NCBI GenBank assembly: GCA_025617745.1
Contig: CM046869.1
Span: 13,163,168 to 13,227,167, forward strand
Length of the DNA: 64,000 nucleotides
Source of the DNA: Heliocidaris erythrogramma
Lineage: Eukaryota; Echinodermata; Echinoidea; Camarodonta; Echinometridae
Reading direction: 5' to 3'
Position numbers and translations under genes: made by a program. Shown here piece after piece: positions 1-64,000 of this stretch; within the stretch, counting starts at the first letter, position 1; each line of letters begins with the position of its first letter. The notes beneath the pieces are model-generated. The model was given only the letters and a program-made list of their open reading frames with translations. It did not search any database and had not been told where the DNA came from.

Positions 1-2569
1 ATGTCTCTTCATCCGATGATAACATTTCACTCTGTTCTCTCTCATCATCTCATCGTGGTGGTGGGTTTGCTCTTAATATCCACGATCGTCTCTCATCTCT
101 CTTCTCTTCTGGGGAAACTCTCAAAACAAATATAACTTGTCGACTGCAGCAAGGAAATCATCTTTGGGCGGTTAATATCTTTCCCTCCAAATCTTTTGCA
201 CCGTTCTTGCATCTTGATTTGCACTAAGCCTGTCCTTTGTTTCTTAGTTAAGATGTCGGGATTCCCGAGTTGTTCTCCTCCATGTATTAGATAACAACTT
301 AGTTCCATGGAACCTAATGTGAATGACATACTGTGGGACTTTGAATAACATTGCTTTCTTGATGTCAGCTTTTCATAACCTATTGGTTTCTAGACTGTTG
401 TCCAGTTTCCATATGTTTTATGACATTCCTACCTTAGAATTTAGATTCTCTATCCCCTGATAGTAAAGTCAAAGGCCCGTATTCTGAACTCCGGTTTAAC
501 TTAAACCATGGTTTAAATCTGTGGTTTAACTATGGGTAGCCAAAAATTTCAAAACTTTGTTTACACTGTATGTTCCTTATGTTTACTGGATTCTGGTCTC
601 ATGCTTTAATGGTCAAGAAAACTATTGTACTTATCATTCCCAGACAGTTTTTAAAAGTTTGAGTACCAAAAATGCTGATAAATTGAATATCTACTGTTAG
701 AGAGTTGTGTCACCTTTGGCTGCCCATAGTTAAACCACACACTTAGACCATGGTTTAAGTTAAACTGGAGTTCAGAATACGGGCCAAAGTGTTATTAAGT
801 TTGATTTAAAATTATCTGTTCTAGACAGCTTTCACCATATTGAAAACTTGACATATTGAGTATGGTAATGAGATGAAGTGTAAACAAAATAGTTCCCCAT
901 TGCTCTATCCAAAAAGATTGTGTAGTGCATGAAAGAAGCATTAATTATTAGGATTCTGCTTGAGGAGATTAAAGAAGCATGGTATGGAAACTTGTAAACT
1001 TAGATTCTTCATTGGTTATTCTGGTCCTGTTCCAATATAGATTCTTTTAGTTATTGTTAAGATAGTGTTACCCTGGATGACATGTTTCTTAAATACTTGC
1101 TTTTGAAATGCTTGTTATTTTGCTCACATAATTCATTATTTAGATATTTTATACTACATTGTACATTAATGATCTGCATGAAGATAATTTTATAATAAAA
1201 CTTGATATTTGAATCCAATTCTGTCCACTTAAAATATTCTTTAGGGTGATGACCTTGCTTTTAAACAGTTTTTGTATGTTTATTGCTTTTGTGATTTTTT
1301 CATTTGCATTTGCGTTTCTAGTTTCACCGGGATTCAACTGCATAAACTCCTTCCCTTTCCCCCCTTAGTTATTTACTTTATTTGTGAGATTTTTAGGAAT
1401 TTTACCTGCTTTTAGTATTTTCTTTGCAAATATCCTGCCTGCCTACACATAAATTATTCTTTGAAATCACAGTGTCTCGCTCATGCACAATTAGTTCCCA
1501 ATCACCTCTTCATTTCCTTTTCTTTCCTTTTTCCCCTCTCAATCTTTAGCTGCTGTTTCTAGTATTGTCTTTCCTAATAACCTGCCTTTGCATTGTGTAT
1601 TGCTCATGCCTAAATTGTTCCACACCAAATAGATATTTCTTTTCTCTTGCCTTTAATTCTACAGATGACCTTGCCGAACTAGATTTGCCCGCCTGACTAT
1701 GAATTAACAAACTGTTGATATACTACTAACTATTTCACTTTGTACTTTAGGGATTACCCATGGTGCTGACACTAACTGTGGCCACTGCTTAACAGCAGGT
1801 CAATCATGTTGATCACTCATCTTTAACACAACTAATATCATGTATAACTTCATGTATTTGTAGCTGAAACCAGAGTCTAGCTAGAAGTTCTACTTTAACT
1901 GCGATATTTTGTTTTGTTTTCGACATTTGTTCTCTATTGGAAGTACTCTTAACCTTTATGTCATAGGAATATGGTTTTGTTCAGAATGTATTTGTTTGTT
2001 TCTTACAGTTTCAGATGAATTTGACTAACTCATTTAAATCATTTTTCTTTGAAATGTTAACTGATTCATTTTTTTTTCTGTTACCTTTTTATTTGTTTTA
2101 AATTAACGATGATATGGCATTGACAAGCTAGCACCTGTTACATTTGATATCTTATTGCCTGTTTTTCGTTTTCAAATGCATTGTGTCCAGAGAAAATTAA
2201 TGAAAGATTGTATCATGTCATTAATACTTTTATTGATTAAATGAAATTACTTTCATTATCAAATACCCATGTATTTAATCATGTAAAATTCACAACAATA
2301 TGTAGGAATCTATTCAAGTTTTGGTAAATATGAGCTACACATAATAGCTATGCAGCTTATCAAATTTTTATTTTTGAATTGATTCAAATGTGAAATTTTA
2401 TATATTTTTTTATACTGTACCATGAGAATAGAAACCCAGGCATACAGATAGTGGATGAGTTTAACTGCATGTGATAATATGCAAACTTCTGCAATGGCAT
2501 GTGAATGAGATACTAAAAAAGACAGGTGTATGAACCCATCTTATGTCTCTTCCATCCTTTGTTTTACAG
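1..2569. other. intronic or 5' flank of the alpha-spectrin gene
   Basis: I see no convincing exon here. The first recognised spectrin exon starts at 2570 in mid-protein, so this stretch should be an intron of that gene, with the upstream exons outside the window. The only structured feature is the foldback MITE at 474-785. The rest is AT-rich unique sequence. Confidence 0.6.
474..785. repeat. foldback MITE, family A (copy 1)
   Basis: The arm at 474-541 (GGCCCGTATTCTGAACTCC, then repeated TTTAA/CCATGG motifs) is found as a reverse complement at 717-785. About 175 bp of AT-rich spacer separates the arms. The sequence AAA flanks both ends and may be the target duplication. There is no coding capacity. 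A more diverged member of the same family is at 23206-23497. Confidence 0.8.
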
Positions 2570-5500
2570 GGCTGCTATGGTGGAGGAGTCTGGAAACTTG
2601 GAGTCTCAGCTCGAATCCCTCAAGGTATATTGATACGGGTACTGAGAGAACAAAAGGGGGAAATGATTATTACTCAAATACATTTAATATGCATTTTAAT
2701 ATTGCGAAATAATAGATGAGGTAAATTTGATTTTTAGGAGCTTAGAAAGTAGGTTACTTATGAAGGCATTTTTATATATTTTTTTTTGGGGGGGGGGGCC
2801 ATAAAATACACTATTTTACTTTATACACACTGAGATGGATACATTTGCAGATGTTTCTTTTTGTTCAGATATTTCCACGGAATATTTGTGTAACTTTTTT
2901 TTGATAACGTTCATGCTATTAATGCGGTCAGGAAGTGTTGATGCACTTTTAACAAGAAGTTGAATCTTTTTATCCATTCTCATCCATTCTAATCTCTCTC
3001 TCTCACTCTCTCCCTCACTCTCTCTCTCACTCTCTCTCTCACTCTCTCTCTCTCTCTCTGCAGGCTAAGATCAATGAGGTCCGTGCTCAGAAGAGTACTC
3101 TGAAGAAGATTGAGGATCTAGGAGCTAAGATGGAAGAACGTCTTATCCTTGACAATCGGTAAGATATCCTACAACCTAGTCAAGTAATTGAGAAGGCTAT
3201 GGAAATTTTGAATCCCTTTTAGAATGTAGAAAAATTAATTAATGCTCAATCATCTAAACGTCATTATTTTCTCAGAATTTTTTAATTCCTTGACTAAGTT
3301 TTAGGGTATTTTAATAAAACATATGGATAAACTACCAATATAATTAGAAGTGTCTCTTTTGAATTAATTGTTTGTCCATTATATAAAATTATTACTCGAG
3401 TGAATGAAGATGAATTCATTGGAAAGTCGGGAACACACATTTATTGAAGTATGAGACAGAAGACCCAGAATTGAGTTACAATTCCTCTCAACCAATAAGA
3501 TCTCCTTGTTACACACATACATGTATATATATGAGTCTGTCACGACATTGGTAGTGAGAAGTATCTCTCATTCTCAATTTGTTTGTTTGTTGTTTAGTTA
3601 CACCGAGCATTCAACGGTAGGCCTAGCCCAGCAGTGGGACCAGCTAGACCAGCTTGGTATGCGTATGACACACAACTTAGAGCAACAGATCCAGGCCAGG
3701 AACACTACTGGAGTCAGTGAAGAATCCCTCAAGGAATTCAGCATGATGTTCAAGTAAGTCGGCACTCCATGAACTTTGTTACGCCATAGATAGGGTTTGA
3801 GACCTTGGTAATATTACGTGAAAGAAATCACCAGGGAACACTCACAAGCTGAATATAATCATACTCTACGTGAGTTCTGTTGGTGTAAATTCTCACTTCA
3901 GGGCCCCGTTGCATAAAACTTACCATTAACGGTAACTTTTCCATCAGTGGTAACTCCCATGGAAACCTTGATTTTGATTGGCTGTTGAGTGATGTTGCCA
4001 TGGTAGTTACCATTAATGGAAGTTTTATGCAACGGGGCCTAGAAGTGCTAATCGGGTGCGAAATAAAATTTATTTTATGATGATTGTGAATAAGAGAACA
4101 CATGTTCTTTTATTAGGTCCATAATGTTCAGTTTGGCTAGTGTTTACTTCTGAGTTCATTTTAGGGAATATGCTCTGTGAAAGGGTAACGGAATATACAA
4201 TCCAATCTCTGTTCAAACAATTGCAAACAATAAACTCACACTTGTCATCTGTTATTTACTTGCAGGCATTTCGACAAGGACAAGTCTGGCAAACTGGACC
4301 ACACCGAGTTCAAGTCCTGTCTGCGATCCTTGGGTTATGATCTACCCATGGTAGAAGAAGGCCAAGAGGAACCAGTCTTCCTCTCTATACTCGACATTGT
4401 TGATCCTAACCGGTGAGTTTTGTGTACCATTCTACACCCAGGTAGCTTTAGATTAGCTAAAGAGGGCATGTTGTTATTAGATTGCCCGTTCAGTCTTCAG
4501 TTTAGCTTTAACCTAACAAGGGAAAGAGCTGTAGTTTTACATGACGTGAGATTAATCTACATGGCTAAGCGAGTCCACCCCCCCCCCCCCCAAAAAAAAA
4601 AAACACAACAAAATATTTTTAAAAAATCCCCCCAAACCCCCAAAAATGTTTTGTTTTGTTTTGTTTTACTACTATTCTTATTCTCATATTGTTAAACGTC
4701 AAGTTCTGTTGTGATATGTGGATTATAAAGTGCCAATATGATATTAACGCAAGGACCAGAAAATGGTGATGTCATTTTCTGCAATATAATCTGTGTCTAC
4801 ACCATATATAGCTTGATTATATATTCAATTCATGATTTTTTTTGTTGTCTTTATGTTTATCATTTATGATCACGGAATAATTGACCATAATGACCTTAAA
4901 AAATTGTTTCTTTCCCTTGACAGTGACGGCTATGTGAGTCTTCAGGAGTACATGTCATTCATGATCAGTCGAGAGACGGAGAACGTTCAATCGAAGGATG
5001 AGATTGAGAATGCTTTCCGGGCGCTCAGTGCCGAGGGCAAGCCCTATGTTACCAAGCCAGAACTCTATGCCGTAAGTAGAACCACTGCCCTATTACTATG
5101 GGCAGGTGAATTTTCAAATCCGATTGTATGACACATGCTTAGCAAACAATTCTCCCGAAGCATTTTCCTACGCTTATCAAATTCTGAATTTCAACCCTGG
5201 AATGAACACTCTAAAGGGCTGGTTATTCATGATCGGTTGAGAGATGGAGAACATTCAATCTGAAGATGAGATTAGGAATGCTTTCCAGAGGATATTGGTC
5301 ATGGAGCAGCTTTCACTATACCAACTGTCGTACAACCCATGACTTGGAAATAAACTTTTTGAACTTAAATACAATTATGGTACTAATATATTAACAGTCA
5401 TATTTTCCTGTGAATAAATGAGATAGATAGATGAAATGACCCCTCAATTTTTGGTGTTTTGTTCTCTTCATATTTCAGAATCTGCAAACGGACTTGGCGG

Positions 5501-5604
5501 AGTACTGTATCCTGCGTATGGAACCCTACCGCGACGCCAAGGGACGAGAGGTACCCCACGCCCTCGACTACGTCAAATTCACGAACAACATGTTCCAGAA
5601 TTAA
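2570..5604 (+). CDS. SPTAN1: spectrin alpha chain, non-erythroid type, C-terminal six exons
   Basis: Alpha-spectrin cross-links actin as part of the membrane skeleton. Six exons join in frame: 2570-2624, 3064-3158, 3598-3753, 4266-4412, 4924-5071 and 5479-5604 (stop TAA 5602-5604). All introns are GT-AG and the 241 residues run without a break. The first two exons end the last spectrin repeat ([20 protein letters not shown]). Next come a helix matching the family ([19 protein letters not shown]), EF-hand 1 (loop [12 protein letters not shown]), EF-hand 2 (loop [12 protein letters not shown], split by an intron after Arg) and the calcium-insensitive EF-hand module ending FTNNMFQN. The match to vertebrate alpha-II spectrin is close over the full length. 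The gene is 5' incomplete because the large N-terminal part lies upstream of the window. The symbol follows the vertebrate orthologue. Confidence 0.97.
2994..3063 (+). repeat. CT-rich microsatellite running into a 3' splice site
   Basis: Imperfect (CT)n/(CTCACT)n tract that ends directly in the CAG acceptor of the second spectrin exon. It therefore also serves as the polypyrimidine tract of that intron. Confidence 0.85.
3901..4040. repeat. foldback MITE, family B (copy 1)
   Basis: The ends are inverted repeats (GGCCCCGTTGCATAAAACTT at the left, its complement ending near 4039) around a core of about 100 bp. It lies in the spectrin intron 3598-exon/4266-exon. It is non-coding. A relative with ends GGGCCCCGTTTCATAAAACTT-like lies at 13456-13605. 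Confidence 0.8.
5221..5290 (+). pseudogene. decayed duplicate of a spectrin EF-hand exon
   Basis: About 70 bp in the last spectrin intron resemble the middle of exon 4924-5071, the part that encodes [20 protein letters not shown]. In the copy this reads FMIG, a stop, then [15 protein letters not shown]. The stop is TGA where the exon has CGA, a typical CpG decay. No 3' splice site or 5' splice site is kept around it. It looks like a tandem exon duplication that was never used or was lost; it lies about 300 bp downstream of its source. Confidence 0.8.
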
Positions 5605-8109
5605 AGCATCATCCTTTGGAGCTTAGCCTAATTCTTCAGGGGAGAGAAGGTTAGCATCACGGTGTGGGGAGATACTATCTGGCAATATGATCTAATTTCT
5701 TCTTTTAGTTTTCAAATCATTAATGTTTAATGATAATACGCTCTAACTAAAAAGCATGCAACTATGAAACACTAAGCTATGAAAAAAGGCGATTAAAAGA
5801 GATCTTGATGTCTCTGCTACCAATTTCAACATCGGTCATTTTGTGTTTGTACCGTCTTGGAGGACTACTTTAGATGTTGGCTGTATAAATGCTTTCATCT
5901 TATGAACTCATAGGAAATAGTTTGATTCATACTTTCACTATATTGGTGTATTCTGAGTAAAATAAGCTCTGATGACAGAGCAAACTTTAAAAGGTGAAGA
6001 GTCAAAAATGATACTTTGTGGACATCTTACTTAAATTTTGAGGTTGGTAGAACTTCTAGACTCCTCCTTCTATCCACTATCATCTTCAGCTACTTGCTAA
6101 ATATCGTGAATGAGTGTATTAGCTTTTTGTTTTTAGGTATTCCACCTTTTCCCCATAGGACACTGGCGTGTCACTAGGTAGTTACCATTACTTCAACTAT
6201 TCAGTCTCAATATGTGATGTGATTGTGTCATTTACTTGATATGCAGTGTACACTAGTTACGTATGTCGTGTGTCGGTGAATCACATAAGAATTAATTGAA
6301 AAATATGTAGGCTAATTTTAATTGCAGTGTGTATTTAGGGGTAATAATGTACTGGTGATGCTGTTACTAATATGCAAGTTATTCATTATCAATATGAAGT
6401 TGACTGTAATAAATAAAAAAATACTGTACTCAATACTGTGTAAGTTAAATATAGAAGTACTTTACAAAGTTTTGGTAGTCCGGTATACATGTGTGATAAT
6501 GTATAACAGTGATGGTTAGATAATATGTATCATGTCTACTCTGACACCGTGATTCATCAAGGAATTCTCCAAGTATGCATTTATATAACTTGTAGTTTGA
6601 TAGGTTTTTAAAGTGTTCATGCCAGTTCTGGCATTTGAAAATAGTAAAAACATGCTGTGACTAATTCACTTTGCAACACAAACATGTGAGGTTTATTGCT
6701 TGCATGTATATTGCTTTTGATTAATTCATTAAATTACAATTTAAACAATATGAAATGACTACATTAAATTCTTCTTGATAATGAACTTTCTCTGTGCAAA
6801 CTGTTTTTGCACAGTTGTATTCAAATAATTATTTTCTTCAAGACTTCTATGATTTTCATTCCTCATAAAGTGTGATATCATTGGAAATAATGTATTCAGG
6901 TAGTACTTTGTATTCTATCACATTTAATTTCATATTATTATCTTATGAATACTGTTATCACATTATATATTTATCATATCATCTGTGTGTAAATGTTTAT
7001 AATCTTTAGCTAGCTCATATTATCTAATGTCATGTGCACAACGCATAGTGAACTCTTGAGCGTGCCCAGGAAACGAAATGCAAAAAAAGTAGGAAAAACT
7101 CTTTTGTATTCAGTATGGTATTCCTAGGGTAGGTGTTTTGAAATTGCTTGTATCATTACATTGTAAATATGCAATTGTGTGTGTTTGCATGTAGGACAAA
7201 ATATGGACAAGGTATCGTTTCTGGTGTCGTGTTTATTACTAGTCTTGAGGGACTAGTCTTTTGGGGGAAATTCATAAAGTTCTTTGTTGATTGATTGAAA
7301 TGAAAGAGATTCTTAGAGAAAGTTCTTTGATCACAATATGATAAAAAATCACATTCTCCATTGTAAATAGTCATGATATTTCCACATGATTTCAATCGAC
7401 CTTGATAAAGACCTATGAATGTACTTCTCATCACATTAATTTATTTACAGATTCTGAGTACTGCCCGTTTCTCCTTTTCGATGATATGTAATCAGCTATT
7501 TAGTACATGTAGGCTTCCTATTACGTATTCAGTATGGTATTCCTATTCATATTTGATTATTAGTATTCATATTAACTTGAAAATGTATTCAACAATACCA
7601 TTGAATGGTATGTGTATTCATGTATTTCAGTTGAATAGCTATTGCATGATACAAATATTAATGTAATGGTCTCTAATAATGTAATGAATGAGCTGATATT
7701 TCATTGAAGGTATCACTGTTATTGTAGTGTAAAGCAGTCAACTTTATGATTATTTGGAACCTTATATGACATATGTCATATATTTAATTGGATACAAAGA
7801 GTATTGTAAACAACACCTGCATTTAAAAATTCAACAAATCTTTGATATTCCGATATAGAGGTAGATTAAAATCTAGTAAAGGAATATATTAACACCCTTT
7901 AATCTGATAACCATTACAAAGTAATTGATAACCTTAATATACTTAGGTTTACTGTTTAAGAGCTAAATTGCAATGAAATATTACAAACATGTGTGTTGGA
8001 ATCATTGTCTGACTATTTTCTAGTGTGCTTTCTGAAGTAAACCTGTACATTCTCACTCTCTGTCTGTGTAGTTGCCAGTGTTGAAAAGGTGGAATACTTT
8101 GTCAATAAA
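5605..8109 (+). other. probable long 3' UTR of alpha-spectrin
   Basis: AT-rich non-coding sequence follows the spectrin stop. AATAAA signals occur at 6408-6413, 6412-6417 and 8104-8109. Which one is used cannot be told from sequence; the 8104 signal would give a 3' UTR of about 2.5 kb. No other gene is seen in this stretch. Confidence 0.45.
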
Positions 8110-8349
8110 AAGCCCTGCTTTCTGTGTAGCAAATATTGGATTCATGTTTTTGTATTATTAGTTTGTTGCTGCTTGGTTTTACAAGATATCGAAAAGGTAT
8201 GTGTTGTTTCAGGATAGTAGCTATTTCCTCCAGTAATAAAGGGGCAGGGTAAAACAAATATAGAGTGTAAGAAATCATACTCTCCGAAGCTCTTACATCC
8301 TTTTTTTTTCCTTCTCTTTTAACATTCCTTTTCCGTTTTACATTCTTAT

Positions 8350-8402
8350 AATGGTGGTGGTGATGATGATGATGGTGGTGGTGGTGGTGGTGGTGGTGAT
8401 GT
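8350..8402 (+). repeat. GGT/GAT trinucleotide microsatellite
   Basis: Run of (GGT)n and (GAT)n triplets. It produces artificial poly-His, poly-Met and poly-Val reading frames on the two strands. Confidence 0.9.
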
Positions 8403-9534
8403 TTGATTATGACGACTACGTGATGATGGTGATGATAGTGATGATGAAGATGAAGATGACACTCATGGAACATGTTCTAAAATATGTCTCGACATTCATC
8501 ATTGCCAGTTTGTGCTCTAATCAAGACATTTTGTTCTATTTATTCTCTTTGAAATTGATAATTATTCTTGTGATGTCACAGTAGCAAACAAAATATTTTC
8601 CATATTATTTCTACCTGTTTCCCTTTTTTGGTAATCCTCTCTGTATTTGTATCCATCTGTATCTTCAGCTCTAATATTCTTTCTTATTGTGTATTCATTT
8701 CTTCTCGTCTCTAAATTTTACTCTTTTGTATTTATCCTCTTCACGTTTTTGGAAGTATTGTAAATGTCTGGGGGAAAAAACGCCTCAAACACGAGCAGTT
8801 CTAGAATTTACATATCATATTCAATAATTTATTTCACACAAGAATCCTCATTCAGCCGACATAATGTTACATACACATATTTACATAATCCTGGCCATGT
8901 CATAAAATGAACAATGCAAAAAATATGCAAAGAATTGCAAATGGCATAGTTCTTGGTCAATTCAGCAGTAAACTATAGCTATTCATTTATAAAAATATGA
9001 AATAAAATATACATGTTTTAGCTTGCAAATATATGTCAGAGCCTGCTATCATACGATAATTTCCCTCTAATCCTCCCCATTTCCCACTCGAAAATGATTG
9101 CGGTTGTCCTTTTATTCTGAACTTGTAACCATAACAACTGACAAGGATATATGGATAACATACTTTCCTTATACCATATGTAAAAATAGTTTTAATAATG
9201 TTGTTGACTGGGTTTTACAGACGTATATCATTCAAATATGGTTATTTACATCTGGGACCATCTGGGACAAACCTTTAATAACGTCACCATCCGATGATCC
9301 GAGAGAAGTGACTGAGATTCGAACCTGGGTCCGATTCGAGTCAGTTTTTAGGCGAATGCAGAGAACTGACCGTAGACGTTACCGCTAGAAAACTCCTGAT
9401 CACCTGATAATATCGGAAAAGTCTCTATTCCGGAATATACAATCTCCCTATGTCTATGCATTGGTTACATATTAGGACATTAACATATATAGTCCAGTCT
9501 TGATGTTTAATTGATACTGGTTTACATTATTCTG

Positions 9535-9669
9535 CAGTGGCGGATCCAGGCAGGGGCGCCAAGGGCGCGCGTCCCCCTTAATTTTTCTGTTTTCTGATTT
9601 TTACCGCTCCCTCGTCGCTGGCGCCCCCCCCCCCCTCCACCCTATTTCACATTCCTGGATCTGCCACTG
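9535..9669. repeat. hAT-like MITE, TIR CAGTGGCGGATCCAGG
   Basis: The left end CAGTGGCGGATCCAGG pairs with the right end CCTGGATCTGCCACTG. The core is rich in G and C runs. The outer CAGTGG tips and C/G-rich interior resemble the element at 11294-11540. A clean target duplication is not visible. Confidence 0.75.
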
Positions 9670-9693
9670 CTCTGTAACCATTCCAATTGGCAC

Positions 9694-9897
9694 TCTATAG
9701 ACGTGTTTACTAAGTTTATGCATACTTTTTGAACAAAATTTTCTCTTGACGACTAAAGCTTGCCAGAGGCTTGCCCGACATAGCAACAACTAATGTATGC
9801 AAAGTGGATTCCACATTATGCATAGCAGGTGCACTAAACTAAGCATTTTAGAGAGAACCATGCATAAATTTGAATACATTAGTAAACAGGTCTATTA
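9694..9897. repeat. diverged foldback element
   Basis: The left end (TAGACGTGTTTACTAA, then TTTATGCATA) matches the reverse complement of the right end (TGCATAAATTTGA, then TTAGTAAACAGGTCTA). It is non-coding and the arms differ at several positions, so it is probably old. Confidence 0.55.
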
Positions 9898-10570
9898 CAT
9901 GCTCAAGGAATAAATGAAGGACCAACATCTGGTTACCACTGTTTATTGGAATGTACATTACTTCAGTTTTTGTAATCAAATCAGAAAATATCTTCATCAT
10001 ATCTCGCTCTGTTTTACACTTTCTTCTTGAAAATAATGCACTCTAGAAACATGAAATCCCCACACGGCACGGAAATCAATCTGCTTATACAATGTAGTAT
10101 TATATACATCTTGTATAAAACTCCGACCGATTACAATAAACCAGTCAATACTAAATTCTCCATACAACCTAGAAGAAACCCTGATATTTTGGTTTAGATA
10201 CGCATCCATATTCAAAATATAAAACATGAACACTAATTGAAGGATATGATTTCATCGACAGTGTGTCAAGGAGTGTCGAAATGTTCGAACTAATTTACCT
10301 CCCACAAAAAGTTGTCACTTGCTCTGTGAAAATGACAGAATGTTAAGCTTTGTATTCAAAAGGATGTAAAACCCTTCATAGTAGCATCAGTAAAAGAACT
10401 TCTAGTCTCGTTTCTATTCCCTAATAATGTACATTATAATGGGATGGTGTACAATCATTTTTTATAATTTTGTGCTGTCATTCTACGAGTTGAAAGCAAA
10501 AGATTTTCTTGCGTTATATTATGAGATAAAACGTCCTGTGTTCTTAGTTCTGATCTATGCTACTATATAT

Positions 10571-10868
10571 CAAGGTTCCCACAGAAATTTGAGAACCAAA
10601 TATCACGACTTTCCATGGCCCATATATGTTTTTTCCATGACCAGATAAGTATTGGTTGCGGTATCCAAGCGGCGTATGAACACCACGCAGTGATATATTA
10701 TTTCAGGTTTGTGATGGAAGGTTGCCATTGCATCACACGGCCCACACCCACGATCAATTTCCATGGCTTTGGGACATTTCACTTCAATTTCCATGACGTT
10801 CCATAACTTTCCTGAAGAATTTATTTCTGTCATGACTTTACAGGTTTTCCATGGCCGTGGGAACCTTG
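10571..10868. repeat. foldback MITE, TIR CAAGGTTCCCAC
   Basis: The termini CAAGGTTCCCAC and GTGGGAACCTTG are perfect inverted repeats of 12 bp. Subterminal TTTCCATGG motifs are repeated in both orientations. It could belong to the hAT group, but the flanking duplication is unclear (TATAT on both sides). Confidence 0.75.
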
Positions 10869-11293
10869 TATATTTGATCTAATATCACAAACTGATGTGT
10901 ATCACTGTGCTGAATAGCGTTCTCATCCACCTCTTGCAAAATTTGATGCTCATCTTCAATGTATTCATCATTTCATGCTTGGAGGAAGTTTTAATTGAGA
11001 TTTGGAGTACTTGGATGACTTCCAGAGATGGTACTTGGCTGGATTGAAATAAGTACTGACCATTTGACCACCTACAGAGAGAGAGAGAGAGAGAGACAGA
11101 CAGAAAGACAGAAAGACAGGAAAAAAAAAACCAGAAAGACAGAAAAGAAAAGAAATGCAGAGAAGAATTAGAGAGTCGAATCTTCGAAATGCCCAATGAT
11201 TCATGCTGCTGATAAAGAGGATTTAGCACTAATTTCATCCTCTTCATTTTAATTCACTATAGGCAATATCCTATTTCCTAGTCTAAACACATC

Positions 11294-11540
11294 CATGGGC
11301 GCAAATCCAGGGGGAAAGGAGGACATGTCCCCCACCTTTTTGAAGATAAGCTAATGTCCCCCCCCCCCCCCACTTTTTTTTTTTTTGCCTGTCAGAGAAT
11401 TTTGGAGGAAAAGTAGCACCCCAAAAATGTGAAAACCTTTTTTTTTTTGTTGTTTTGTTTTTGTTTTATGATTTCGGAAAGTCAAAATCATGTGGTGTCC
11501 CCCCCCCCCCCCCGAATTTCAAAATGGATTTGCGCCACTG
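11294..11540. repeat. hAT-type MITE with 8-bp target-site duplication
   Basis: The left terminus CATGGGCGCAAATCCA and right terminus TGGATTTGCGCCACTG are inverted repeats. The element is bounded by a perfect 8-bp direct repeat AACACATC (11286-11293 and 11541-11548), the target-site length of hAT transposons. The interior carries homopolymer runs of C and T and has no ORF. Confidence 0.9.
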
Positions 11541-11716
11541 AACACATCAAAAGGTCATTATTTCTCACCAAGGATATACAGTAGCTCGAGAGAATAAGTA
11601 AACCCATTCCAAAAAAATTAAGGAAACGATAAATCCGCTCAAAGTTACAATCCAAAATAATTATGATATTTGATGTGGGCCAAATGTTATCACTGCCATT
11701 TTTGATATATAATCAT

Positions 11717-14700
11717 CTATTTCCACGAAGCTTGTTTAATCCCAAAGCCCTGCACATTGCTCTTATACAGCCCATTCTCGAAAGCATTTTGCATTTCGTC
11801 TTTTAAAACTAAAATGTTAAAACAGAAACAGATATATCTGAGTCGTATAAGTTGTAAATTCTTACCTTCCTGGCTTAGTTCTAACGGTGATTCAAAACGT
11901 ACGATGTTAGGTCGCATTAGGTCTTCAAGATCATCAAACAGCTGCGAAAATGGATATTAATATTCAATAAACTTGAATGAAACGCAATAACTTTGTTGTA
12001 TTACAAGATATATGGAGACATGTACAACTACAACTGATTTAACATCGTTTTGTCTTTTACCGATATGTCACAAGATGTAATTCGTTCAAATCTATTGCTT
12101 TATTCTTGTTCAAGAATGATTGAATTAATCTTTCTTTGAAAGAAAAAATAATAATAATAATAAAATGATGAATATGATTTTTTTTTAACATCTAGTAGAA
12201 TTAGGAAAACGTCAAGTGTATGTTACTAGTTTTAAAACAATCATTGATTCATTTTCTTTCCCTTATCTCTACTGTTTCTCGCCTGCCTTCCATCTCTTAT
12301 CTCACCCATCTCTCTCTCTTTCTCCCTCTTCCCCCCCCTCTCTCCCCCTCTCTCTCTCTCTCCCCTCTTTCTTTCTTTCTTTCGTTCACATATTCACGTT
12401 TCATATACCTCTTCAAATTCTTCTGTTGCTCTCAATATCAATAATATCTGTATCTTAAATTGTCATTAGCTTCCGACAATGTTTTTTTTTTTCATCTCCG
12501 ACTTCTTAGAAGAATCACAAGTCATGAACATGATGAACATGAAGATTCGTGCGAATATATTCTTCGAAATTTCGAAAAAACTATAACGCGTTACAGATGA
12601 TCTAAAATTAATTTCTGTAAACAGACAAAAGCGATTATGCCTCACCTGTAAACCGCTCTCACTTCCAAGAAGATTGCAACCCATAATGTGTATGACAGTG
12701 TCTTCTGGATGTATACGACTCATCATATTACCAAGCTCTTTCCAAAACCTATCAATAGAATAAAGATAAGAGTAAGTTTGGAGCTTTCTCCATTACTATT
12801 TTGTGTAATCTCCGGAGGGGGGGGGGGGGGCACGCCCCCATTAAAAGGTGAAAGAAGATTAAAATAGGGTTAGAGAGAGGGGGAGTGTTAAAGGGAAGGA
12901 GGGGAAAGAGAGAAAAAGGGAGAGTGAGAGAGAGAAAGAGAGAGAGAAAGGGAGAGGGCAAAGGAAACTTGAAAAGAAGATGACAAGACCCCTCCCACAT
13001 CGTGCCCTTACTCGATGGCATTGTTCTCTTGCAGATTTTGCCACAAACCGCTCTCTCACTCGTATTAATCAATATAACACAATGCTGAAATAATATAAGG
13101 CTGATACATCAATCGGATGCAAAATTCATTATTGATAAAAACAAGATGACACAAAATAAAGGTTTATTTCATCAGAAAAATACCCCCTTTCCCTACTCCT
13201 CCTTGCATATTACCTGACTTGATCTGCTTCACTCTCTTTCTTCAGTTTAGCTGTTGTTAGAGCCTTTTTCTTCAACATGTACACATAACCAGGCCCACCC
13301 TGTAAAAAAAGATAAAACAATAAATAATCACATATTTATTATGCAATGTTTATACCCCAGTTACACCAGCGAATTGACCCGAATCCAATTGATACCGGAC
13401 AGAATCTTTGCCATTCGGATGTAATGTGATTTTCTGTTTGTTCCAATGTTGGTCTGGGCCCCGTTTCATAAAACTTAATGTTGTCAGTAACAACTGCAAC
13501 ATTTCTATGACAAATTTGCTCTCAGCCAATCAAATGCAAGGATTCAGTAGCTTATAACAGTTATTGCAACTTGTTATTGATAACAAGTTTTATGAAAAGG
13601 GTCCCTGGAGTATAACCCAAAGTATCAAATACAAAATTATATAGGGATTAGATCACTCTTAGACTCTAAATTATTTTCAAAACATTATTATTATATTTGA
13701 GTGAGTGGCTGGAAACAGCTTGCCAGCAATTTAGTCGACAGAAAAGCAAAATATATGATTCAGCACCAAACACAATCACGAGATATTAAGTTTTTTTAAA
13801 TTTCCACCAAAGATTAACGCAGGTCCAAATGTGGAAATCTGCCAAAAACAATGGTTTTCCGACTGAAAGTAGACCTGAATAGAGTTTACATCCGATCTGA
13901 AGCAATTCCCCTGTTTATACTGATAACTTTTGATAAAGATTGACAATAAACGAAGTGCATTAAGTTTGTTTTTGTTGAAAAAACCCCAACATTCTCAATC
14001 AACTTACTTGAGCATAAATACATAGAGACTGCGCCATACATCCAGGTTTATACGCTTGCAAGTTGACCCGAATGGCATCTAAAATATCGTGAAATGAAAG
14101 CGATACATTTTATGGAAGACTAGTAGTGCATTCACTTAACTCAATTACCAGATAATTATTTACATGAATTTCATTAACAAGCATACATCTCAATCTCTCA
14201 TCCATCAATCAATCAATTAAGAACAATATTGTCTATCAACCAATATAGATTACAATATGTGTGTGAACGACCTTGTCATCAATGCAGTAATATTCAAATA
14301 CCTTCATCTTGCACATGCGATAGAAATAACGATTCGTAAATATATTCATTTGCGAAAAGGAGCTCCGCTACACTCATTCAAAATGAGGTTCCCTGTCTCT
14401 GCAAGCAAAACACAGTCACGTACATCGAAACAATATGACTTCGCCATTGTTGACTATGATCCTTATGAATAATTATTATCAATTATCATCAGTCATTATC
14501 CATTATTATAAACCAGTGGTCTATCTTATTAAATAAAAAACAAAAGGGACTTTATTTCCTTTCAAAATTCGCATTATATCTAGATCATGCTTCATTTAGT
14601 ATGGAAAATGTCTGACAATAACTTACCTAATATCGAATCGAACGTGTCATTGTTGAAGTCCTAAAATGGGTGAAATGAAAACATACAAATATCTCATTAT

Positions 14701-15696
14701 GCTGAACGATAAGAATGATTTCATTTCGCACGTTTTCCCCTTTTTAATATGGAGCATAAATATAAGCTATATAGGCGTTTGACTTAGGATACAGTGCAAA
14801 AATATTCATGAAATTTTGCTGTGGGATATTTTCTTTGAAAAGGGGGACGGGGTGCACACTATTCCTTCTCATCAGATAAAATAGTAAACAATAATTTACT
14901 CCTTTGTTTTTATTGAACTAAAATATAAAAATGTAATGAAAAGTCATATATAAAAGATGGAATGAAATTGAATGTAGAATTAATGAGATAAACAAAGTAG
15001 AATGCAAAATGTACTCAACACGCGGCCTCGTAAAACTTTGAATCGCAGAACAGGGTTATTACGTTTTCGTATTTCATAATCGTGATCATCGTCATTTGGG
15101 ATCATCATAGATGATGTATTTCGAATTAAAAATATATTAAAACAAATATTAAAAGATTAAAATTGATTGATTGCCTGACTGACACTTACATAACGGAACA
15201 CAAGGATATCCTTTTCCCTTCTCGTTTCTTCTAACACCTCAGCCTTGGGAACATTGGAAGATATAAGCTGCAAAGTAAATGATAAAGATTTCAAATACGG
15301 AACAATCAGAACTCAGAATTTCCTTATATCGACCAACACCCGTATGAATAGCTCCATATTACAAATCATGTATCATGAAACCGTTCTTTTGAGAGTAATT
15401 GTTACCATGCCCGACTCTCCGAGTTTTAGAAATGATTAAATTGAATAAAATAACCTAACACCAAGTAAACGAAGATTTGTAGGGACTGAAAGAACCCCGT
15501 AACCTACCAGCATTCTAGGTCGTATATAGTCTTTGCTGCCGCATAAAGTGATCTCTAACTGTTGCTCTGCATACCATTTCAACTCTGTAATCTCGTCCTG
15601 GAAAATACCAAATTCCCGTTTCGTCTTTTCTCCTGCGAACATTTTGATAAAGAAGATCAGATAAATATGAAATATTTGTTTATTGGTTCTAATCAT
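11717..15696 (-). CDS. DUF4347-like protein, eight exons, 242 aa
   Basis: Function unknown. Exons in transcript order: 15696-15508, 15267-15190, 14660-14627, 14078-14008, 13299-13214, 12748-12646, 11941-11866 and 11808-11717 (stop 11719-11717). All introns are GT-AG, the summed exon length is 729 nt (243 codons), and the frame stays open throughout. The start is the ATG at 15696; residues 8-17 (IFHIYLIFFI) are hydrophobic and could be a signal peptide. A TATATA lies about 70 bp upstream. Residues 62-204 fit the order of conserved blocks I remember for DUF4347: MLLISSNVP, LVFRYDFNNDTFDSILDAI, LCIYAQGGPGYVYML, VIHIMGCNLLGSESG, then LFDDLEDLM and a final IVRFESP. In bacteria the third block normally reads SHGxxG; here His is replaced by Gln (AQGGPG), while the GC block is kept. 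If this fold is a caspase-like hydrolase, the copy would be inactive. The family call is from memory of the profile; the gene structure is well supported. An upstream exon spliced to an acceptor at 15633 is an alternative 5' end. Confidence 0.8.
12300..12385. repeat. CT-rich low-complexity tract
   Basis: Polypyrimidine tract in an intron of the minus-strand gene. It makes spurious Ser/Leu-rich frames. A complementary GA-rich tract is at 12866-12960. Confidence 0.85.
13456..13605. repeat. foldback MITE, family B (copy 2)
   Basis: The termini GGGCCCCGTTTCATAAAACTT and its near complement ending TTTTATGAAAAGGGTCCC flank about 100 bp. It shares its ends with the element at 3901-4040 and lies in an intron of the DUF4347-like gene. 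Confidence 0.75.
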
Positions 15697-15868
15697 TTCT
15701 ATCCTTCTCAGGCCTAACGTGTGTCAACTACACATTTCCTGTTTTGAACAAGGTGTAGTCATATATACGGTTGAACATAAAAGGCTGTTGGAATATGATG
15801 ATAATAATGGCTATTTCTTAAAAAGCGCTTTTCCAGATACAACGTAACCCACCAAAAGCGCTGACAAT

Positions 15869-15869
<1 letters not shown>

Positions 15870-15906
<37 letters not shown>

Positions 15907-15948
15907 TAATAAATTATATTATTATTATCATTATTATTATTATTATCG
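15870..15948. repeat. (ATA)n/(TAT)n microsatellite, palindromic
   Basis: An (ATA)n block is followed directly by its complement (TTA)n, so the tract can fold back. Confidence 0.9.
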
Positions 15949-16018
15949 ATTTATCCACAACCTAATGTTCAGTTGGTATATTAAGAAGTAACCGGATTTC
16001 ATTCTCGATATTGCAAAG

Positions 16019-16058
16019 CGGTGAGTCGCTTTTCAGATATTAAGCTGAAAAGAACAGA
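16019..16058 (-). pseudogene. U2 snRNA fragment (40 nt)
   Basis: The reverse complement matches the part of U2 from TCTGTTCTTTTCAGC to the ACTCACCG stem of the intact gene at 62010-62197, with one difference. It stops sharply at the T of TCTG, close to where U2-targeted LINEs enter U2. It lies on the same strand as the RT relic at 16955-17346, and the order (RT, then U2) matches the U2 repeat unit. Confidence 0.75.
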
Positions 16059-16439
16059 GTTTATTATAAATACAAGTTTTTACACTCGTAATTCATGTTA
16101 ACAATAATTAAAGAGTCTCCAGAAGGAGCTTATTACATGTCCAGGAGTATATTATTGGGGTACATCGAGATGATATTGTAGGAGAATATGGTTTGTTTTG
16201 TTTTGTTTTGTTTTTCCTCGCGTAGGTAGATGTTTTATAACTGGTAATTTATCCATAATAAGGGATTAATCACAGATCATAGTTACAAACATAGAAAAAT
16301 AGTCCATACATCATATCGGCTTAAACATATTTATTATAGTTTATCCTTGAATGAGAATAAAGTATATATATCATAAGTCTAAATTAATCATAATATCGTT
16401 CATCCGTGAATGAGAATAAAAGTATATCATCAATCTAAA

Positions 16440-17346
16440 TTAATCAGTGTACTGGCGATGTCCGGACATTATGTTCTATGTAGATGTCTCTCGAACCTCG
16501 GATGGCATCCACGCAATAGCGTCGAGTGACACCGAGTCTGCTCATGACCTCTTCGTTTCCCTGATGTCATGTTCCTAGCTATAGGGAGCTGATGATGAAC
16601 CCATAGCCCTCAACATCAGGGAATTTTCCCGTGTTGAGTCAAATTAAGCCGCAGGCTCCACTCCTGGTGGTGGGACAAAGAAAAATTTTCGTCAAACCTT
16701 CAAAAACCTTCAAAAATCGCTCAGTAAGGGTTTATGGGGTCCTGTTTCGCTCCATAATTCCCTGACAAGTACAAAAAAAAAAAAAAAAAAAAAGGAAAAA
16801 TATGCTTTTACATATATCCCCCATACTTCCCCTTCTCCTTCTTTTTCTTTTTCTTTTTTTTTCCCCCTCTTTTTTTTTTTTTTTTTCTTTTTTCGACCCA
16901 TATAGGGGGGGGGGGGCCGCGGCCGATTCGCCCCCCCCTGGATCCGCTAGTGGTCTTCACTGAAGATTCGAACAAGGTTGATAAGAGAATCTATTGGGGT
17001 GTTGCAAGAAAGTTGCGATTGATTGCAAGTTGCAACTGATCGGTACTGACCAATCAAAATCATTGTTGCAAGCGCATCTTCTTGAATGGGCAGACCCTGG
17101 ACCATTCAGAATGGTTGTTCTAATTTGCTTTACAATTTGCAATTGATTGCAGCTTTCTTACAACACCCCATATGTCGCCTCGCGCTCCGACTTCCCAAAT
17201 AATTTCAAGTCATCCATGTTTAACAGATGATTGATCTTTGCCTTGCTTTTGAATTCATATCCAAGTCTGGATCTCCTAAGCACCTGTGATAATGGGGTCA
17301 TAGCCATCACAAACAAAATGCAGTGGAAGTAAACCATCTCCATCAT
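16440..17346 (-). mobile_element. decayed LINE fragment (same family as the RT relic in U2 spacers)
   Basis: On the minus strand 17346-17171 encodes LNMDDLKLFGKSER and AMTPLSQVLRRSRLGYEF, nearly identical to the RT fragment in each U2 spacer. The reading continues at 16994-16955 after an inserted MITE (16995-17170). A motif near 16655 (GCCGCAGGCTCCACTCC on the plus strand) resembles the tail region of this LINE group, but this is from memory. The copy is truncated and non-functional. Confidence 0.7.
16995..17170. repeat. foldback MITE, TIR TGGGGTGTTGCAAGAAA, inside a LINE relic
   Basis: The termini TGGGGTGTTG and CAACACCCCA are perfect inverted repeats. TAT flanks both ends (16992-16994 and 17171-17173). 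The uninterrupted LINE relics in the U2 spacers read GAATCTATGTCGC at this point (e.g. 61383, reverse strand), so the empty site and a 3-bp duplication are visible. A family member is at 29398-29581. Confidence 0.9.
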
Positions 17347-18226
17347 GCATCGCTCGCGCTAACATCGCCTGTTTTTAGCTCCGTATTTTGTTTCTTTTTA
17401 ACGTTTTAATTTTTCTGATTTTAAATTATTTTTGGACTTAAAGTTTTCTTAAAACATTTTAGTCCTTGTATTTTTGCGTAATTTTTATGTTTCACTCGCT
17501 AAAAGTGAAATTCTGCGATGTAAAAATCTCAACATTCTGTACATACGATTGGCCATTTGGTACACGCGTGCTTGTAAGTTCCTACTCCCGTGGATTCCCG
17601 GGTAGTAGCTGGCCGGCGTTGCATCGAAGCACGGGCCGTTTTCGAGGTCTTGAATTGCAAATTGAGATGCGAATTATTTTGCTCTGGTGACTGTAATTCT
17701 ACATTTTAGCATGTGCTTTTGTATTTAACGTTTTTCGAAGTGCTGTAATACTTTTTGTGGATTTTAAACGAGGTTTTTAAGAGTTGTTGTGTAGTGGAAT
17801 TTACTTCTGATTTGTGGAATGTGTGGAATTTTTGGGTGTGTCCCGCGGCCATTTTTAAATCACATTTTTAAATATTAGAAACTGTATTGTCCGAGTATTG
17901 CACCATTTTAATAGAGATATTTTGCATTTTTCTGCAAATATCTTGGCACTTGAATAGCCTCAATTTTGATCTTGGCTGCTCACGTTTGAACCATGATTTT
18001 TCTACGGACTCCTGTTCATCTCTTTTGGCAATTATTTTGTGCTTTGGAATACGCTTCTTACTGCAAGTCATGTGCTGTTGGATAATAAAGAGTTCATGTT
18101 GGATCATTGGACTGCACCTGTTATGGATGATTCTTACAAGTCTGACTGCTGCCCGGTGAGTCTGTTCCATGTATCTCTTCATGTTACAAATAATCAACGC
18201 TATTTGAAAAAAAAAACATAGTTTTA

Positions 18227-18726
18227 NNNNNNNNNNNNNNNNNNNNNNNNNNNNNNNNNNNNNNNNNNNNNNNNNNNNNNNNNNNNNNNNNNNNNNNNNN
18301 NNNNNNNNNNNNNNNNNNNNNNNNNNNNNNNNNNNNNNNNNNNNNNNNNNNNNNNNNNNNNNNNNNNNNNNNNNNNNNNNNNNNNNNNNNNNNNNNNNNN
18401 NNNNNNNNNNNNNNNNNNNNNNNNNNNNNNNNNNNNNNNNNNNNNNNNNNNNNNNNNNNNNNNNNNNNNNNNNNNNNNNNNNNNNNNNNNNNNNNNNNNN
18501 NNNNNNNNNNNNNNNNNNNNNNNNNNNNNNNNNNNNNNNNNNNNNNNNNNNNNNNNNNNNNNNNNNNNNNNNNNNNNNNNNNNNNNNNNNNNNNNNNNNN
18601 NNNNNNNNNNNNNNNNNNNNNNNNNNNNNNNNNNNNNNNNNNNNNNNNNNNNNNNNNNNNNNNNNNNNNNNNNNNNNNNNNNNNNNNNNNNNNNNNNNNN
18701 NNNNNNNNNNNNNNNNNNNNNNNNNN
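18227..18726. other. assembly gap (500 N)
   Basis: Exactly 500 unknown bases, a conventional gap size. The true length is unknown. It may hold 5' exons of the MPPE1-like gene. Confidence 0.98.
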
Positions 18727-18998
18727 AAATTCATCAGATTGAACCCATAGTTATTTATATCCTACACAATTTGTTACACATCATAACTGTTTGAAGGGTA
18801 TACTCATTTATATAATCTAGTAATGAATTAGAAGAGTGACTTGCACTTTGGGGGATTTACATGTATCAAAACCTAAAATAGGCTTTTAAAAAGAACAATT
18901 GCTTTTTGTAGCATTTGCAAGCATTCTGTTTCTTCAGTAAAGCAAAAGCTTCCAGCAATTTCTCCTAAGCACCCTTTTCCTTTGGACAATAATTAAAT

Positions 18999-19201
18999 AC
19001 TGTATAAGTGGTTATTTTGGCTGTGGTTTTATTTTCGCGATTTTCGCGAGTCAGTCCTCGCAAAAATTTCCACTTCATATATGGCTGTTTTATAGTAAAG
19101 AAAACATCACAAAGATCGCAAAATTAAACGCTCGCGAATTTTCCCCACCTAGTCCTAAATCGCGAAAAAATCTGTACGCGAAAAACAACCAGCTAACAGT
19201 A
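18999..19201. repeat. foldback MITE, TIR TACTGT, with CGCGAAAA motifs
   Basis: The left end TACTGTATAAGTGGTTATTTT pairs with the right end, whose complement reads TACTGTTAGCTGGTTGTTTTT. Several CGCGA/TCGCG motifs lie inside. It is non-coding. Confidence 0.75.
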
Positions 19202-19614
19202 AAAGGAATTGTGGATAGCATGATGTTGTTGAACCACATAAAAAAAAGAATGTTCATGGGTGACTGGGGTCAGTGAAACATTTTGACAAAAAATGAGTCA
19301 TTTTGTGTGTTAGAGCCAGGGGGGGGGGGGGGGGGGAGGGCACAACTCGCTCTGATTTTTCAACATGACCTATTCTACCAATTTCAAAATCCTATATTAA
19401 AACTATAACTTTAAAAAAATAACTGTTTGAAACACATAATAATTTTGTTATTGTTGTCCAATATTGGTCATGCTCCTGCTTTCACTAATCTGTTTTTTCT
19501 GATTTTTATCCGTTTTCAGAAAAAGTTTCTAGTGTAGTAATAACAGCCGTAGCAGGTAGCAATTTTCTTTTCCCCCATATTTTACAGTAAGTACTTTCTT
19601 TCTTTTTAAATTAG

Positions 19615-20537
19615 GGAATGGCAGATGGAAGAGCTTTTCAGACAGCACTGACTTTATTTTCTCCTGAAGCAGTTTTTGTTGACTTGACTGATGAGGGAAA
19701 ATGGCAGACAATAAGGTGAGAACATGAATTTTGATAGTAATCTTTAGATAAGTTACGCGGGGGGGGGGGAGGAGACACAGTTGCCCTACCCCCAGAAATT
19801 TTAGAAAACCTACTTTTTTATTGCAAATTCTCAGAAATATCCATGAAAATGTGCACCAGATCCTAGATGCATAAAGAACAAAAACAAAATGTCTAGCTCG
19901 CTTCGCTCCCTCACTGACATATATTATCATACATTTTATATATTCTTGCTAAGTGCAGTAATAATATTTTCATACAGAAACATAAATTTATGTGAACAAT
20001 ATCTTGCATGTTCAAATTAAATTAGAATTAAAAAATTGCAAATACAGTGTTGTTATGTTTCAAGATATGGTATCTTCATGGAACAGAAATATTTATGGTT
20101 CATCAGTAGAAGGCCTTAACCTTAAAACAAGGAAAAACAGTTATTTCGAGAAAAGTGATGTTTAATTTTCTATCAAGCCAATCTATTAATTTCTCAGAGT
20201 TTTGGCTTAGTAACAAAGTGTGCTCTTTGACAATAGATGAGCGTTGTTATGCTTTATAGGCAGTAGGAAGCTGAAGTGAGTTAAGACTTTATGGTGTTTA
20301 GAATCTGTTGGTGTTACTGATTATTTAAGTACCAAAAACTCAAAATGGCAAAAAGGGATTTATGTCCTTTTTGTTTTAAACCATCCATGTGTTCTTCAAA
20401 TCTTAATATCCGTTTCCCCTTTTTTTCTGTCAGGAGTTTGAAGCTACAGCCAAGCGTTTCAGGAAGATGTTTCGCCATTCACGAAGTGTTCATTTCAAGG
20501 TCATTGTTGGAAATCATGATGTCGGTTTTCATGACTT
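19615..20537 (+). pseudogene. MPPE1: MPPE1/PGAP5-like metallophosphoesterase, two exons, upstream one decayed
   Basis: MPPE1 (PGAP5) removes an ethanolamine-phosphate from GPI anchors in the secretory pathway. Exon 20434-20537 reads EFEATAKRFRKMFRHS, then HFKVIVGNHDVGFHDF, and matches the family well, including the metal-binding GNHD block. Exon 19615-19715 has GT-AG borders, but compared with the vertebrate protein it is off frame: EWQME and RAFQTAL lie in different frames, the LG before the metal ligand Asp in FILGDxxDEGKW is missing (reads VFVDLTDEGKW), and a further base is lost between KW and the exon end. That is two single-base losses plus six bases. No later exon was found before 23763. 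The copy may be a pseudogene or a fragment; indel errors next to the gap could explain the single bases but hardly the six. Confidence 0.7.
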
Positions 20538-20721
20538 GTGAGTATTCATCATGTAATGGGATATATGATGTATAAAGGAAAGAAAAATATTAGGCATAAT
20601 ATATTAATTGAAAGTCTCGATATCATTAACATATTAGCCAACCTTGTATTATGTTCATGATATGTATATTATTATAATGTTGTATTTTCTCCTAGGCATT
20701 GTGCAAGGATTTTCATATTTT

Positions 20722-21636
20722 TATGCCTCCGCCCACCATAGGTGGTTGCCGGGTCGTCCGTCCGTCCGTCCCGTTTTCGTTCTCGCGATAACTGAAGAAC
20801 CGTTTGACAGATCAAATTCAAACTTGGATCATGAATGCATATAGAGTGACGATTATCTGATTAGTTTTGGGGATATCGAGGTCAAAGGTCAAAGGTCACA
20901 GAGGTCATTGTACTCCTGAAAATAATTCGTTCTCGCGATAACTAGAGAACCGTATGAGGGATCAACTTCAAACTTGGTGCATGTTTGCATATTGGAGTGA
21001 CAATGATCTGATTAGATTTTGGAGTCAAAAGGTCAAAGGTCACAGAGGTCATTGTACTCCTGAAATTAACTCGTTCTCGCAATAACTGAAGAACCGTATG
21101 AGGTATCAACTTCATACTTGGTGCATGTATGCATATTGGAGTGCCAATGATCTGTTTAGATTTGGCAGTCACATGGTCAAAGGTCAAAGGTCATTGTATT
21201 CCTGAAAATACCTTGTTTTTACGATAACTGAAGAACCGTATGAGATATCAACTTCAAACTTGGTGCATGTATGCATATTGCAGTGACAATCTGAGTAGAG
21301 TTGGGATTAATGGGGTCAAAGGTCACATACGACCATTGTATGCATGAAAATCGTTCTCGTGATAAACTAAGGAATCATTTAATGGATGAAATTCAAACTC
21401 GGTTCATGTATGCATGTGACAGTGACTGATCTGATCTGATTTTGGGGTAACGAGGTCAAAGGTCGTAGAGTTCATGGTTCATTTTCACGATAACTTACAG
21501 ATCCAATAGATAAATTAATAGTAATTTTGTTTTGTGAATGCATATGAGTGATAATCTGATTAGATTATGAAAATTTTTGAAGATTTTAGATGTCAACTGG
21601 TCAATATATTTCGGATCTGGCAATGGCGGAGGCATA
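20722..21636. mobile_element. non-autonomous element, TIR TATGCCTCCGCC, with internal tandem repeats
   Basis: The ends TATGCCTCCGCC and GGCGGAGGCATA are perfect 12-bp inverted repeats. Inside are about six degenerate units of 135-160 bp, each with CGTTCTCGCGATAACT, a GAAGAACCGT block, CAAACTTGG, and a GGTCAAAGGTCA-type block. There is no ORF. This architecture is common in marine invertebrate genomes; I do not assign a superfamily. Confidence 0.8.
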
Positions 21637-22583
21637 AATTTAGACTTGGCCCAGTCTAGAATCCATCTAGTTATCTCTGAGTTAAGACTCCACAAACTTG
21701 GCTGATTGTCATCTGCAGTAGATTTAGAACTATTTCGGTCAATTTTCGAGCACGTACATCAGTATTTAGGCATTCCGGTAGTAAATATTCTTGGGTAATC
21801 CCATAAAATATAGCTAAAGGTCAACCTGTACACAAATTTTGGTGGTGCTACTAGGTAGGATGAAGGGTAATCCATGGCTTTTAATTCTACACATTTTTTA
21901 AATTTGCAAATTTGACAGTGTCCTCTGTCAAAACACCTCGCACATTGCATATTGAAGTTGATTTTCTTTGTTCAATCTCTAGAGCAGGTAAAGTTGTATG
22001 ACTGTGGAAAATATGAAATGCTAATCTGTTTTCTTTTTATCAGTTGTAAGCTTTGAAACATGCCTTCAAAATCATTAACTTTTAAGTTAAAGCCATTTTG
22101 GATGTCCCACTGTGCGAGAATACAGACATATTTGTGTAAAAGTACATTTTTAAAAATTTTTTTAGAAAGGATGCAGTTCTTTGAATTTGTAAATAATAAC
22201 AGCCTGACCTCTTTCAATTGAGCTACAATAGCCAATCTAAAATGACAGCTTTATTCCCAATTTTCTGGCTGTGTACTGGTTGTTATGGAAGCCCATATTT
22301 TAGCAACCATTTGACCTTGGAGAAAATATTCAGAACTTTTCGCCAGACACTTTCGGGAATAATTTGAGCAAAACAGGAGAGGTAGGGTTACCTTTTGTCA
22401 ATTTTTTGTTTTTGTTTTTGTTTTTACGTGGATTGACCCTGAAATAACTGCATCAATTTGACCATAAAGAAGTTGCCTTCTGTACAGCTGGGACTTCTGA
22501 CACACTGGTTAGATGGGTATACTAAATTACTGATAACAATAAATGGGTTCCATGACATTTGCTCTGGTCTAACTATGCCATGT

Positions 22584-22637
22584 TAATCCCTAACCTAAAC
22601 CTAACCATAACCCCAATGCTAACCCTAATCCTAATCT
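22584..22637. repeat. degenerate interstitial telomere-like repeat
   Basis: Imperfect CCTAA/CCCTAA units (e.g. CTAACCCTAATCCTAATC). Degenerate and short, so not a telomere. Confidence 0.6.
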
Positions 22638-23205
22638 TCACATTGTCCTGAACAAAAACAAATCATGACCTCGACCTTAACCTTTGACCTTTCGAGATAT
22701 GGACTGTGGAGCAAATGTCGCAGGAGCAAATGTGTCACTGAATAAATGATGATGTATGAATTATGTCTGCTTTTATATCTTAAAGGTGCTAAATTACCAA
22801 GGAGTGGACATTGTCAGTATTGAATGAAGCCTTCCCAATATGCACCTGGAGCTTCACAATTCACGTCTGCACTCCAGGCTTTAGAGCACAGGTTACGTGT
22901 GGTTGAGTTGGCGTAATCTAGAAACTGATAAATACTTACTCATTTTATCTTGAACATAGTTTTGGACAGAATGCAACAAATCTGTGATGTTAATGATTGT
23001 TCTAAGAATTATGCTTCTGCATAAATGACTTTGTATCTGGCTTTGGAGACTGTCAATTTGAGTAGAGAAAAGTTTTTCATTCATACGATTAATTTGATTT
23101 CTGTAATTGTACCTTACAGCTAGACTGGGATATACTTATTGGGATTATCTCATTTTATTGTAGTGTAGATCATTTGTAAATCAGGTTTACATAATGACTG
23201 GTATT

Positions 23206-23497
23206 CTGAAGAGAGGCTAAATCATATCATGGTTTAAATCCATGGTCTAACTGAAGATAGCCAATAATGTCAAAATATTGATTTTTACGTTTATTTTTAC
23301 TGAAATCTGGTGCACTTCAACTGTAAAGGAATTATATTACAAACTACTAATTACCAGAAAGTTATGAATAGTTTGAATACATGCTGATAAATTGAACATT
23401 TAATGTGAGACATTCCATGTCATATTTGACCGCCCGTAGGTAAACCTTGGATTTAAACCTTGGTTTCAGCTAAGCCATGATCAAACCTTCGTTCAGA
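23206..23497. repeat. foldback MITE, family A (diverged copy 2)
   Basis: It shares with 474-785 the order GTATTCTGAA, CATGGTTTAAATCCATGG and a TAGCCAATAATG-like block at the left, with complements at the right (TTTAAACCTTGGTTT, CGTTCAGAA). More diverged than copy 1. Confidence 0.65.
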
Positions 23498-23762
23498 ACA
23501 TGACCAATATGTTTTGGTTACATGGAATCAAGCTTTAATCAAAGGCCTACATGTAGTTAAATACTGTAGGTTGCATTTTCTGTGTTGAATTGTATATGTC
23601 TTACTAAAAAAATAGTGTACTTACATTAAAGTGAGAGCATACCCTGTTGCAAAATGACCTTGACCTTGACCTATGAACCATAATCCATGACTCCTTTGTT
23701 GTACACTAAATAATAGCAACAAAATTACATTACAGGGGTAAGAGAATACCATTTCGAGTAAC

Positions 23763-26700
23763 ATGGCAGTGCCAATGTTTACAAGGAAGCACAGCTCTGT
23801 GTTCGAAAACATTCAAGGTGTTCAGATCTACACTGACCAAGACATCAGAGAAGATATAGTGATTGGCAAGGGAAGTTTTGCAGAGGTCACAAGGGGTACT
23901 ATCATTCAGAACAAGAAAACTATTGCCATTAAAAAACTTGCCACAGCCAATATCCTTCAGCAGAAGCTTTTTGTCAAGGAAATCAACCTGCTAAAGGACC
24001 TAAGTCATGAAAATATTGTTAAGCTCGAAGGTGTCAACATCAGGTCAAGCGCTCTTTTAATTGAATACTGCAGCTTTGACTTCAAGCCATTCAGTGATGA
24101 TAAGGTGGTTAACACACTGGAGCAGCTGCTCCAGGAGTTGGACCAAAGTATGGACTTCCAGGGCTTTGAGCATGCAGTGGTTCACGTTGCCCATGGTGTT
24201 GCCAGTGGACTGTCTTATCTGCATGATAGAGGCATTGCTCACAGAGACCTAAAACCATCAAACATATTAGTGTCAAATGGATACTATGCAGAAGCAGACC
24301 CTGAAGATGTGGCAAAGCAGTTTCAAGAAAACCCTGTCATTGTCAAGCTGACAGATTTTGGAGAGAGTAGGTCAGCTCTCATACAAACAAGAACATTGAA
24401 CATTACAGCATGCAGTAGTTCTTATGATGTTAACAGAGGAACAACAGTGTTTCAAGCACCAGAAATACACATGATATCTGGTACCAGCAAGACTTCCATG
24501 GAAGCACTGCAGCAGATAGACATCTGGGCATTTGGGATGATTCTTTGGTGTTTGACGAATTCTGATCTTGGCTTCCCATATGCAGCGGAAGTGGAAGATG
24601 CTCTGCAGGCTGGCAAAGTGAAAAACCAGCCAGCCTATGTCATTAGTCTACTGAAGAAAGGTATACTGCCAAAGCACAGTGATAAGTACCTGGAGCAAAA
24701 ACAAGGCATCTGGTTGAAGGTCGTTCGGATCATGAATTCTTGCCTCAAGTACAATCCAAGGGAGCGTATTTCTGCACAAGAGGCATCCATCTGTCTTGAT
24801 CCTCACATGGAGAGGCTTCATTGTGCTGTGGACCAAAATAGTATAGATGATGCCAAGGACAGTGCCTTGGCAAGTGGGGGTTTCATCAACCCTAATGACA
24901 ACAGAGGTAGTGTGAATGCTTGCACCTTCCTAGCCATCTTGATTGGTGACAGAGTGCAGGCTAGACTGGAAGAATTGACACCTCAACAGTTGCAAGAGGT
25001 CACAGATGACACAATATTGGAATTTCCACAAGCAGTCAACCAAGCTAGAAGTAGTAGAATGTATGATGTGGAGGAAGCAAGGAACTTGCTCCAAGCTACC
25101 AAAGCCCTCCAGGTTTCATATGAGGTTAATGACCTTGTGCCTGCATACATGGCACTCAGTAGAGAGGATGCTGAGAGAGAACTTGTGCAAGCCATGCAAG
25201 CTGTAATCAGAGCAAGCAGGCAATGCTGTGCCATCTATACAGGTAATGCTTATACATGGCTGCTGCTTTTCCAGAGGGACAGGATCTGTTTGGTGGATAC
25301 TCATCCAGTTGGGCAAAATCACGGAGGTGGTGGTCACGCCATGATATGCTGGTCTAAAGCAAATATAATGGGTTGCCATGCCATTGCACGCTGGCTTCTT
25401 CGTAGGATTGGTTGTGCAAGAGTGCAACATAACTTGGTACAGATGGTTCCTATCTGCAGCTCCACCACATCGGCCAGCAAAATCTCACCAGCCTGCCACT
25501 CACCTGGGGGCAGTTCCATCGCCACATCGACCAACAGTACTTCACCAGCCCACCACTCGCGTGGGGGCAGTTCTATCATAACATCAATGAACAACAAGTC
25601 ACTGGCCAGCCATTCATGTGAGGGCAGCTCTATCATCACATCGGTGAACACCTCACCAGGCCACCACTCACGTGAGGCTAGCCCTATCATCACATTGACA
25701 AATAACAAGTCACCCGCCAGCCACTCACATAGGGGCAGCAGCTCCATCGCCAAATCGGCCAACAAAATCTCACCAGCCCACCACTCGCGTGAGGGCAGCT
25801 CTATCATCACATTGACGAATAACAAGTCATCCGCCAGCCACTCACAGGGTGGCAGCTCCATCGCCACATCGACCAACAGCTCACCAGCCCGCCATTCATG
25901 TGAGGGCAGCTCTATCATCACATCGACCAACAACTCGCCGGCCCGCCACTCACGTGAGGGTAGCTGGAAGACCATTCTTGGCACAGGACCGATTAAAGAA
26001 AAGCAGACTGAATTTTCAGTTTGCCATTGGACTGATTGTGACGTGAACGACATTGAAAAATGCGAGATTCCCTATAATGTTGATGGGCTACAGAAGTTCA
26101 GAATGAAGTGTGATAAAAAGAACATGATGAAAGTCTCAAAAGATGGAAGAAAATGGGGAACGTGGATGAAGTCTTCAAGGAAGGGCTTCAGTGGGATAAG
26201 GCGTATTGCCCATTGCAAGGGATCCTATGAATGCCATCGGGAGAGCTGCAAACTTGATGGCAAACCCAATGATGTTCAGTTTACATCTTTAAATGGGTAC
26301 AAAGTATGTGGCATATGTGGTAGTGTCCCAGAATATGTATCATGTGAAGGGAAAAAATTGTGGGAGCATGACAGTAAGTCAAGCCTCACTATATACTACA
26401 GAGGCAACCATACCTGCAGGGCAATCAAGAAGGTAATCACGAGAAAATCCATGCAGGAACAGCTTAAAGCAAGGCCTGGGGTTCCACCATCCAGGATTAT
26501 TCTGAACAACATGGCTGATTTGATGGCAACGCAAGGCAGTGTCGACTGGAACAAAGTGCAAAGTGTTGCTGACCAGTTTGTGGATCTGAAGGCCATGCAC
26601 AATGAAAAGAGTTTCATGCAGGAGCAGCAATATGTTCATGGTCACAGCTTTGATGCAGTTTGCAAGCTTAAGGATGATACAGACAAAAAAGACAAGTTCT

Positions 26701-28103
26701 TGATTTACAAAGTGAACAATGGTAATATGAACAATGGTTCTCCTTCATATGTCTTCAAATCGAGCAAGGCCATGGCAGAGATTGCTATTCAAATGGACAG
26801 AGATGAGGTTGGGCCTTTACAGTATTCATATGTTCATGTTGATGCCAAACATGATCGGGTAAGGCACATGAAAACCTTAACAATGTGGATAGATCACCCA
26901 GTGTATAGGAAGGTTCTGTGTTTGGCAGTGATGGACGTTGAAAAAGAGAACCATGAGAATTTGGTATTGTTCTGGACCACATTCAACCAAATGCTGGCAG
27001 AGGTAAAGGGTGACAGAGCATACATATTCAACCCCCATGGCTTTGTGGTTGATGAGAATGCAGCTAACTGGAGCAGCATTGAAGAAGTCTTTGGTCCAGA
27101 GGCGGTGAGGCTGAGAACCGTTTCCTGTGAGTTTCACTTTAAGCAAAGTATGGTGAAACACTCCCACAAAGTGACAGATAAAGCTAAATTCAAGGAGATT
27201 GCCACATCTATGCTGCAAGCATGTAGTAAAAGAGACTATGAAACCTATCATGCAGAAATGCAGAGCTTTTCAGCTCAAAATGATGGATGTGTTGATGACT
27301 GGTTGAAATGGTGGCACAAAAGGAGACATCATATCTTCAAGGCTTTCAAGGACCTGGATGCTCCCACTACCAACATAGCTGAAATTGGCCATGCACAGAT
27401 GGGAAATACTGCCGACTCACACATGCTCCTGATCAAAGCTTGCCAATTGGATGTTGGCCATGCCATACGACAGGAGGCCATCCTACAGGCAATTTGTGCA
27501 GGCACTGCTCCCCTTGGGAGGTGTGCAAATATGAAGAAGAGGAGAGACATGTCATATAAAAGACAGATGAAATTTGCAAAGGAGTGTGTGCGAGACATTG
27601 GTATCGCAAACGAGGAAGAGCCCTATGTGCAAAGAAAGGGAAAACATAGACCACCTTCTACACCAGAAAAAAAGAGGAAGAGGGAATCTAACCTGGGATC
27701 TAAGTCTAAGCAACCTAAACCTACTTATGTACCTAGTGAACTTCCACCACTGACTCCAGCTGAAGTACAAGTGCAGGAGAGGCAGTGCTTTGTGGTTGCT
27801 TTCAGGTTTGGAAAAGTTTCAAGGTGCTTTGGCTGTGGTGGTGACATTAAGGCAGGGCATAACCCACCTAATGACATTGTATTACGGAGAAGAGACTACA
27901 GGATGTTCTACAACCCAAAGGCCAAAAAACACCAACGAAAACTTGAATATACTTACTATGACTTCGACATGAGATGTGCAAGGCTTAAATTTGCAGAAAC
28001 ACAAGTGGAAGACATAGTGGTCTGTACAGATACACCCTTCCAAACATCCCACATAGAGAAATTGCATACATTTGGCATACATAAATTGTGTAAACATGAC
28101 TGA
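23763..28103 (+). CDS. protein kinase + C76-like cysteine protease + MULE transposase fusion, 1446 aa
   Basis: Single uninterrupted ORF. Residues 30-350 are a protein kinase with all catalytic marks: GKGSFAEV loop (35-42), Lys57 in IAIKK, HRDLKPSN (160-167), DFG (198-200), APE (232-234), DIWAFG. Residues 372-540 look like a papain-fold protease of the C76/viral deubiquitinase type: Cys387 in NACTFLA, Asp512 and His514 in LVDTHP, then GGGGHAMI. Residues about 555-735 are a repetitive linker. Residues 750-890 are Cys/His-rich (HCKGSYECHRESC, CGICG, YRGNHTC), the DNA-binding part of metazoan MULE proteins. The transposase follows: Asp1027 (HVDAKHD), Asp1097 (VVDENAANW), CEFH (1122-1125) and Glu1207 (IAEIGH). 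The tail is basic, with another Cys pair (CFGCGG). No terminal inverted repeats were found. It could be an autonomous element or a domesticated gene. The kinase and transposase calls are firm, the protease call is moderate. Confidence 0.85.
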   Translation: MAVPMFTRKHSSVFENIQGVQIYTDQDIREDIVIGKGSFAEVTRGTIIQNKKTIAIKKLATANILQQKLFVKEINLLKDLSHENIVKLEGVNIRSSALLIEYCSFDFKPFSDDKVVNTLEQLLQELDQSMDFQGFEHAVVHVAHGVASGLSYLHDRGIAHRDLKPSNILVSNGYYAEADPEDVAKQFQENPVIVKLTDFGESRSALIQTRTLNITACSSSYDVNRGTTVFQAPEIHMISGTSKTSMEALQQIDIWAFGMILWCLTNSDLGFPYAAEVEDALQAGKVKNQPAYVISLLKKGILPKHSDKYLEQKQGIWLKVVRIMNSCLKYNPRERISAQEASICLDPHMERLHCAVDQNSIDDAKDSALASGGFINPNDNRGSVNACTFLAILIGDRVQARLEELTPQQLQEVTDDTILEFPQAVNQARSSRMYDVEEARNLLQATKALQVSYEVNDLVPAYMALSREDAERELVQAMQAVIRASRQCCAIYTGNAYTWLLLFQRDRICLVDTHPVGQNHGGGGHAMICWSKANIMGCHAIARWLLRRIGCARVQHNLVQMVPICSSTTSASKISPACHSPGGSSIATSTNSTSPAHHSRGGSSIITSMNNKSLASHSCEGSSIITSVNTSPGHHSREASPIITLTNNKSPASHSHRGSSSIAKSANKISPAHHSREGSSIITLTNNKSSASHSQGGSSIATSTNSSPARHSCEGSSIITSTNNSPARHSREGSWKTILGTGPIKEKQTEFSVCHWTDCDVNDIEKCEIPYNVDGLQKFRMKCDKKNMMKVSKDGRKWGTWMKSSRKGFSGIRRIAHCKGSYECHRESCKLDGKPNDVQFTSLNGYKVCGICGSVPEYVSCEGKKLWEHDSKSSLTIYYRGNHTCRAIKKVITRKSMQEQLKARPGVPPSRIILNNMADLMATQGSVDWNKVQSVADQFVDLKAMHNEKSFMQEQQYVHGHSFDAVCKLKDDTDKKDKFLIYKVNNGNMNNGSPSYVFKSSKAMAEIAIQMDRDEVGPLQYSYVHVDAKHDRVRHMKTLTMWIDHPVYRKVLCLAVMDVEKENHENLVLFWTTFNQMLAEVKGDRAYIFNPHGFVVDENAANWSSIEEVFGPEAVRLRTVSCEFHFKQSMVKHSHKVTDKAKFKEIATSMLQACSKRDYETYHAEMQSFSAQNDGCVDDWLKWWHKRRHHIFKAFKDLDAPTTNIAEIGHAQMGNTADSHMLLIKACQLDVGHAIRQEAILQAICAGTAPLGRCANMKKRRDMSYKRQMKFAKECVRDIGIANEEEPYVQRKGKHRPPSTPEKKRKRESNLGSKSKQPKPTYVPSELPPLTPAEVQVQERQCFVVAFRFGKVSRCFGCGGDIKAGHNPPNDIVLRRRDYRMFYNPKAKKHQRKLEYTYYDFDMRCARLKFAETQVEDIVVCTDTPFQTSHIEKLHTFGIHKLCKHD
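25434..25970 (+). repeat. coding minisatellite in the kinase-transposase ORF
   Basis: About ten imperfect units of 17-23 codons with the core SPAxHSxxGSSIxTSxN encode a Ser/His/Thr-rich linker between the protease-like and DNA-binding parts. Unit lengths vary by whole codons, so the frame is kept. The complementary strand is also open as a by-product. Confidence 0.85.
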
Positions 28104-28237
28104 AGTTCTTGTGTTCACCACTTACAATACTGACAGTGATACCTGCAACTTCATGAGCCTCACCAGCTCGCTACCCACGTCGGAGGTCACTCATGTTAAG
28201 TCAGTGGCCATTTTCTGGTCACTTCAGCCTCTCCACC

Positions 28238-28847
28238 TTAAAGGGCAAGTCCACCCCAACAAAAAGTTAATTTGAATTAAAAGAGAAAAATTAAACAAGC
28301 ATAACACTGAAAGTTTCATCGAAATCCGATATAAAGTAAGAAAGTTATGGCGCTTTGAAATTTCGCTTATTTAAAAAAAACACAGTTATATGCACAACAG
28401 GGGTGATATGCAAATGAGCGAGCCGATGATGTCACACACTCGCTATTTCTTTTGTATTTTATTATATGAGATACAGAATATTTCAAATATTGCAGTTTTG
28501 TCAATAAGGAAGCTCTTTATTGAATCACAAGATGATGCAAAAAAGGATTTTCCACATGTTCAGAGAGGAATCAAACCTTGTTTAAAATTATAATGCAGAA
28601 AAAAATTATATTTCATATTTCATATAATAAAATACAAAAGAAATAGTGAGTTAGTGACGTCATCGGTCCCCTCATTTCCATACTGACTAGGATGTGCATA
28701 TTACTGTTTCGTGAAATTAAGCGAAACTTTAAAATGTCATAACTTTCTTATTTTATACACGATTTCAATGAAATTTTCAGCATTGTGCTTGTTAGATTTT
28801 TCTTTTTATTCAAATCCATTTTTTGTTGGGCTGGACTTGCCCTTTAA
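28238..28847. repeat. 610-bp full-length foldback MITE, TIR AAAGGGCAAGTCC
   Basis: The two halves are inverted repeats along most of their length, from TTAAAGGGCAAGTCCACCCC at the left to its complement ending CTTGCCCTTTAA at the right. A TTA/TAA at the tips is probably the target duplication. Both arms carry a CATTTGCATA-like and a GATGATGTCAC/GTGACGTCATC block. It begins 135 bp after the stop of the kinase-transposase ORF. Confidence 0.9.
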
Positions 28848-29279
28848 TGAATTTTTCCAATCTGTTCAGATTATATATTTGACTTATCCTCCATCATGTT
28901 TGATTAACAAATCAAAAACACTATGTGAACAGTATTCTGGGCATCTTGCATACAAACAGGTTGATTGTCAAGACCAGGAATTTGGCTTGTGATAGATCTT
29001 TGCTTTTGTCCGGTGTTGCAAAGTCTGTACCAGAGGGACTACCATTCCACTGCATGATTCCCAGATCTCCATATCTATTGTCATAAGTAGATCATCCACA
29101 ATCGATGTGCTTTATCTTGCTCTCTTGCATTGCTGGTTACATAGCACATTGTAGGATAATGTCAGGTTGCTCTTTGTGTTTAACTTGGCAAATACATAAT
29201 TATAGTCAATTTTCTGGCTTTTCCAAAAGCACTCACTGGCATCTTTGACTCTAGTTTTGTGGGTGATATTGCAAGTCCA

Positions 29280-29710
29280 GGATATGCCATTAATGCATTT
29301 TATTCTTCGACAGGGTATGCCATTTGATGGTGCATGTACTTTGTATTGTTATACAGAAGGTGTGATATTTGATGTTATTTTATTCTTAGGGGGTGTTGCA
29401 AAAAAATATTTGCAATCAATTGCAAGTTTCTGTTGCAAATGTACAAGTGATAGATCAATTTTTACTTCTTATTGTAAGAAGCAGACCAGAAAGTACAAAT
29501 TTGCAATTGATTGTGGGATTATGCTTGATTTTGGGACCCAAAATCGATTTGCAATTGATTACAAGTTTCTTGCAATGCTCCATTAGACAGGTTATGCCAT
29601 TTGATGACATTTTATTGTTGTAGAAAGGGTGTGTCTTTTGATGCCTTTGTATTCTTATAGACAGAGTATGCCATTTGATACTACTTTATTCTTGTAGACA
29701 GGGTATGCAG
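29280..29710. repeat. short tandem array with a MITE inserted
   Basis: Units of roughly 45-60 bp with the core GACAGGGTATGCCATTTGATG followed by TTTATTCTTGTA. About five to six units are visible. The array is interrupted by the element at 29398-29581. Confidence 0.75.
29398..29581. repeat. foldback MITE, TIR GGGGTGTTGCAA, inside a tandem array
   Basis: Same family as 16995-17170: the left end GGGGGTGTTGCAA pairs with the right end TTGCAATGCTCC, with ATTTGCAATTGATT subterminal motifs. TTA lies on both sides, and neighbouring array units supply the empty site. Confidence 0.8.
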
Positions 29711-30081
29711 TTGGTGTTCTGTTTGCAACCCAAATTGATATGTAAATTTACCTTGAACCCATTTTTGTACTTGACTCAACTCAAGACTCAACCCTCTTTC
29801 GACCTGACTCGACTCAGGACTCGACCGTTTTTTTACTGAGACACAAACCCTTGTTGACTCCACTCAACCCAACCCCTTTGACTTGACTGCTTTCAGGATT
29901 GTTAAGTACACTATCTAGGGAAAATGGGGAAAATGTATGTATTGTTACCAAGTTCTAATCATTTTCTCATGGATATCAGACTTTTCTAGCATTTTGAATT
30001 TGGAAAAGTGACAAAACTTTGAAATGGTCGAATAGGAATTTTCTATAACAAATAGAAAGTGACCACATAAATTTTAAATAC

Positions 30082-30222
30082 AGTTATAAAAATGATACAT
30101 TAGGGGAAAAGTAAAATCAGAAAAAATTTGGGAAATTCTGTTATATCTAAGGTTATAAGAATGGTACATTAGGGGAAATGTAAAACCAAAAAAAATTCGG
30201 AGAAATTCCATTACATCTATGA
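30082..30222. repeat. two-unit tandem repeat of about 72 bp
   Basis: The block GTTATAAAAATGATACATT...GGGAAATTCTGTTA recurs once with about 85-90% identity. Confidence 0.7.
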
Positions 30223-31950
30223 TTTTATTTCTAGATGAAAAGTGTTTCAGATGTTACACAATGTTAACACTGTCAGTGTCAAGCTAAGTCTTCATTTTAT
30301 CTTATATTCTTTTTTTTTTAATTGTTATTGTGACTAAAATTATCTGTGTCGGTGCATTTAACTTCATTTTAATGATGAATCTGACTATCTGTGCATATTG
30401 CAGCAATTTTAACCATATCTGTAGCCTCTTTTAATCCTTGCAGCAGTTTTTATGGTTAACTGCCTACAGCAACATGATTTGATAGTAATTATTTATTTTA
30501 AATTTTTATATTTAACCTGTTTTTTTGTACCAAACAAATTGCCAAATGTATGAGAAAGTGCATTTAAGGAAGAAAATATGTACAACCTGGGCTTCTAATT
30601 TGTTTCAGATGTTACAAACTTGTTAACATTGTGTGCAAATGACAGCTGGAATTTAGTGTCTTTGACTTTTCCAGACGTTCGTGTAATTCCTATGAGTTCT
30701 GATAAATCTTTGCTCAGACATAATTAACTGAAAAAATTATTACAAAAACAATTATAACTGCCTGCTTTTAAAATCCCAGTTTGATGCAAATTTACACAGT
30801 ATGATAACTAGAACTTGAAGTTCCAGATTGTTACCACTCACTTGCTGTTAATAGAGACCAATGTGTTGTAGTCAGTGCTAATCTCCTGTTGACATAGTTT
30901 CATGCTAATCTGTTATGTATTTAGATATATGTGTAAAGAACAATTGAAGTAGTTATTGATGATGCCTGCATGAAAACTTCAAATGACATGTTGCATTATC
31001 TGAGTTCACTGTTCAGAATTTGGGTTTCTTTGCTTGTTTTACAGGTCTACATTCTGTTTATCTCCTAATACTGCATTTTGCTCCTTTATGAAATTATAGA
31101 AAAAACATTTTATTCCATAGAGGCTAAATGTTTTGCCTTTAATAGGAAACCAAACAACAGATTATTCCTACTCAAAGCTATAATTAGCCAGATAAGCAAC
31201 TAACTTGCCAAAATAGCAATTCAAAGCTGCACTTAGCCACATTGTACAGACCAATCTCTTGTACTTTTCCTTGTTATACATTTGTATGTATTTAAATGTG
31301 AAGAACAAGTACATGTTAACTGATTTCCATTGTTGAGAGTTTAGACAAAACTGGGAAGCTACCATGTTTGGAGATATATTACTCAGTATGCAATTTTGCA
31401 TGTGCTCTATTATCAGCATATCAAGTGTATTACTGTAAAAGTTAGTACAATAAAAATGTTTCTGTTCTTCCATTATTCAAATAGGCAACTTTGGGCATTT
31501 TTTTCCTCCACATTAAAAAAAAAAACCCTGTACTTACAGGAGCTTTTCCTTAACTCTCAAATTCATTACTTTCATTCTTAGAATAGCCTAAAATCAAAGC
31601 TAAGGGACTACATGTATAAAATGCGTGTAAGTTTGACTGTTTCTGTGTAGGTTTGCAAGCGCATGCCTCTTTGTTGATGTGTATGACTTGTGTGCGGGCA
31701 TACAGTTTGTGTACTGTAGCCATTGAAGTTTGAATTGTAAGATTATTTATGCAAATTAGTGTCCATGATTTGTTAAAGCATGTTAATTAGTTTGAGATGT
31801 TAATGCATGTTTGAGACGTTAATATCAGTGTATGACTATGTGTGTATGCATACCGTATGTGCGTGCGTGGGTGTGGGTGTGCTGGTGTGTGTGTGTGTTT
31901 GGGTGTGTGTGAAAGTGTACAGTGTACATGTAAGTGTATAAGGAAGTAAA

Positions 31951-32053
31951 GGTGTAGCCGAGTGGTTTAAGCACTCGACAGGGAATGCGAGGATCGTGGG
32001 TTCGATAACCAGTACGACACTTATGACAATATTATGAATATATTATGAATATA
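31951..32053 (+). repeat. tRNA-derived SINE fragment
   Basis: A-box-like TAGCCGAGTGGTTTAAG and B-box-like GGGTTCGATAACC are spaced as in a Ser/Leu-type tRNA. The acceptor arms do not pair, and the sequence ends in a short direct repeat (ATTATGAATAT twice). This fits a SINE head or old tRNA pseudogene, not a working tRNA. Confidence 0.65.
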
Positions 32054-32681
32054 CATTTACACCTCAAATTTTAGATAACATTGTTTTGTGGGATTTCATG
32101 AAAACTGAAGATTAGAGGAAGAAATTAGAAATCTGGAGAAATAGTTGGTGAACACATCTTTGAAGACCATAAGTGACGAAGTTCAAACAAAGAAAATGGA
32201 ATTGAAAATTTTTATGATTATTGTCAATGATTAAAGGTGCGACCTCGGGCTGGATGATATTAGGCCAAGGTGAAAAGAATATGCAATACTGCACACAACT
32301 ATTGGAGTCAAAGAAATATGAACAATGACGAAGGAGAGCTAGGTGATTAAGGAAAGAAGAAAGATATTAAAAGATAATCAGGAACTTTTACGAAACCATA
32401 TGGATTGAAGGAAAATGAAAACAAAAAATCTTGTGGATTGGTATATGATATACATGTACCAAAATTAAGTCAAGATTTTTGTGAAGGAAAACTGAATAAA
32501 GACGAGTGTTTTGAAGTAGTAAAGGAAATGAAATTCAACTGGAACTGCAATCGTGTCAGAACGATGTGCCCGCAATGATGCCGTGCAGCTTAAAAGAATG
32601 ACAAATGAATATGAAGGAAGAAACTAAGATCAAATGGAATCTATAGGATGATATACAGAAAGTAAAAAGAGAGTGAATAGG

Positions 32682-32786
32682 ATGAAGATGCTGTACGTGA
32701 TTTGTGCATTTATCATTCTGATACAGTTGTCCAACGTGGCTGTCCATAGTAGTTTTGATACAGTTGTCCAACTTGGCTGCCCATAG
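32682..32786 (+). pseudogene. possible signal-peptide ORF disrupted by a 37-bp duplication
   Basis: As sequenced, 34 codons: MKMLYVICAFIILIQLSN, then a changed frame and stop. The N-terminus has the look of a signal peptide. A 37-bp tandem duplication (units starting 32720 and 32757) shifts the frame. With one unit the frame would continue into IEGWTLTGSEYSSPYKL and stop near 32860. I recognise no family and see no supporting exon, so this may be chance. Confidence 0.2.
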
Positions 32787-33012
32787 CATCGAAGGCTGGA
32801 CGTTGACGGGATCCGAATATTCCTCGCCATACAAATTACATGCAAGCAGTTTCAAACTTTAATTCATATTTTCTTTGGACGTACTGGAAAGTTATATGCC
32901 ATGTTTGGTATCAATGGAAAGGGAATTTTATGATTTTCATGCTCTGCTCATTCATGAACACAGAAAATGTAAAATAGCAAAGTTATGGACTAAAATTATA
33001 GAACAATAACAC

Positions 33013-33945
33013 TCCTAAATTGAAACTCGAATGTGTGACTTGAAACTTGAACCCTTGGCTTGAAACTCGAATGTGTGACTGGAAACTCGAATGTGTGACT
33101 TGAAACTCGAATGTGTGGCTTGAAACTCGAATGTGTGACTTGAAACTCGAATGTGTGACTTGAAACTCGAATGTGTGACTTGAAACTCGAACCCTTGGCT
33201 TGAAACTCGAATGTGTGACGGGAAACTCGAATGTGTGACTTGAAACTCGAACCCTTGGCTTGAAACTCGAATGTGTGACTGGAAACTCGAATGTGTGACT
33301 TGAAACTCGAATGTGTGACTTGAAACTCGAACCCTTGGCTTGAAACTCGAATGTGTGACTTGAAACTCGAATGTGTGACTTGAAACTCGAATGTGTGACT
33401 TGAAACTCGAATGTGTGACTTGAAACTCGAATGTGTGACTTGAAACTTGAACTGTTGGCTTGAAACTCGAATGTGTGACTTGAAACTCGAACCGTTGGCT
33501 TGAAACTCGAACTGTTGGCTTGAAACTCGAATGTGTAACTTGAAACTCGAATGTGTGACTTGAAACTCGATTGTGTGACTTGAAACTCGAATATGTGGCT
33601 TGAAACTCGAATTTGTGACTTGAAACTCGAATGTGTGACTTGAAACTCAAACTGTTGGCTTGAAACTCGAATGTGTGACTTGATACTTGAATTTGTGACT
33701 TGAAATTCGAACTGTTGACTCATTACTCGAATGTGTGACTTGACACTCGAACTGTTTACTTGAAACTCAAACTGTTGGCTTGAAACTCGAATGTGTGACT
33801 TGATACTTGAATGTGTGACTAGAAACTCGAATGTGTGACTTGAAACTCGAACTGTTGACTCATAACTCGAATGTGTGACTTGAAACTCGAATGTGTGACT
33901 TGAAACTCGAACTGTTGACTTGAAACTCGAAACTCAAAGAAATAT
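33013..33945. repeat. 20-bp minisatellite, about 46 units
   Basis: The unit CTTGAAACTCGAATGTGTGA has two common variants in its second half (ACCCTTGG and ACTGTTGG). Three units equal 20 codons, so long artificial frames (FEFQVTHSSFKSHIRVSS) appear on the minus strand. The array ends about 8 bp before the 5' edge of a LINE copy. Confidence 0.95.
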
Positions 33946-33952
33946 AACACTC

Positions 33953-35647
33953 GAGATATATTAAGGAGTTTTGGGGGTCTTTGGTTTTAAAAGTTAAAAA
34001 GAAATTGGTTTTATGGGAAGGAAGGGGTTTGACTTTGTTGGGGAAAGTGGGGATTATTAACTCTTGTATATTTTCTTTGTTTTATTATGCGGCAATGATT
34101 TATTTACCAAAGGAGGATTTCTTTCGTGTTACTTTGAGTTTGGTCTTTGAATTTATTTGGGGGAAGAAGACAGAGTTAGTGAAAAGGGACGTTTTTTATT
34201 TAGAGTATAGTAAAGGGGGTTTGGGTTTGGTGAATTTAAAGACTAAGATGGAGTCTTTATTTATTTGTAATATGTTTCCGTTTTTATCGGATGTAGACAA
34301 TGCTTCAGTGAACTTTATGTTGTTTCGATATTTTATGGGTTGTAGTTTAAGAGTTCAGTTTCCTTTTTTGTACAATAATTTAGTTCCACATTCCGATCGT
34401 TTATCTGTTTCGTATCTTTCTGCTTTAGGAATTATTAAGTATTTGTTTTCAATTAATCAGTCTTTTATGTATAAATCGGTTAAAGAGGTGGCCAATCTGC
34501 TGGTTCGGGCCGAGTGCACACCACGTGTGGTCTCGGCCCGACCCCGCGATTGGGAGACAGTCTTTTGTATGATTTTCCACCCTTTGTTATGTAATGTTTT
34601 GAAATCGTTTTGTTGGAAATTTGTTCACGAAGCTTTTGTCACGGGGGTTAAACGTTTACGTTGGGGGTTGGGGGATGGGAAATGTTGTTTTTGTTCTCGT
34701 TTTGAAGGTTTACATCATATTCTTTGGGAATGTAACTCTGTTTATATCATTTTATGTTGGGTTTATAAGGTTACGGTTAAGTTGATAGGAACACAAGTTA
34801 TGTTTAATGAGAATTTATTTTTATATGGTTGTTCAAATATTCATTTAGACGCTTCTGTTTGGGCAAGGGTTTGGTTTATTTATATTATTGTTAAGAAATT
34901 ATTATGGAGGCGGCGATGTATGTTTAGGTTTGATAAACAGTTTATGTCTGAAGATGAATTTTTTGTTAGAGTGAAGGACGAAATTCAGTTACGTCTACTT
35001 ATTGATTTGAGGAGGTGGTCGCGGGATAAGTTTCGTAAAATTTGGGTTGAAGGGGGGAGTTTTTGTAAAGTTTTAGGGGATGATGTTTTGTTACTTTTGC
35101 CATAAAAACAGGCTTCGGATGTGAATGAGAAGGAAGAAAAGTGGCCGGGTTATGGGAGCGGTGTAAGAGTTGTGTATGTGAGTGCGTGTATAAGAGGAAT
35201 GTGAGGTAAACCCGGGATTTGAGAGTATGGTTTGAGAGTGTTTGGGTTGAGCGTGGCGTGGCGTCGCGGGGAGCTGTCATGTGTGGGAATTGACCGGGGT
35301 GGCTGTCGGTGTCGACAGTCCCTGGTCTTTTCTCCCTTGACGGTTTCCCTTGACGCCATGGTGAATGATAGTGTGTGTACAAGTGGAGATTGAGAGTTTC
35401 TTATGAACGAGTGGTTTTTTGTGTGTAAGTTGCCGAGGCATGTTTTCTAGTGGGTTATGTAAATTATAATTTGATTAATGTTAATAGATCACCACCTCAA
35501 TATTTGTTATATATTACTTTGTTTACAATGTTTCATTTACAGTATACTGTCTATACTGTACTTTGTATTTATATTGTTTGCATTTTTTGTAAATATGTAA
35601 ATAAGAGAATATATGTAAATAAAACAGGTAATTGTACCTGAAAGAAA
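33953..35647 (+). mobile_element. U2-targeted LINE copy 1, 5'-truncated (Tx1/Keno type)
   Basis: It holds the last third of ORF2 (open from 33981 to 35105: RT thumb region and C-terminal domain with CCFCSRFEGLHHILWEC, a C-x2-C-x7-H-x4-C knuckle) plus the 3' UTR. The 3' end (GTACCTGAAAGAAA) joins U2 at AGTATCTG (35648). Sequence 33953-34550 and from about 35035 to the end is almost identical to LINE copy 4; the stretch between is clearly diverged. The 5' flank is minisatellite, not U2. Confidence 0.92.
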
Positions 35648-35801
35648 AGTATCTGTTCTTTTCAGCTTAATATCTGAAACGCGACTCACCGAGTCGCTTG
35701 TATATTAAACTGATTTTTGAACCAAGGCCATGGAATAGGGGCTTGCTCCATCCTGGCCACGGGTTGGCCCGGTATTGCAGTACCTCCGGGATCGGCCCAC
35801 C
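35648..35801 (+). pseudogene. U2 snRNA, 3' part (locus 1)
   Basis: U2 from nucleotide 35 (AGTATCTG) to the 3' end. It is identical or nearly so to the intact gene, with the Sm site GATTTTTGA. The 5' part is absent, replaced by LINE copy 1. Confidence 0.95.
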
Positions 35802-36199
35802 CCTAAGGGGGTAATAATAAACCAAAGAAAGAATCCTCCCTGTCCCCTCACCTCTCCATCTCCTCTCCACTAGTTGGTTTTAAAGATATTACCCATATTT
35901 CGAAGGGTAATGGCATCAGAAAATTACAGTGTTATTATAGTCTTTCTCTGTGACAACCATATTTCTGTTGGACTGTATATATAATAATATATAGCTTTGA
36001 ATACAGTATCTGTATTTTACCTGTCAAATGTCTACAGAAAGTAGAAGAATCCCGTAGTGGTTCATGTATTTTCATTACGGGGATATATTGTGTCATGTCT
36101 CTCTTTCTATGCGTCTTGTTCTCGATACATTCCCCTTCTGTATTAATAATGATGATGATGATGATGATAATAATGATAGTAATAATAATAATAATACTC

Positions 36200-37370
36200 G
36201 ACAAGGAAAGAGCCTACATCAAGGGAATGTACAAGAGATCTGGCAAGGCAGAGGTCTATTCCCAGCATCAGAGCAGAGTCTGGCGGACCAGGTACATGTG
36301 ATACAAAGAAATGAATTATTGACAGAAGTCGAGAGGGAGGAGACCAAACGAAGGGTGGGCGTACCGGTAGCAGTGACAAGAAAGGGAAGAAGAGCAGAGA
36401 GAAGCGACAGCTCCGAAAGAAACAGCACATAAAATACGCCTACTGATAGACTATAGGCGAGGAGCAGAAAGAGATAAAAGGGAGATTGTTGGAGATTTAA
36501 AAAAGTGTAACCCCTAGTCTAAAAGCAATACCAAGAGAGAAACTTTTGAAAGAAACTCAAAACGTCAACTCGGTAATAAAGTTTCTCTCCTCAGGTAGCA
36601 TTGAAGATACCAATGACCTTATCTATGCTGGAGCAACCCTAATAACAGAGAGGCTAGGTGTCAGAAAACGGGACAAAACAACAAAATCTCTCCATGGAAT
36701 GCGAGACTTGAAAACCAGGTAAAGGGATGGAGAAAAGATCTATCGAGATTGACAGAGATCCAGAACGGTCATAGCAGAATGAATGATTTACCAACATCTC
36801 GATAACCAAGATAACGCCATGGGAACAGAAGGGATGTGCGAGAGGAAGCAGGGGTACAAAGGATCAACTATACATCGACAAAGGAGGGATGAAAGACAGT
36901 AAGAAAAGGAAAACAAACTTGGCAATGGCATGGATCGACTAGAGGAAAGCCGATGACATTGTCCCACACTCCTGGATCAACGAGTCTCTGGAAATGCTGG
37001 GGGTTGTAGACAACATCAGAAGGTTCCTCAGCAAAAGTATAATTATACTTGATGGAGAACGAAGCTGGAAAGCAACGGTGAAGTGCTTAGGAGAGGTCAC
37101 TATCAAGAGAGGAATCTTTCAAGGAGATGGTTTATTTCCACTGTTGTTTGTGCTGGCTATGACCCCATTATCACAGGTGCAAAGGAGATCCAGACTTGGT
37201 TTTTAATTCAAAAGCAAGGCAAAGATCAATCATCTGTTAAACATGGATGACTTGAAATTATTTGGGAAGTCGGAGCGCGACATAGATTCTCTTATCAACC
37301 TTGTTCGAATCTTCAGTGAAGACATCGGTATGCAGTTTGGGCTGATTCGATCAGTAATGGTGACGTCATG
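36200..37370 (+). mobile_element. fossil LINE reverse-transcriptase fragment in U2 spacer (copy 1)
   Basis: Begins with a piece encoding a KRSGKAEVYSQHQSRV-like block and NELLTEVEREETKRRV, and ends with an RT segment: LGVVDNIRRFLSKS, IKRGIFQGDGLFPLLFVL, INHLLNMDDLKLFGKSE, SEDIGMQFGL. The MDDLK box corresponds to the catalytic (F/Y)xDD. Only part of the RT is present, with stops between blocks. It belongs to a non-LTR family different from the U2-targeted LINEs. Confidence 0.8.
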
Positions 37371-37497
37371 AGACATCATAAAGGTCGCTATTCATATCCG
37401 TATTCATTCTTCGGTGTATCCTTTGTCTTGGTTCATGAATATGTAGAAGGGTTGCGTGTGTCGTACATTTAGCATGTTAGGCCATGAATTTATAATA

Positions 37498-38310
37498 CAC
37501 TAAAGGAAAAAAGAAACTTTTAAAAGTTCAAGAGATCACCAAATTAAATTCTCTGCATGGAAATGTACCAAATTTGGATATAATGTTGATTCAATGCATG
37601 GCTTTAAATGACAGTCAATAACAAAAAGTTTTCTTCAATGCCACAAAAGAAATGTGCACTGAAGCAAAGGACTCTCTAATCCCCAAGTCACAAAGACAAA
37701 CTGCAGCCTTGTACACCATATGCATGTCAATGAATGAAACAAAAGAATTTCAAAAGGGATTTGCACCCCTCGAGCAAGAGGATATTGATGTTCTGCCATG
37801 GTGCGCCCGTTCACCAGACCTTTCCCCAATTGAACATCTCTGGGAAGAGCTTGGTCGACGTGTGTCAACCCATCAATCAACCCATCAATAGGGAGACGCT
37901 CATTGCAGCACTGCAAGAGGAATGGAACAATGTTCCCCAGGCTACCATCGCGAATCTGATCGGAAGCATGCGAAGACGGTGTACAGCTTGCCAGCAAGCT
38001 AGAGGTGGACATACTGGCTATTAATCTGTTTGGATATGAACTTGCAAATCCCTTTTGAAATTCTTTTGTTTCATTCATTGACATGCATATGGTGTACAAG
38101 GCTGCAGTTTGTCTTTGTGACTTGGGGATTAGAGAGTCCTTTGCTTCAGTGCACATTTCTTTTGTGGCATTGAAGAAAACTTTTTGTTATTGACTGTCAT
38201 TTAAAGCCATGCATTGAATAAACATTATATCCAAATTTGGTACATTTCCATGCAGAGAATTTAATTTGGTGATCTCTTGAACTTTTATAAGTTTCTTTTT
38301 TCCTTTAGTG
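37498..38310. mobile_element. Tc1-like element with about 270-bp TIRs, internally deleted
   Basis: The ends CACTAAAGGAAAAAAGAAAC are inverted over about 270 bp (37498-37768 and 38043-38310). It is flanked by TA. The empty site is visible in the spacers at 54290 and 63890. Between the arms lies the end of a Tc1 transposase: ARSPDLSPIEHLWEELGRR (with the third catalytic acidic position in the PIEHLW context), then in another frame LIAALQEEWNNVPQATI and a C-terminal RGGHTGY. The N-terminal two thirds are missing, so it is non-autonomous. Confidence 0.93.
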
Positions 38311-38547
38311 TATATAAAAAAGATAGAAAATGATCTTATTATCACATAAATGAGTAAAGTCATTCTCCTCAAATGTTAGTTCATATTTTTTCCTTCTTGG
38401 AATATGCCATTTGTTTTTTGATAGCTTATACCGTTTTTAAGTTATCGTAGGAAAATGAGCACCAAAAGTCGGTACAGCAGACTCTTCATCACCAATTTGT
38501 CCGAGCATTTTGATTCGAGTATATTTTTCAAATGAGCACCAATGGGT

Positions 38548-38575
38548 ATCGCTTCTCGGCTTTTTGGCTAAGATC
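38548..38575 (+). pseudogene. U2 snRNA, first 28 nt (locus 2)
   Basis: U2 nucleotides 1-28, ending GATC, with one change (GGCTTTTTGG for GGCCTTTTGG). LINE copy 2 follows directly. The upstream block with TTGTCCGAGCATTTTGATTC is conserved. Confidence 0.93.
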
Positions 38576-40022
38576 TAGTCAAAATGCCGCTGCTACGAAG
38601 GAGAAGTCTGAACGTCTGTTTAATGGAGGAGGTGGATATTTTTACTGTCTTGAAGGATGCTGGAATCAGAGCTGAAGTATTGGAAGCAATTCAGAAGTTG
38701 CCTGGGAGGAAAGTTGACTTAACTTTTACCAACGAGCAAGAGAAAGAGATCGCAAGGAAAAGACTGACGGAAGGACGAATACCACGGCCTACGCTTCGGA
38801 CGTGCGGGTAGTCACAGTGCTACATGTGCCCCATGAAGCGGGGGAGGAGGAGGTTCGATACATCATGGGCCGATATGGGAGAGTACTCGCGGGGCGTAGA
38901 CTCACCTAATATACAGAGACCACCCAACCATTTTCAATGGAATTCGACGGTACCGAGTGGAGGTTAAAAACAACATACCATCGATCCTCATGCTGGGGGG
39001 CCGTTCGTGCTGGGTAAGGTATGAGGGACAGAACCGAACATGTCACCGTTGTGGGGAGACGGATCATGAAGCAAGAGACTGCCAAATCGTAAAGTGTTAT
39101 AAATGTTTACGAACTGGGCACATGGCTAGAGAGTGCACAAATCTGGTCATGTGCCTAGTATGCCAGGAGGAGGGGCACAGCAGTAGGCAGTGCCCGATCA
39201 GCTTCGCGAACAAGGCTAAGCCGACGTCAGAGTGGACCAGCCAGCCGGCTGGCCAATTAGACAACCCCGACAACGAGCCACATAGTCAGCCAGAACAGAG
39301 TCCACAGATGGAGACATACCGGGACACGAACGGGAGTATGACGAGCCGTTTCACGGGGTGAAGCCAAGAAGGAAGAGGAGAAAAGATTCAGTATATCGCA
39401 TTTCTTCTCAATTTGTTCGCTTAATGTTCATGGTTTAAATGATAAGTTGAAGTGTAAAAATATTGTTTCCTTTTTGAAGATTTTTGAGTTTGATATTGTG
39501 TTATTACAAGAAACGTATTTAAGTTCCAGTAATATTCAGTTTTTTAAAGGGCTTTGGGGGACCAGTTTTCTTTTCGTCTGCTGTGTCAAATCACTCGTGC
39601 GGTGTTATTATTCCCTTTAAACCTAAAGTTACCTTTTACATTTTCACAATTTCGTTGCGATTTCGAGGGGCGTTTTGTTTCGGTTTTGTGTTCATTTAAT
39701 GATTTCTCTTTTCGTATTTGTAATGTTTATGCTCCTTGTGTTCCTTCTGTTCGGGTTGATTTCTTTGAGAGCTTATTCTATTATGTTAGGGGAAGGATTC
39801 CGGTTATTTTGGGTGGGGATTTTAATTGTGTTCTGTTTTCTAAAGATAAGTCTGGGGTGGGTTTAAATACTTCTTGTTTTGTTGGGGGAAATTCTTTGCG
39901 TTCATTCATTAAGTTGTTTAATTTATTTGATTCTTGGTTGTCGGTGGGTTCGGTCGATGCGGGACATACGTGGTTTCACCTTGGTAAGTAATAAAGCTCC
40001 CGCATCGACCGAATCTACGTCG
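38576..40022 (+). mobile_element. U2-targeted LINE copy 2, 5' half only
   Basis: It starts right after U2 nucleotide 28. ORF1 begins with ATG at 38584 (MEEVDIFTVLKDAG), is stopped at 38811 and shifted, then continues at 38957-39361 with three zinc knuckles (CHRCGETDHEARDC, CYKCLRTGHMAREC, CLVCQEEGHSSRQC). ORF2 begins near 39400 (CSLNVHGLNDKLKCKN) and holds the endonuclease up to the GHTWFHLGK region. It is broken near 39540-39610, and the copy ends abruptly in the endonuclease at about 40022 against U2 promoter sequence. ORF1 differs strongly from copy 4, while the ORF2 part is nearly identical to it. Confidence 0.9.
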
Positions 40023-40080
40023 CACCAATTTGTCTGAGCATTTTGATTCGAGTATATTTTTCAAATGAGCACCAATGGGT
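40023..40080 (+). promoter_or_regulatory. U2 upstream promoter block (locus 3)
   Basis: The 58 bp before U2 locus 3 match the other U2 loci (TTTGTCTGAGCATTTTGATT, AATGAGCACCAATGGGT). The fusion to LINE copy 2 falls at CAC, shared by both sides, leaving just this proximal block. Confidence 0.7.
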
Positions 40081-40108
40081 ATCGCTTCTCGGCCTTTTGG
40101 TTAAGATC
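40081..40108 (+). pseudogene. U2 snRNA, first 28 nt (locus 3)
   Basis: U2 nucleotides 1-28 with one change (GGTTAAGATC). LINE copy 3 follows directly. Confidence 0.93.
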
Positions 40109-41852
40109 TATTAACCAGGATGTCTCTGCAGCGCCCAAGGAGTGTTCATGTTGTTCTGATGGAGGAGGTGGATGTGTTCCATGTTTTGAAGGAGGCGGGT
40201 GTCGATGCGGCAGAGGATTTGGAAGCGGTTCAGAAGTTACCTGGTGGAAGAGTGGACGTGACTTTCAGAACAGAAGAAAAGAGACAGCGGTTTTTACCTA
40301 AGCTCCAGAGGGATCGGCGAACAGTGACTACGTCATATTCTACGTCAAGATTGTCACAATTTTGCACGTGCCGCATGAGATTGATGATAACCACGTGAGG
40401 TATATCTTGATGAAGTATGGCAAGGTGCTGGCGGGACGCCAACTACAGTTATAAAAAAGATTGTAATATTGATTTGCAGCTGCAGGATGTTTTCATTAAT
40501 TCTATTCGTTCATGTTTAAGTCATGATGATTCAGTTTTGGAAGTATATAATTGTGTTTTTTCTGTTTGGAAATTATCAGATTCTCAACGTACTGCAGTTG
40601 TTATTCTTTTACCAAAAGGGGGATATCTTAGATCCAGTAAATAAATCCAGTCGATTATAAAATTATTTCAAAGATTTTACAATTACGTATTTCAGGGGTT
40701 TTGTGTACTATTATTAATGAATTTCAAACCTGTTCTGTTCCGGATCGATCAATTCATTTAAATTTGTGTTTAATTCGAGATATAATTGATGTTATTAAGT
40801 TAAACCACGGTCCTTGTGCTATTATTTCAATGGACCAGAGCAAGGCATTTGATAGAGTTGATTGGAGTTTTCTTTTTAAAATTTTGAAGAAATTTAATTT
40901 TGGTTGTAATTTTGTTAAATAGATTCAAATTCTTTATAATGATATTACGAGTTTTATTTCAATTAATAATAAGTTAAGTGATTCAGTTAGTATAAAAAGA
41001 GGGGTAAGGCAGGGCTGCCCCCTTTCGCCAATTTTGTATGTCTTATTTATTGAACCTCTGTTGCAATATATTTTGTCCAACAATAATATAAGAGGTTTTC
41101 ATATTTCGGGTGGGGGAGGGAAGAAAGTTAAAATTTTACAGTATGCAGACGATGCAACCTGCATTGCCACTTCACAAGTCGATATAGTTAATTATTTTAA
41201 GTGTTTTAATGTTTTTGAAAAGGCAACGGGGGCTTCATTGAATTTAAGAAAGACACAGGGACTAAAATTGGGGGATTTTGTAGGGAGAAAATTAAAAGGG
41301 GAAATCAATTGGGTGGAAGATAACATTAACATCAATGGTATTTGGACTGATAATAGTATTTGTAATTTCTGGAAATCATTATTTTTGAAAGCAAAGAAAA
41401 AATTAATGAGGATTAACTTTATTTGGGAAAGTGGGCATAATTAATTCGTGTATATTTTCTTTATTTTATTATGCGGCTAGTGTATATGTTCCAAATGATG
41501 TTTTTGTTAGAGATGTTTTGAAACTTGTTTTTACATTTTTGTGGGAGGGAAAAACGGAATTGGTTGCTCGGGATGTTATCTTTTTGAAATGTGAAAAAGG
41601 GGGATTAGGGCTTGAAGATTTCGAGAAAAAAGTCTTTATTTATTTACATGCTTCCTTTTCTAAAAATGGGTGTGTAAGAGTGGTTATTGAAATGTGCTCG
41701 TATTGTTTTTTATTTTTATTATGAAGATTTTTTTTCTTTGGTCATCTCGACAGTCTCTTATATACTTTTAATCATTGTAATATTGAATTGTATATATTGT
41801 AAATAGTTTGTTTGATTATGAATAAATCAAGTTGAAAAATACTTGAAAGAAA
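40109..41852 (+). mobile_element. U2-targeted LINE copy 3, internally deleted, separate lineage
   Basis: Starts after U2 nucleotide 28; ORF1 ATG at 40120 (MSLQRPRSVHVVLMEEVDVF). ORF1 is cut near 40440 and joined to the middle of ORF2. RT blocks remain: ISMDQSKAFDRVDWSF, LFIEPLLQYIL, LQYADDATCIATSQVD (catalytic YADD), with several stops. A second deletion removes the C-terminal domain, and the 3' UTR differs from copies 1 and 4. The 3' end CTTGAAAGAAA joins U2 at AGTATCTG, as in the other copies. Confidence 0.9.
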
Positions 41853-42006
41853 AGTATCTGTTCTTTTCAGCTTAATATCTGAAACGCGACTCACCGAGTC
41901 GCTTGTATATTAAACTGATTTTTGAAGCAAGGCCATGGAATAGGGGCTTGCTCCATCCTGGCTACGGGTTGGCCCGGTATTGCAGTACCTCCGGGATCGG
42001 CCCACC
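41853..42006 (+). pseudogene. U2 snRNA, 3' part (locus 3)
   Basis: U2 from AGTATCTG to the 3' end, with a few changes (GAAGCAAGG, GGCTACGGG) compared with the intact gene. Confidence 0.93.
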
Positions 42007-42142
42007 CCTATAAGGGGGTAATAATAAACCAAAGAAAGAAACCTCCCTGTCCCCTCGCCTCTCCATCTCCTCTCCACTAGTTGGTTAATATTACCCATAT
42101 TTCGAAGGGTAATGGCATCAGAAAACTACAGTGTTATTATTC

Positions 42143-42662
42143 CCTAATTCGTCCCTCAAACGTGAATAAAATATTTCCTAAAACGCAACCCTAATCCCTG
42201 TGAAGACCTGAAAAGCAAATACATATAATATAAACAAACTTTATATAATAGGGCTGGACCTAGCTTCGATGGCAACGACGGACGTCAAAACACGTGGAGT
42301 TTTTTGGAGTTACTTCATAATACTTCTCACTTCATACTTCATACATCTCATCAATGTATTTTTGCATTAAAAGTAAATTTTTGGAGTTAATTCATACTAC
42401 TTCTCATTTCATACTTCATACATCTTATCAATGTATTTTTGCTTTAAAAGTAAATTTCACTGTGATATGATTATCTAGTTATTATTATGCAATCTGCTAA
42501 TTTTTCATGCGGACGATTTAACAACGTCCGCCGCTGAGAAATCGAACCAAGTCAATGACGATTCACTCCTTCTCACCCTTGTAACACACATGTGGTCATT
42601 CAACCTGTAAATACATTCCTATTATGTAAATAGGGATTAGTCTCGCTCTTCTAAGGAAATAC
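42143..42662. mobile_element. short (about 516 bp) non-autonomous element in U2 spacer
   Basis: The left end (CTAATTCGTCCCTCAAACG to about 42276) and the right end (ACGTCCGCCGCTGAGAAATC to GAAATACAT) are the same as the ends of the following 10.4-kb element. Near the termini TATTTCCTAAAACGC...CTAATCCCT at the left and AGGGATTAG...AAGGAAATA at the right form an imperfect inverted repeat. A 77-bp tandem duplication lies inside (42304-42457). It looks like a deletion derivative of its neighbour. Confidence 0.7.
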
Positions 42663-43482
42663 ATTAATTCGTCCCTCAAACGTGAATATATTATTTCTTA
42701 AAACGCAACCCTAATCCCTGTGAAGACCTGAAAAGCAAATACATATAATATAAATCAACTTTATATAATAGGGCTGGACGTAACTTCGATGGCAACACCA
42801 TCCCCAGGTCAATCATTAAAGAACGGGCCTGAAAGCTGAATTTAGCGATTATGACAATCTTAGATTAACTAAATATCAAGATGAAGGTATTTTGGCTTGA
42901 ATCACTTACAAATTCCAATTTATTTCAGTCATTATGTTCACAGGCTAGATCTTTCCACGTAACATAAAAGTCCAGAAAACATGGACAGCGAATTTACAGA
43001 GATATAGTCTCAACTTTCTAGTAATATGCTGATGACTTAAATATTAGCGTTACTTTCAGTGGGATTTCATTCTCAAACTTTTAGCTTATATTGCTATAAC
43101 GACCCTGCATCCTTCACAGAAAGGATATTGACATGGCACATAATGATCAGAAAAGTGGATATTTGTCTGGTTAACAAAAGTTATGTTCATTTACTTCATT
43201 GAATATTAAAATTATCCATAATTATTTTGATTCATGTAATATTTTAGAGTAATAAATTTTATTCTGTAATTGGCTGCTTGAAACTTTTGTATTAAAAAAT
43301 GTGAAAATACTATTTTCAATAAAAATGCTAAGTTCAGGTCATCTGTTATAATATTATTCATACATTTATATATAACATGATATCTCTTCATCATATTTAG
43401 CATATACATGTACTTCAGCTTGCCAAAATTTACATGCGTTAATACCCATCATTATAGTGGCAACGATCTGTCTGTCACTCAC

Positions 43483-43558
43483 CTGCTCCGTCATTTCAAT
43501 CTGCTGTAATTTACTATATGTATCGCAAAGCGATTTCCACAAGCTAAACTCTCTTCTT
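43483..43558 (-). other. exon-like segment inside the 10.4-kb element
   Basis: It has a good 3' splice site (CTGTATAG) and 5' splice site (CAG|GTGAGT) on the minus strand. The 76 nt are open in phase 1 and encode RREFSLWKSLCDTYSKL, then QQIEMTEQ. No family recognised. Could be an exon of the element's own gene or of a captured host gene. Confidence 0.4.
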
Positions 43559-45031
43559 CTATACAGAAACAAGTAACTTAAACGATAACTTTAATGGTAC
43601 ATAAAGAACTTTTCCATTTTTCTTTCATTAATATTGACATCATACATACAAGTAATGGTAATTGTTAACACTTAAATAATCCCCAAATGCTCTTATATAG
43701 TGCCCGGTGGCTATCAACATACTCCGAGTTGGATAGTTATAATCGAACAAAATATTTGCATAATTACTCAGTTATTTTGAACTAATTCATTCTGAATTAA
43801 ACTTTACCAAGCATTCGAAGGTTAAATGTTGTAAAGCATCATCTTTTATTACGATTTTATAGTGACATTCTATTCATTTGGTTAGAAATATAGGACAAAA
43901 AGTATTAAGTCAAAGAGTCATAAATCATTTAGCTTACTGCTAATGTATTAATTGTTAATTATATAATTCACTATCGATTGATTGATTGAGTGATAAAAGT
44001 TTAACGACACTATCAACACAACAGTGTCATATAAGTGTCTGACATTAATAGATACAAAGTTTAATTTCATTAAAACGTTATAAACTTTACGTAAACTTTG
44101 ACTTATGTTATACATGAATATGAAAGTCTTAAGTTCTGAAATTCAGATCACAATGATTGGTATTGTATACACTTTATTCAATGTCCAAGTGGACTAACAT
44201 CAATAATTTATAGTTAATTCGTATAGATCATAAAATAGTATAAAAGGCAGTTTCTTTCCACCAAGGACTTACTTGATCCCCGAGTTACTGAGTTACTAGC
44301 CAACTGGGCGAGAGCTAGAACCTAGCCACTCCCAATGACTAGCCGAGAAGGACCAGACACCAACCAACCGACCATCGTGATAAAATACCACCACGTGTAT
44401 GATCTGTTGTGGGAGGAGTGAGAGTCCAACCGATGACCTACAGCAGATGAGTATCCACCATAGGCCCCAGCGCCCGGTTCACTTATGTATAACATTTTCC
44501 TTTGTAAAACAGAGTGGCAGTTTTGAACTTTCATTTTGTTTGAGTTTAATATCCATAGTACCGGTACATAAAATTCCATGAGTAGAAATATTTTTAAAAG
44601 GACTTAAAAACGAATGATATTTGTGTCTGCAATTTACTTTCTTTTGGATGTTTTGGACGAACTTTCTGTATGGTAGATGGTACGGATCCCCTACCCCATC
44701 TAATGTGCCATCTTATCGGCTCTTACAAGGTATGTTATGTGTATAGCTAATCAGGGACTTAAGGCCCCCTAAGATAACTCAAGCACGGACCAGAGGTCGT
44801 CCACTCTACCCAACATACTCAATCGTTGTCTTAAGGAAGACATTCACGTTTTAAAAAGAACCAAAAAGATGCAATTTGAAATACCATAAGTTTTCCCTAG
44901 CACAGAGTACTCATGAATAATATTACCATGTTAAAAGTATCACATATTGTGTATGTATTGGGTTGCATTGCCCTTTTTTCAATAAATGTTCGATTTTAGA
45001 TATACATGCATATATATTAACATTGTTTTAC

Positions 45032-48000
45032 TTAAAATAAACTTCCAGCTTTTCCAAAATGAACAAAAAGTTTAATCTCTTTAAGATATTCTATTATATT
45101 TGATTGAGGAATATCTCTGAATAATGTCTTCAAGTCGGTAACAGTATAGTACTTGGTTCGAATTGGAGAAAAATCAACACAATCAAGAAGAATGTGTTTA
45201 ACTGTGAGTGGGCAGTTACACGGTATACAGCTACAGCTTTAAGTAAATATGATTGTGTTAAATATGTATGACCAATACGAGCCCTGGTCAAAACAATGTC
45301 CTCTCTCCGGCGAGACAATGGAGATGTGTGGCGAGGTTCAATGGAAGGTTGAAGTTGATAGAGTTTATTCTTGGGATGAGAGTTCCATAATGCTTGCCAT
45401 TTCTTTTTAATGTAACTGTTGATCTTTGTTCTTAAATCACTGCAAGGGATGTGGATATTTGTAATATCCTCATTTAAAGTTTCTCTTGCCAACCTATATG
45501 CAGTTTCATTACCTTTAATACCTGTATGACTTGGAATCCAAGCAAAAATTACACTTTTCCCCATAGCATTTATCTTAAACTGTGTTTTTAATAATTGACT
45601 AACATATGGGTGTTTATGACATCTTCCCTGTATTGCCGTTAAGCTCGACAGGGAATCTGTAAAAATGATGAAACGCTGTTCATCACAGATTTCTATAATA
45701 TCAAAAGCTATCCCTAGAGCCACTAACTCGGCAGAAAATATAGATGACCTATCTGGCAATCTTATTTGTACTTGCAACGAACTGCTTGTAGCTGCTGCAC
45801 CTACTTTATTTTGAAACTTTGACCCATCTGTATAAATTGCACGATAGTTAAAATATTTATTCTTAAGTTCAAAAAATGCATTTTGGAAAACTAAATCACT
45901 AACGGTGCCCTTCTGGAATTCATTTAGTGTCAAGTGTATTACTGATTCACTAATTATCAAAGGTGGAATATTGGGAACCAAAAAAGGAGCTATCTTATCA
46001 TTAGTTAGTATCTGTAAGAAAGCTTCTTTGATACGAAAGCCAAAAGGTCGAATTGCTGACGGTTTACTAGTGTAGAAATTAATGAATGGTGGTACAAATG
46101 TACCTTCATATGTTGGGTTTCGAGGGTTATTTTTCAGTTTCAGTGCGTATTGTAATGATAGTTTTTCATATCTCAAAAATAATGGAGGTTCATTGGCCTC
46201 TATATAGAGACTCTCCATAGGGGAAGTACGATACGCCCCAAGACTAAGCCGGAGACCTTGGTTCTGAATAGGTATCAGCTTTTCAAGGTAAGATTGTCTA
46301 GCAGAGCTATACACTGCACAACCATAATCTAATTTTGATCGGACTAATGATCGATAAAGACGGAGCAATACGATACGGTCAGCTCCCCAGTCCATTTTTT
46401 GATACTACCTTCAAAAGTGTTAAGGTTTTATGACATTTTTTCCCAACATAGTCAATATGGGCTTTAAAATTAAGTTTATTGTCAAAAATTAAGCCAAGGT
46501 AATTGGTTTGTTCAACTATGGGAATAAAAGCATCATTAATACTTATTTGAGGATCTGGATGTATTGATCGTTTATTACAAAAGTGTACACAGACTGTTTT
46601 CTTTTTTGAAAAGCGGAAGCCGTTCTCATCAGCCCACTTCTCTATTCTGTTAAGACAATTTTGTAATAGTCTCTCAATAACGGGTATTTGTGTTGATGAA
46701 CAAGAAATTGAAAAATCATCTACAAATAATGATCAAATCTAGGGTTTACAGCATCAACGATACTATTTATTTTAATTAGAAATAGGGTAACAGAAAGTAT
46801 ACTACCTTGAGGGACACCCATTTTCTGATTATGTAATTCAGAAATTGAGGTCCCAAGTCGAACTCTAAACACACGATGTGAAAGGAAACTCTCAATAAAT
46901 TTGGGTAACCTGCCCCTCAACCCAAAATTATAAAGATCTTTAAGGATTCCATACTTCCAAGTTGTGTCATAAGCCTTTTCAAGGTCAAAGAATATTGAGA
47001 CAACATGGTGACCTCGGGCCATACCATTTCGTATAAAAGATTCAAGATGGATAAGTTGGTCAGTTGTAGTACGATTATGCCTAAAACCGCTTTGACATTC
47101 AGTTATCAAATGATTTCTTTCTAAAAAACCAAACTAGGCGAGCATTAATCATTTTTTCCATTGTTTTACATAGGCAACTAGTAAGAGAAATAGGACGGTA
47201 ATTTGTTGGGTTAGATGCATCTCTGCCAGGCTTTATGATGGCTCGGGCCTTTGCTCGTGCTTCTTGATATTTTATTAAATTATTTTTGGTAGGTTGTTTC
47301 TTGAATTTCCTTAGTGCCCTTTTCCGGCATTTAACTGCTTCTTTGCATTCTATATTAAACCAAGGGTTATGTTTATTATGCAGGGTGCTAGAAGACTTGG
47401 GAATCGTCTTGCTAGCTATGTCAAGTAATGTGTCTGTGAACAGTGTCAAACGATCTGCGATGTTCACAAAACGTTCCTTAGTAATATGTCTGCACTGTGT
47501 TATGAAATCACCCCAATTTGCCTTTTGAAGTTGCCACTTTGGAATTCTTTCTTCTGGTATTGGTTTAATAATGTCAATAAAAATAGGAAAATGATCACTT
47601 CCACACTGATCATTATGTATCTGCCAGTGAAAATCCATAAAAATATTTGCTGAACATATTGATAAATCAATAGCCGATGTGGAACCGGAGGCAGGGTGAA
47701 GATATGTACAAGATTCATCATTTAAAGGCATAAATCAAAGTTTTCAATTATTATTTCTAATATATTGCCGAGTCTATTTGACTTCTGGCATCCCCAAAGA
47801 GTACTATGAGCATTAAAATCTCCTAATAGGACAAATGGTTCAGGAAGTTGATCAACTAGTTTATTTAATTCATTTTGTGTCAATTCAAACCTTGGAGGAA
47901 TATAAATTGAACAAATAGTAACTGTACGATGGAGTGTTGTTTTAACCGCTACAGCCTGAATGCAAGTATCAAGTCTAATCCTTTCATGTGGAATTCCTTT

Positions 48001-48069
48001 CTTTATTAGAATAGAGGAGCCTGCAATGGGCCTATCATCTATCAGAGATTTATTGGTTTTGCTATACAT
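45032..48069 (-). pseudogene. LINE ORF2 remnant: endonuclease, RT and RNase H
   Basis: Frames in order: 48069-47722 endonuclease middle (LLGDFNAHSTLWG), 47731-47099 (CGSDHFPIF, the SDH box), 47109-46720 RT (SGFRHNRTTTDQL, FFDLEKAYDTTWKYG, GVPQGSILS), then a disrupted stretch holding the FxDD region, 46395-45130 with the RT end and RNase H (IYTDGSKFQNKVGAA, FTDSLSSLTAIQ, IPSHTGIKGNETA). The last residues continue in another frame to a stop at 45032. At least four frame breaks, so inactive. Confidence 0.85.
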
Positions 48070-48257
48070 ATCATAACCCTTAAATAAATTTTTTGTCTGA
48101 ATCTTTTAAAAGTGTTTCTTGCAAACAAATTACATAAGGGTTATGATTAATTAGGAGACACTTAATTTCCTCATAATTGGGTTTAAGCCCACGACAGTTC
48201 CATTGCAGAACTGCCTTTTCTGTTTGAGTCAGCATTATGTGACTCGTTCATTAGTCT

Positions 48258-49242
48258 TTATAATTTTAGGTTTCGAAGAGGGTTGGTGAATGGGGGAGTT
48301 TCCATATCATCAACCCCCTCCACTAATAATGATGGTTCATATCTATTTTTAGTTGACAACACATCAGTTGACTTTTTAATTACACTAGATTGCACTTTAA
48401 TTTTATCCTTTGTTGGATGATTTTTGGATTGTTTGATTTCTTTAGACATGTTAGGATTTTTCGTAGTAGGGTCACGCGATAGACTTCTACTTCTACGATC
48501 ATGTGTAGATTTAGTCTGCGCTTTCTCTTGACCCTGATTCTGTATTGTGTTTCTTTTCTCGGTGTTAGTTGCTTTGCTATCATTATCAAGTTTTAATAAG
48601 GTTGGGTTATCTAAGTTACATGACCATGTCAAATTAGTTTGAACAGCCCTTGTTACTTTGAGTGATTGTTTTACCTCTCTATTTATTCTCTTTTCTTTGT
48701 TTAACCCTATTTGCATATGAATTCAGCTCGTTGTTGTTTTGGATCTGATAGAGCTTCTTTGCTTCTGGATATGGAATGTTTCTTAGTGCCTTTATTCTTT
48801 GTATTTCTTTTTCTTCAATCCATTTTGGACATACCTTAGAATTTGCAGAGTGATTACCATGGCAATTGATACATTGTATCTTTGCCTGGCAATCAGTGGC
48901 ATTATGCTCTTCACTACCAAATTTTTCACAGGTTTCTTTTCTTTGGCAACTTGTTTTAAAATGTCCAAATCTCTTGCATTTAAAACAACGTATATGGTTT
49001 GGAATGTACTTTTCTATTTCAACTTTCAAGTAACCAACCCTCACATATTGTGGAAGGTTTGGTTGATCGAAAGTGAAAAACAGTGTATTAGTAGGTTTCC
49101 TTAAACCATTCTGTAAAAAAGTAGTTCGCTTAACATCGATGACATGTTGGTCAGAAAGTTCTTGCAAAATTTCTTCATCATCGTAGTCCCTCAAGTCGGG
49201 ACAATATAAGATATATAATATATAAATATATACATAAAACAA
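48258..49242 (-). pseudogene. LINE ORF1 (gag-like) remnant with three zinc knuckles
   Basis: Frame 49242-48679 encodes HIRCFKCKRFGHFKTSC, CEKFGSEEHNATDC (second Cys changed to Phe) and CINCHGNHSANSKVC. It continues in another frame (48716-48258) with a basic Ser/Lys-rich tail. The start at 49242 lies in an AT repeat and is not the original N-terminus. Confidence 0.75.
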
Positions 49243-49734
49243 TATCTACCCTGATAGACCTGTTAAGCAGTCGCCTTCTAGGATCAGTATTTCAGACCAA
49301 TATCAAAATAATAGAGGTATTGAAGTTCAAGGTAACAAAAAACGTCATCTAAAAAGGTAAAAGTTCAGATCCTAGGGCTAGACACCACCAGCCGATTGAT
49401 TTAAGTCAGGCCAGCTTAAACCTCCCGACTAGGTGAATACAGGGCCAAAGTGATGTGTTGTTTCAGGAGGATCGCAGTCTCACCCTCCACTCAATCACCA
49501 GGATCCCTTTCTCCACCGACACGGGTCGCGCTCCACGGCAAACGGAGCTCCATTTAGTCGCCTTTTACGACATGCAGGTTCACAGCGGGCCTATTCTACT
49601 CCCCGACCCGCAGGGGACTAATTCACTATCGAATTAGACTTGATAACTAAATATCAAATAAACAAAATTGGAATATCAGTGACTGAAGTTAATGCCAATC
49701 TGAAACGACTTAATATCTATCAGTACAAGACTTG

Positions 49735-49938
49735 AGCCTTCTGCTCATCCAGCCCAGTGGCCGGCGAACACATCCCCAGTGGGATAGTTCATATCAAAAC
49801 TCGAGCCTTCTGCTCCTCCAGCCCAGTGGCCGGCAACTCATCATCCCATTTGGGATAGTTCATATCAAAACTTGAGCCTGATCTGCTCCTCCAGCCCAGT
49901 AGCCGGCAAACACATCCCTTGTGGGATAGTTCATAAGT
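49735..49938. repeat. three-unit tandem repeat of about 70 bp
   Basis: Units contain GAGCCTTCTGCTC, CCAGCCCAGTGGCCGGC and GGGATAGTTCATATCAAAAC. A diverged fourth piece is at 50275-50312 and the GGGATAGTTC motif recurs at 50612. Confidence 0.8.
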
Positions 49939-52619
49939 ACTTTCACAATGAAACATCAAGTGAGTTAAATTCCATTTGACTTATAAATACAATGTATTCG
50001 TAGTGGAGTAAACGTTGGTATTCAGCTCTAAAATATTACAAATTCCTGTTTGTTTTTTATTTATGTTTTTGTGTTTAATTATATTAGTTATCTTTTGGTT
50101 AGAAAATAAAAAAGTGTTGGTAATGTCAAAAGTCATAATATATTGACTACCTATAACTGACAATTAGAATTTAACTAAGGACAATTCTAATTGACAAACA
50201 AATTAAAGGTAGATGGTACAATTTAACGACAGACCAAGCTGAAACGATTTATTTTCCAGATACCATATGTACGGGACTGAGCCTTCCGCTCAATCAGCCT
50301 AGTGACTAGTATTATTTTCACTTGAATGATAAATCCCCGTTATAAAATTTTTAGCTATAACTTTTATGCGAAGCATCATTTATTCTGATCTTTAATTTTG
50401 TAATAATCATTTACTAATAAATATCGAACAATGTTTACTTATAAATCTCCTAAAAATGGCAACTAGTGTCTCACTACACAAAAGTGCTTCTAAAAACACT
50501 AAGATATAGCCACTTACAATTCTAAAACAACTGATTATCAATAGGAATAAATATACAATACTTAAGATTTATGCCCCTTTACGGCCCTAAGACTGGAATA
50601 CAGATCCCAAATGGGATAGTTCCAACTATCTCATCAAGTAAAGTAAGTAAAGAAAATCGCAGAAAATATTATCCTCTGCCTTGTGATCCTATAACCGGAT
50701 CCATCAAAAACTTATAGTTCCATTGAAATTCACTACTGGAATTCCTTCGATATTCCATATTATCTATTTCAACTTTCGTATAGATTATAATCATTATAAC
50801 ATACTATATCTAAAGATTAATAACTTTGGATTTCTAAGATGATATTATCACCTTCTTTCACTAAAGAATCAAAATACTGGTAGAATACACTTCTATTCAT
50901 TACTGAAAATTCCATGGCCATGCAGTATACCCTTAGCATCTCGAGAGAAGCCTTTTCTTACTTTCCTCATCTTGTTTGTTTGGGTTTTATACCTTGAAGC
51001 TTCCCCTCTCTATTCTCATATTCTTACCTATACCTGATTAAAACAAAAAATTGACAAACTACTTTTTAGATGTAGTGTCTTTCTATCTTTATGTAAAAAG
51101 AATCCAATGAATTGTCATCTATTAAGAGCAAAAGTACTTCTAACTTTCTGATGAAACTGCTCAAAAAACTTAATGAACAAATGCAATCAATTTACTTTTT
51201 AGTTTATAAGAATTTAGGAACAGAATGGGGGCTGGACTTTTAAGATGAAAAAAAAAATGTTTTATTATAATGAAAAGTCTGAACAGAGAAATACCTAAGT
51301 TACATTTCCCTAGTCTGAATAATATCAGATGCAAAATGTGATGGGAAATACTTTATTTTAATTTCTCAAATACACTTTTCTGTGTAGCCATATAGTTCGA
51401 ATGGTATAAACATTCTGCGCATAAAACGGATAAAGTTATATTGAAATATAAAACAAACAGATATAAATACTGGACAGTGCTCCTAACAGAGTTTTGTCAA
51501 TGTTTTTTCTTTATTATGTACCAAATTGCAGTACATAATAAGCAGGTGGGAAACGTAAGTATTCAGAAAACTTTTCTGTCAATAAGGGTGTAAATTTTAT
51601 CAATGGGCAATCACCCATGTGCTAATTCCGAATAACGATAACCATGCTCCTCTTTAACAAAAGGTTCAGAATCTTCATTCTTTCACAATAAAAAAAGAAT
51701 CATTGGTAACACAATTAAGCAATTCCATTCACGTTCCATCAATTATTTCTGAAATGCTTTCAACCTTTTAAACAGAACCTCTCCGGCTTGTCAAGAATCC
51801 ACTGACTATAATTATAAGCAATTAGTCATTGTAACTATTGGAATGTACAAAAGAATTTTTTACAGGCGAATATAACACGTAGCAATGCGGTCCGAGAAAT
51901 GTTAAACCCATGCACATTATAAATAAAAATTAAATTCCTTCACCGAGAGCTTCAGGGTATATTACAATTAGTGAAAAGGGCAGGTTGTAGCTTTTCAAAC
52001 TGAAAACAGTCGCAAACCAACACAGTCAATAATTTAACATACTGACAATCAAGTTCCTTTACGTAAATTTAATAACATTCAGATAGCCTTTTCATCATGT
52101 TCAATGGCCTCAATTTCGAGAGGCAGTATTCTGGAATTGCTGAGCCTTATAACCTCCAGGCCGGGCTCTAGGCGTGGATGGCCAGAATCTGTTTATAAAT
52201 CTTATACACGTATTAAATGTGTAGATACTACACTGACACTGTAAATTGAATACAACATGTACAAGCATGACTATTATCAAGATAATGTGATATTACGGAA
52301 ATATTCGGTGGAAATAAGCATCATGTACTAAATTATGCTTAGCACATATACTTCCATCAAATTACATTCACATAAGGCTGTGCCATATTTCTAAGTCAAG
52401 AAATTGTTTATTTTCGTTCAACTCTAAATGCATAATCTATAAATGTATATCTTCAGCTAATGCTTAAACCGATCTAAGGGAACAAAAAAACTTGTAACCA
52501 AATTTCCTCTTCATTTCTCATCAGAGTCTGCTGTCGTCATACACATACTACATAATTATCTCACCATATTCACACCATGGCACTATATATTCATTATATC
52601 TTCTCAAAATTAAGCACCA
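49939..52619. other. AT-rich interior of the 10.4-kb element
   Basis: Apart from the repeat echoes near 50280 and 50612 I see no ORF, exon or repeat that I can support in this stretch. Confidence 0.5.
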
Positions 52620-52800
52620 AACTCATCGCTCAATCAGGCCTATTGCCTCTTTCACGTCTCTCTGACTTATCTGTATTGCTTGCATTCGGCATTCACGTTG
52701 CACTTCTTCAGATCCGTGAAGTCTCCTCAGTTAAAAACTTCTTTGCACCGGGAACTATCTGCTTTCTCCATTTTTCAAATTCAATATCTTGACCTTAATT
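52620..52800 (-). pseudogene. coding relic of unknown family inside the 10.4-kb element
   Basis: The minus strand reads GQDIEFEKWRKQIVPGAKKF, LTEETSRI, then after a one-base frame change SEEVQRECRMQAIQISQRD and VKEAIGLIER. The composition (charged, amphipathic, no simple repeat) looks like real protein. One frame break. Family not recognised; it may derive from the same gene as 43483-43558. Confidence 0.45.
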
Positions 52801-53094
52801 GTAGTAACTATCCAGCGACCTGTGTTATCAAGCTGGAGTAATTTTGCGAATTATTAAGAAATATTCTTGGCGAGCCAAAACTAAATGTATGTGGATTGAG
52901 GTTAAAATAACACGGAGCAGATTTAAGAACGTCCGCCGCTGAGAAATCGAACCAAGTCAATGACGATTCACTTATTCTCACCCTTGCACCACGCCTGTGG
53001 TCATTCAAACAAGAATTTGAATTTGAATTTGAATTTGTAAATACATTCCTATTACGTAAATAGGGATTAGTCTTGCTCTTCTAAGGAAATACAT

Positions 53095-54531
53095 TTATAG
53101 TCTTTCTCTGTGACAACCATATTTCTGTTGGACTGTATATATAATATTTTATTCTCCTCGATAATATATAGCTTTGAATACAGTATCTGTATTTTACCTG
53201 TCAAATGCCTACAGAGAGTAGACATATTGTGTCATGTGATATATTGTGTCATGTCTCTCTTTCTATATGTCTTGTTCTCGATACATTCCCCTTCTGTATT
53301 AATAATGATGATGATGATGATGAGAATAATAGCAATAATAAGAAATAAGAAACGCAAAACGTCAACTCGGTAATAAAGTTTCTCTCCTCAGGTAGCATAG
53401 AAGATACCAATGACCTTATCTATGCTGGAGCAACCCTAGTAACAGAGAGACGAGGTGTCAGAAAACGGGACAAAACAACAAAATCTCTCCATGGAAAGGG
53501 AGACTTGAAAACCAGGTAAAGGGATGGAGAAAAGATCTATCGAGATTGACAAAGATCCAGAACGGTCATAGCAGAATGAATGATTTACCAACATCTCGAT
53601 AACCAAGATATAACGCCATGGGAACAAAAGAAATGTGCGAGAGGAAGCAGGGGTAGAAAGGATCAACTATACATCGACAAAGGAGGGATGAAAGACAGTA
53701 AGAAAAGGAAAACAAACTTGGCAATGGCATGGATCGACTAGAGGAAAGCCGATGACATTGTCCCACACTCCTGGATCAACGAGTCTCTGGAAATGCTGGG
53801 GGTTGTAGACAACATCAGAAGGTTCCTCAGCAAAAGTATAATTATACTAGATGGAGAACGAAGCTGGAAAGCAACGGTGAAGTGCTTAGGAGAGGTCCCT
53901 ATCAAGAGAGGAATCTTTCAAGGAGATGGTTTATTTCCACTGTTGTTTGTGCTGGCTATGACCCCATTATCACAGGTGCAAAGGAGATCCAGACTTGGTT
54001 TTGAATTCAAAAGCAAGGCAAAGATCAATCATCTGTTAAACATGGATGACTTGAAATTATTTGGGAAGTCGGAGCGCGACATAGATTCTCTTATCAACCT
54101 TGTTCGAATCTTCAGTGAAGACATCGGTATGCAGTTTGGGCTGATTCGATCAGTAATGGTGACGTCATGAGACATCATAAAGGTCGCTATTCATATCCGT
54201 ATTCATTCTTCGGTGTATCCTTTGTCTTGGTTCATGAATATGTAGAAGGGTTGCGTGTGTCGTACATTTAGCATGTTAGGCCATGAATTTATAATATATA
54301 CAAAAGATAGAAAATGATCTTATTATCACATAAATGAGTAAAGTCATTCTCCCCAAATGTTAGTTCATATTTTTTCCTTCTTGGAATATGCCATTTGTTT
54401 TTTGATAGCTTTTACCGTTTTTAAGTTATCGTAGGAAAATGAGCACCAAAAGTCGGCACAGCAGACTTTTCATCACCAATTTGTCCGAGCATTTTGATTC
54501 GAGTATATTTTGCAAATGAGCACCAATGGGT
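53095..54531 (+). repeat. U2 array spacer, copy 2 (resumed after the 10.9-kb insertion)
   Basis: Continuation of the spacer begun at 42007. Compared with the other spacers it has an extra TATTCTCCTCGATAATATA piece near 53145 and lacks about 370 bp between the GAT microsatellite and ACGTCAACTCGG. It ends in the conserved upstream block of U2 locus 4. Confidence 0.9.
53345..54170 (+). mobile_element. fossil LINE reverse-transcriptase fragment in U2 spacer (copy 2)
   Basis: Same relic as 36200-37370 without its first 350 bp. The RT segment at 53793-54170 is nearly identical to the other copies. Confidence 0.8.
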
Positions 54532-54559
54532 ATCGCTTCTCGGCCTTTTGGCTACGATC
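54532..54559 (+). pseudogene. U2 snRNA, first 28 nt (locus 4)
   Basis: U2 nucleotides 1-28 with one change (GGCTACGATC for GGCTAAGATC). The intact LINE follows directly. Confidence 0.93.
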
Positions 54560-54568
54560 GAATACATC

Positions 54569-55768
54569 ATGGAGTTAAAACGAGAGCGGAGTGTGCACGT
54601 TGTAGCGATGGAGGAGATAGAAGTTTTTCAATGGATGAGGACGAAGGGAATCAGCATGGACCAGTTGGAGGCAGTTCAGAAGTTGCCAGGAAGGAAGTAC
54701 GACATCACATTCAAGACAGCAGAGGGGCGGAAGAGATTTCTACCAAACATGCAACAGGATAGGAGAGTGATTGCATCGGGCTATTCTGCTGGGACGAAGA
54801 TTGTAACAGTGTTGCACGTGGCCCAGGAGGTTGGGGAGGAGGCCGTGAGGCACGTCCTCTCCCGTTACGGAAAAGTGATCGCTGCACGGGCGTTGGTATA
54901 TGCCGAGTACCCTGAAATATTTACCGGGACTAGGCAATATAGAATGGAGATAGAGAAAGACATTCCATCGACTCTAATCTTTGGTGGGCGACAATGTTGG
55001 ATACGCTACGAAGGACAAAAACGGACGTGCCACAGATGTGGTGCTAAAGATCATGAAGCGAAGGAGTGCCGCATCATCAAATGCTTCAAATGCCTTGGAA
55101 CGGGGCATATGGCGTGGGGATGCACAGCAGAGGTCAAATGCACTGTTTGTATGGAGAATGGGCACCGAGCACAGGCGTGCCCAATTTCATTTGCCAATAG
55201 ATTGAAGGTGTCAAAGGATTGGAAGCAAGCACGCGAGGAGCCAGAGAAGGAGACAGAGAGAGAACACGAGGAAATACGTGAGGAACTCGCGAAGGAGCCC
55301 GAGATCATGCCCGCTGAGAAGCAGCCAGGGACAGAGGCTGGAGTACCGTTATCTGCTGGCCCACCCGTGGGCCAATTCGTCGGAGAGCGACCAGGCAGTG
55401 AGTCGGGAGAGCTCCCTGATAGTGATTCAGAGGAGGAGATCGAGATGGTGAGCGAGAGTTGGATTGGGTCACAGCTAGACTGGGCGTCGGTGTCAGAATC
55501 TGCCGGACAAGGAGCACCGTTATCTGCCGGCCCACCCGCGGGCCAACCCGTCCGAGAGCGACCAGGTAGTGAGTCGGGAGAGCTCCCCGACAGTGATTCA
55601 GAGGAGGAGATCGAGATGGTGAGCGAGAGCCTGTTTGGGACACAGTTAGATTGGACGTCGGCGTCAGAATCTGCCGGACAAGAGATTGTGGTTACGGAGG
55701 ACGAGGACTTTCATTCAGTTTTACCTAGAAGGAAGAAGGCGAGGAAGAGGAAGGAAGATTCGATGTAG
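54569..55768 (+). CDS. LINE ORF1 protein, zinc-knuckle RNA-binding type, 399 aa
   Basis: ORF1 proteins of this group bind the LINE RNA. The ATG at 54569 is chosen because it is the first codon inside the element; the frame also runs upstream through the U2 promoter, which is chance. Domains: an N-terminal globular part (VHVVAMEEIEVFQWM, AVQKLPGRKYDITF), three CCHC knuckles at about 153-210 (CHRCGAKDHEAKEC, CFKCLGTGHMAWGC, CTVCMENGHRAQAC), and an acidic tail with a 56-residue tandem duplication (55347-55514 and 55515-55682, unit core GSESGELPDSDSEEEIEMV). It ends in a basic KARKRKEDSM. Copies 2 and 3 have related but clearly diverged ORF1s. Confidence 0.92.
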   Translation: MELKRERSVHVVAMEEIEVFQWMRTKGISMDQLEAVQKLPGRKYDITFKTAEGRKRFLPNMQQDRRVIASGYSAGTKIVTVLHVAQEVGEEAVRHVLSRYGKVIAARALVYAEYPEIFTGTRQYRMEIEKDIPSTLIFGGRQCWIRYEGQKRTCHRCGAKDHEAKECRIIKCFKCLGTGHMAWGCTAEVKCTVCMENGHRAQACPISFANRLKVSKDWKQAREEPEKETEREHEEIREELAKEPEIMPAEKQPGTEAGVPLSAGPPVGQFVGERPGSESGELPDSDSEEEIEMVSESWIGSQLDWASVSESAGQGAPLSAGPPAGQPVRERPGSESGELPDSDSEEEIEMVSESLFGTQLDWTSASESAGQEIVVTEDEDFHSVLPRRKKARKRKEDSM

Positions 55769-55809
55769 ATAACATGTAGTTTATTTTTGTAAACCCACGA
55801 GTGATTTGA

Positions 55810-58800
55810 CCAGCCTTTAATTTCAAGATCTCAATTTGTTCACTTAATGTTCATGGTTTAAATGATAAGTTGAAGTGTAAAAATATTATTTCCTTTTTTA
55901 AGATTCTTAATTTTGATGTCATTTTATTGCAAGAAACGTATTTAAGTAATAGTAATATTCAGTATTTTAAAGGGCTTTGGGGGGGATCAGTTTTCTTTTC
56001 GTCTGCTGTGTCAAATCACTCGTGCGGTGTTATTATTGCTTTTAAATCTAATTTACCTGTTACATTTTCGCAATTTCGTTGCGATTTCGAGGGGCGTTTT
56101 GTTTCGGTTTTGTGTTCATTCAATGATTTCTCTTTTCGTATTTGTAATGTTTATGCTCCTTGTCTTCCTTCTGTTCGGGTTGATTTCTTTGAAAGCCTAT
56201 TTTATTATGTTAGGGGAAGGATCCCGGTTATTTTGGGTGGGGATTTTAATTGTGTTCTGTTTTCTAAAGATAAGTTTGGGGTGGGGTCAAATTCTTCTTG
56301 CTTTGTTGGGGGAAATTCTTTACGTTCATTCATTAAGCTGTTTAATTTATTTGATTCTTGGTTGTCGGTGGGTTCGGTCGATGCGGGACATACGTGGTTT
56401 CACCTCGGTAAGCAACAAAGCTCCCGCATCGACCGAATCTACGTAGCACAGGTTTTTAAAATTCTAAGTTGCCGTTTAGTTCCTTTTCATTTTTCTGACC
56501 ATTGTGTGGTTCATTCAGTTATTGAGTTACCTTTTGTTAATAATAGTTTTAAGTCCTATTGGAAGTTTAATGTTTCTTTTTGTGATGATGATTTGTTTAC
56601 TCAAGAGTTTTTGTTTTATTATGATTCATGGTCAACGTTAAAATTGGGTTTTGATTCTATTGGTTCTTGGTGGGAAAATGTTAAGGGGAGGATTAGGGGT
56701 TTATGTATTAAGTATGGGGCTAGGGTGGCTAGAAAGAGAAGGGGGGAGGTTTTACGTAAACAGGGACTTTTATTTTCATCTGACAGGGATTCCGTTTTTA
56801 AGCTACTTCAAGGGGAAGGGAGGGGTGCGTATGTTAGGGCAAGGGAGAGTTTTCTAGAAGGGGGGGAGAAACCAGGTTATTTTAATAAGAGGGAGAAACA
56901 AAATGGGCAAAGGAAAATGATTAATAAGATAAGGAATGGGGAAGGGGAATTAGTTTCGGGTTCGGATTTAATTTCTGTTTTTCATGATTTCTTTAGTAAT
57001 TTGTACCAAAAAGATAACAACGTTCATTTACCTTCTCAGGATGTTTTGTTAAATTCTGTTCAGTCACGTTTAAGTTCTGTTGATTCTATGTTATTAGAAA
57101 AACCAATTTCTCTTGATGAGTTAAAGAAGGCTATTTTTTCTTTATCCAAAAATAAATCACCGGGTTTGGATGGGCTATCAGTTGAATTTTATCAGAGGTT
57201 TTATGATATTATTTGTAATGATTTATTAGAAGTATACAATCATGTTTTTTCAGTTGGGGAACTTTTAGAATCACAGCGAAAAGCAATTATAATTTTGTTA
57301 CCAAAGAAAGGGGATGTTTTGGATCCGGCGAATCGGCGCCCTATAAGCTTGTTAACTGTGGATTATAAAATTATTTCTAAAATTATTCAGTTGCGTATTT
57401 CTAGTGTTTTACCGAATATTATTTCCGATTTTCAAACTTGTTCTGTTCCCGGCCGGTCTATTCATTCTAATTTACGTATTATTCGAGATATTGTTGATTT
57501 TTCTAAGGTTAATGATTCTTTTTGTGCTATCATTTCAATGGACCAGGGGAAAGCTTTTGATAAGGTAGATTGGGATTTTCTTTTTAGGGTTTTAGTGAAA
57601 TTTAATTTTGGCAATAATATTATTAGATGGATTAAGATTTTTTATACGGGGATTCAAAGTATTTTATCAATTAATGGCTGTTTTAGTGATCCAATTTTTG
57701 TAGGGAGGGGGGTAAGACAGGGTTGTCCTTTATCACCTATTTTGTATGTTTTGTTTATTGAACCTTTGTTACAGTTTATTTATGTTAATAGGGATATTAG
57801 GGGGTTTCACGTTCCGGGTGGGGGTGGGAGGAAAATTAAAATCTTACAGTACGCAGATGACGCTACATGTATTGCAACCTGTCAGTCAGATGTTATTAAT
57901 TACTTTCGTTGTTTTAGTTTGTTTGAAAGGGCAACTGGGGCATCCTTGAATTTGAATAAAACTAAGGGGCTAAAATTGGGAGGTTTTTTGGGAAGGAAGT
58001 TGGGTGGGAATATTGGGTGGGCGGAGGATGGGATACATATTAATGGAATTGGGTTTGGGACAGAGAGATATATTAAGGAGTTTTGGGGGTCTTTGGTTTT
58101 AAAAGTTAAAAAGAAATTGGTTTTATGGGAAGGAAGGGGTTTGACTTTGTTGGGGAAAGTGGGGATTATTAACTCTTGTATATTTTCTTTGTTTTATTAT
58201 GCGGCAATGATTTATTTACCAAAGGAGGATTTCTTTCGTGTTACTTTGAGTTTGGTCTTTGAATTTATTTGGGGGAAGAAGACAGAGTTAGTGAAAAGGG
58301 ACGTTTTTTATTTAGAGTATAGTAAAGGGGGTTTGGGTTTGGTGAATTTAAAGACTAAGATGGAGTCTTTATTTATTTGTAATATGTTTCCGTTTTTATC
58401 GGATGTAGACAATGCTTCAGTGAACTTTATGTTGTTTCGATATTTTATGGGTTGTAGTTTAAGAGTTCAGTTTCCTTTTTTGTACAATAATTTAGTTCCA
58501 CATTCTGATCGTTTATCTGTTTCGTATCTTTCTGCTTTAGGAATTATTAAGCATTTGTTTTCAATTAATCAGTCTTTTATGTATAAATCGGTTAAAGAGG
58601 TGGCCAATCTGCTGGTTCGGGCCGAGTGCACACCACGTGTGGTCTCGGCCCGACCACGCGATTGGCACACGACCTTTGTAATGGTTTTTCATCCTTTGTT
58701 ATGTAATGCACTGAAATCTTTCTGTTGGAAATTTATTCATGAAGCATTTGTTACTGGGGTTAAACGTTTGCGTTGGGGATTGGGGGATGGGAAATGTGTC

Positions 58801-59217
58801 TTTTGCTCTAAGTTTGAAAGTCTTTGTCATGTTCTGTGGGATTGTAATTCAGTTTACGTTATATTATGTTGGGTTTACAAAGTTGTTACTAAGTTTCTAG
58901 GTACTCAAGTTATGTTTAATGAAAGTCTGTTTTTATATGGTTGCCCCAATATTAGTTTAAATGCATCAGTTTGGGCTAGGGTGTGGTATTTATTTGTTGT
59001 AATTAAGAAATTGTTATGGTTCCGTAGATGTAAGTTGGTTTTTGAAAAAGAATTTATTTCTGATGTTGATTTGTTAGTTCGTGTAAAGGATGAAATTCGA
59101 TTACGTTTAGTTATTGACTTGAGGAGGTGGTCTCGCCAAAAGTTTTGTAAAATTTGGGTTGAAGGGGGGAGTTTTTGTAAAGTTTTAGGGGATGATGTTT
59201 TGTTACTTTTGCCATAA
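55810..59217 (+). CDS. LINE ORF2: APE endonuclease and reverse transcriptase, about 1135 aa
   Basis: Carries out target-primed reverse transcription. The frame opens after a stop at 55807-55809. The conserved start of the endonuclease (SLNVHGLND) lies at 55834-55860 and has no in-frame ATG before or near it; TTG at 55870 is not a likely real start. Endonuclease motifs: LLQETY, GGDFN, SRIDRIYV, FSDH. RT motifs: NKSPGLDGLSVEFYQ, ISMDQGKAFDKVDW, GVRQGCPLSPILY, YADDAT (57850). C-terminal knuckle CVFCSKFESLCHVLWDC (C-x2-C-x7-H-x4-C). No internal stop, all catalytic residues present; length is normal for Tx1/L1-like ORF2. Translation probably depends on ORF1, which stops 40 bp upstream. Confidence 0.93.
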   Translation, partial: PAFNFKISICSLNVHGLNDKLKCKNIISFFKILNFDVILLQETYLSNSNIQYFKGLWGGSVFFSSAVSNHSCGVIIAFKSNLPVTFSQFRCDFEGRFVSVLCSFNDFSFRICNVYAPCLPSVRVDFFESLFYYVRGRIPVILGGDFNCVLFSKDKFGVGSNSSCFVGGNSLRSFIKLFNLFDSWLSVGSVDAGHTWFHLGKQQSSRIDRIYVAQVFKILSCRLVPFHFSDHCVVHSVIELPFVNNSFKSYWKFNVSFCDDDLFTQEFLFYYDSWSTLKLGFDSIGSWWENVKGRIRGLCIKYGARVARKRRGEVLRKQGLLFSSDRDSVFKLLQGEGRGAYVRARESFLEGGEKPGYFNKREKQNGQRKMINKIRNGEGELVSGSDLISVFHDFFSNLYQKDNNVHLPSQDVLLNSVQSRLSSVDSMLLEKPISLDELKKAIFSLSKNKSPGLDGLSVEFYQRFYDIICNDLLEVYNHVFSVGELLESQRKAIIILLPKKGDVLDPANRRPISLLTVDYKIISKIIQLRISSVLPNIISDFQTCSVPGRSIHSNLRIIRDIVDFSKVNDSFCAIISMDQGKAFDKVDWDFLFRVLVKFNFGNNIIRWIKIFYTGIQSILSINGCFSDPIFVGRGVRQGCPLSPILYVLFIEPLLQFIYVNRDIRGFHVPGGGGRKIKILQYADDATCIATCQSDVINYFRCFSLFERATGASLNLNKTKGLKLGGFLGRKLGGNIGWAEDGIHINGIGFGTERYIKEFWGSLVLKVKKKLVLWEGRGLTLLGKVGIINSCIFSLFYYAAMIYLPKEDFFRVTLSLVFEFIWGKKTELVKRDVFYLEYSKGGLGLVNLKTKMESLFICNMFPFLSDVDNASVNFMLFRYFMGCSLRVQFPFLYNNLVPHSDRLSVSYLSALGIIKHLFSINQSFMYKSVKEVANLLVRAECTPRVVSARPRDWHTTFVMVFHPLLCNALKSFCWKFIHEAFVTGVKRLRWGLGDGKCVFCSKFESLCHVLWDCNSVYVILCWVYKVVTKFLGTQVMFNESLFLYGCPNISLNASVWARVWYLFVVIKKLLWFRRCKLVFEKEFISDVDLLVRVKDEIRLRLVIDLRRWSRQKFCKIWVEGGSFCKVLGDDVLLLLP

Positions 59218-59760
59218 AACAGGCTTCGGATGTGAATGAGAAGGAAGAAAAGTGGCCGGGTTATGGGAGCGGTGTAAGAGTTGTGTATGTGAGTGCGTGT
59301 ATAAGAGGAATGTGAGGCAAACCCGGGATTTGAGAGTATGGTTTGAGAGTGTTTGGGTTGAGCGTGGCGTGGCGTCGCGGGGAGCTGTCATGTGTGGGAA
59401 TTGACCGGGGTGGCTGTCGGTGTCGACAGTCCCTGGTCTTTTCTCCCTTGACGGTTTCCCTTGACGCCATGGTGAATGATAGTGTGTGTACAAGTGGAGA
59501 TTGAGAGTTTCTTATGAACGAGTGGTTTTTTGTGTGTAAGTTGCCGAGGCATGTTTTTTCTAGTGGGTTATGTAAATTATAATTTGATTAATGTTAATAG
59601 ATCACCACCTCAATATTTGTTATATATTACTTTGTTTACAATGTTTCATTTACAGTATACTGTTTATACTGTACTTTGTATTTATATTGTTTGCATTTTT
59701 TGTAAATATGTAAATAAGAGAATATATGTAAATAAAACAGGTAATTGTACCTGAAAGAAA
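59218..59760 (+). other. 3' UTR of the full-length U2-targeted LINE
   Basis: It is almost identical to the 3' UTR of copy 1 (35106-35647), so the two copies are recent or homogenised. A GT-rich stretch is followed by an AT-rich end with AATAAA at 59730 and the terminal GGTAATTGTACCTGAAAGAA. The palindrome GGTAATTGTACC next to the end may be part of a 3' hairpin recognised by the RT. Confidence 0.75.
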
Positions 59761-59914
59761 AGTATCTGTTCTTTTCAGCTTAATATCTGAAACGCGACTC
59801 ACCGAGTCGCTTGTATATTAAACTGATTTTTGAACCAAGGCCATGGAATAGGGGCTTGCTCCATCCTGGCCACGGGTTGGCCCGGTATTGCAGTACCTCC
59901 GGGATCGGCCCACC
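59761..59914 (+). pseudogene. U2 snRNA, 3' part (locus 4)
   Basis: U2 from AGTATCTG to the 3' end, matching the intact gene. The snRNA 3' box follows. It pairs with 54532-54559 across the LINE. Confidence 0.95.
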
Positions 59915-60295
59915 CCTAAGGGGGTAATAATAAACCAAAGAAAGAATCCTCCCTGTCCCCTCACCTCTCCATCTCCTCTCCACTAGTTGGTTTTAAAGAT
60001 ATTACCCATATTTCGAAGGGTAATGGCATCAGAAAATTACAGTGTTATTATAGTCTTTCTCTGTGACAACCATATTTCTGTTGGACTTGTATATAGCTTT
60101 GAATACAGTATCTGTATTTTACCTGTCAAATGTCTACAGAAAGTAGAAGAATCCCGTAGTGGTTCATGTATTTTCATTACGGGGATATATTGTGTCATGT
60201 CTCTCTTTCTATGCGTCTTGTTCTCGATACATTCCCCTTCTGTATTAATAATGATGATGATGATAATAATGATAGTAATAATAATAATGATACTC

Positions 60296-61469
60296 GACAA
60301 GGAAAGAGCCTACATCAAGGGAATGTACGAGAGATCTGGCAAGGCAGAGGTCTATTCCCAGCATCAGAGCAGAGGCTGGCGGACCAGGTACATGTGATAC
60401 AAAGAAATGAATTATTGACAGAAGTCGAGAGGGAGGAGACCAAACGAAGGGTGGGCGTACCGGTAGCAGTGACAAGAAAGGGAAGAAAAGCAGAGAGAAG
60501 CGACAGCTCCGAAAGAAACAGCACACAAAATACGCCTACTGATAGACTATAGACGAGGAGCAGAAAGAGATAAAAGGGAGATTGTTGGAGATTTAAAAAA
60601 AGTGTAACCCCTAGTCTAAAAGCAATAACAAGAGAGAAACTTTTGAAAGAAACTCAAAACGGCAACTCGGTAATAAAGTTTCTCTCCTCAGGTAGCATTG
60701 AAGATACCAATGACCTTATCTATGCTGGAGCAACCCTAATAACAGAGAGGCTAGGTGTCAGAAAACGGGACAAAACAACAAAATCTCTCCATGGAATGGG
60801 AGACTTGAAAACCAGGTAAAGGGATGGAGAAAGATCTATCGAGATTGACAGAGATCCAGAACGGTCATAGCAGAATGAATGATTTACCAACATCTCGATA
60901 ACCAAGATATAACGCCATGGGAACAGAAGGGATGAGCGAGAGGAAGTAGGGGTAGAAAGGATCAACTATACATCGACAAAGGAGGGATGAAAGACAGTAA
61001 GAAAAGGAAAACAAACTTGGCAATGGCATGGATCGACTAGAGGAAAGCCGATGACATTGTCCCACACTCCTGGATCAACGAGTCTCTGGAAATGCTGGGG
61101 GTTGTAGACAACATCAGAAGGTTCCTCAGCAAAAGTATAATTATACTAGATGGAGAACGAAGCTGGAAAGCAACGGTGAAGTGCTTAGGAGAGGTCACTA
61201 TCAAGAGAGGAATCTTTCAAGGAGATGGTTTATTTCCACTGTTGTTTGTGCTGGCTATGACCCCATTATCACAGGTGCAAAGGAGATCCAGACTTGGTTT
61301 TGAATTCAAAAGCAAGGCAAAGATCAATCATCTGTTAAACATGGATGACTTGAAATTATTTGGGAAGTCGGAGCGCGACATAGATTCTCTTATCAACCTT
61401 GTTCGAATCTTCAGTGAAGACATCGGTATGCAGTTTCGGCTGATTCGATCAGTAATGGTGACGTCATGA
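60296..61469 (+). mobile_element. fossil LINE reverse-transcriptase fragment in U2 spacer (copy 3)
   Basis: Nearly identical to 36200-37370 and 62587-63763, with the RT segment at 61092-61469. It shows stops in the same places as the other copies, so it was dead before amplification. Confidence 0.82.
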
Positions 61470-61492
61470 GACATCATAAAGGTCGCTATTCA

Positions 61493-61668
61493 CAGAGATG
61501 CCAACCGTTCCGGAATATGCATGAGGTCAAAATTAAAATGTGAATTACGCAACGGTTGAATGCTTGTGAGAGAAAACATGACAACAATAACCATGCTCTC
61601 CGCTATTCACTTGTCATGAAAGCCTTGAAATCCACCTCATACATATTCCGGAACAGTTGGCAACTCTG
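61493..61668. repeat. 176-bp MITE in one U2 spacer, TIR CAGAGATGCCAAC
   Basis: The left arm CAGAGATGCCAACCGTTCCG pairs with the right arm, whose complement begins CAGAGTTGCCAACTGTTCCG. It is flanked by TATTCA (61487-61492 and 61669-61674). The other spacers have a single TATTCA at this point (e.g. 63780-63786), so the insertion and its 6-bp duplication are certain. Confidence 0.95.
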
Positions 61669-61934
61669 TATTCATATCCGTATTCATTCTTCGGTGTATC
61701 CTTTGTCTTGGTTCATGAATATGTAGAAGGGTTGCGTGTGTCGTACATTTAGCATGTTAAGCCATGAATTTATATATACAAAAGATAGAAAATGATCTTA
61801 TTATCACATAAATGAGTAAAGTCATTCTCCCCAAATGTTAGTTCATATTTTTTCCTTCTTGGAATATGACATTTGTTTTTTGATAGCTTTTACCGTTTTT
61901 AAGTTATCGTAGGAAAATGAGCACCAAAAGTCGG

Positions 61935-62009
61935 CACAGCAGACTTTTCATCACCAATTTGTCCGAGCATTTTGATTCGAATATATTTTGCAAATGAGCA
62001 CCAATGGGT
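61935..62009 (+). promoter_or_regulatory. U2 snRNA promoter (proximal element and octamer-like site)
   Basis: The 75 bp before U2 are conserved at the loci where they remain (38473-38547, 40023-40080, 54457-54531). At about -55 lies TTGTCCGAGCATTTTGATTC, the expected place for a proximal sequence element. TTTGCAAATGAG at about -23 resembles an octamer. The assignment rests on position and conservation, not on a known motif for this species. Confidence 0.6.
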
Positions 62010-62197
62010 ATCGCTTCTCGGCCTTTTGGCTAAGATCATGTGTAGTATCTGTTCTTTTCAGCTTAATATCTGAAACGCGACTCACCGAGTCGCTTGTATA
62101 TTAAACTGATTTTTGAACCAAGGCCATGGAATAGGGGCTTGCTCCATCCTGGCCACGGGTTGGCCCGGTATTGCAGTACCTCCGGGATCGGCCCACC
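62010..62197 (+). ncRNA. RNU2: U2 spliceosomal snRNA, intact copy
   Basis: U2 pairs with the intron branch site in the spliceosome. The 188-nt sequence starts ATCGCTTCTCGGCCTTTTGG as in other animals. Seen in order: stem I, the branch-point recognition sequence GTAGTA (62042-62047), stem-loop IIa (TTTCAGCTTAATATCTGAAA), stem-loop IIb (GCGACTCACCGAGTCGC), Sm site GATTTTTGA (62108-62116), and stem-loops III and IV ending CAGTACCTCCGGGATCGG, CCCACC. It is the only uninterrupted U2 in the window. The 3' box is at 62220-62228. Confidence 0.97.
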
Positions 62198-62219
62198 CTT
62201 AAGGGGGTAATAATAAACC

Positions 62220-62228
62220 AAAGAAAGA
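62220..62228 (+). terminator. snRNA 3' box (AAAGAAAGA)
   Basis: AAAGAAAGA lies 23 nt after the U2 3' end and fits the AAAGNNAGA core of animal snRNA 3' boxes, which direct 3' end formation. It is also present after the interrupted loci (35823, 42028, 59936). Confidence 0.7.
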
Positions 62229-64000
62229 ATCCTCCCTGTCCCTCACCTCTCCATCTCCTCTCCACTAGTTGGTTTTAAAGATATTACCCATATTTCGAAG
62301 GGTAATGGCATCAGAAAATTACAGTGTTATTATAGTCTTTCTCTGTGACAACCATATTTCTGTTGGACTGTATATAGCTTTGAATACAGTATCTGTATTT
62401 TACCTGTCAAATGTCTACAGAAAGTAGAAGAATCCCGTAGTGGTTCATGTATTTTCATTACGGGGATATATTGTGTCACGTCTCTCTTTCTATGCGTCTT
62501 GTTCTCGATACATTCCCCTTCTGTATTAATAATGATGATGATGATGATGATGATGATAATAATGATAGTAATAATAATAATGATACTCGACAAGGAAAGA
62601 GCCTACATCAAGGGAATGTACAAGAGATCTGGCAAGGCAGAGGTCTATTCCCAGCATCAGAGCAGAGGCTGGCGGACCAGGTACATGTGATACAAAGAAA
62701 TGAATTATTGACAGAAGTCGAGAGGGAGGAGACCAAACGAAGGGTGGGCGTACCGGTAGCAGTGACAAGAAAGGGAAGAAGAGCAGAGAGAAGCGACAGC
62801 TCCGAAAGAAACAGCACACAAAATACTCCTACTGATAGACTATAGACGAGGAGCAGAAAGAGATTAAAGGGAGATTGTTGGAGATTTAAAAAAAGTGTAA
62901 CCCCTAGTCTAAAAGAAATACCAAGAGAGAAACTTTTGAAAGAAACTCAAAACGGCAACTCGGTAATAAAGTTTCTCTCCTCAGGTAGCATTGAAGATAC
63001 CAATGACCTTATCTATGCTGGAGCAACCCTAATAACAGAGAGGCTAGGTGTCAGAAAACGGGACAAAACAACAAAATCTCTCCATGGAATGGGAGACTTG
63101 AAAACCAGGTAAAGGGATGGAGAAAAGATCTATCGAGATTGACAAAGATCCAGAACGGTCATAGCAGAATGAATGATTTACCAACATCTCGATAACCAAG
63201 ATATAACGCCATGGGAACAGAAGGGATGAGCGAGAGGAAGCAGGGGTAGAAAGGATCAACTATACATCGACAAAGGAGGGATGAAAGACAGTAAGAAAAG
63301 GAAAACAAACTTGGCAATGGCATGGATCGACTAGAGGAAAGCCGATGACATTGTCCCACACTCCTGGATCAACGAGTCTCTGGAAATGCTGGGGGTTGTA
63401 GACAACATCAGAAGGTTCCTCAGCAAAAGTATAATTATACTAGATGGAGAACGAAGCTGGAAAGCAACGGTGAAGTGCTTAGGAGAGGTCACTATCAAGA
63501 GAGGAATCTTTCAAGGAGATGGTTTATTTCCACTGTTGTTTGTGCTGGCTATGACCCCATTATCACAGGTGCAAAGGAGATCCAGACTTGGTTTTGAATT
63601 CAAAAGCAAGGCAAAGATCAATCATCTGTTAAACATGGATGACTTGAAATTATTTGGGAAGTCGGAGCGCGACATAGATTCTCTTATCAACCTTGTTCGA
63701 ATCTTCAGTGAAGACATCGGTATGCAGTTTGGGCTGATTCGATCAGTAATGGTGACGTCATGAGACATCATAAAGGTCGCTATTCATATCCGTATTCATT
63801 CTTCGGTGTATCCTTTGTTTTGGTTCATGAATATGTAGAAGGGTTGCGTGTGTCGTACATTTAGCATGTTAGGCCATGAATTTATAATATATACAAAAGA
63901 TAGAAAATGATCTTATTATCACATAAATGAGTAAAGTCATTCTCCCCAAATGTTAGTTCATATTTTTTCCTTCTTGGAATATGCCATTTGTTTTTTGATA
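62229..64000 (+). repeat. U2 array spacer, copy 4 (runs out of the window)
   Basis: Same organisation as copy 3 without the MITE. Matching positions (61846 and 63961) give a shift of 2115 bp, so the next U2 should begin near 64125, just outside. Confidence 0.92.
62587..63763 (+). mobile_element. fossil LINE reverse-transcriptase fragment in U2 spacer (copy 4)
   Basis: Nearly identical to the relic in the other spacers; RT segment at 63386-63763 with the MDDLKLFGKSE block. Confidence 0.82.

Follow-up and report, generated by a model that had tools for sequence, protein, structure and literature searches.

A giant, probably Mutator-like element of Heliocidaris erythrogramma whose transposase frame also encodes a kinase and a VTD-like protease

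The accessory domains of transposons usually look like captured scraps, and ends of the GAG type are MULE-like. The Mutator-like (MULE) superfamily, as presented in the available part of PMC6446971, has a D-D-E core with CxxH, 9-bp duplications, inverted ends and a Cys/His region ahead of the core, all of which have their counterparts in the element described here. Viral-tegument-like deubiquitinases (VTDs) have been described in Helitron and Helentron elements (Erven et al. 2022, PMC9741609, seen in part), and they resemble one part of our protein in the Cys and Asp-x-His triad, its spacing and the residence in the ORF of a DNA transposon, and perhaps in the predicted fold. The same part of that source mentions cnidarian VTDs fused to several transposon-associated domains, and these fusions could include relatives of the present element. 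The window (the whole analysed stretch of 64,000 nucleotides) contains an ORF that we read, with a probability of about 0.7, as the transposase gene of a very recently moved 27.6-kb Mutator-like DNA transposon, its single polypeptide combining a D-D-E transposase with a kinase and a cysteine protease of the VTD type. Its parts are as follows.

23763..28103, + strand: 1446-aa ORF, kinase - VTD-like protease - repeat linker - MULE-like transposase (open frame, no internal stop)
23859..24785, + strand: protein kinase domain (PF00069 and motif positions)
24879..25442, + strand: VTD-like domain (motif, diverged relative, predicted fold)
24921-24923, 25296-25298 and 25302-25304, + strand: VTD-like catalytic codons Cys387, Asp512 and His514 (motif positions)
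25466..25965, + strand: in-frame tandem repeat linker at the protease-transposase junction, 57-bp units, Ser/Thr/His rich (tandem-repeat content and translation)
26055..26430, + strand: Cys/His-rich region ahead of the transposase core, FLYWCH/WRKY-like by eye only (conservation in a diverged relative, C2)
26832..27383, + strand: MULE-like core (D1027, D1097, CxxH 1122-1125, E1207)
27777..28082, + strand: C-terminal Cys-containing domain common to other transposase-like ORFs of the genome (identity and hhalign)

The initial annotation had described an uninterrupted frame of 1446 codons and a kinase with every catalytic residue, and both descriptions hold. The Pfam Pkinase model (PF00069) matches residues 33-341 (E 1.4e-37; 130 bits, cut-off 31.7), and the motifs are all in place, namely the glycine loop (from residue 34), Lys57, Glu73, HRD (160-162) and Asn167, followed by DFG (198-200), APE (232-234), Asp253 and Arg335, which we take to have the catalytic roles assigned to such residues. 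The kinase looks complete. The protease-like region proposed at the same time is supported by its motif and, tentatively, by the predicted fold, but sequence profiles find none: there is no Pfam match up to E 5, the best results of two PDB sequence searches (E 4.8 and 0.87) are both unrelated, and a sequence search against viral contigs gave nothing of note. Cys387 and Asp512-x-His514, with 125 residues from Cys to Asp, have the arrangement that defines VTDs (Cys and Asp-x-His some 120-130 residues apart), and the predicted fold seems to fit a VTD as well; a structure prediction from the sequence of this part alone was left unused (pLDDT 38.4). On motif and model, the protease is probably a deubiquitinase of the VTD type. 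The name C76 is a label from the initial annotation only, VTD being what the motif and, more tentatively, the fold fit. As for the claimed MULE transposase, D, D, CxxH after the second D (C1122/H1125) and E are present, but the family profile matches weakly, below cut-off and in a cut region only. PF10551 is not found by Pfam in the whole ORF at E <= 1 or in the 717-aa transposase part at E <= 5; a 233-aa cut aligns with positions 2-98 of its 99 (E 0.046, 14.6 bits, below the cut-off of 27.6), and matches the unrelated Bet_v_1 better (E 0.0063, 16.9 bits), also below cut-off (22.4). When profiles are compared, six MULE ORFs of this genome, out of 31 PF10551 matches, share with the transposase part the stretch around D2-CxxH alone, where hhalign gives E 0.042 and a probability of 1.2% over 40 columns. 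Pfam finds nothing in the Cys/His-rich region, and the C-terminal domain shows 34-35% identity at five other genome places (hhalign E 3.1e-11).

The ORF belongs to a giant element of about 27.6 kb, of which the window carries the right 15.2 kb only.

18227..18726, no strand: assembly gap, 500 N (sequence)
18727..33952, + strand: giant element, right 15.2 kb of ~27.6 kb (match to the complete C9 copy and shared 3' end)
19615..19715, + strand: metallophosphoesterase exon fragment (PF00149 jointly with the next)
20434..20537, + strand: second metallophosphoesterase-like exon fragment, ...GNHDVGFH... (PF00149 jointly with the first)
33020..33931, + strand: 3' subterminal minisatellite, 20-bp unit x 45.6 (tandem-repeat content)
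33873..33952, + strand: 3' terminus, imperfect terminal inverted repeat with its 5' partner outside the window (end alignment on the C9 copy)
33953..33961, no strand: presumed right-hand target-site duplication GAGATATAT (inferred from other copies; left copy not seen)

This part is 99.5% identical to the complete C9 copy (over about 18727-33953), and the left ~12.4 kb is absent beyond the gap, the DNA to the left of the 500 N having no match to C9. The element ends in ...AAATATAACACTC, which is present at 10 genome places including the window copy, and the minisatellite stops 21 bases short of this end. When the two ends of C9 are aligned over ~80 bp they score 26, to which a shared subterminal repeat motif contributes part, whereas none of 500 random inner pairs scores above 5; the terminal inverted repeats are present and imperfect. 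Furthermore, the element carries a decayed metallophosphoesterase fragment, presumably MPPE1-like, whose two exon pieces, when joined, match PF00149 at E 0.0038, with 18.1 bits where the cut-off is 21.5, and show splice-like borders by eye. It scores 10.9 when codon usage is scanned in all six frames of the 27.6-kb element; two frames lying outside the main ORF, a Gly-rich one of 189 aa (25.0) and one of 120 aa (15.2), score higher but looked unconvincing as cargo by eye. The Pfam check of the cargo covered parts of four of 294 pieces, a number that includes the two joined into the metallophosphoesterase peptide. A tRNA-like stretch noticed by eye near 31955-32025 was discarded, ARAGORN giving it no support.

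Near-identical sequence is found at 13 places in the genome, on several chromosomes, representing ~11 insertions. The frame is uninterrupted at six of the 13, and the protease part is 100% identical over 205 aa at 12 of them, so the ORF is no chance frame. The kinase is 100% identical over 356/356 residues at nine other places and 98% identical over residues 36-356 at a tenth (two of the kinase-bearing places being halves of one insertion), always upstream of the protease part; the kinase is not a separate gene joined to the frame of the window by misassembly, a refutation that the initial annotation had envisaged. Its suggestions of further copies with the same domain order and of inverted ends with 8-11 bp duplications were also borne out, the former by these places together with the C2 relative, the latter by the imperfect inverted ends and by target-site duplications at all five sites where both ends could be read (9 bp at four, one side of one reading 10, and 10 bp at the fifth). 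The exact 3' end is common to ten places, and the flanks, readable at nine, are all different. C4a, C16 and C18b seem truncated at the 5' end, but all three start at 500-N gaps and the truncation is not taken as biological; nor does a copy of 89% stand for a diverged lineage, since its DNA is 99.75% identical over 6.3 kb, with indels. The element, its ends, its target duplications, its copies and the fusion are established by sequence, and the element looks autonomous; its copies being young and nearly identical, it is a good candidate for an animal MULE that still works.

What would two enzymes do in a transposase? The transposase would bind the subterminal repeats, in which the motif CGAGTTTC has opposite orientation at the two element ends, cut at GAG/CTC and insert with a 9-bp stagger. 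Ubiquitin would be taken off by the VTD domain, the simplest substrate being the transposase or the complex to which it belongs, whereby a large, tightly controlled protein could escape degradation. The targets of the kinase may lie in its own protein, where the repeat linker, rich in Ser and Thr, suggests itself, or among host factors present where the element inserts, and such phosphorylation might time or license transposition. The enzyme parts may act on host proteins. We hold it as a tentative reading, at less than even odds, that the transposase of this giant animal MULE is its own signalling unit, with an active deubiquitinase preventing degradation and an active kinase targeting linker and host factors, and that the element sets when and where it jumps; if true, the element would encode its own answer to the control that the host exerts after translation, and would have kept it over a long line of descent.

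The age of the three-part fusion rests on one decayed relative, C2, which has a weak kinase remnant and the part order of the element. Its VTD Cys and Asp-x-His motifs are kept, ~123 codons apart across a frameshift, in a sequence with no more than 26-59% identity in its aligned VTD and transposase stretches (59% over 61 aa, 26055-26237, in the Cys/His-rich region), and third codon positions vary most, over 61 and 20 codons only. This persistence, like the intact kinase residues and VTD triad, speaks against kinase and protease being passengers captured long ago, in frame, and of no use in transposition. That explanation draws on the frequent capture of host sequence by MULEs, on the decayed metallophosphoesterase fragment and on the receptor kinase insertions that the consulted part of PMC8647823 reports as frequent in maize MULEs, and we consider it unlikely. 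Quite improbable, too, is a self-cleaving processing protease of the YopT/AvrPphB family that splits kinase and transposase apart once the protein has been made: the motif is Asp-x-His, invariable in VTDs according to the part of PMC9741609 at hand, whereas YopT-type enzymes have the conventional Cys-His-Asp. A single locus multiplied by faulty assembly might be suspected from the 500-N gaps adjoining several copies, and from C3a/C3b and C18a/C18b being one insertion each, but nine right-hand junctions run into different flanks after an identical CTC end, and duplications of their own mark five sites, which makes it very improbable. Between the element and the host gene that the initial annotation had left as alternatives, the long intact frame would suit a transposase that has been domesticated as a host gene, which is hardly credible given the 13 near-identical places, the ten exact 3' ends and the duplications at five of five sites.

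How, then, does this Mutator-like element compare with the known systems? It differs from the MULE superfamily in its 27.6 kb (1.4-10.0 kb in the complete arthropod MULEs of the accessible part of PMC13359780), in its weak PF10551 match and in its kinase and VTD domains, neither of which is named in the available part of PMC6446971. That part also describes Rehavkus, with a 9-bp duplication and a minisatellite just ahead of the 3' inverted repeat, as here; Pfam finds no PHD model in the whole ORF at E <= 1 or in the transposase part at E <= 5, and since the PHD finger of Rehavkus is not found, the element is compared with Rehavkus by description and not filed there. Pack-MULEs (PMC6431247, in part) likewise contain host-gene fragments with splice-like borders, but the present element is autonomous-looking and 27.6 kb long, whereas none exceeded 7 kb in Jiang et al. 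2004 as cited there. The plant ULP1 MULEs such as KAONASHI (PMC2528002, in part) join a MULE with a cysteine protease of ubiquitin-like-specific kind; that protease is of another family, in KI-MULEs the ULP domain lies in reverse to mudrA, and a kinase is not mentioned in the portion consulted. Unlike our element, the VTD-bearing Helitrons and Helentrons are of the rolling-circle type and have an AP-type endonuclease at the C-terminus, and kinase, MULE and Mutator do not occur in the accessible main text of PMC9741609. We found no description of transposase, kinase and probable deubiquitinase in one protein. Two intact-looking signalling enzymes are here fused to a transposase and spread by very recent transposition of a 27.6-kb element; VTD deubiquitinases would extend from rolling-circle to cut-and-paste elements, and the idea of transposons with their own tools against ubiquitin-based control becomes testable.

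The main ORF at 23763-28103 (+) is a frame of 1446 codons without a stop, and the claim of the initial annotation that it unites a kinase, a C76-like protease and a MULE transposase stands as an observation. The kinase domain (residues 33-341) is matched by Pfam with an E-value of 1.4e-37, and its catalytic residues are found at their motif positions in the ORF protein. The names of the other two parts required evidence from outside Pfam, because no protease family matched the middle part (E up to 5) and the MULE match stayed under the curated cut-off. This domain gave no Pfam match on the whole ORF or on the 717-aa transposase part, and was matched in a 233-residue cut alone (E 0.046), where the unrelated family Bet_v_1, mostly covering the residues right after the MULE match, scored higher (E 0.0063, likewise under its own cut-off). 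The transposase core residues are in place (D1027, D1097, CxxH and E1207). Combined with the 9-bp duplications and with GAG ends in inverted orientation, they speak for a member of the Mutator superfamily, an assignment that would not stand on profile evidence alone. The C-terminal domain recurs in ORFs elsewhere in the genome (34-35% identity at five places; hhalign E 3.1e-11). Among these are L043:174-2972 (-) and L044:309-3011 (+), of 932 and 900 aa and 57% identical, in which D, D, CxxH, E and a SWIM-like pattern can be recognized by eye, giving them a transposase-like appearance, and which have no significant Pfam match.

The window ORF belongs to a transposon whose copies, judging by their sequence, result from a recent burst. 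Searches covered 1.06 Gb of genome in 26 contigs, and all copy numbers are lower bounds. For the protease part at least 13 places were found: 12 match it at all 205 of its 205 residues, and the remaining one has 89% identity across residues 1-190. The transposase part gave at least 24 matches (nine full-length at 100%, eight pieces of four broken copies and seven matches to remote relatives), and the kinase part at least 24 as well: ten full-length at 100%, window included, nine pieces of copies C4a, C16 and C18b, and five matches to other kinases at 25-36% identity, among which that with the best E-value reaches 30% over 138 residues. Since the search reads exons singly and scores the best candidates alone, it could overlook a donor kinase whose gene is interrupted by introns. 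Compared with the window over approximately 10 kb (eight places) or 6.3-9.9 kb (four), the other 12 places differ by 1-13 substitutions and 0-13 indels. At position 28024 the window base is unique and all 12 agree on another, which by hand translation gives Cys1421 in the window versus Tyr elsewhere. A frame of 1453 codons (the 1446 plus seven upstream) is unbroken in six of the 13 places; where it is interrupted, true decay and faulty assembly are both candidate causes.

The complete copy on C9 measures 27,587 bp, starts with GAGAATTTCTAACC and ends with AAATATAACACTC. Its ends are imperfect inverted repeats of about 80 bp with an alignment score of 26, part of which arises because both ends share a repeat motif; 500 random pairs drawn from the element interior averaged -12 and never scored above 5. 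Copies of that motif, CGAGTTTC, number 12 in the left 1.7 kb and, inverted, 35 in the right 1 kb, with none in between; the left end adjoins subterminal tandem repeats of ~262-bp units and the right end 20-bp units. Nine further right ends were fetched, and end and flank were readable in six (C3b, C4a, C7, C13b, C16 and C18b); in C18a N follows immediately after CTC, and in C4c and C13a the element end is absent from the 500 bp fetched at the right side. The exact 3' end is thus present in ten places (window, C9 and C4b included), with nine readable flanks, each different. From five further left ends, three were located (C3a, C7 and C18a), and those of C13b and C4c were not found in the fetched sequence (415 C4c bases being N). 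Both ends are known for five sites.

Target-site duplications at the sites with both ends known
C9: GGGAATTGA, both ends read
C4b: GGGACATAGG, both ends read
C3: GTGTGACTG, ends from two places separated by 16.7 kb, the first giving the left end and the second the right
C18: GCATCTCAC, ends from two places in opposite orientation
C7: left TTCTTTGGA, right TTCTTTTGGA

The pairs C3:33669182/33685924 and C18:5597533/5658273 each have one target duplication between them, and for this reason each most likely represents, on sequence grounds, one insertion broken by scaffolding, a probable assembly error; the 13 places would therefore amount to ~11 insertions. In the window, a 500-N gap (18227-18726) interrupts the element and the sequence to its left is not element, so that the element there comprises 18727-33952 alone.

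Other features of the window
19615-20537: two decayed metallophosphoesterase-like exon fragments with splice borders and an intron between them, within the element
20777-21475: tandem array of 144-bp units, within the element
28238-28847: long imperfect palindrome directly 3' of the ORF, inside the element, with arms of 51, 103 and 100 nt (79-88% complementary) and termini TTAAAGGGCAAGTCC / GGACTTGCCCTTTAA
33981-35105: frame directly past the right end of the element, with a weak, sub-cut-off zf-RVT match (Pfam, E 0.0016)
45130-49242 (-): retroelement pieces in separate frames, with RNase H, endonuclease/reverse transcriptase and zinc-knuckle matches (Pfam), the last two weak
54494-59217: non-LTR retrotransposon, a CCHC zinc-knuckle ORF followed by a 1115-aa endonuclease/reverse transcriptase ORF (Pfam RVT_1, E 5.4e-36)

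The metallophosphoesterase fragments, which resemble MPPE1, look like a host gene capture and suggest that the host is an animal. The palindrome, also present in the other compared copies, looks like a MITE carried by the element, and the zf-RVT frame may mean that the element inserted into a retroelement.

The three parts lie in one open frame and keep the same order in one diverged relative. The transposase would recognize the subterminal repeats and cut at the GAG/CTC ends, the protease part, a putative viral-tegument-like deubiquitinase (VTD), might keep the protein, or partners of it, from being degraded through ubiquitin (a protection suggested for Helitron VTDs by Erven et al., PMC9741609), and the kinase could target the protein's own Ser/Thr-rich linker or host factors. 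How old the fusion may be is judged from that single, decayed relative, in which third codon positions vary most (dN 0.38, dS not computable, 61 codons), a pattern that, in so small a sample, fits selection before decay.

In the open-licence text of PubMed Central, no MULE with a VTD or with a kinase fused to its transposase was found, and the main texts of an arthropod MULE survey (PMC13359780) and a eukaryote survey (PMC6446971) do not contain the word "kinase". As described in the latter, Rehavkus shares with the element the 9-bp duplication and a 3' minisatellite, but has a PHD finger; the element was not filed under it because Pfam found no such finger in its protein. ULP1 proteases are known in plant MULEs (PMC2528002), known VTDs include those of Helitrons and cnidarian ones fused to domains associated with transposons (PMC9741609), and kinase insertions have been reported in maize MULEs (PMC8647823).
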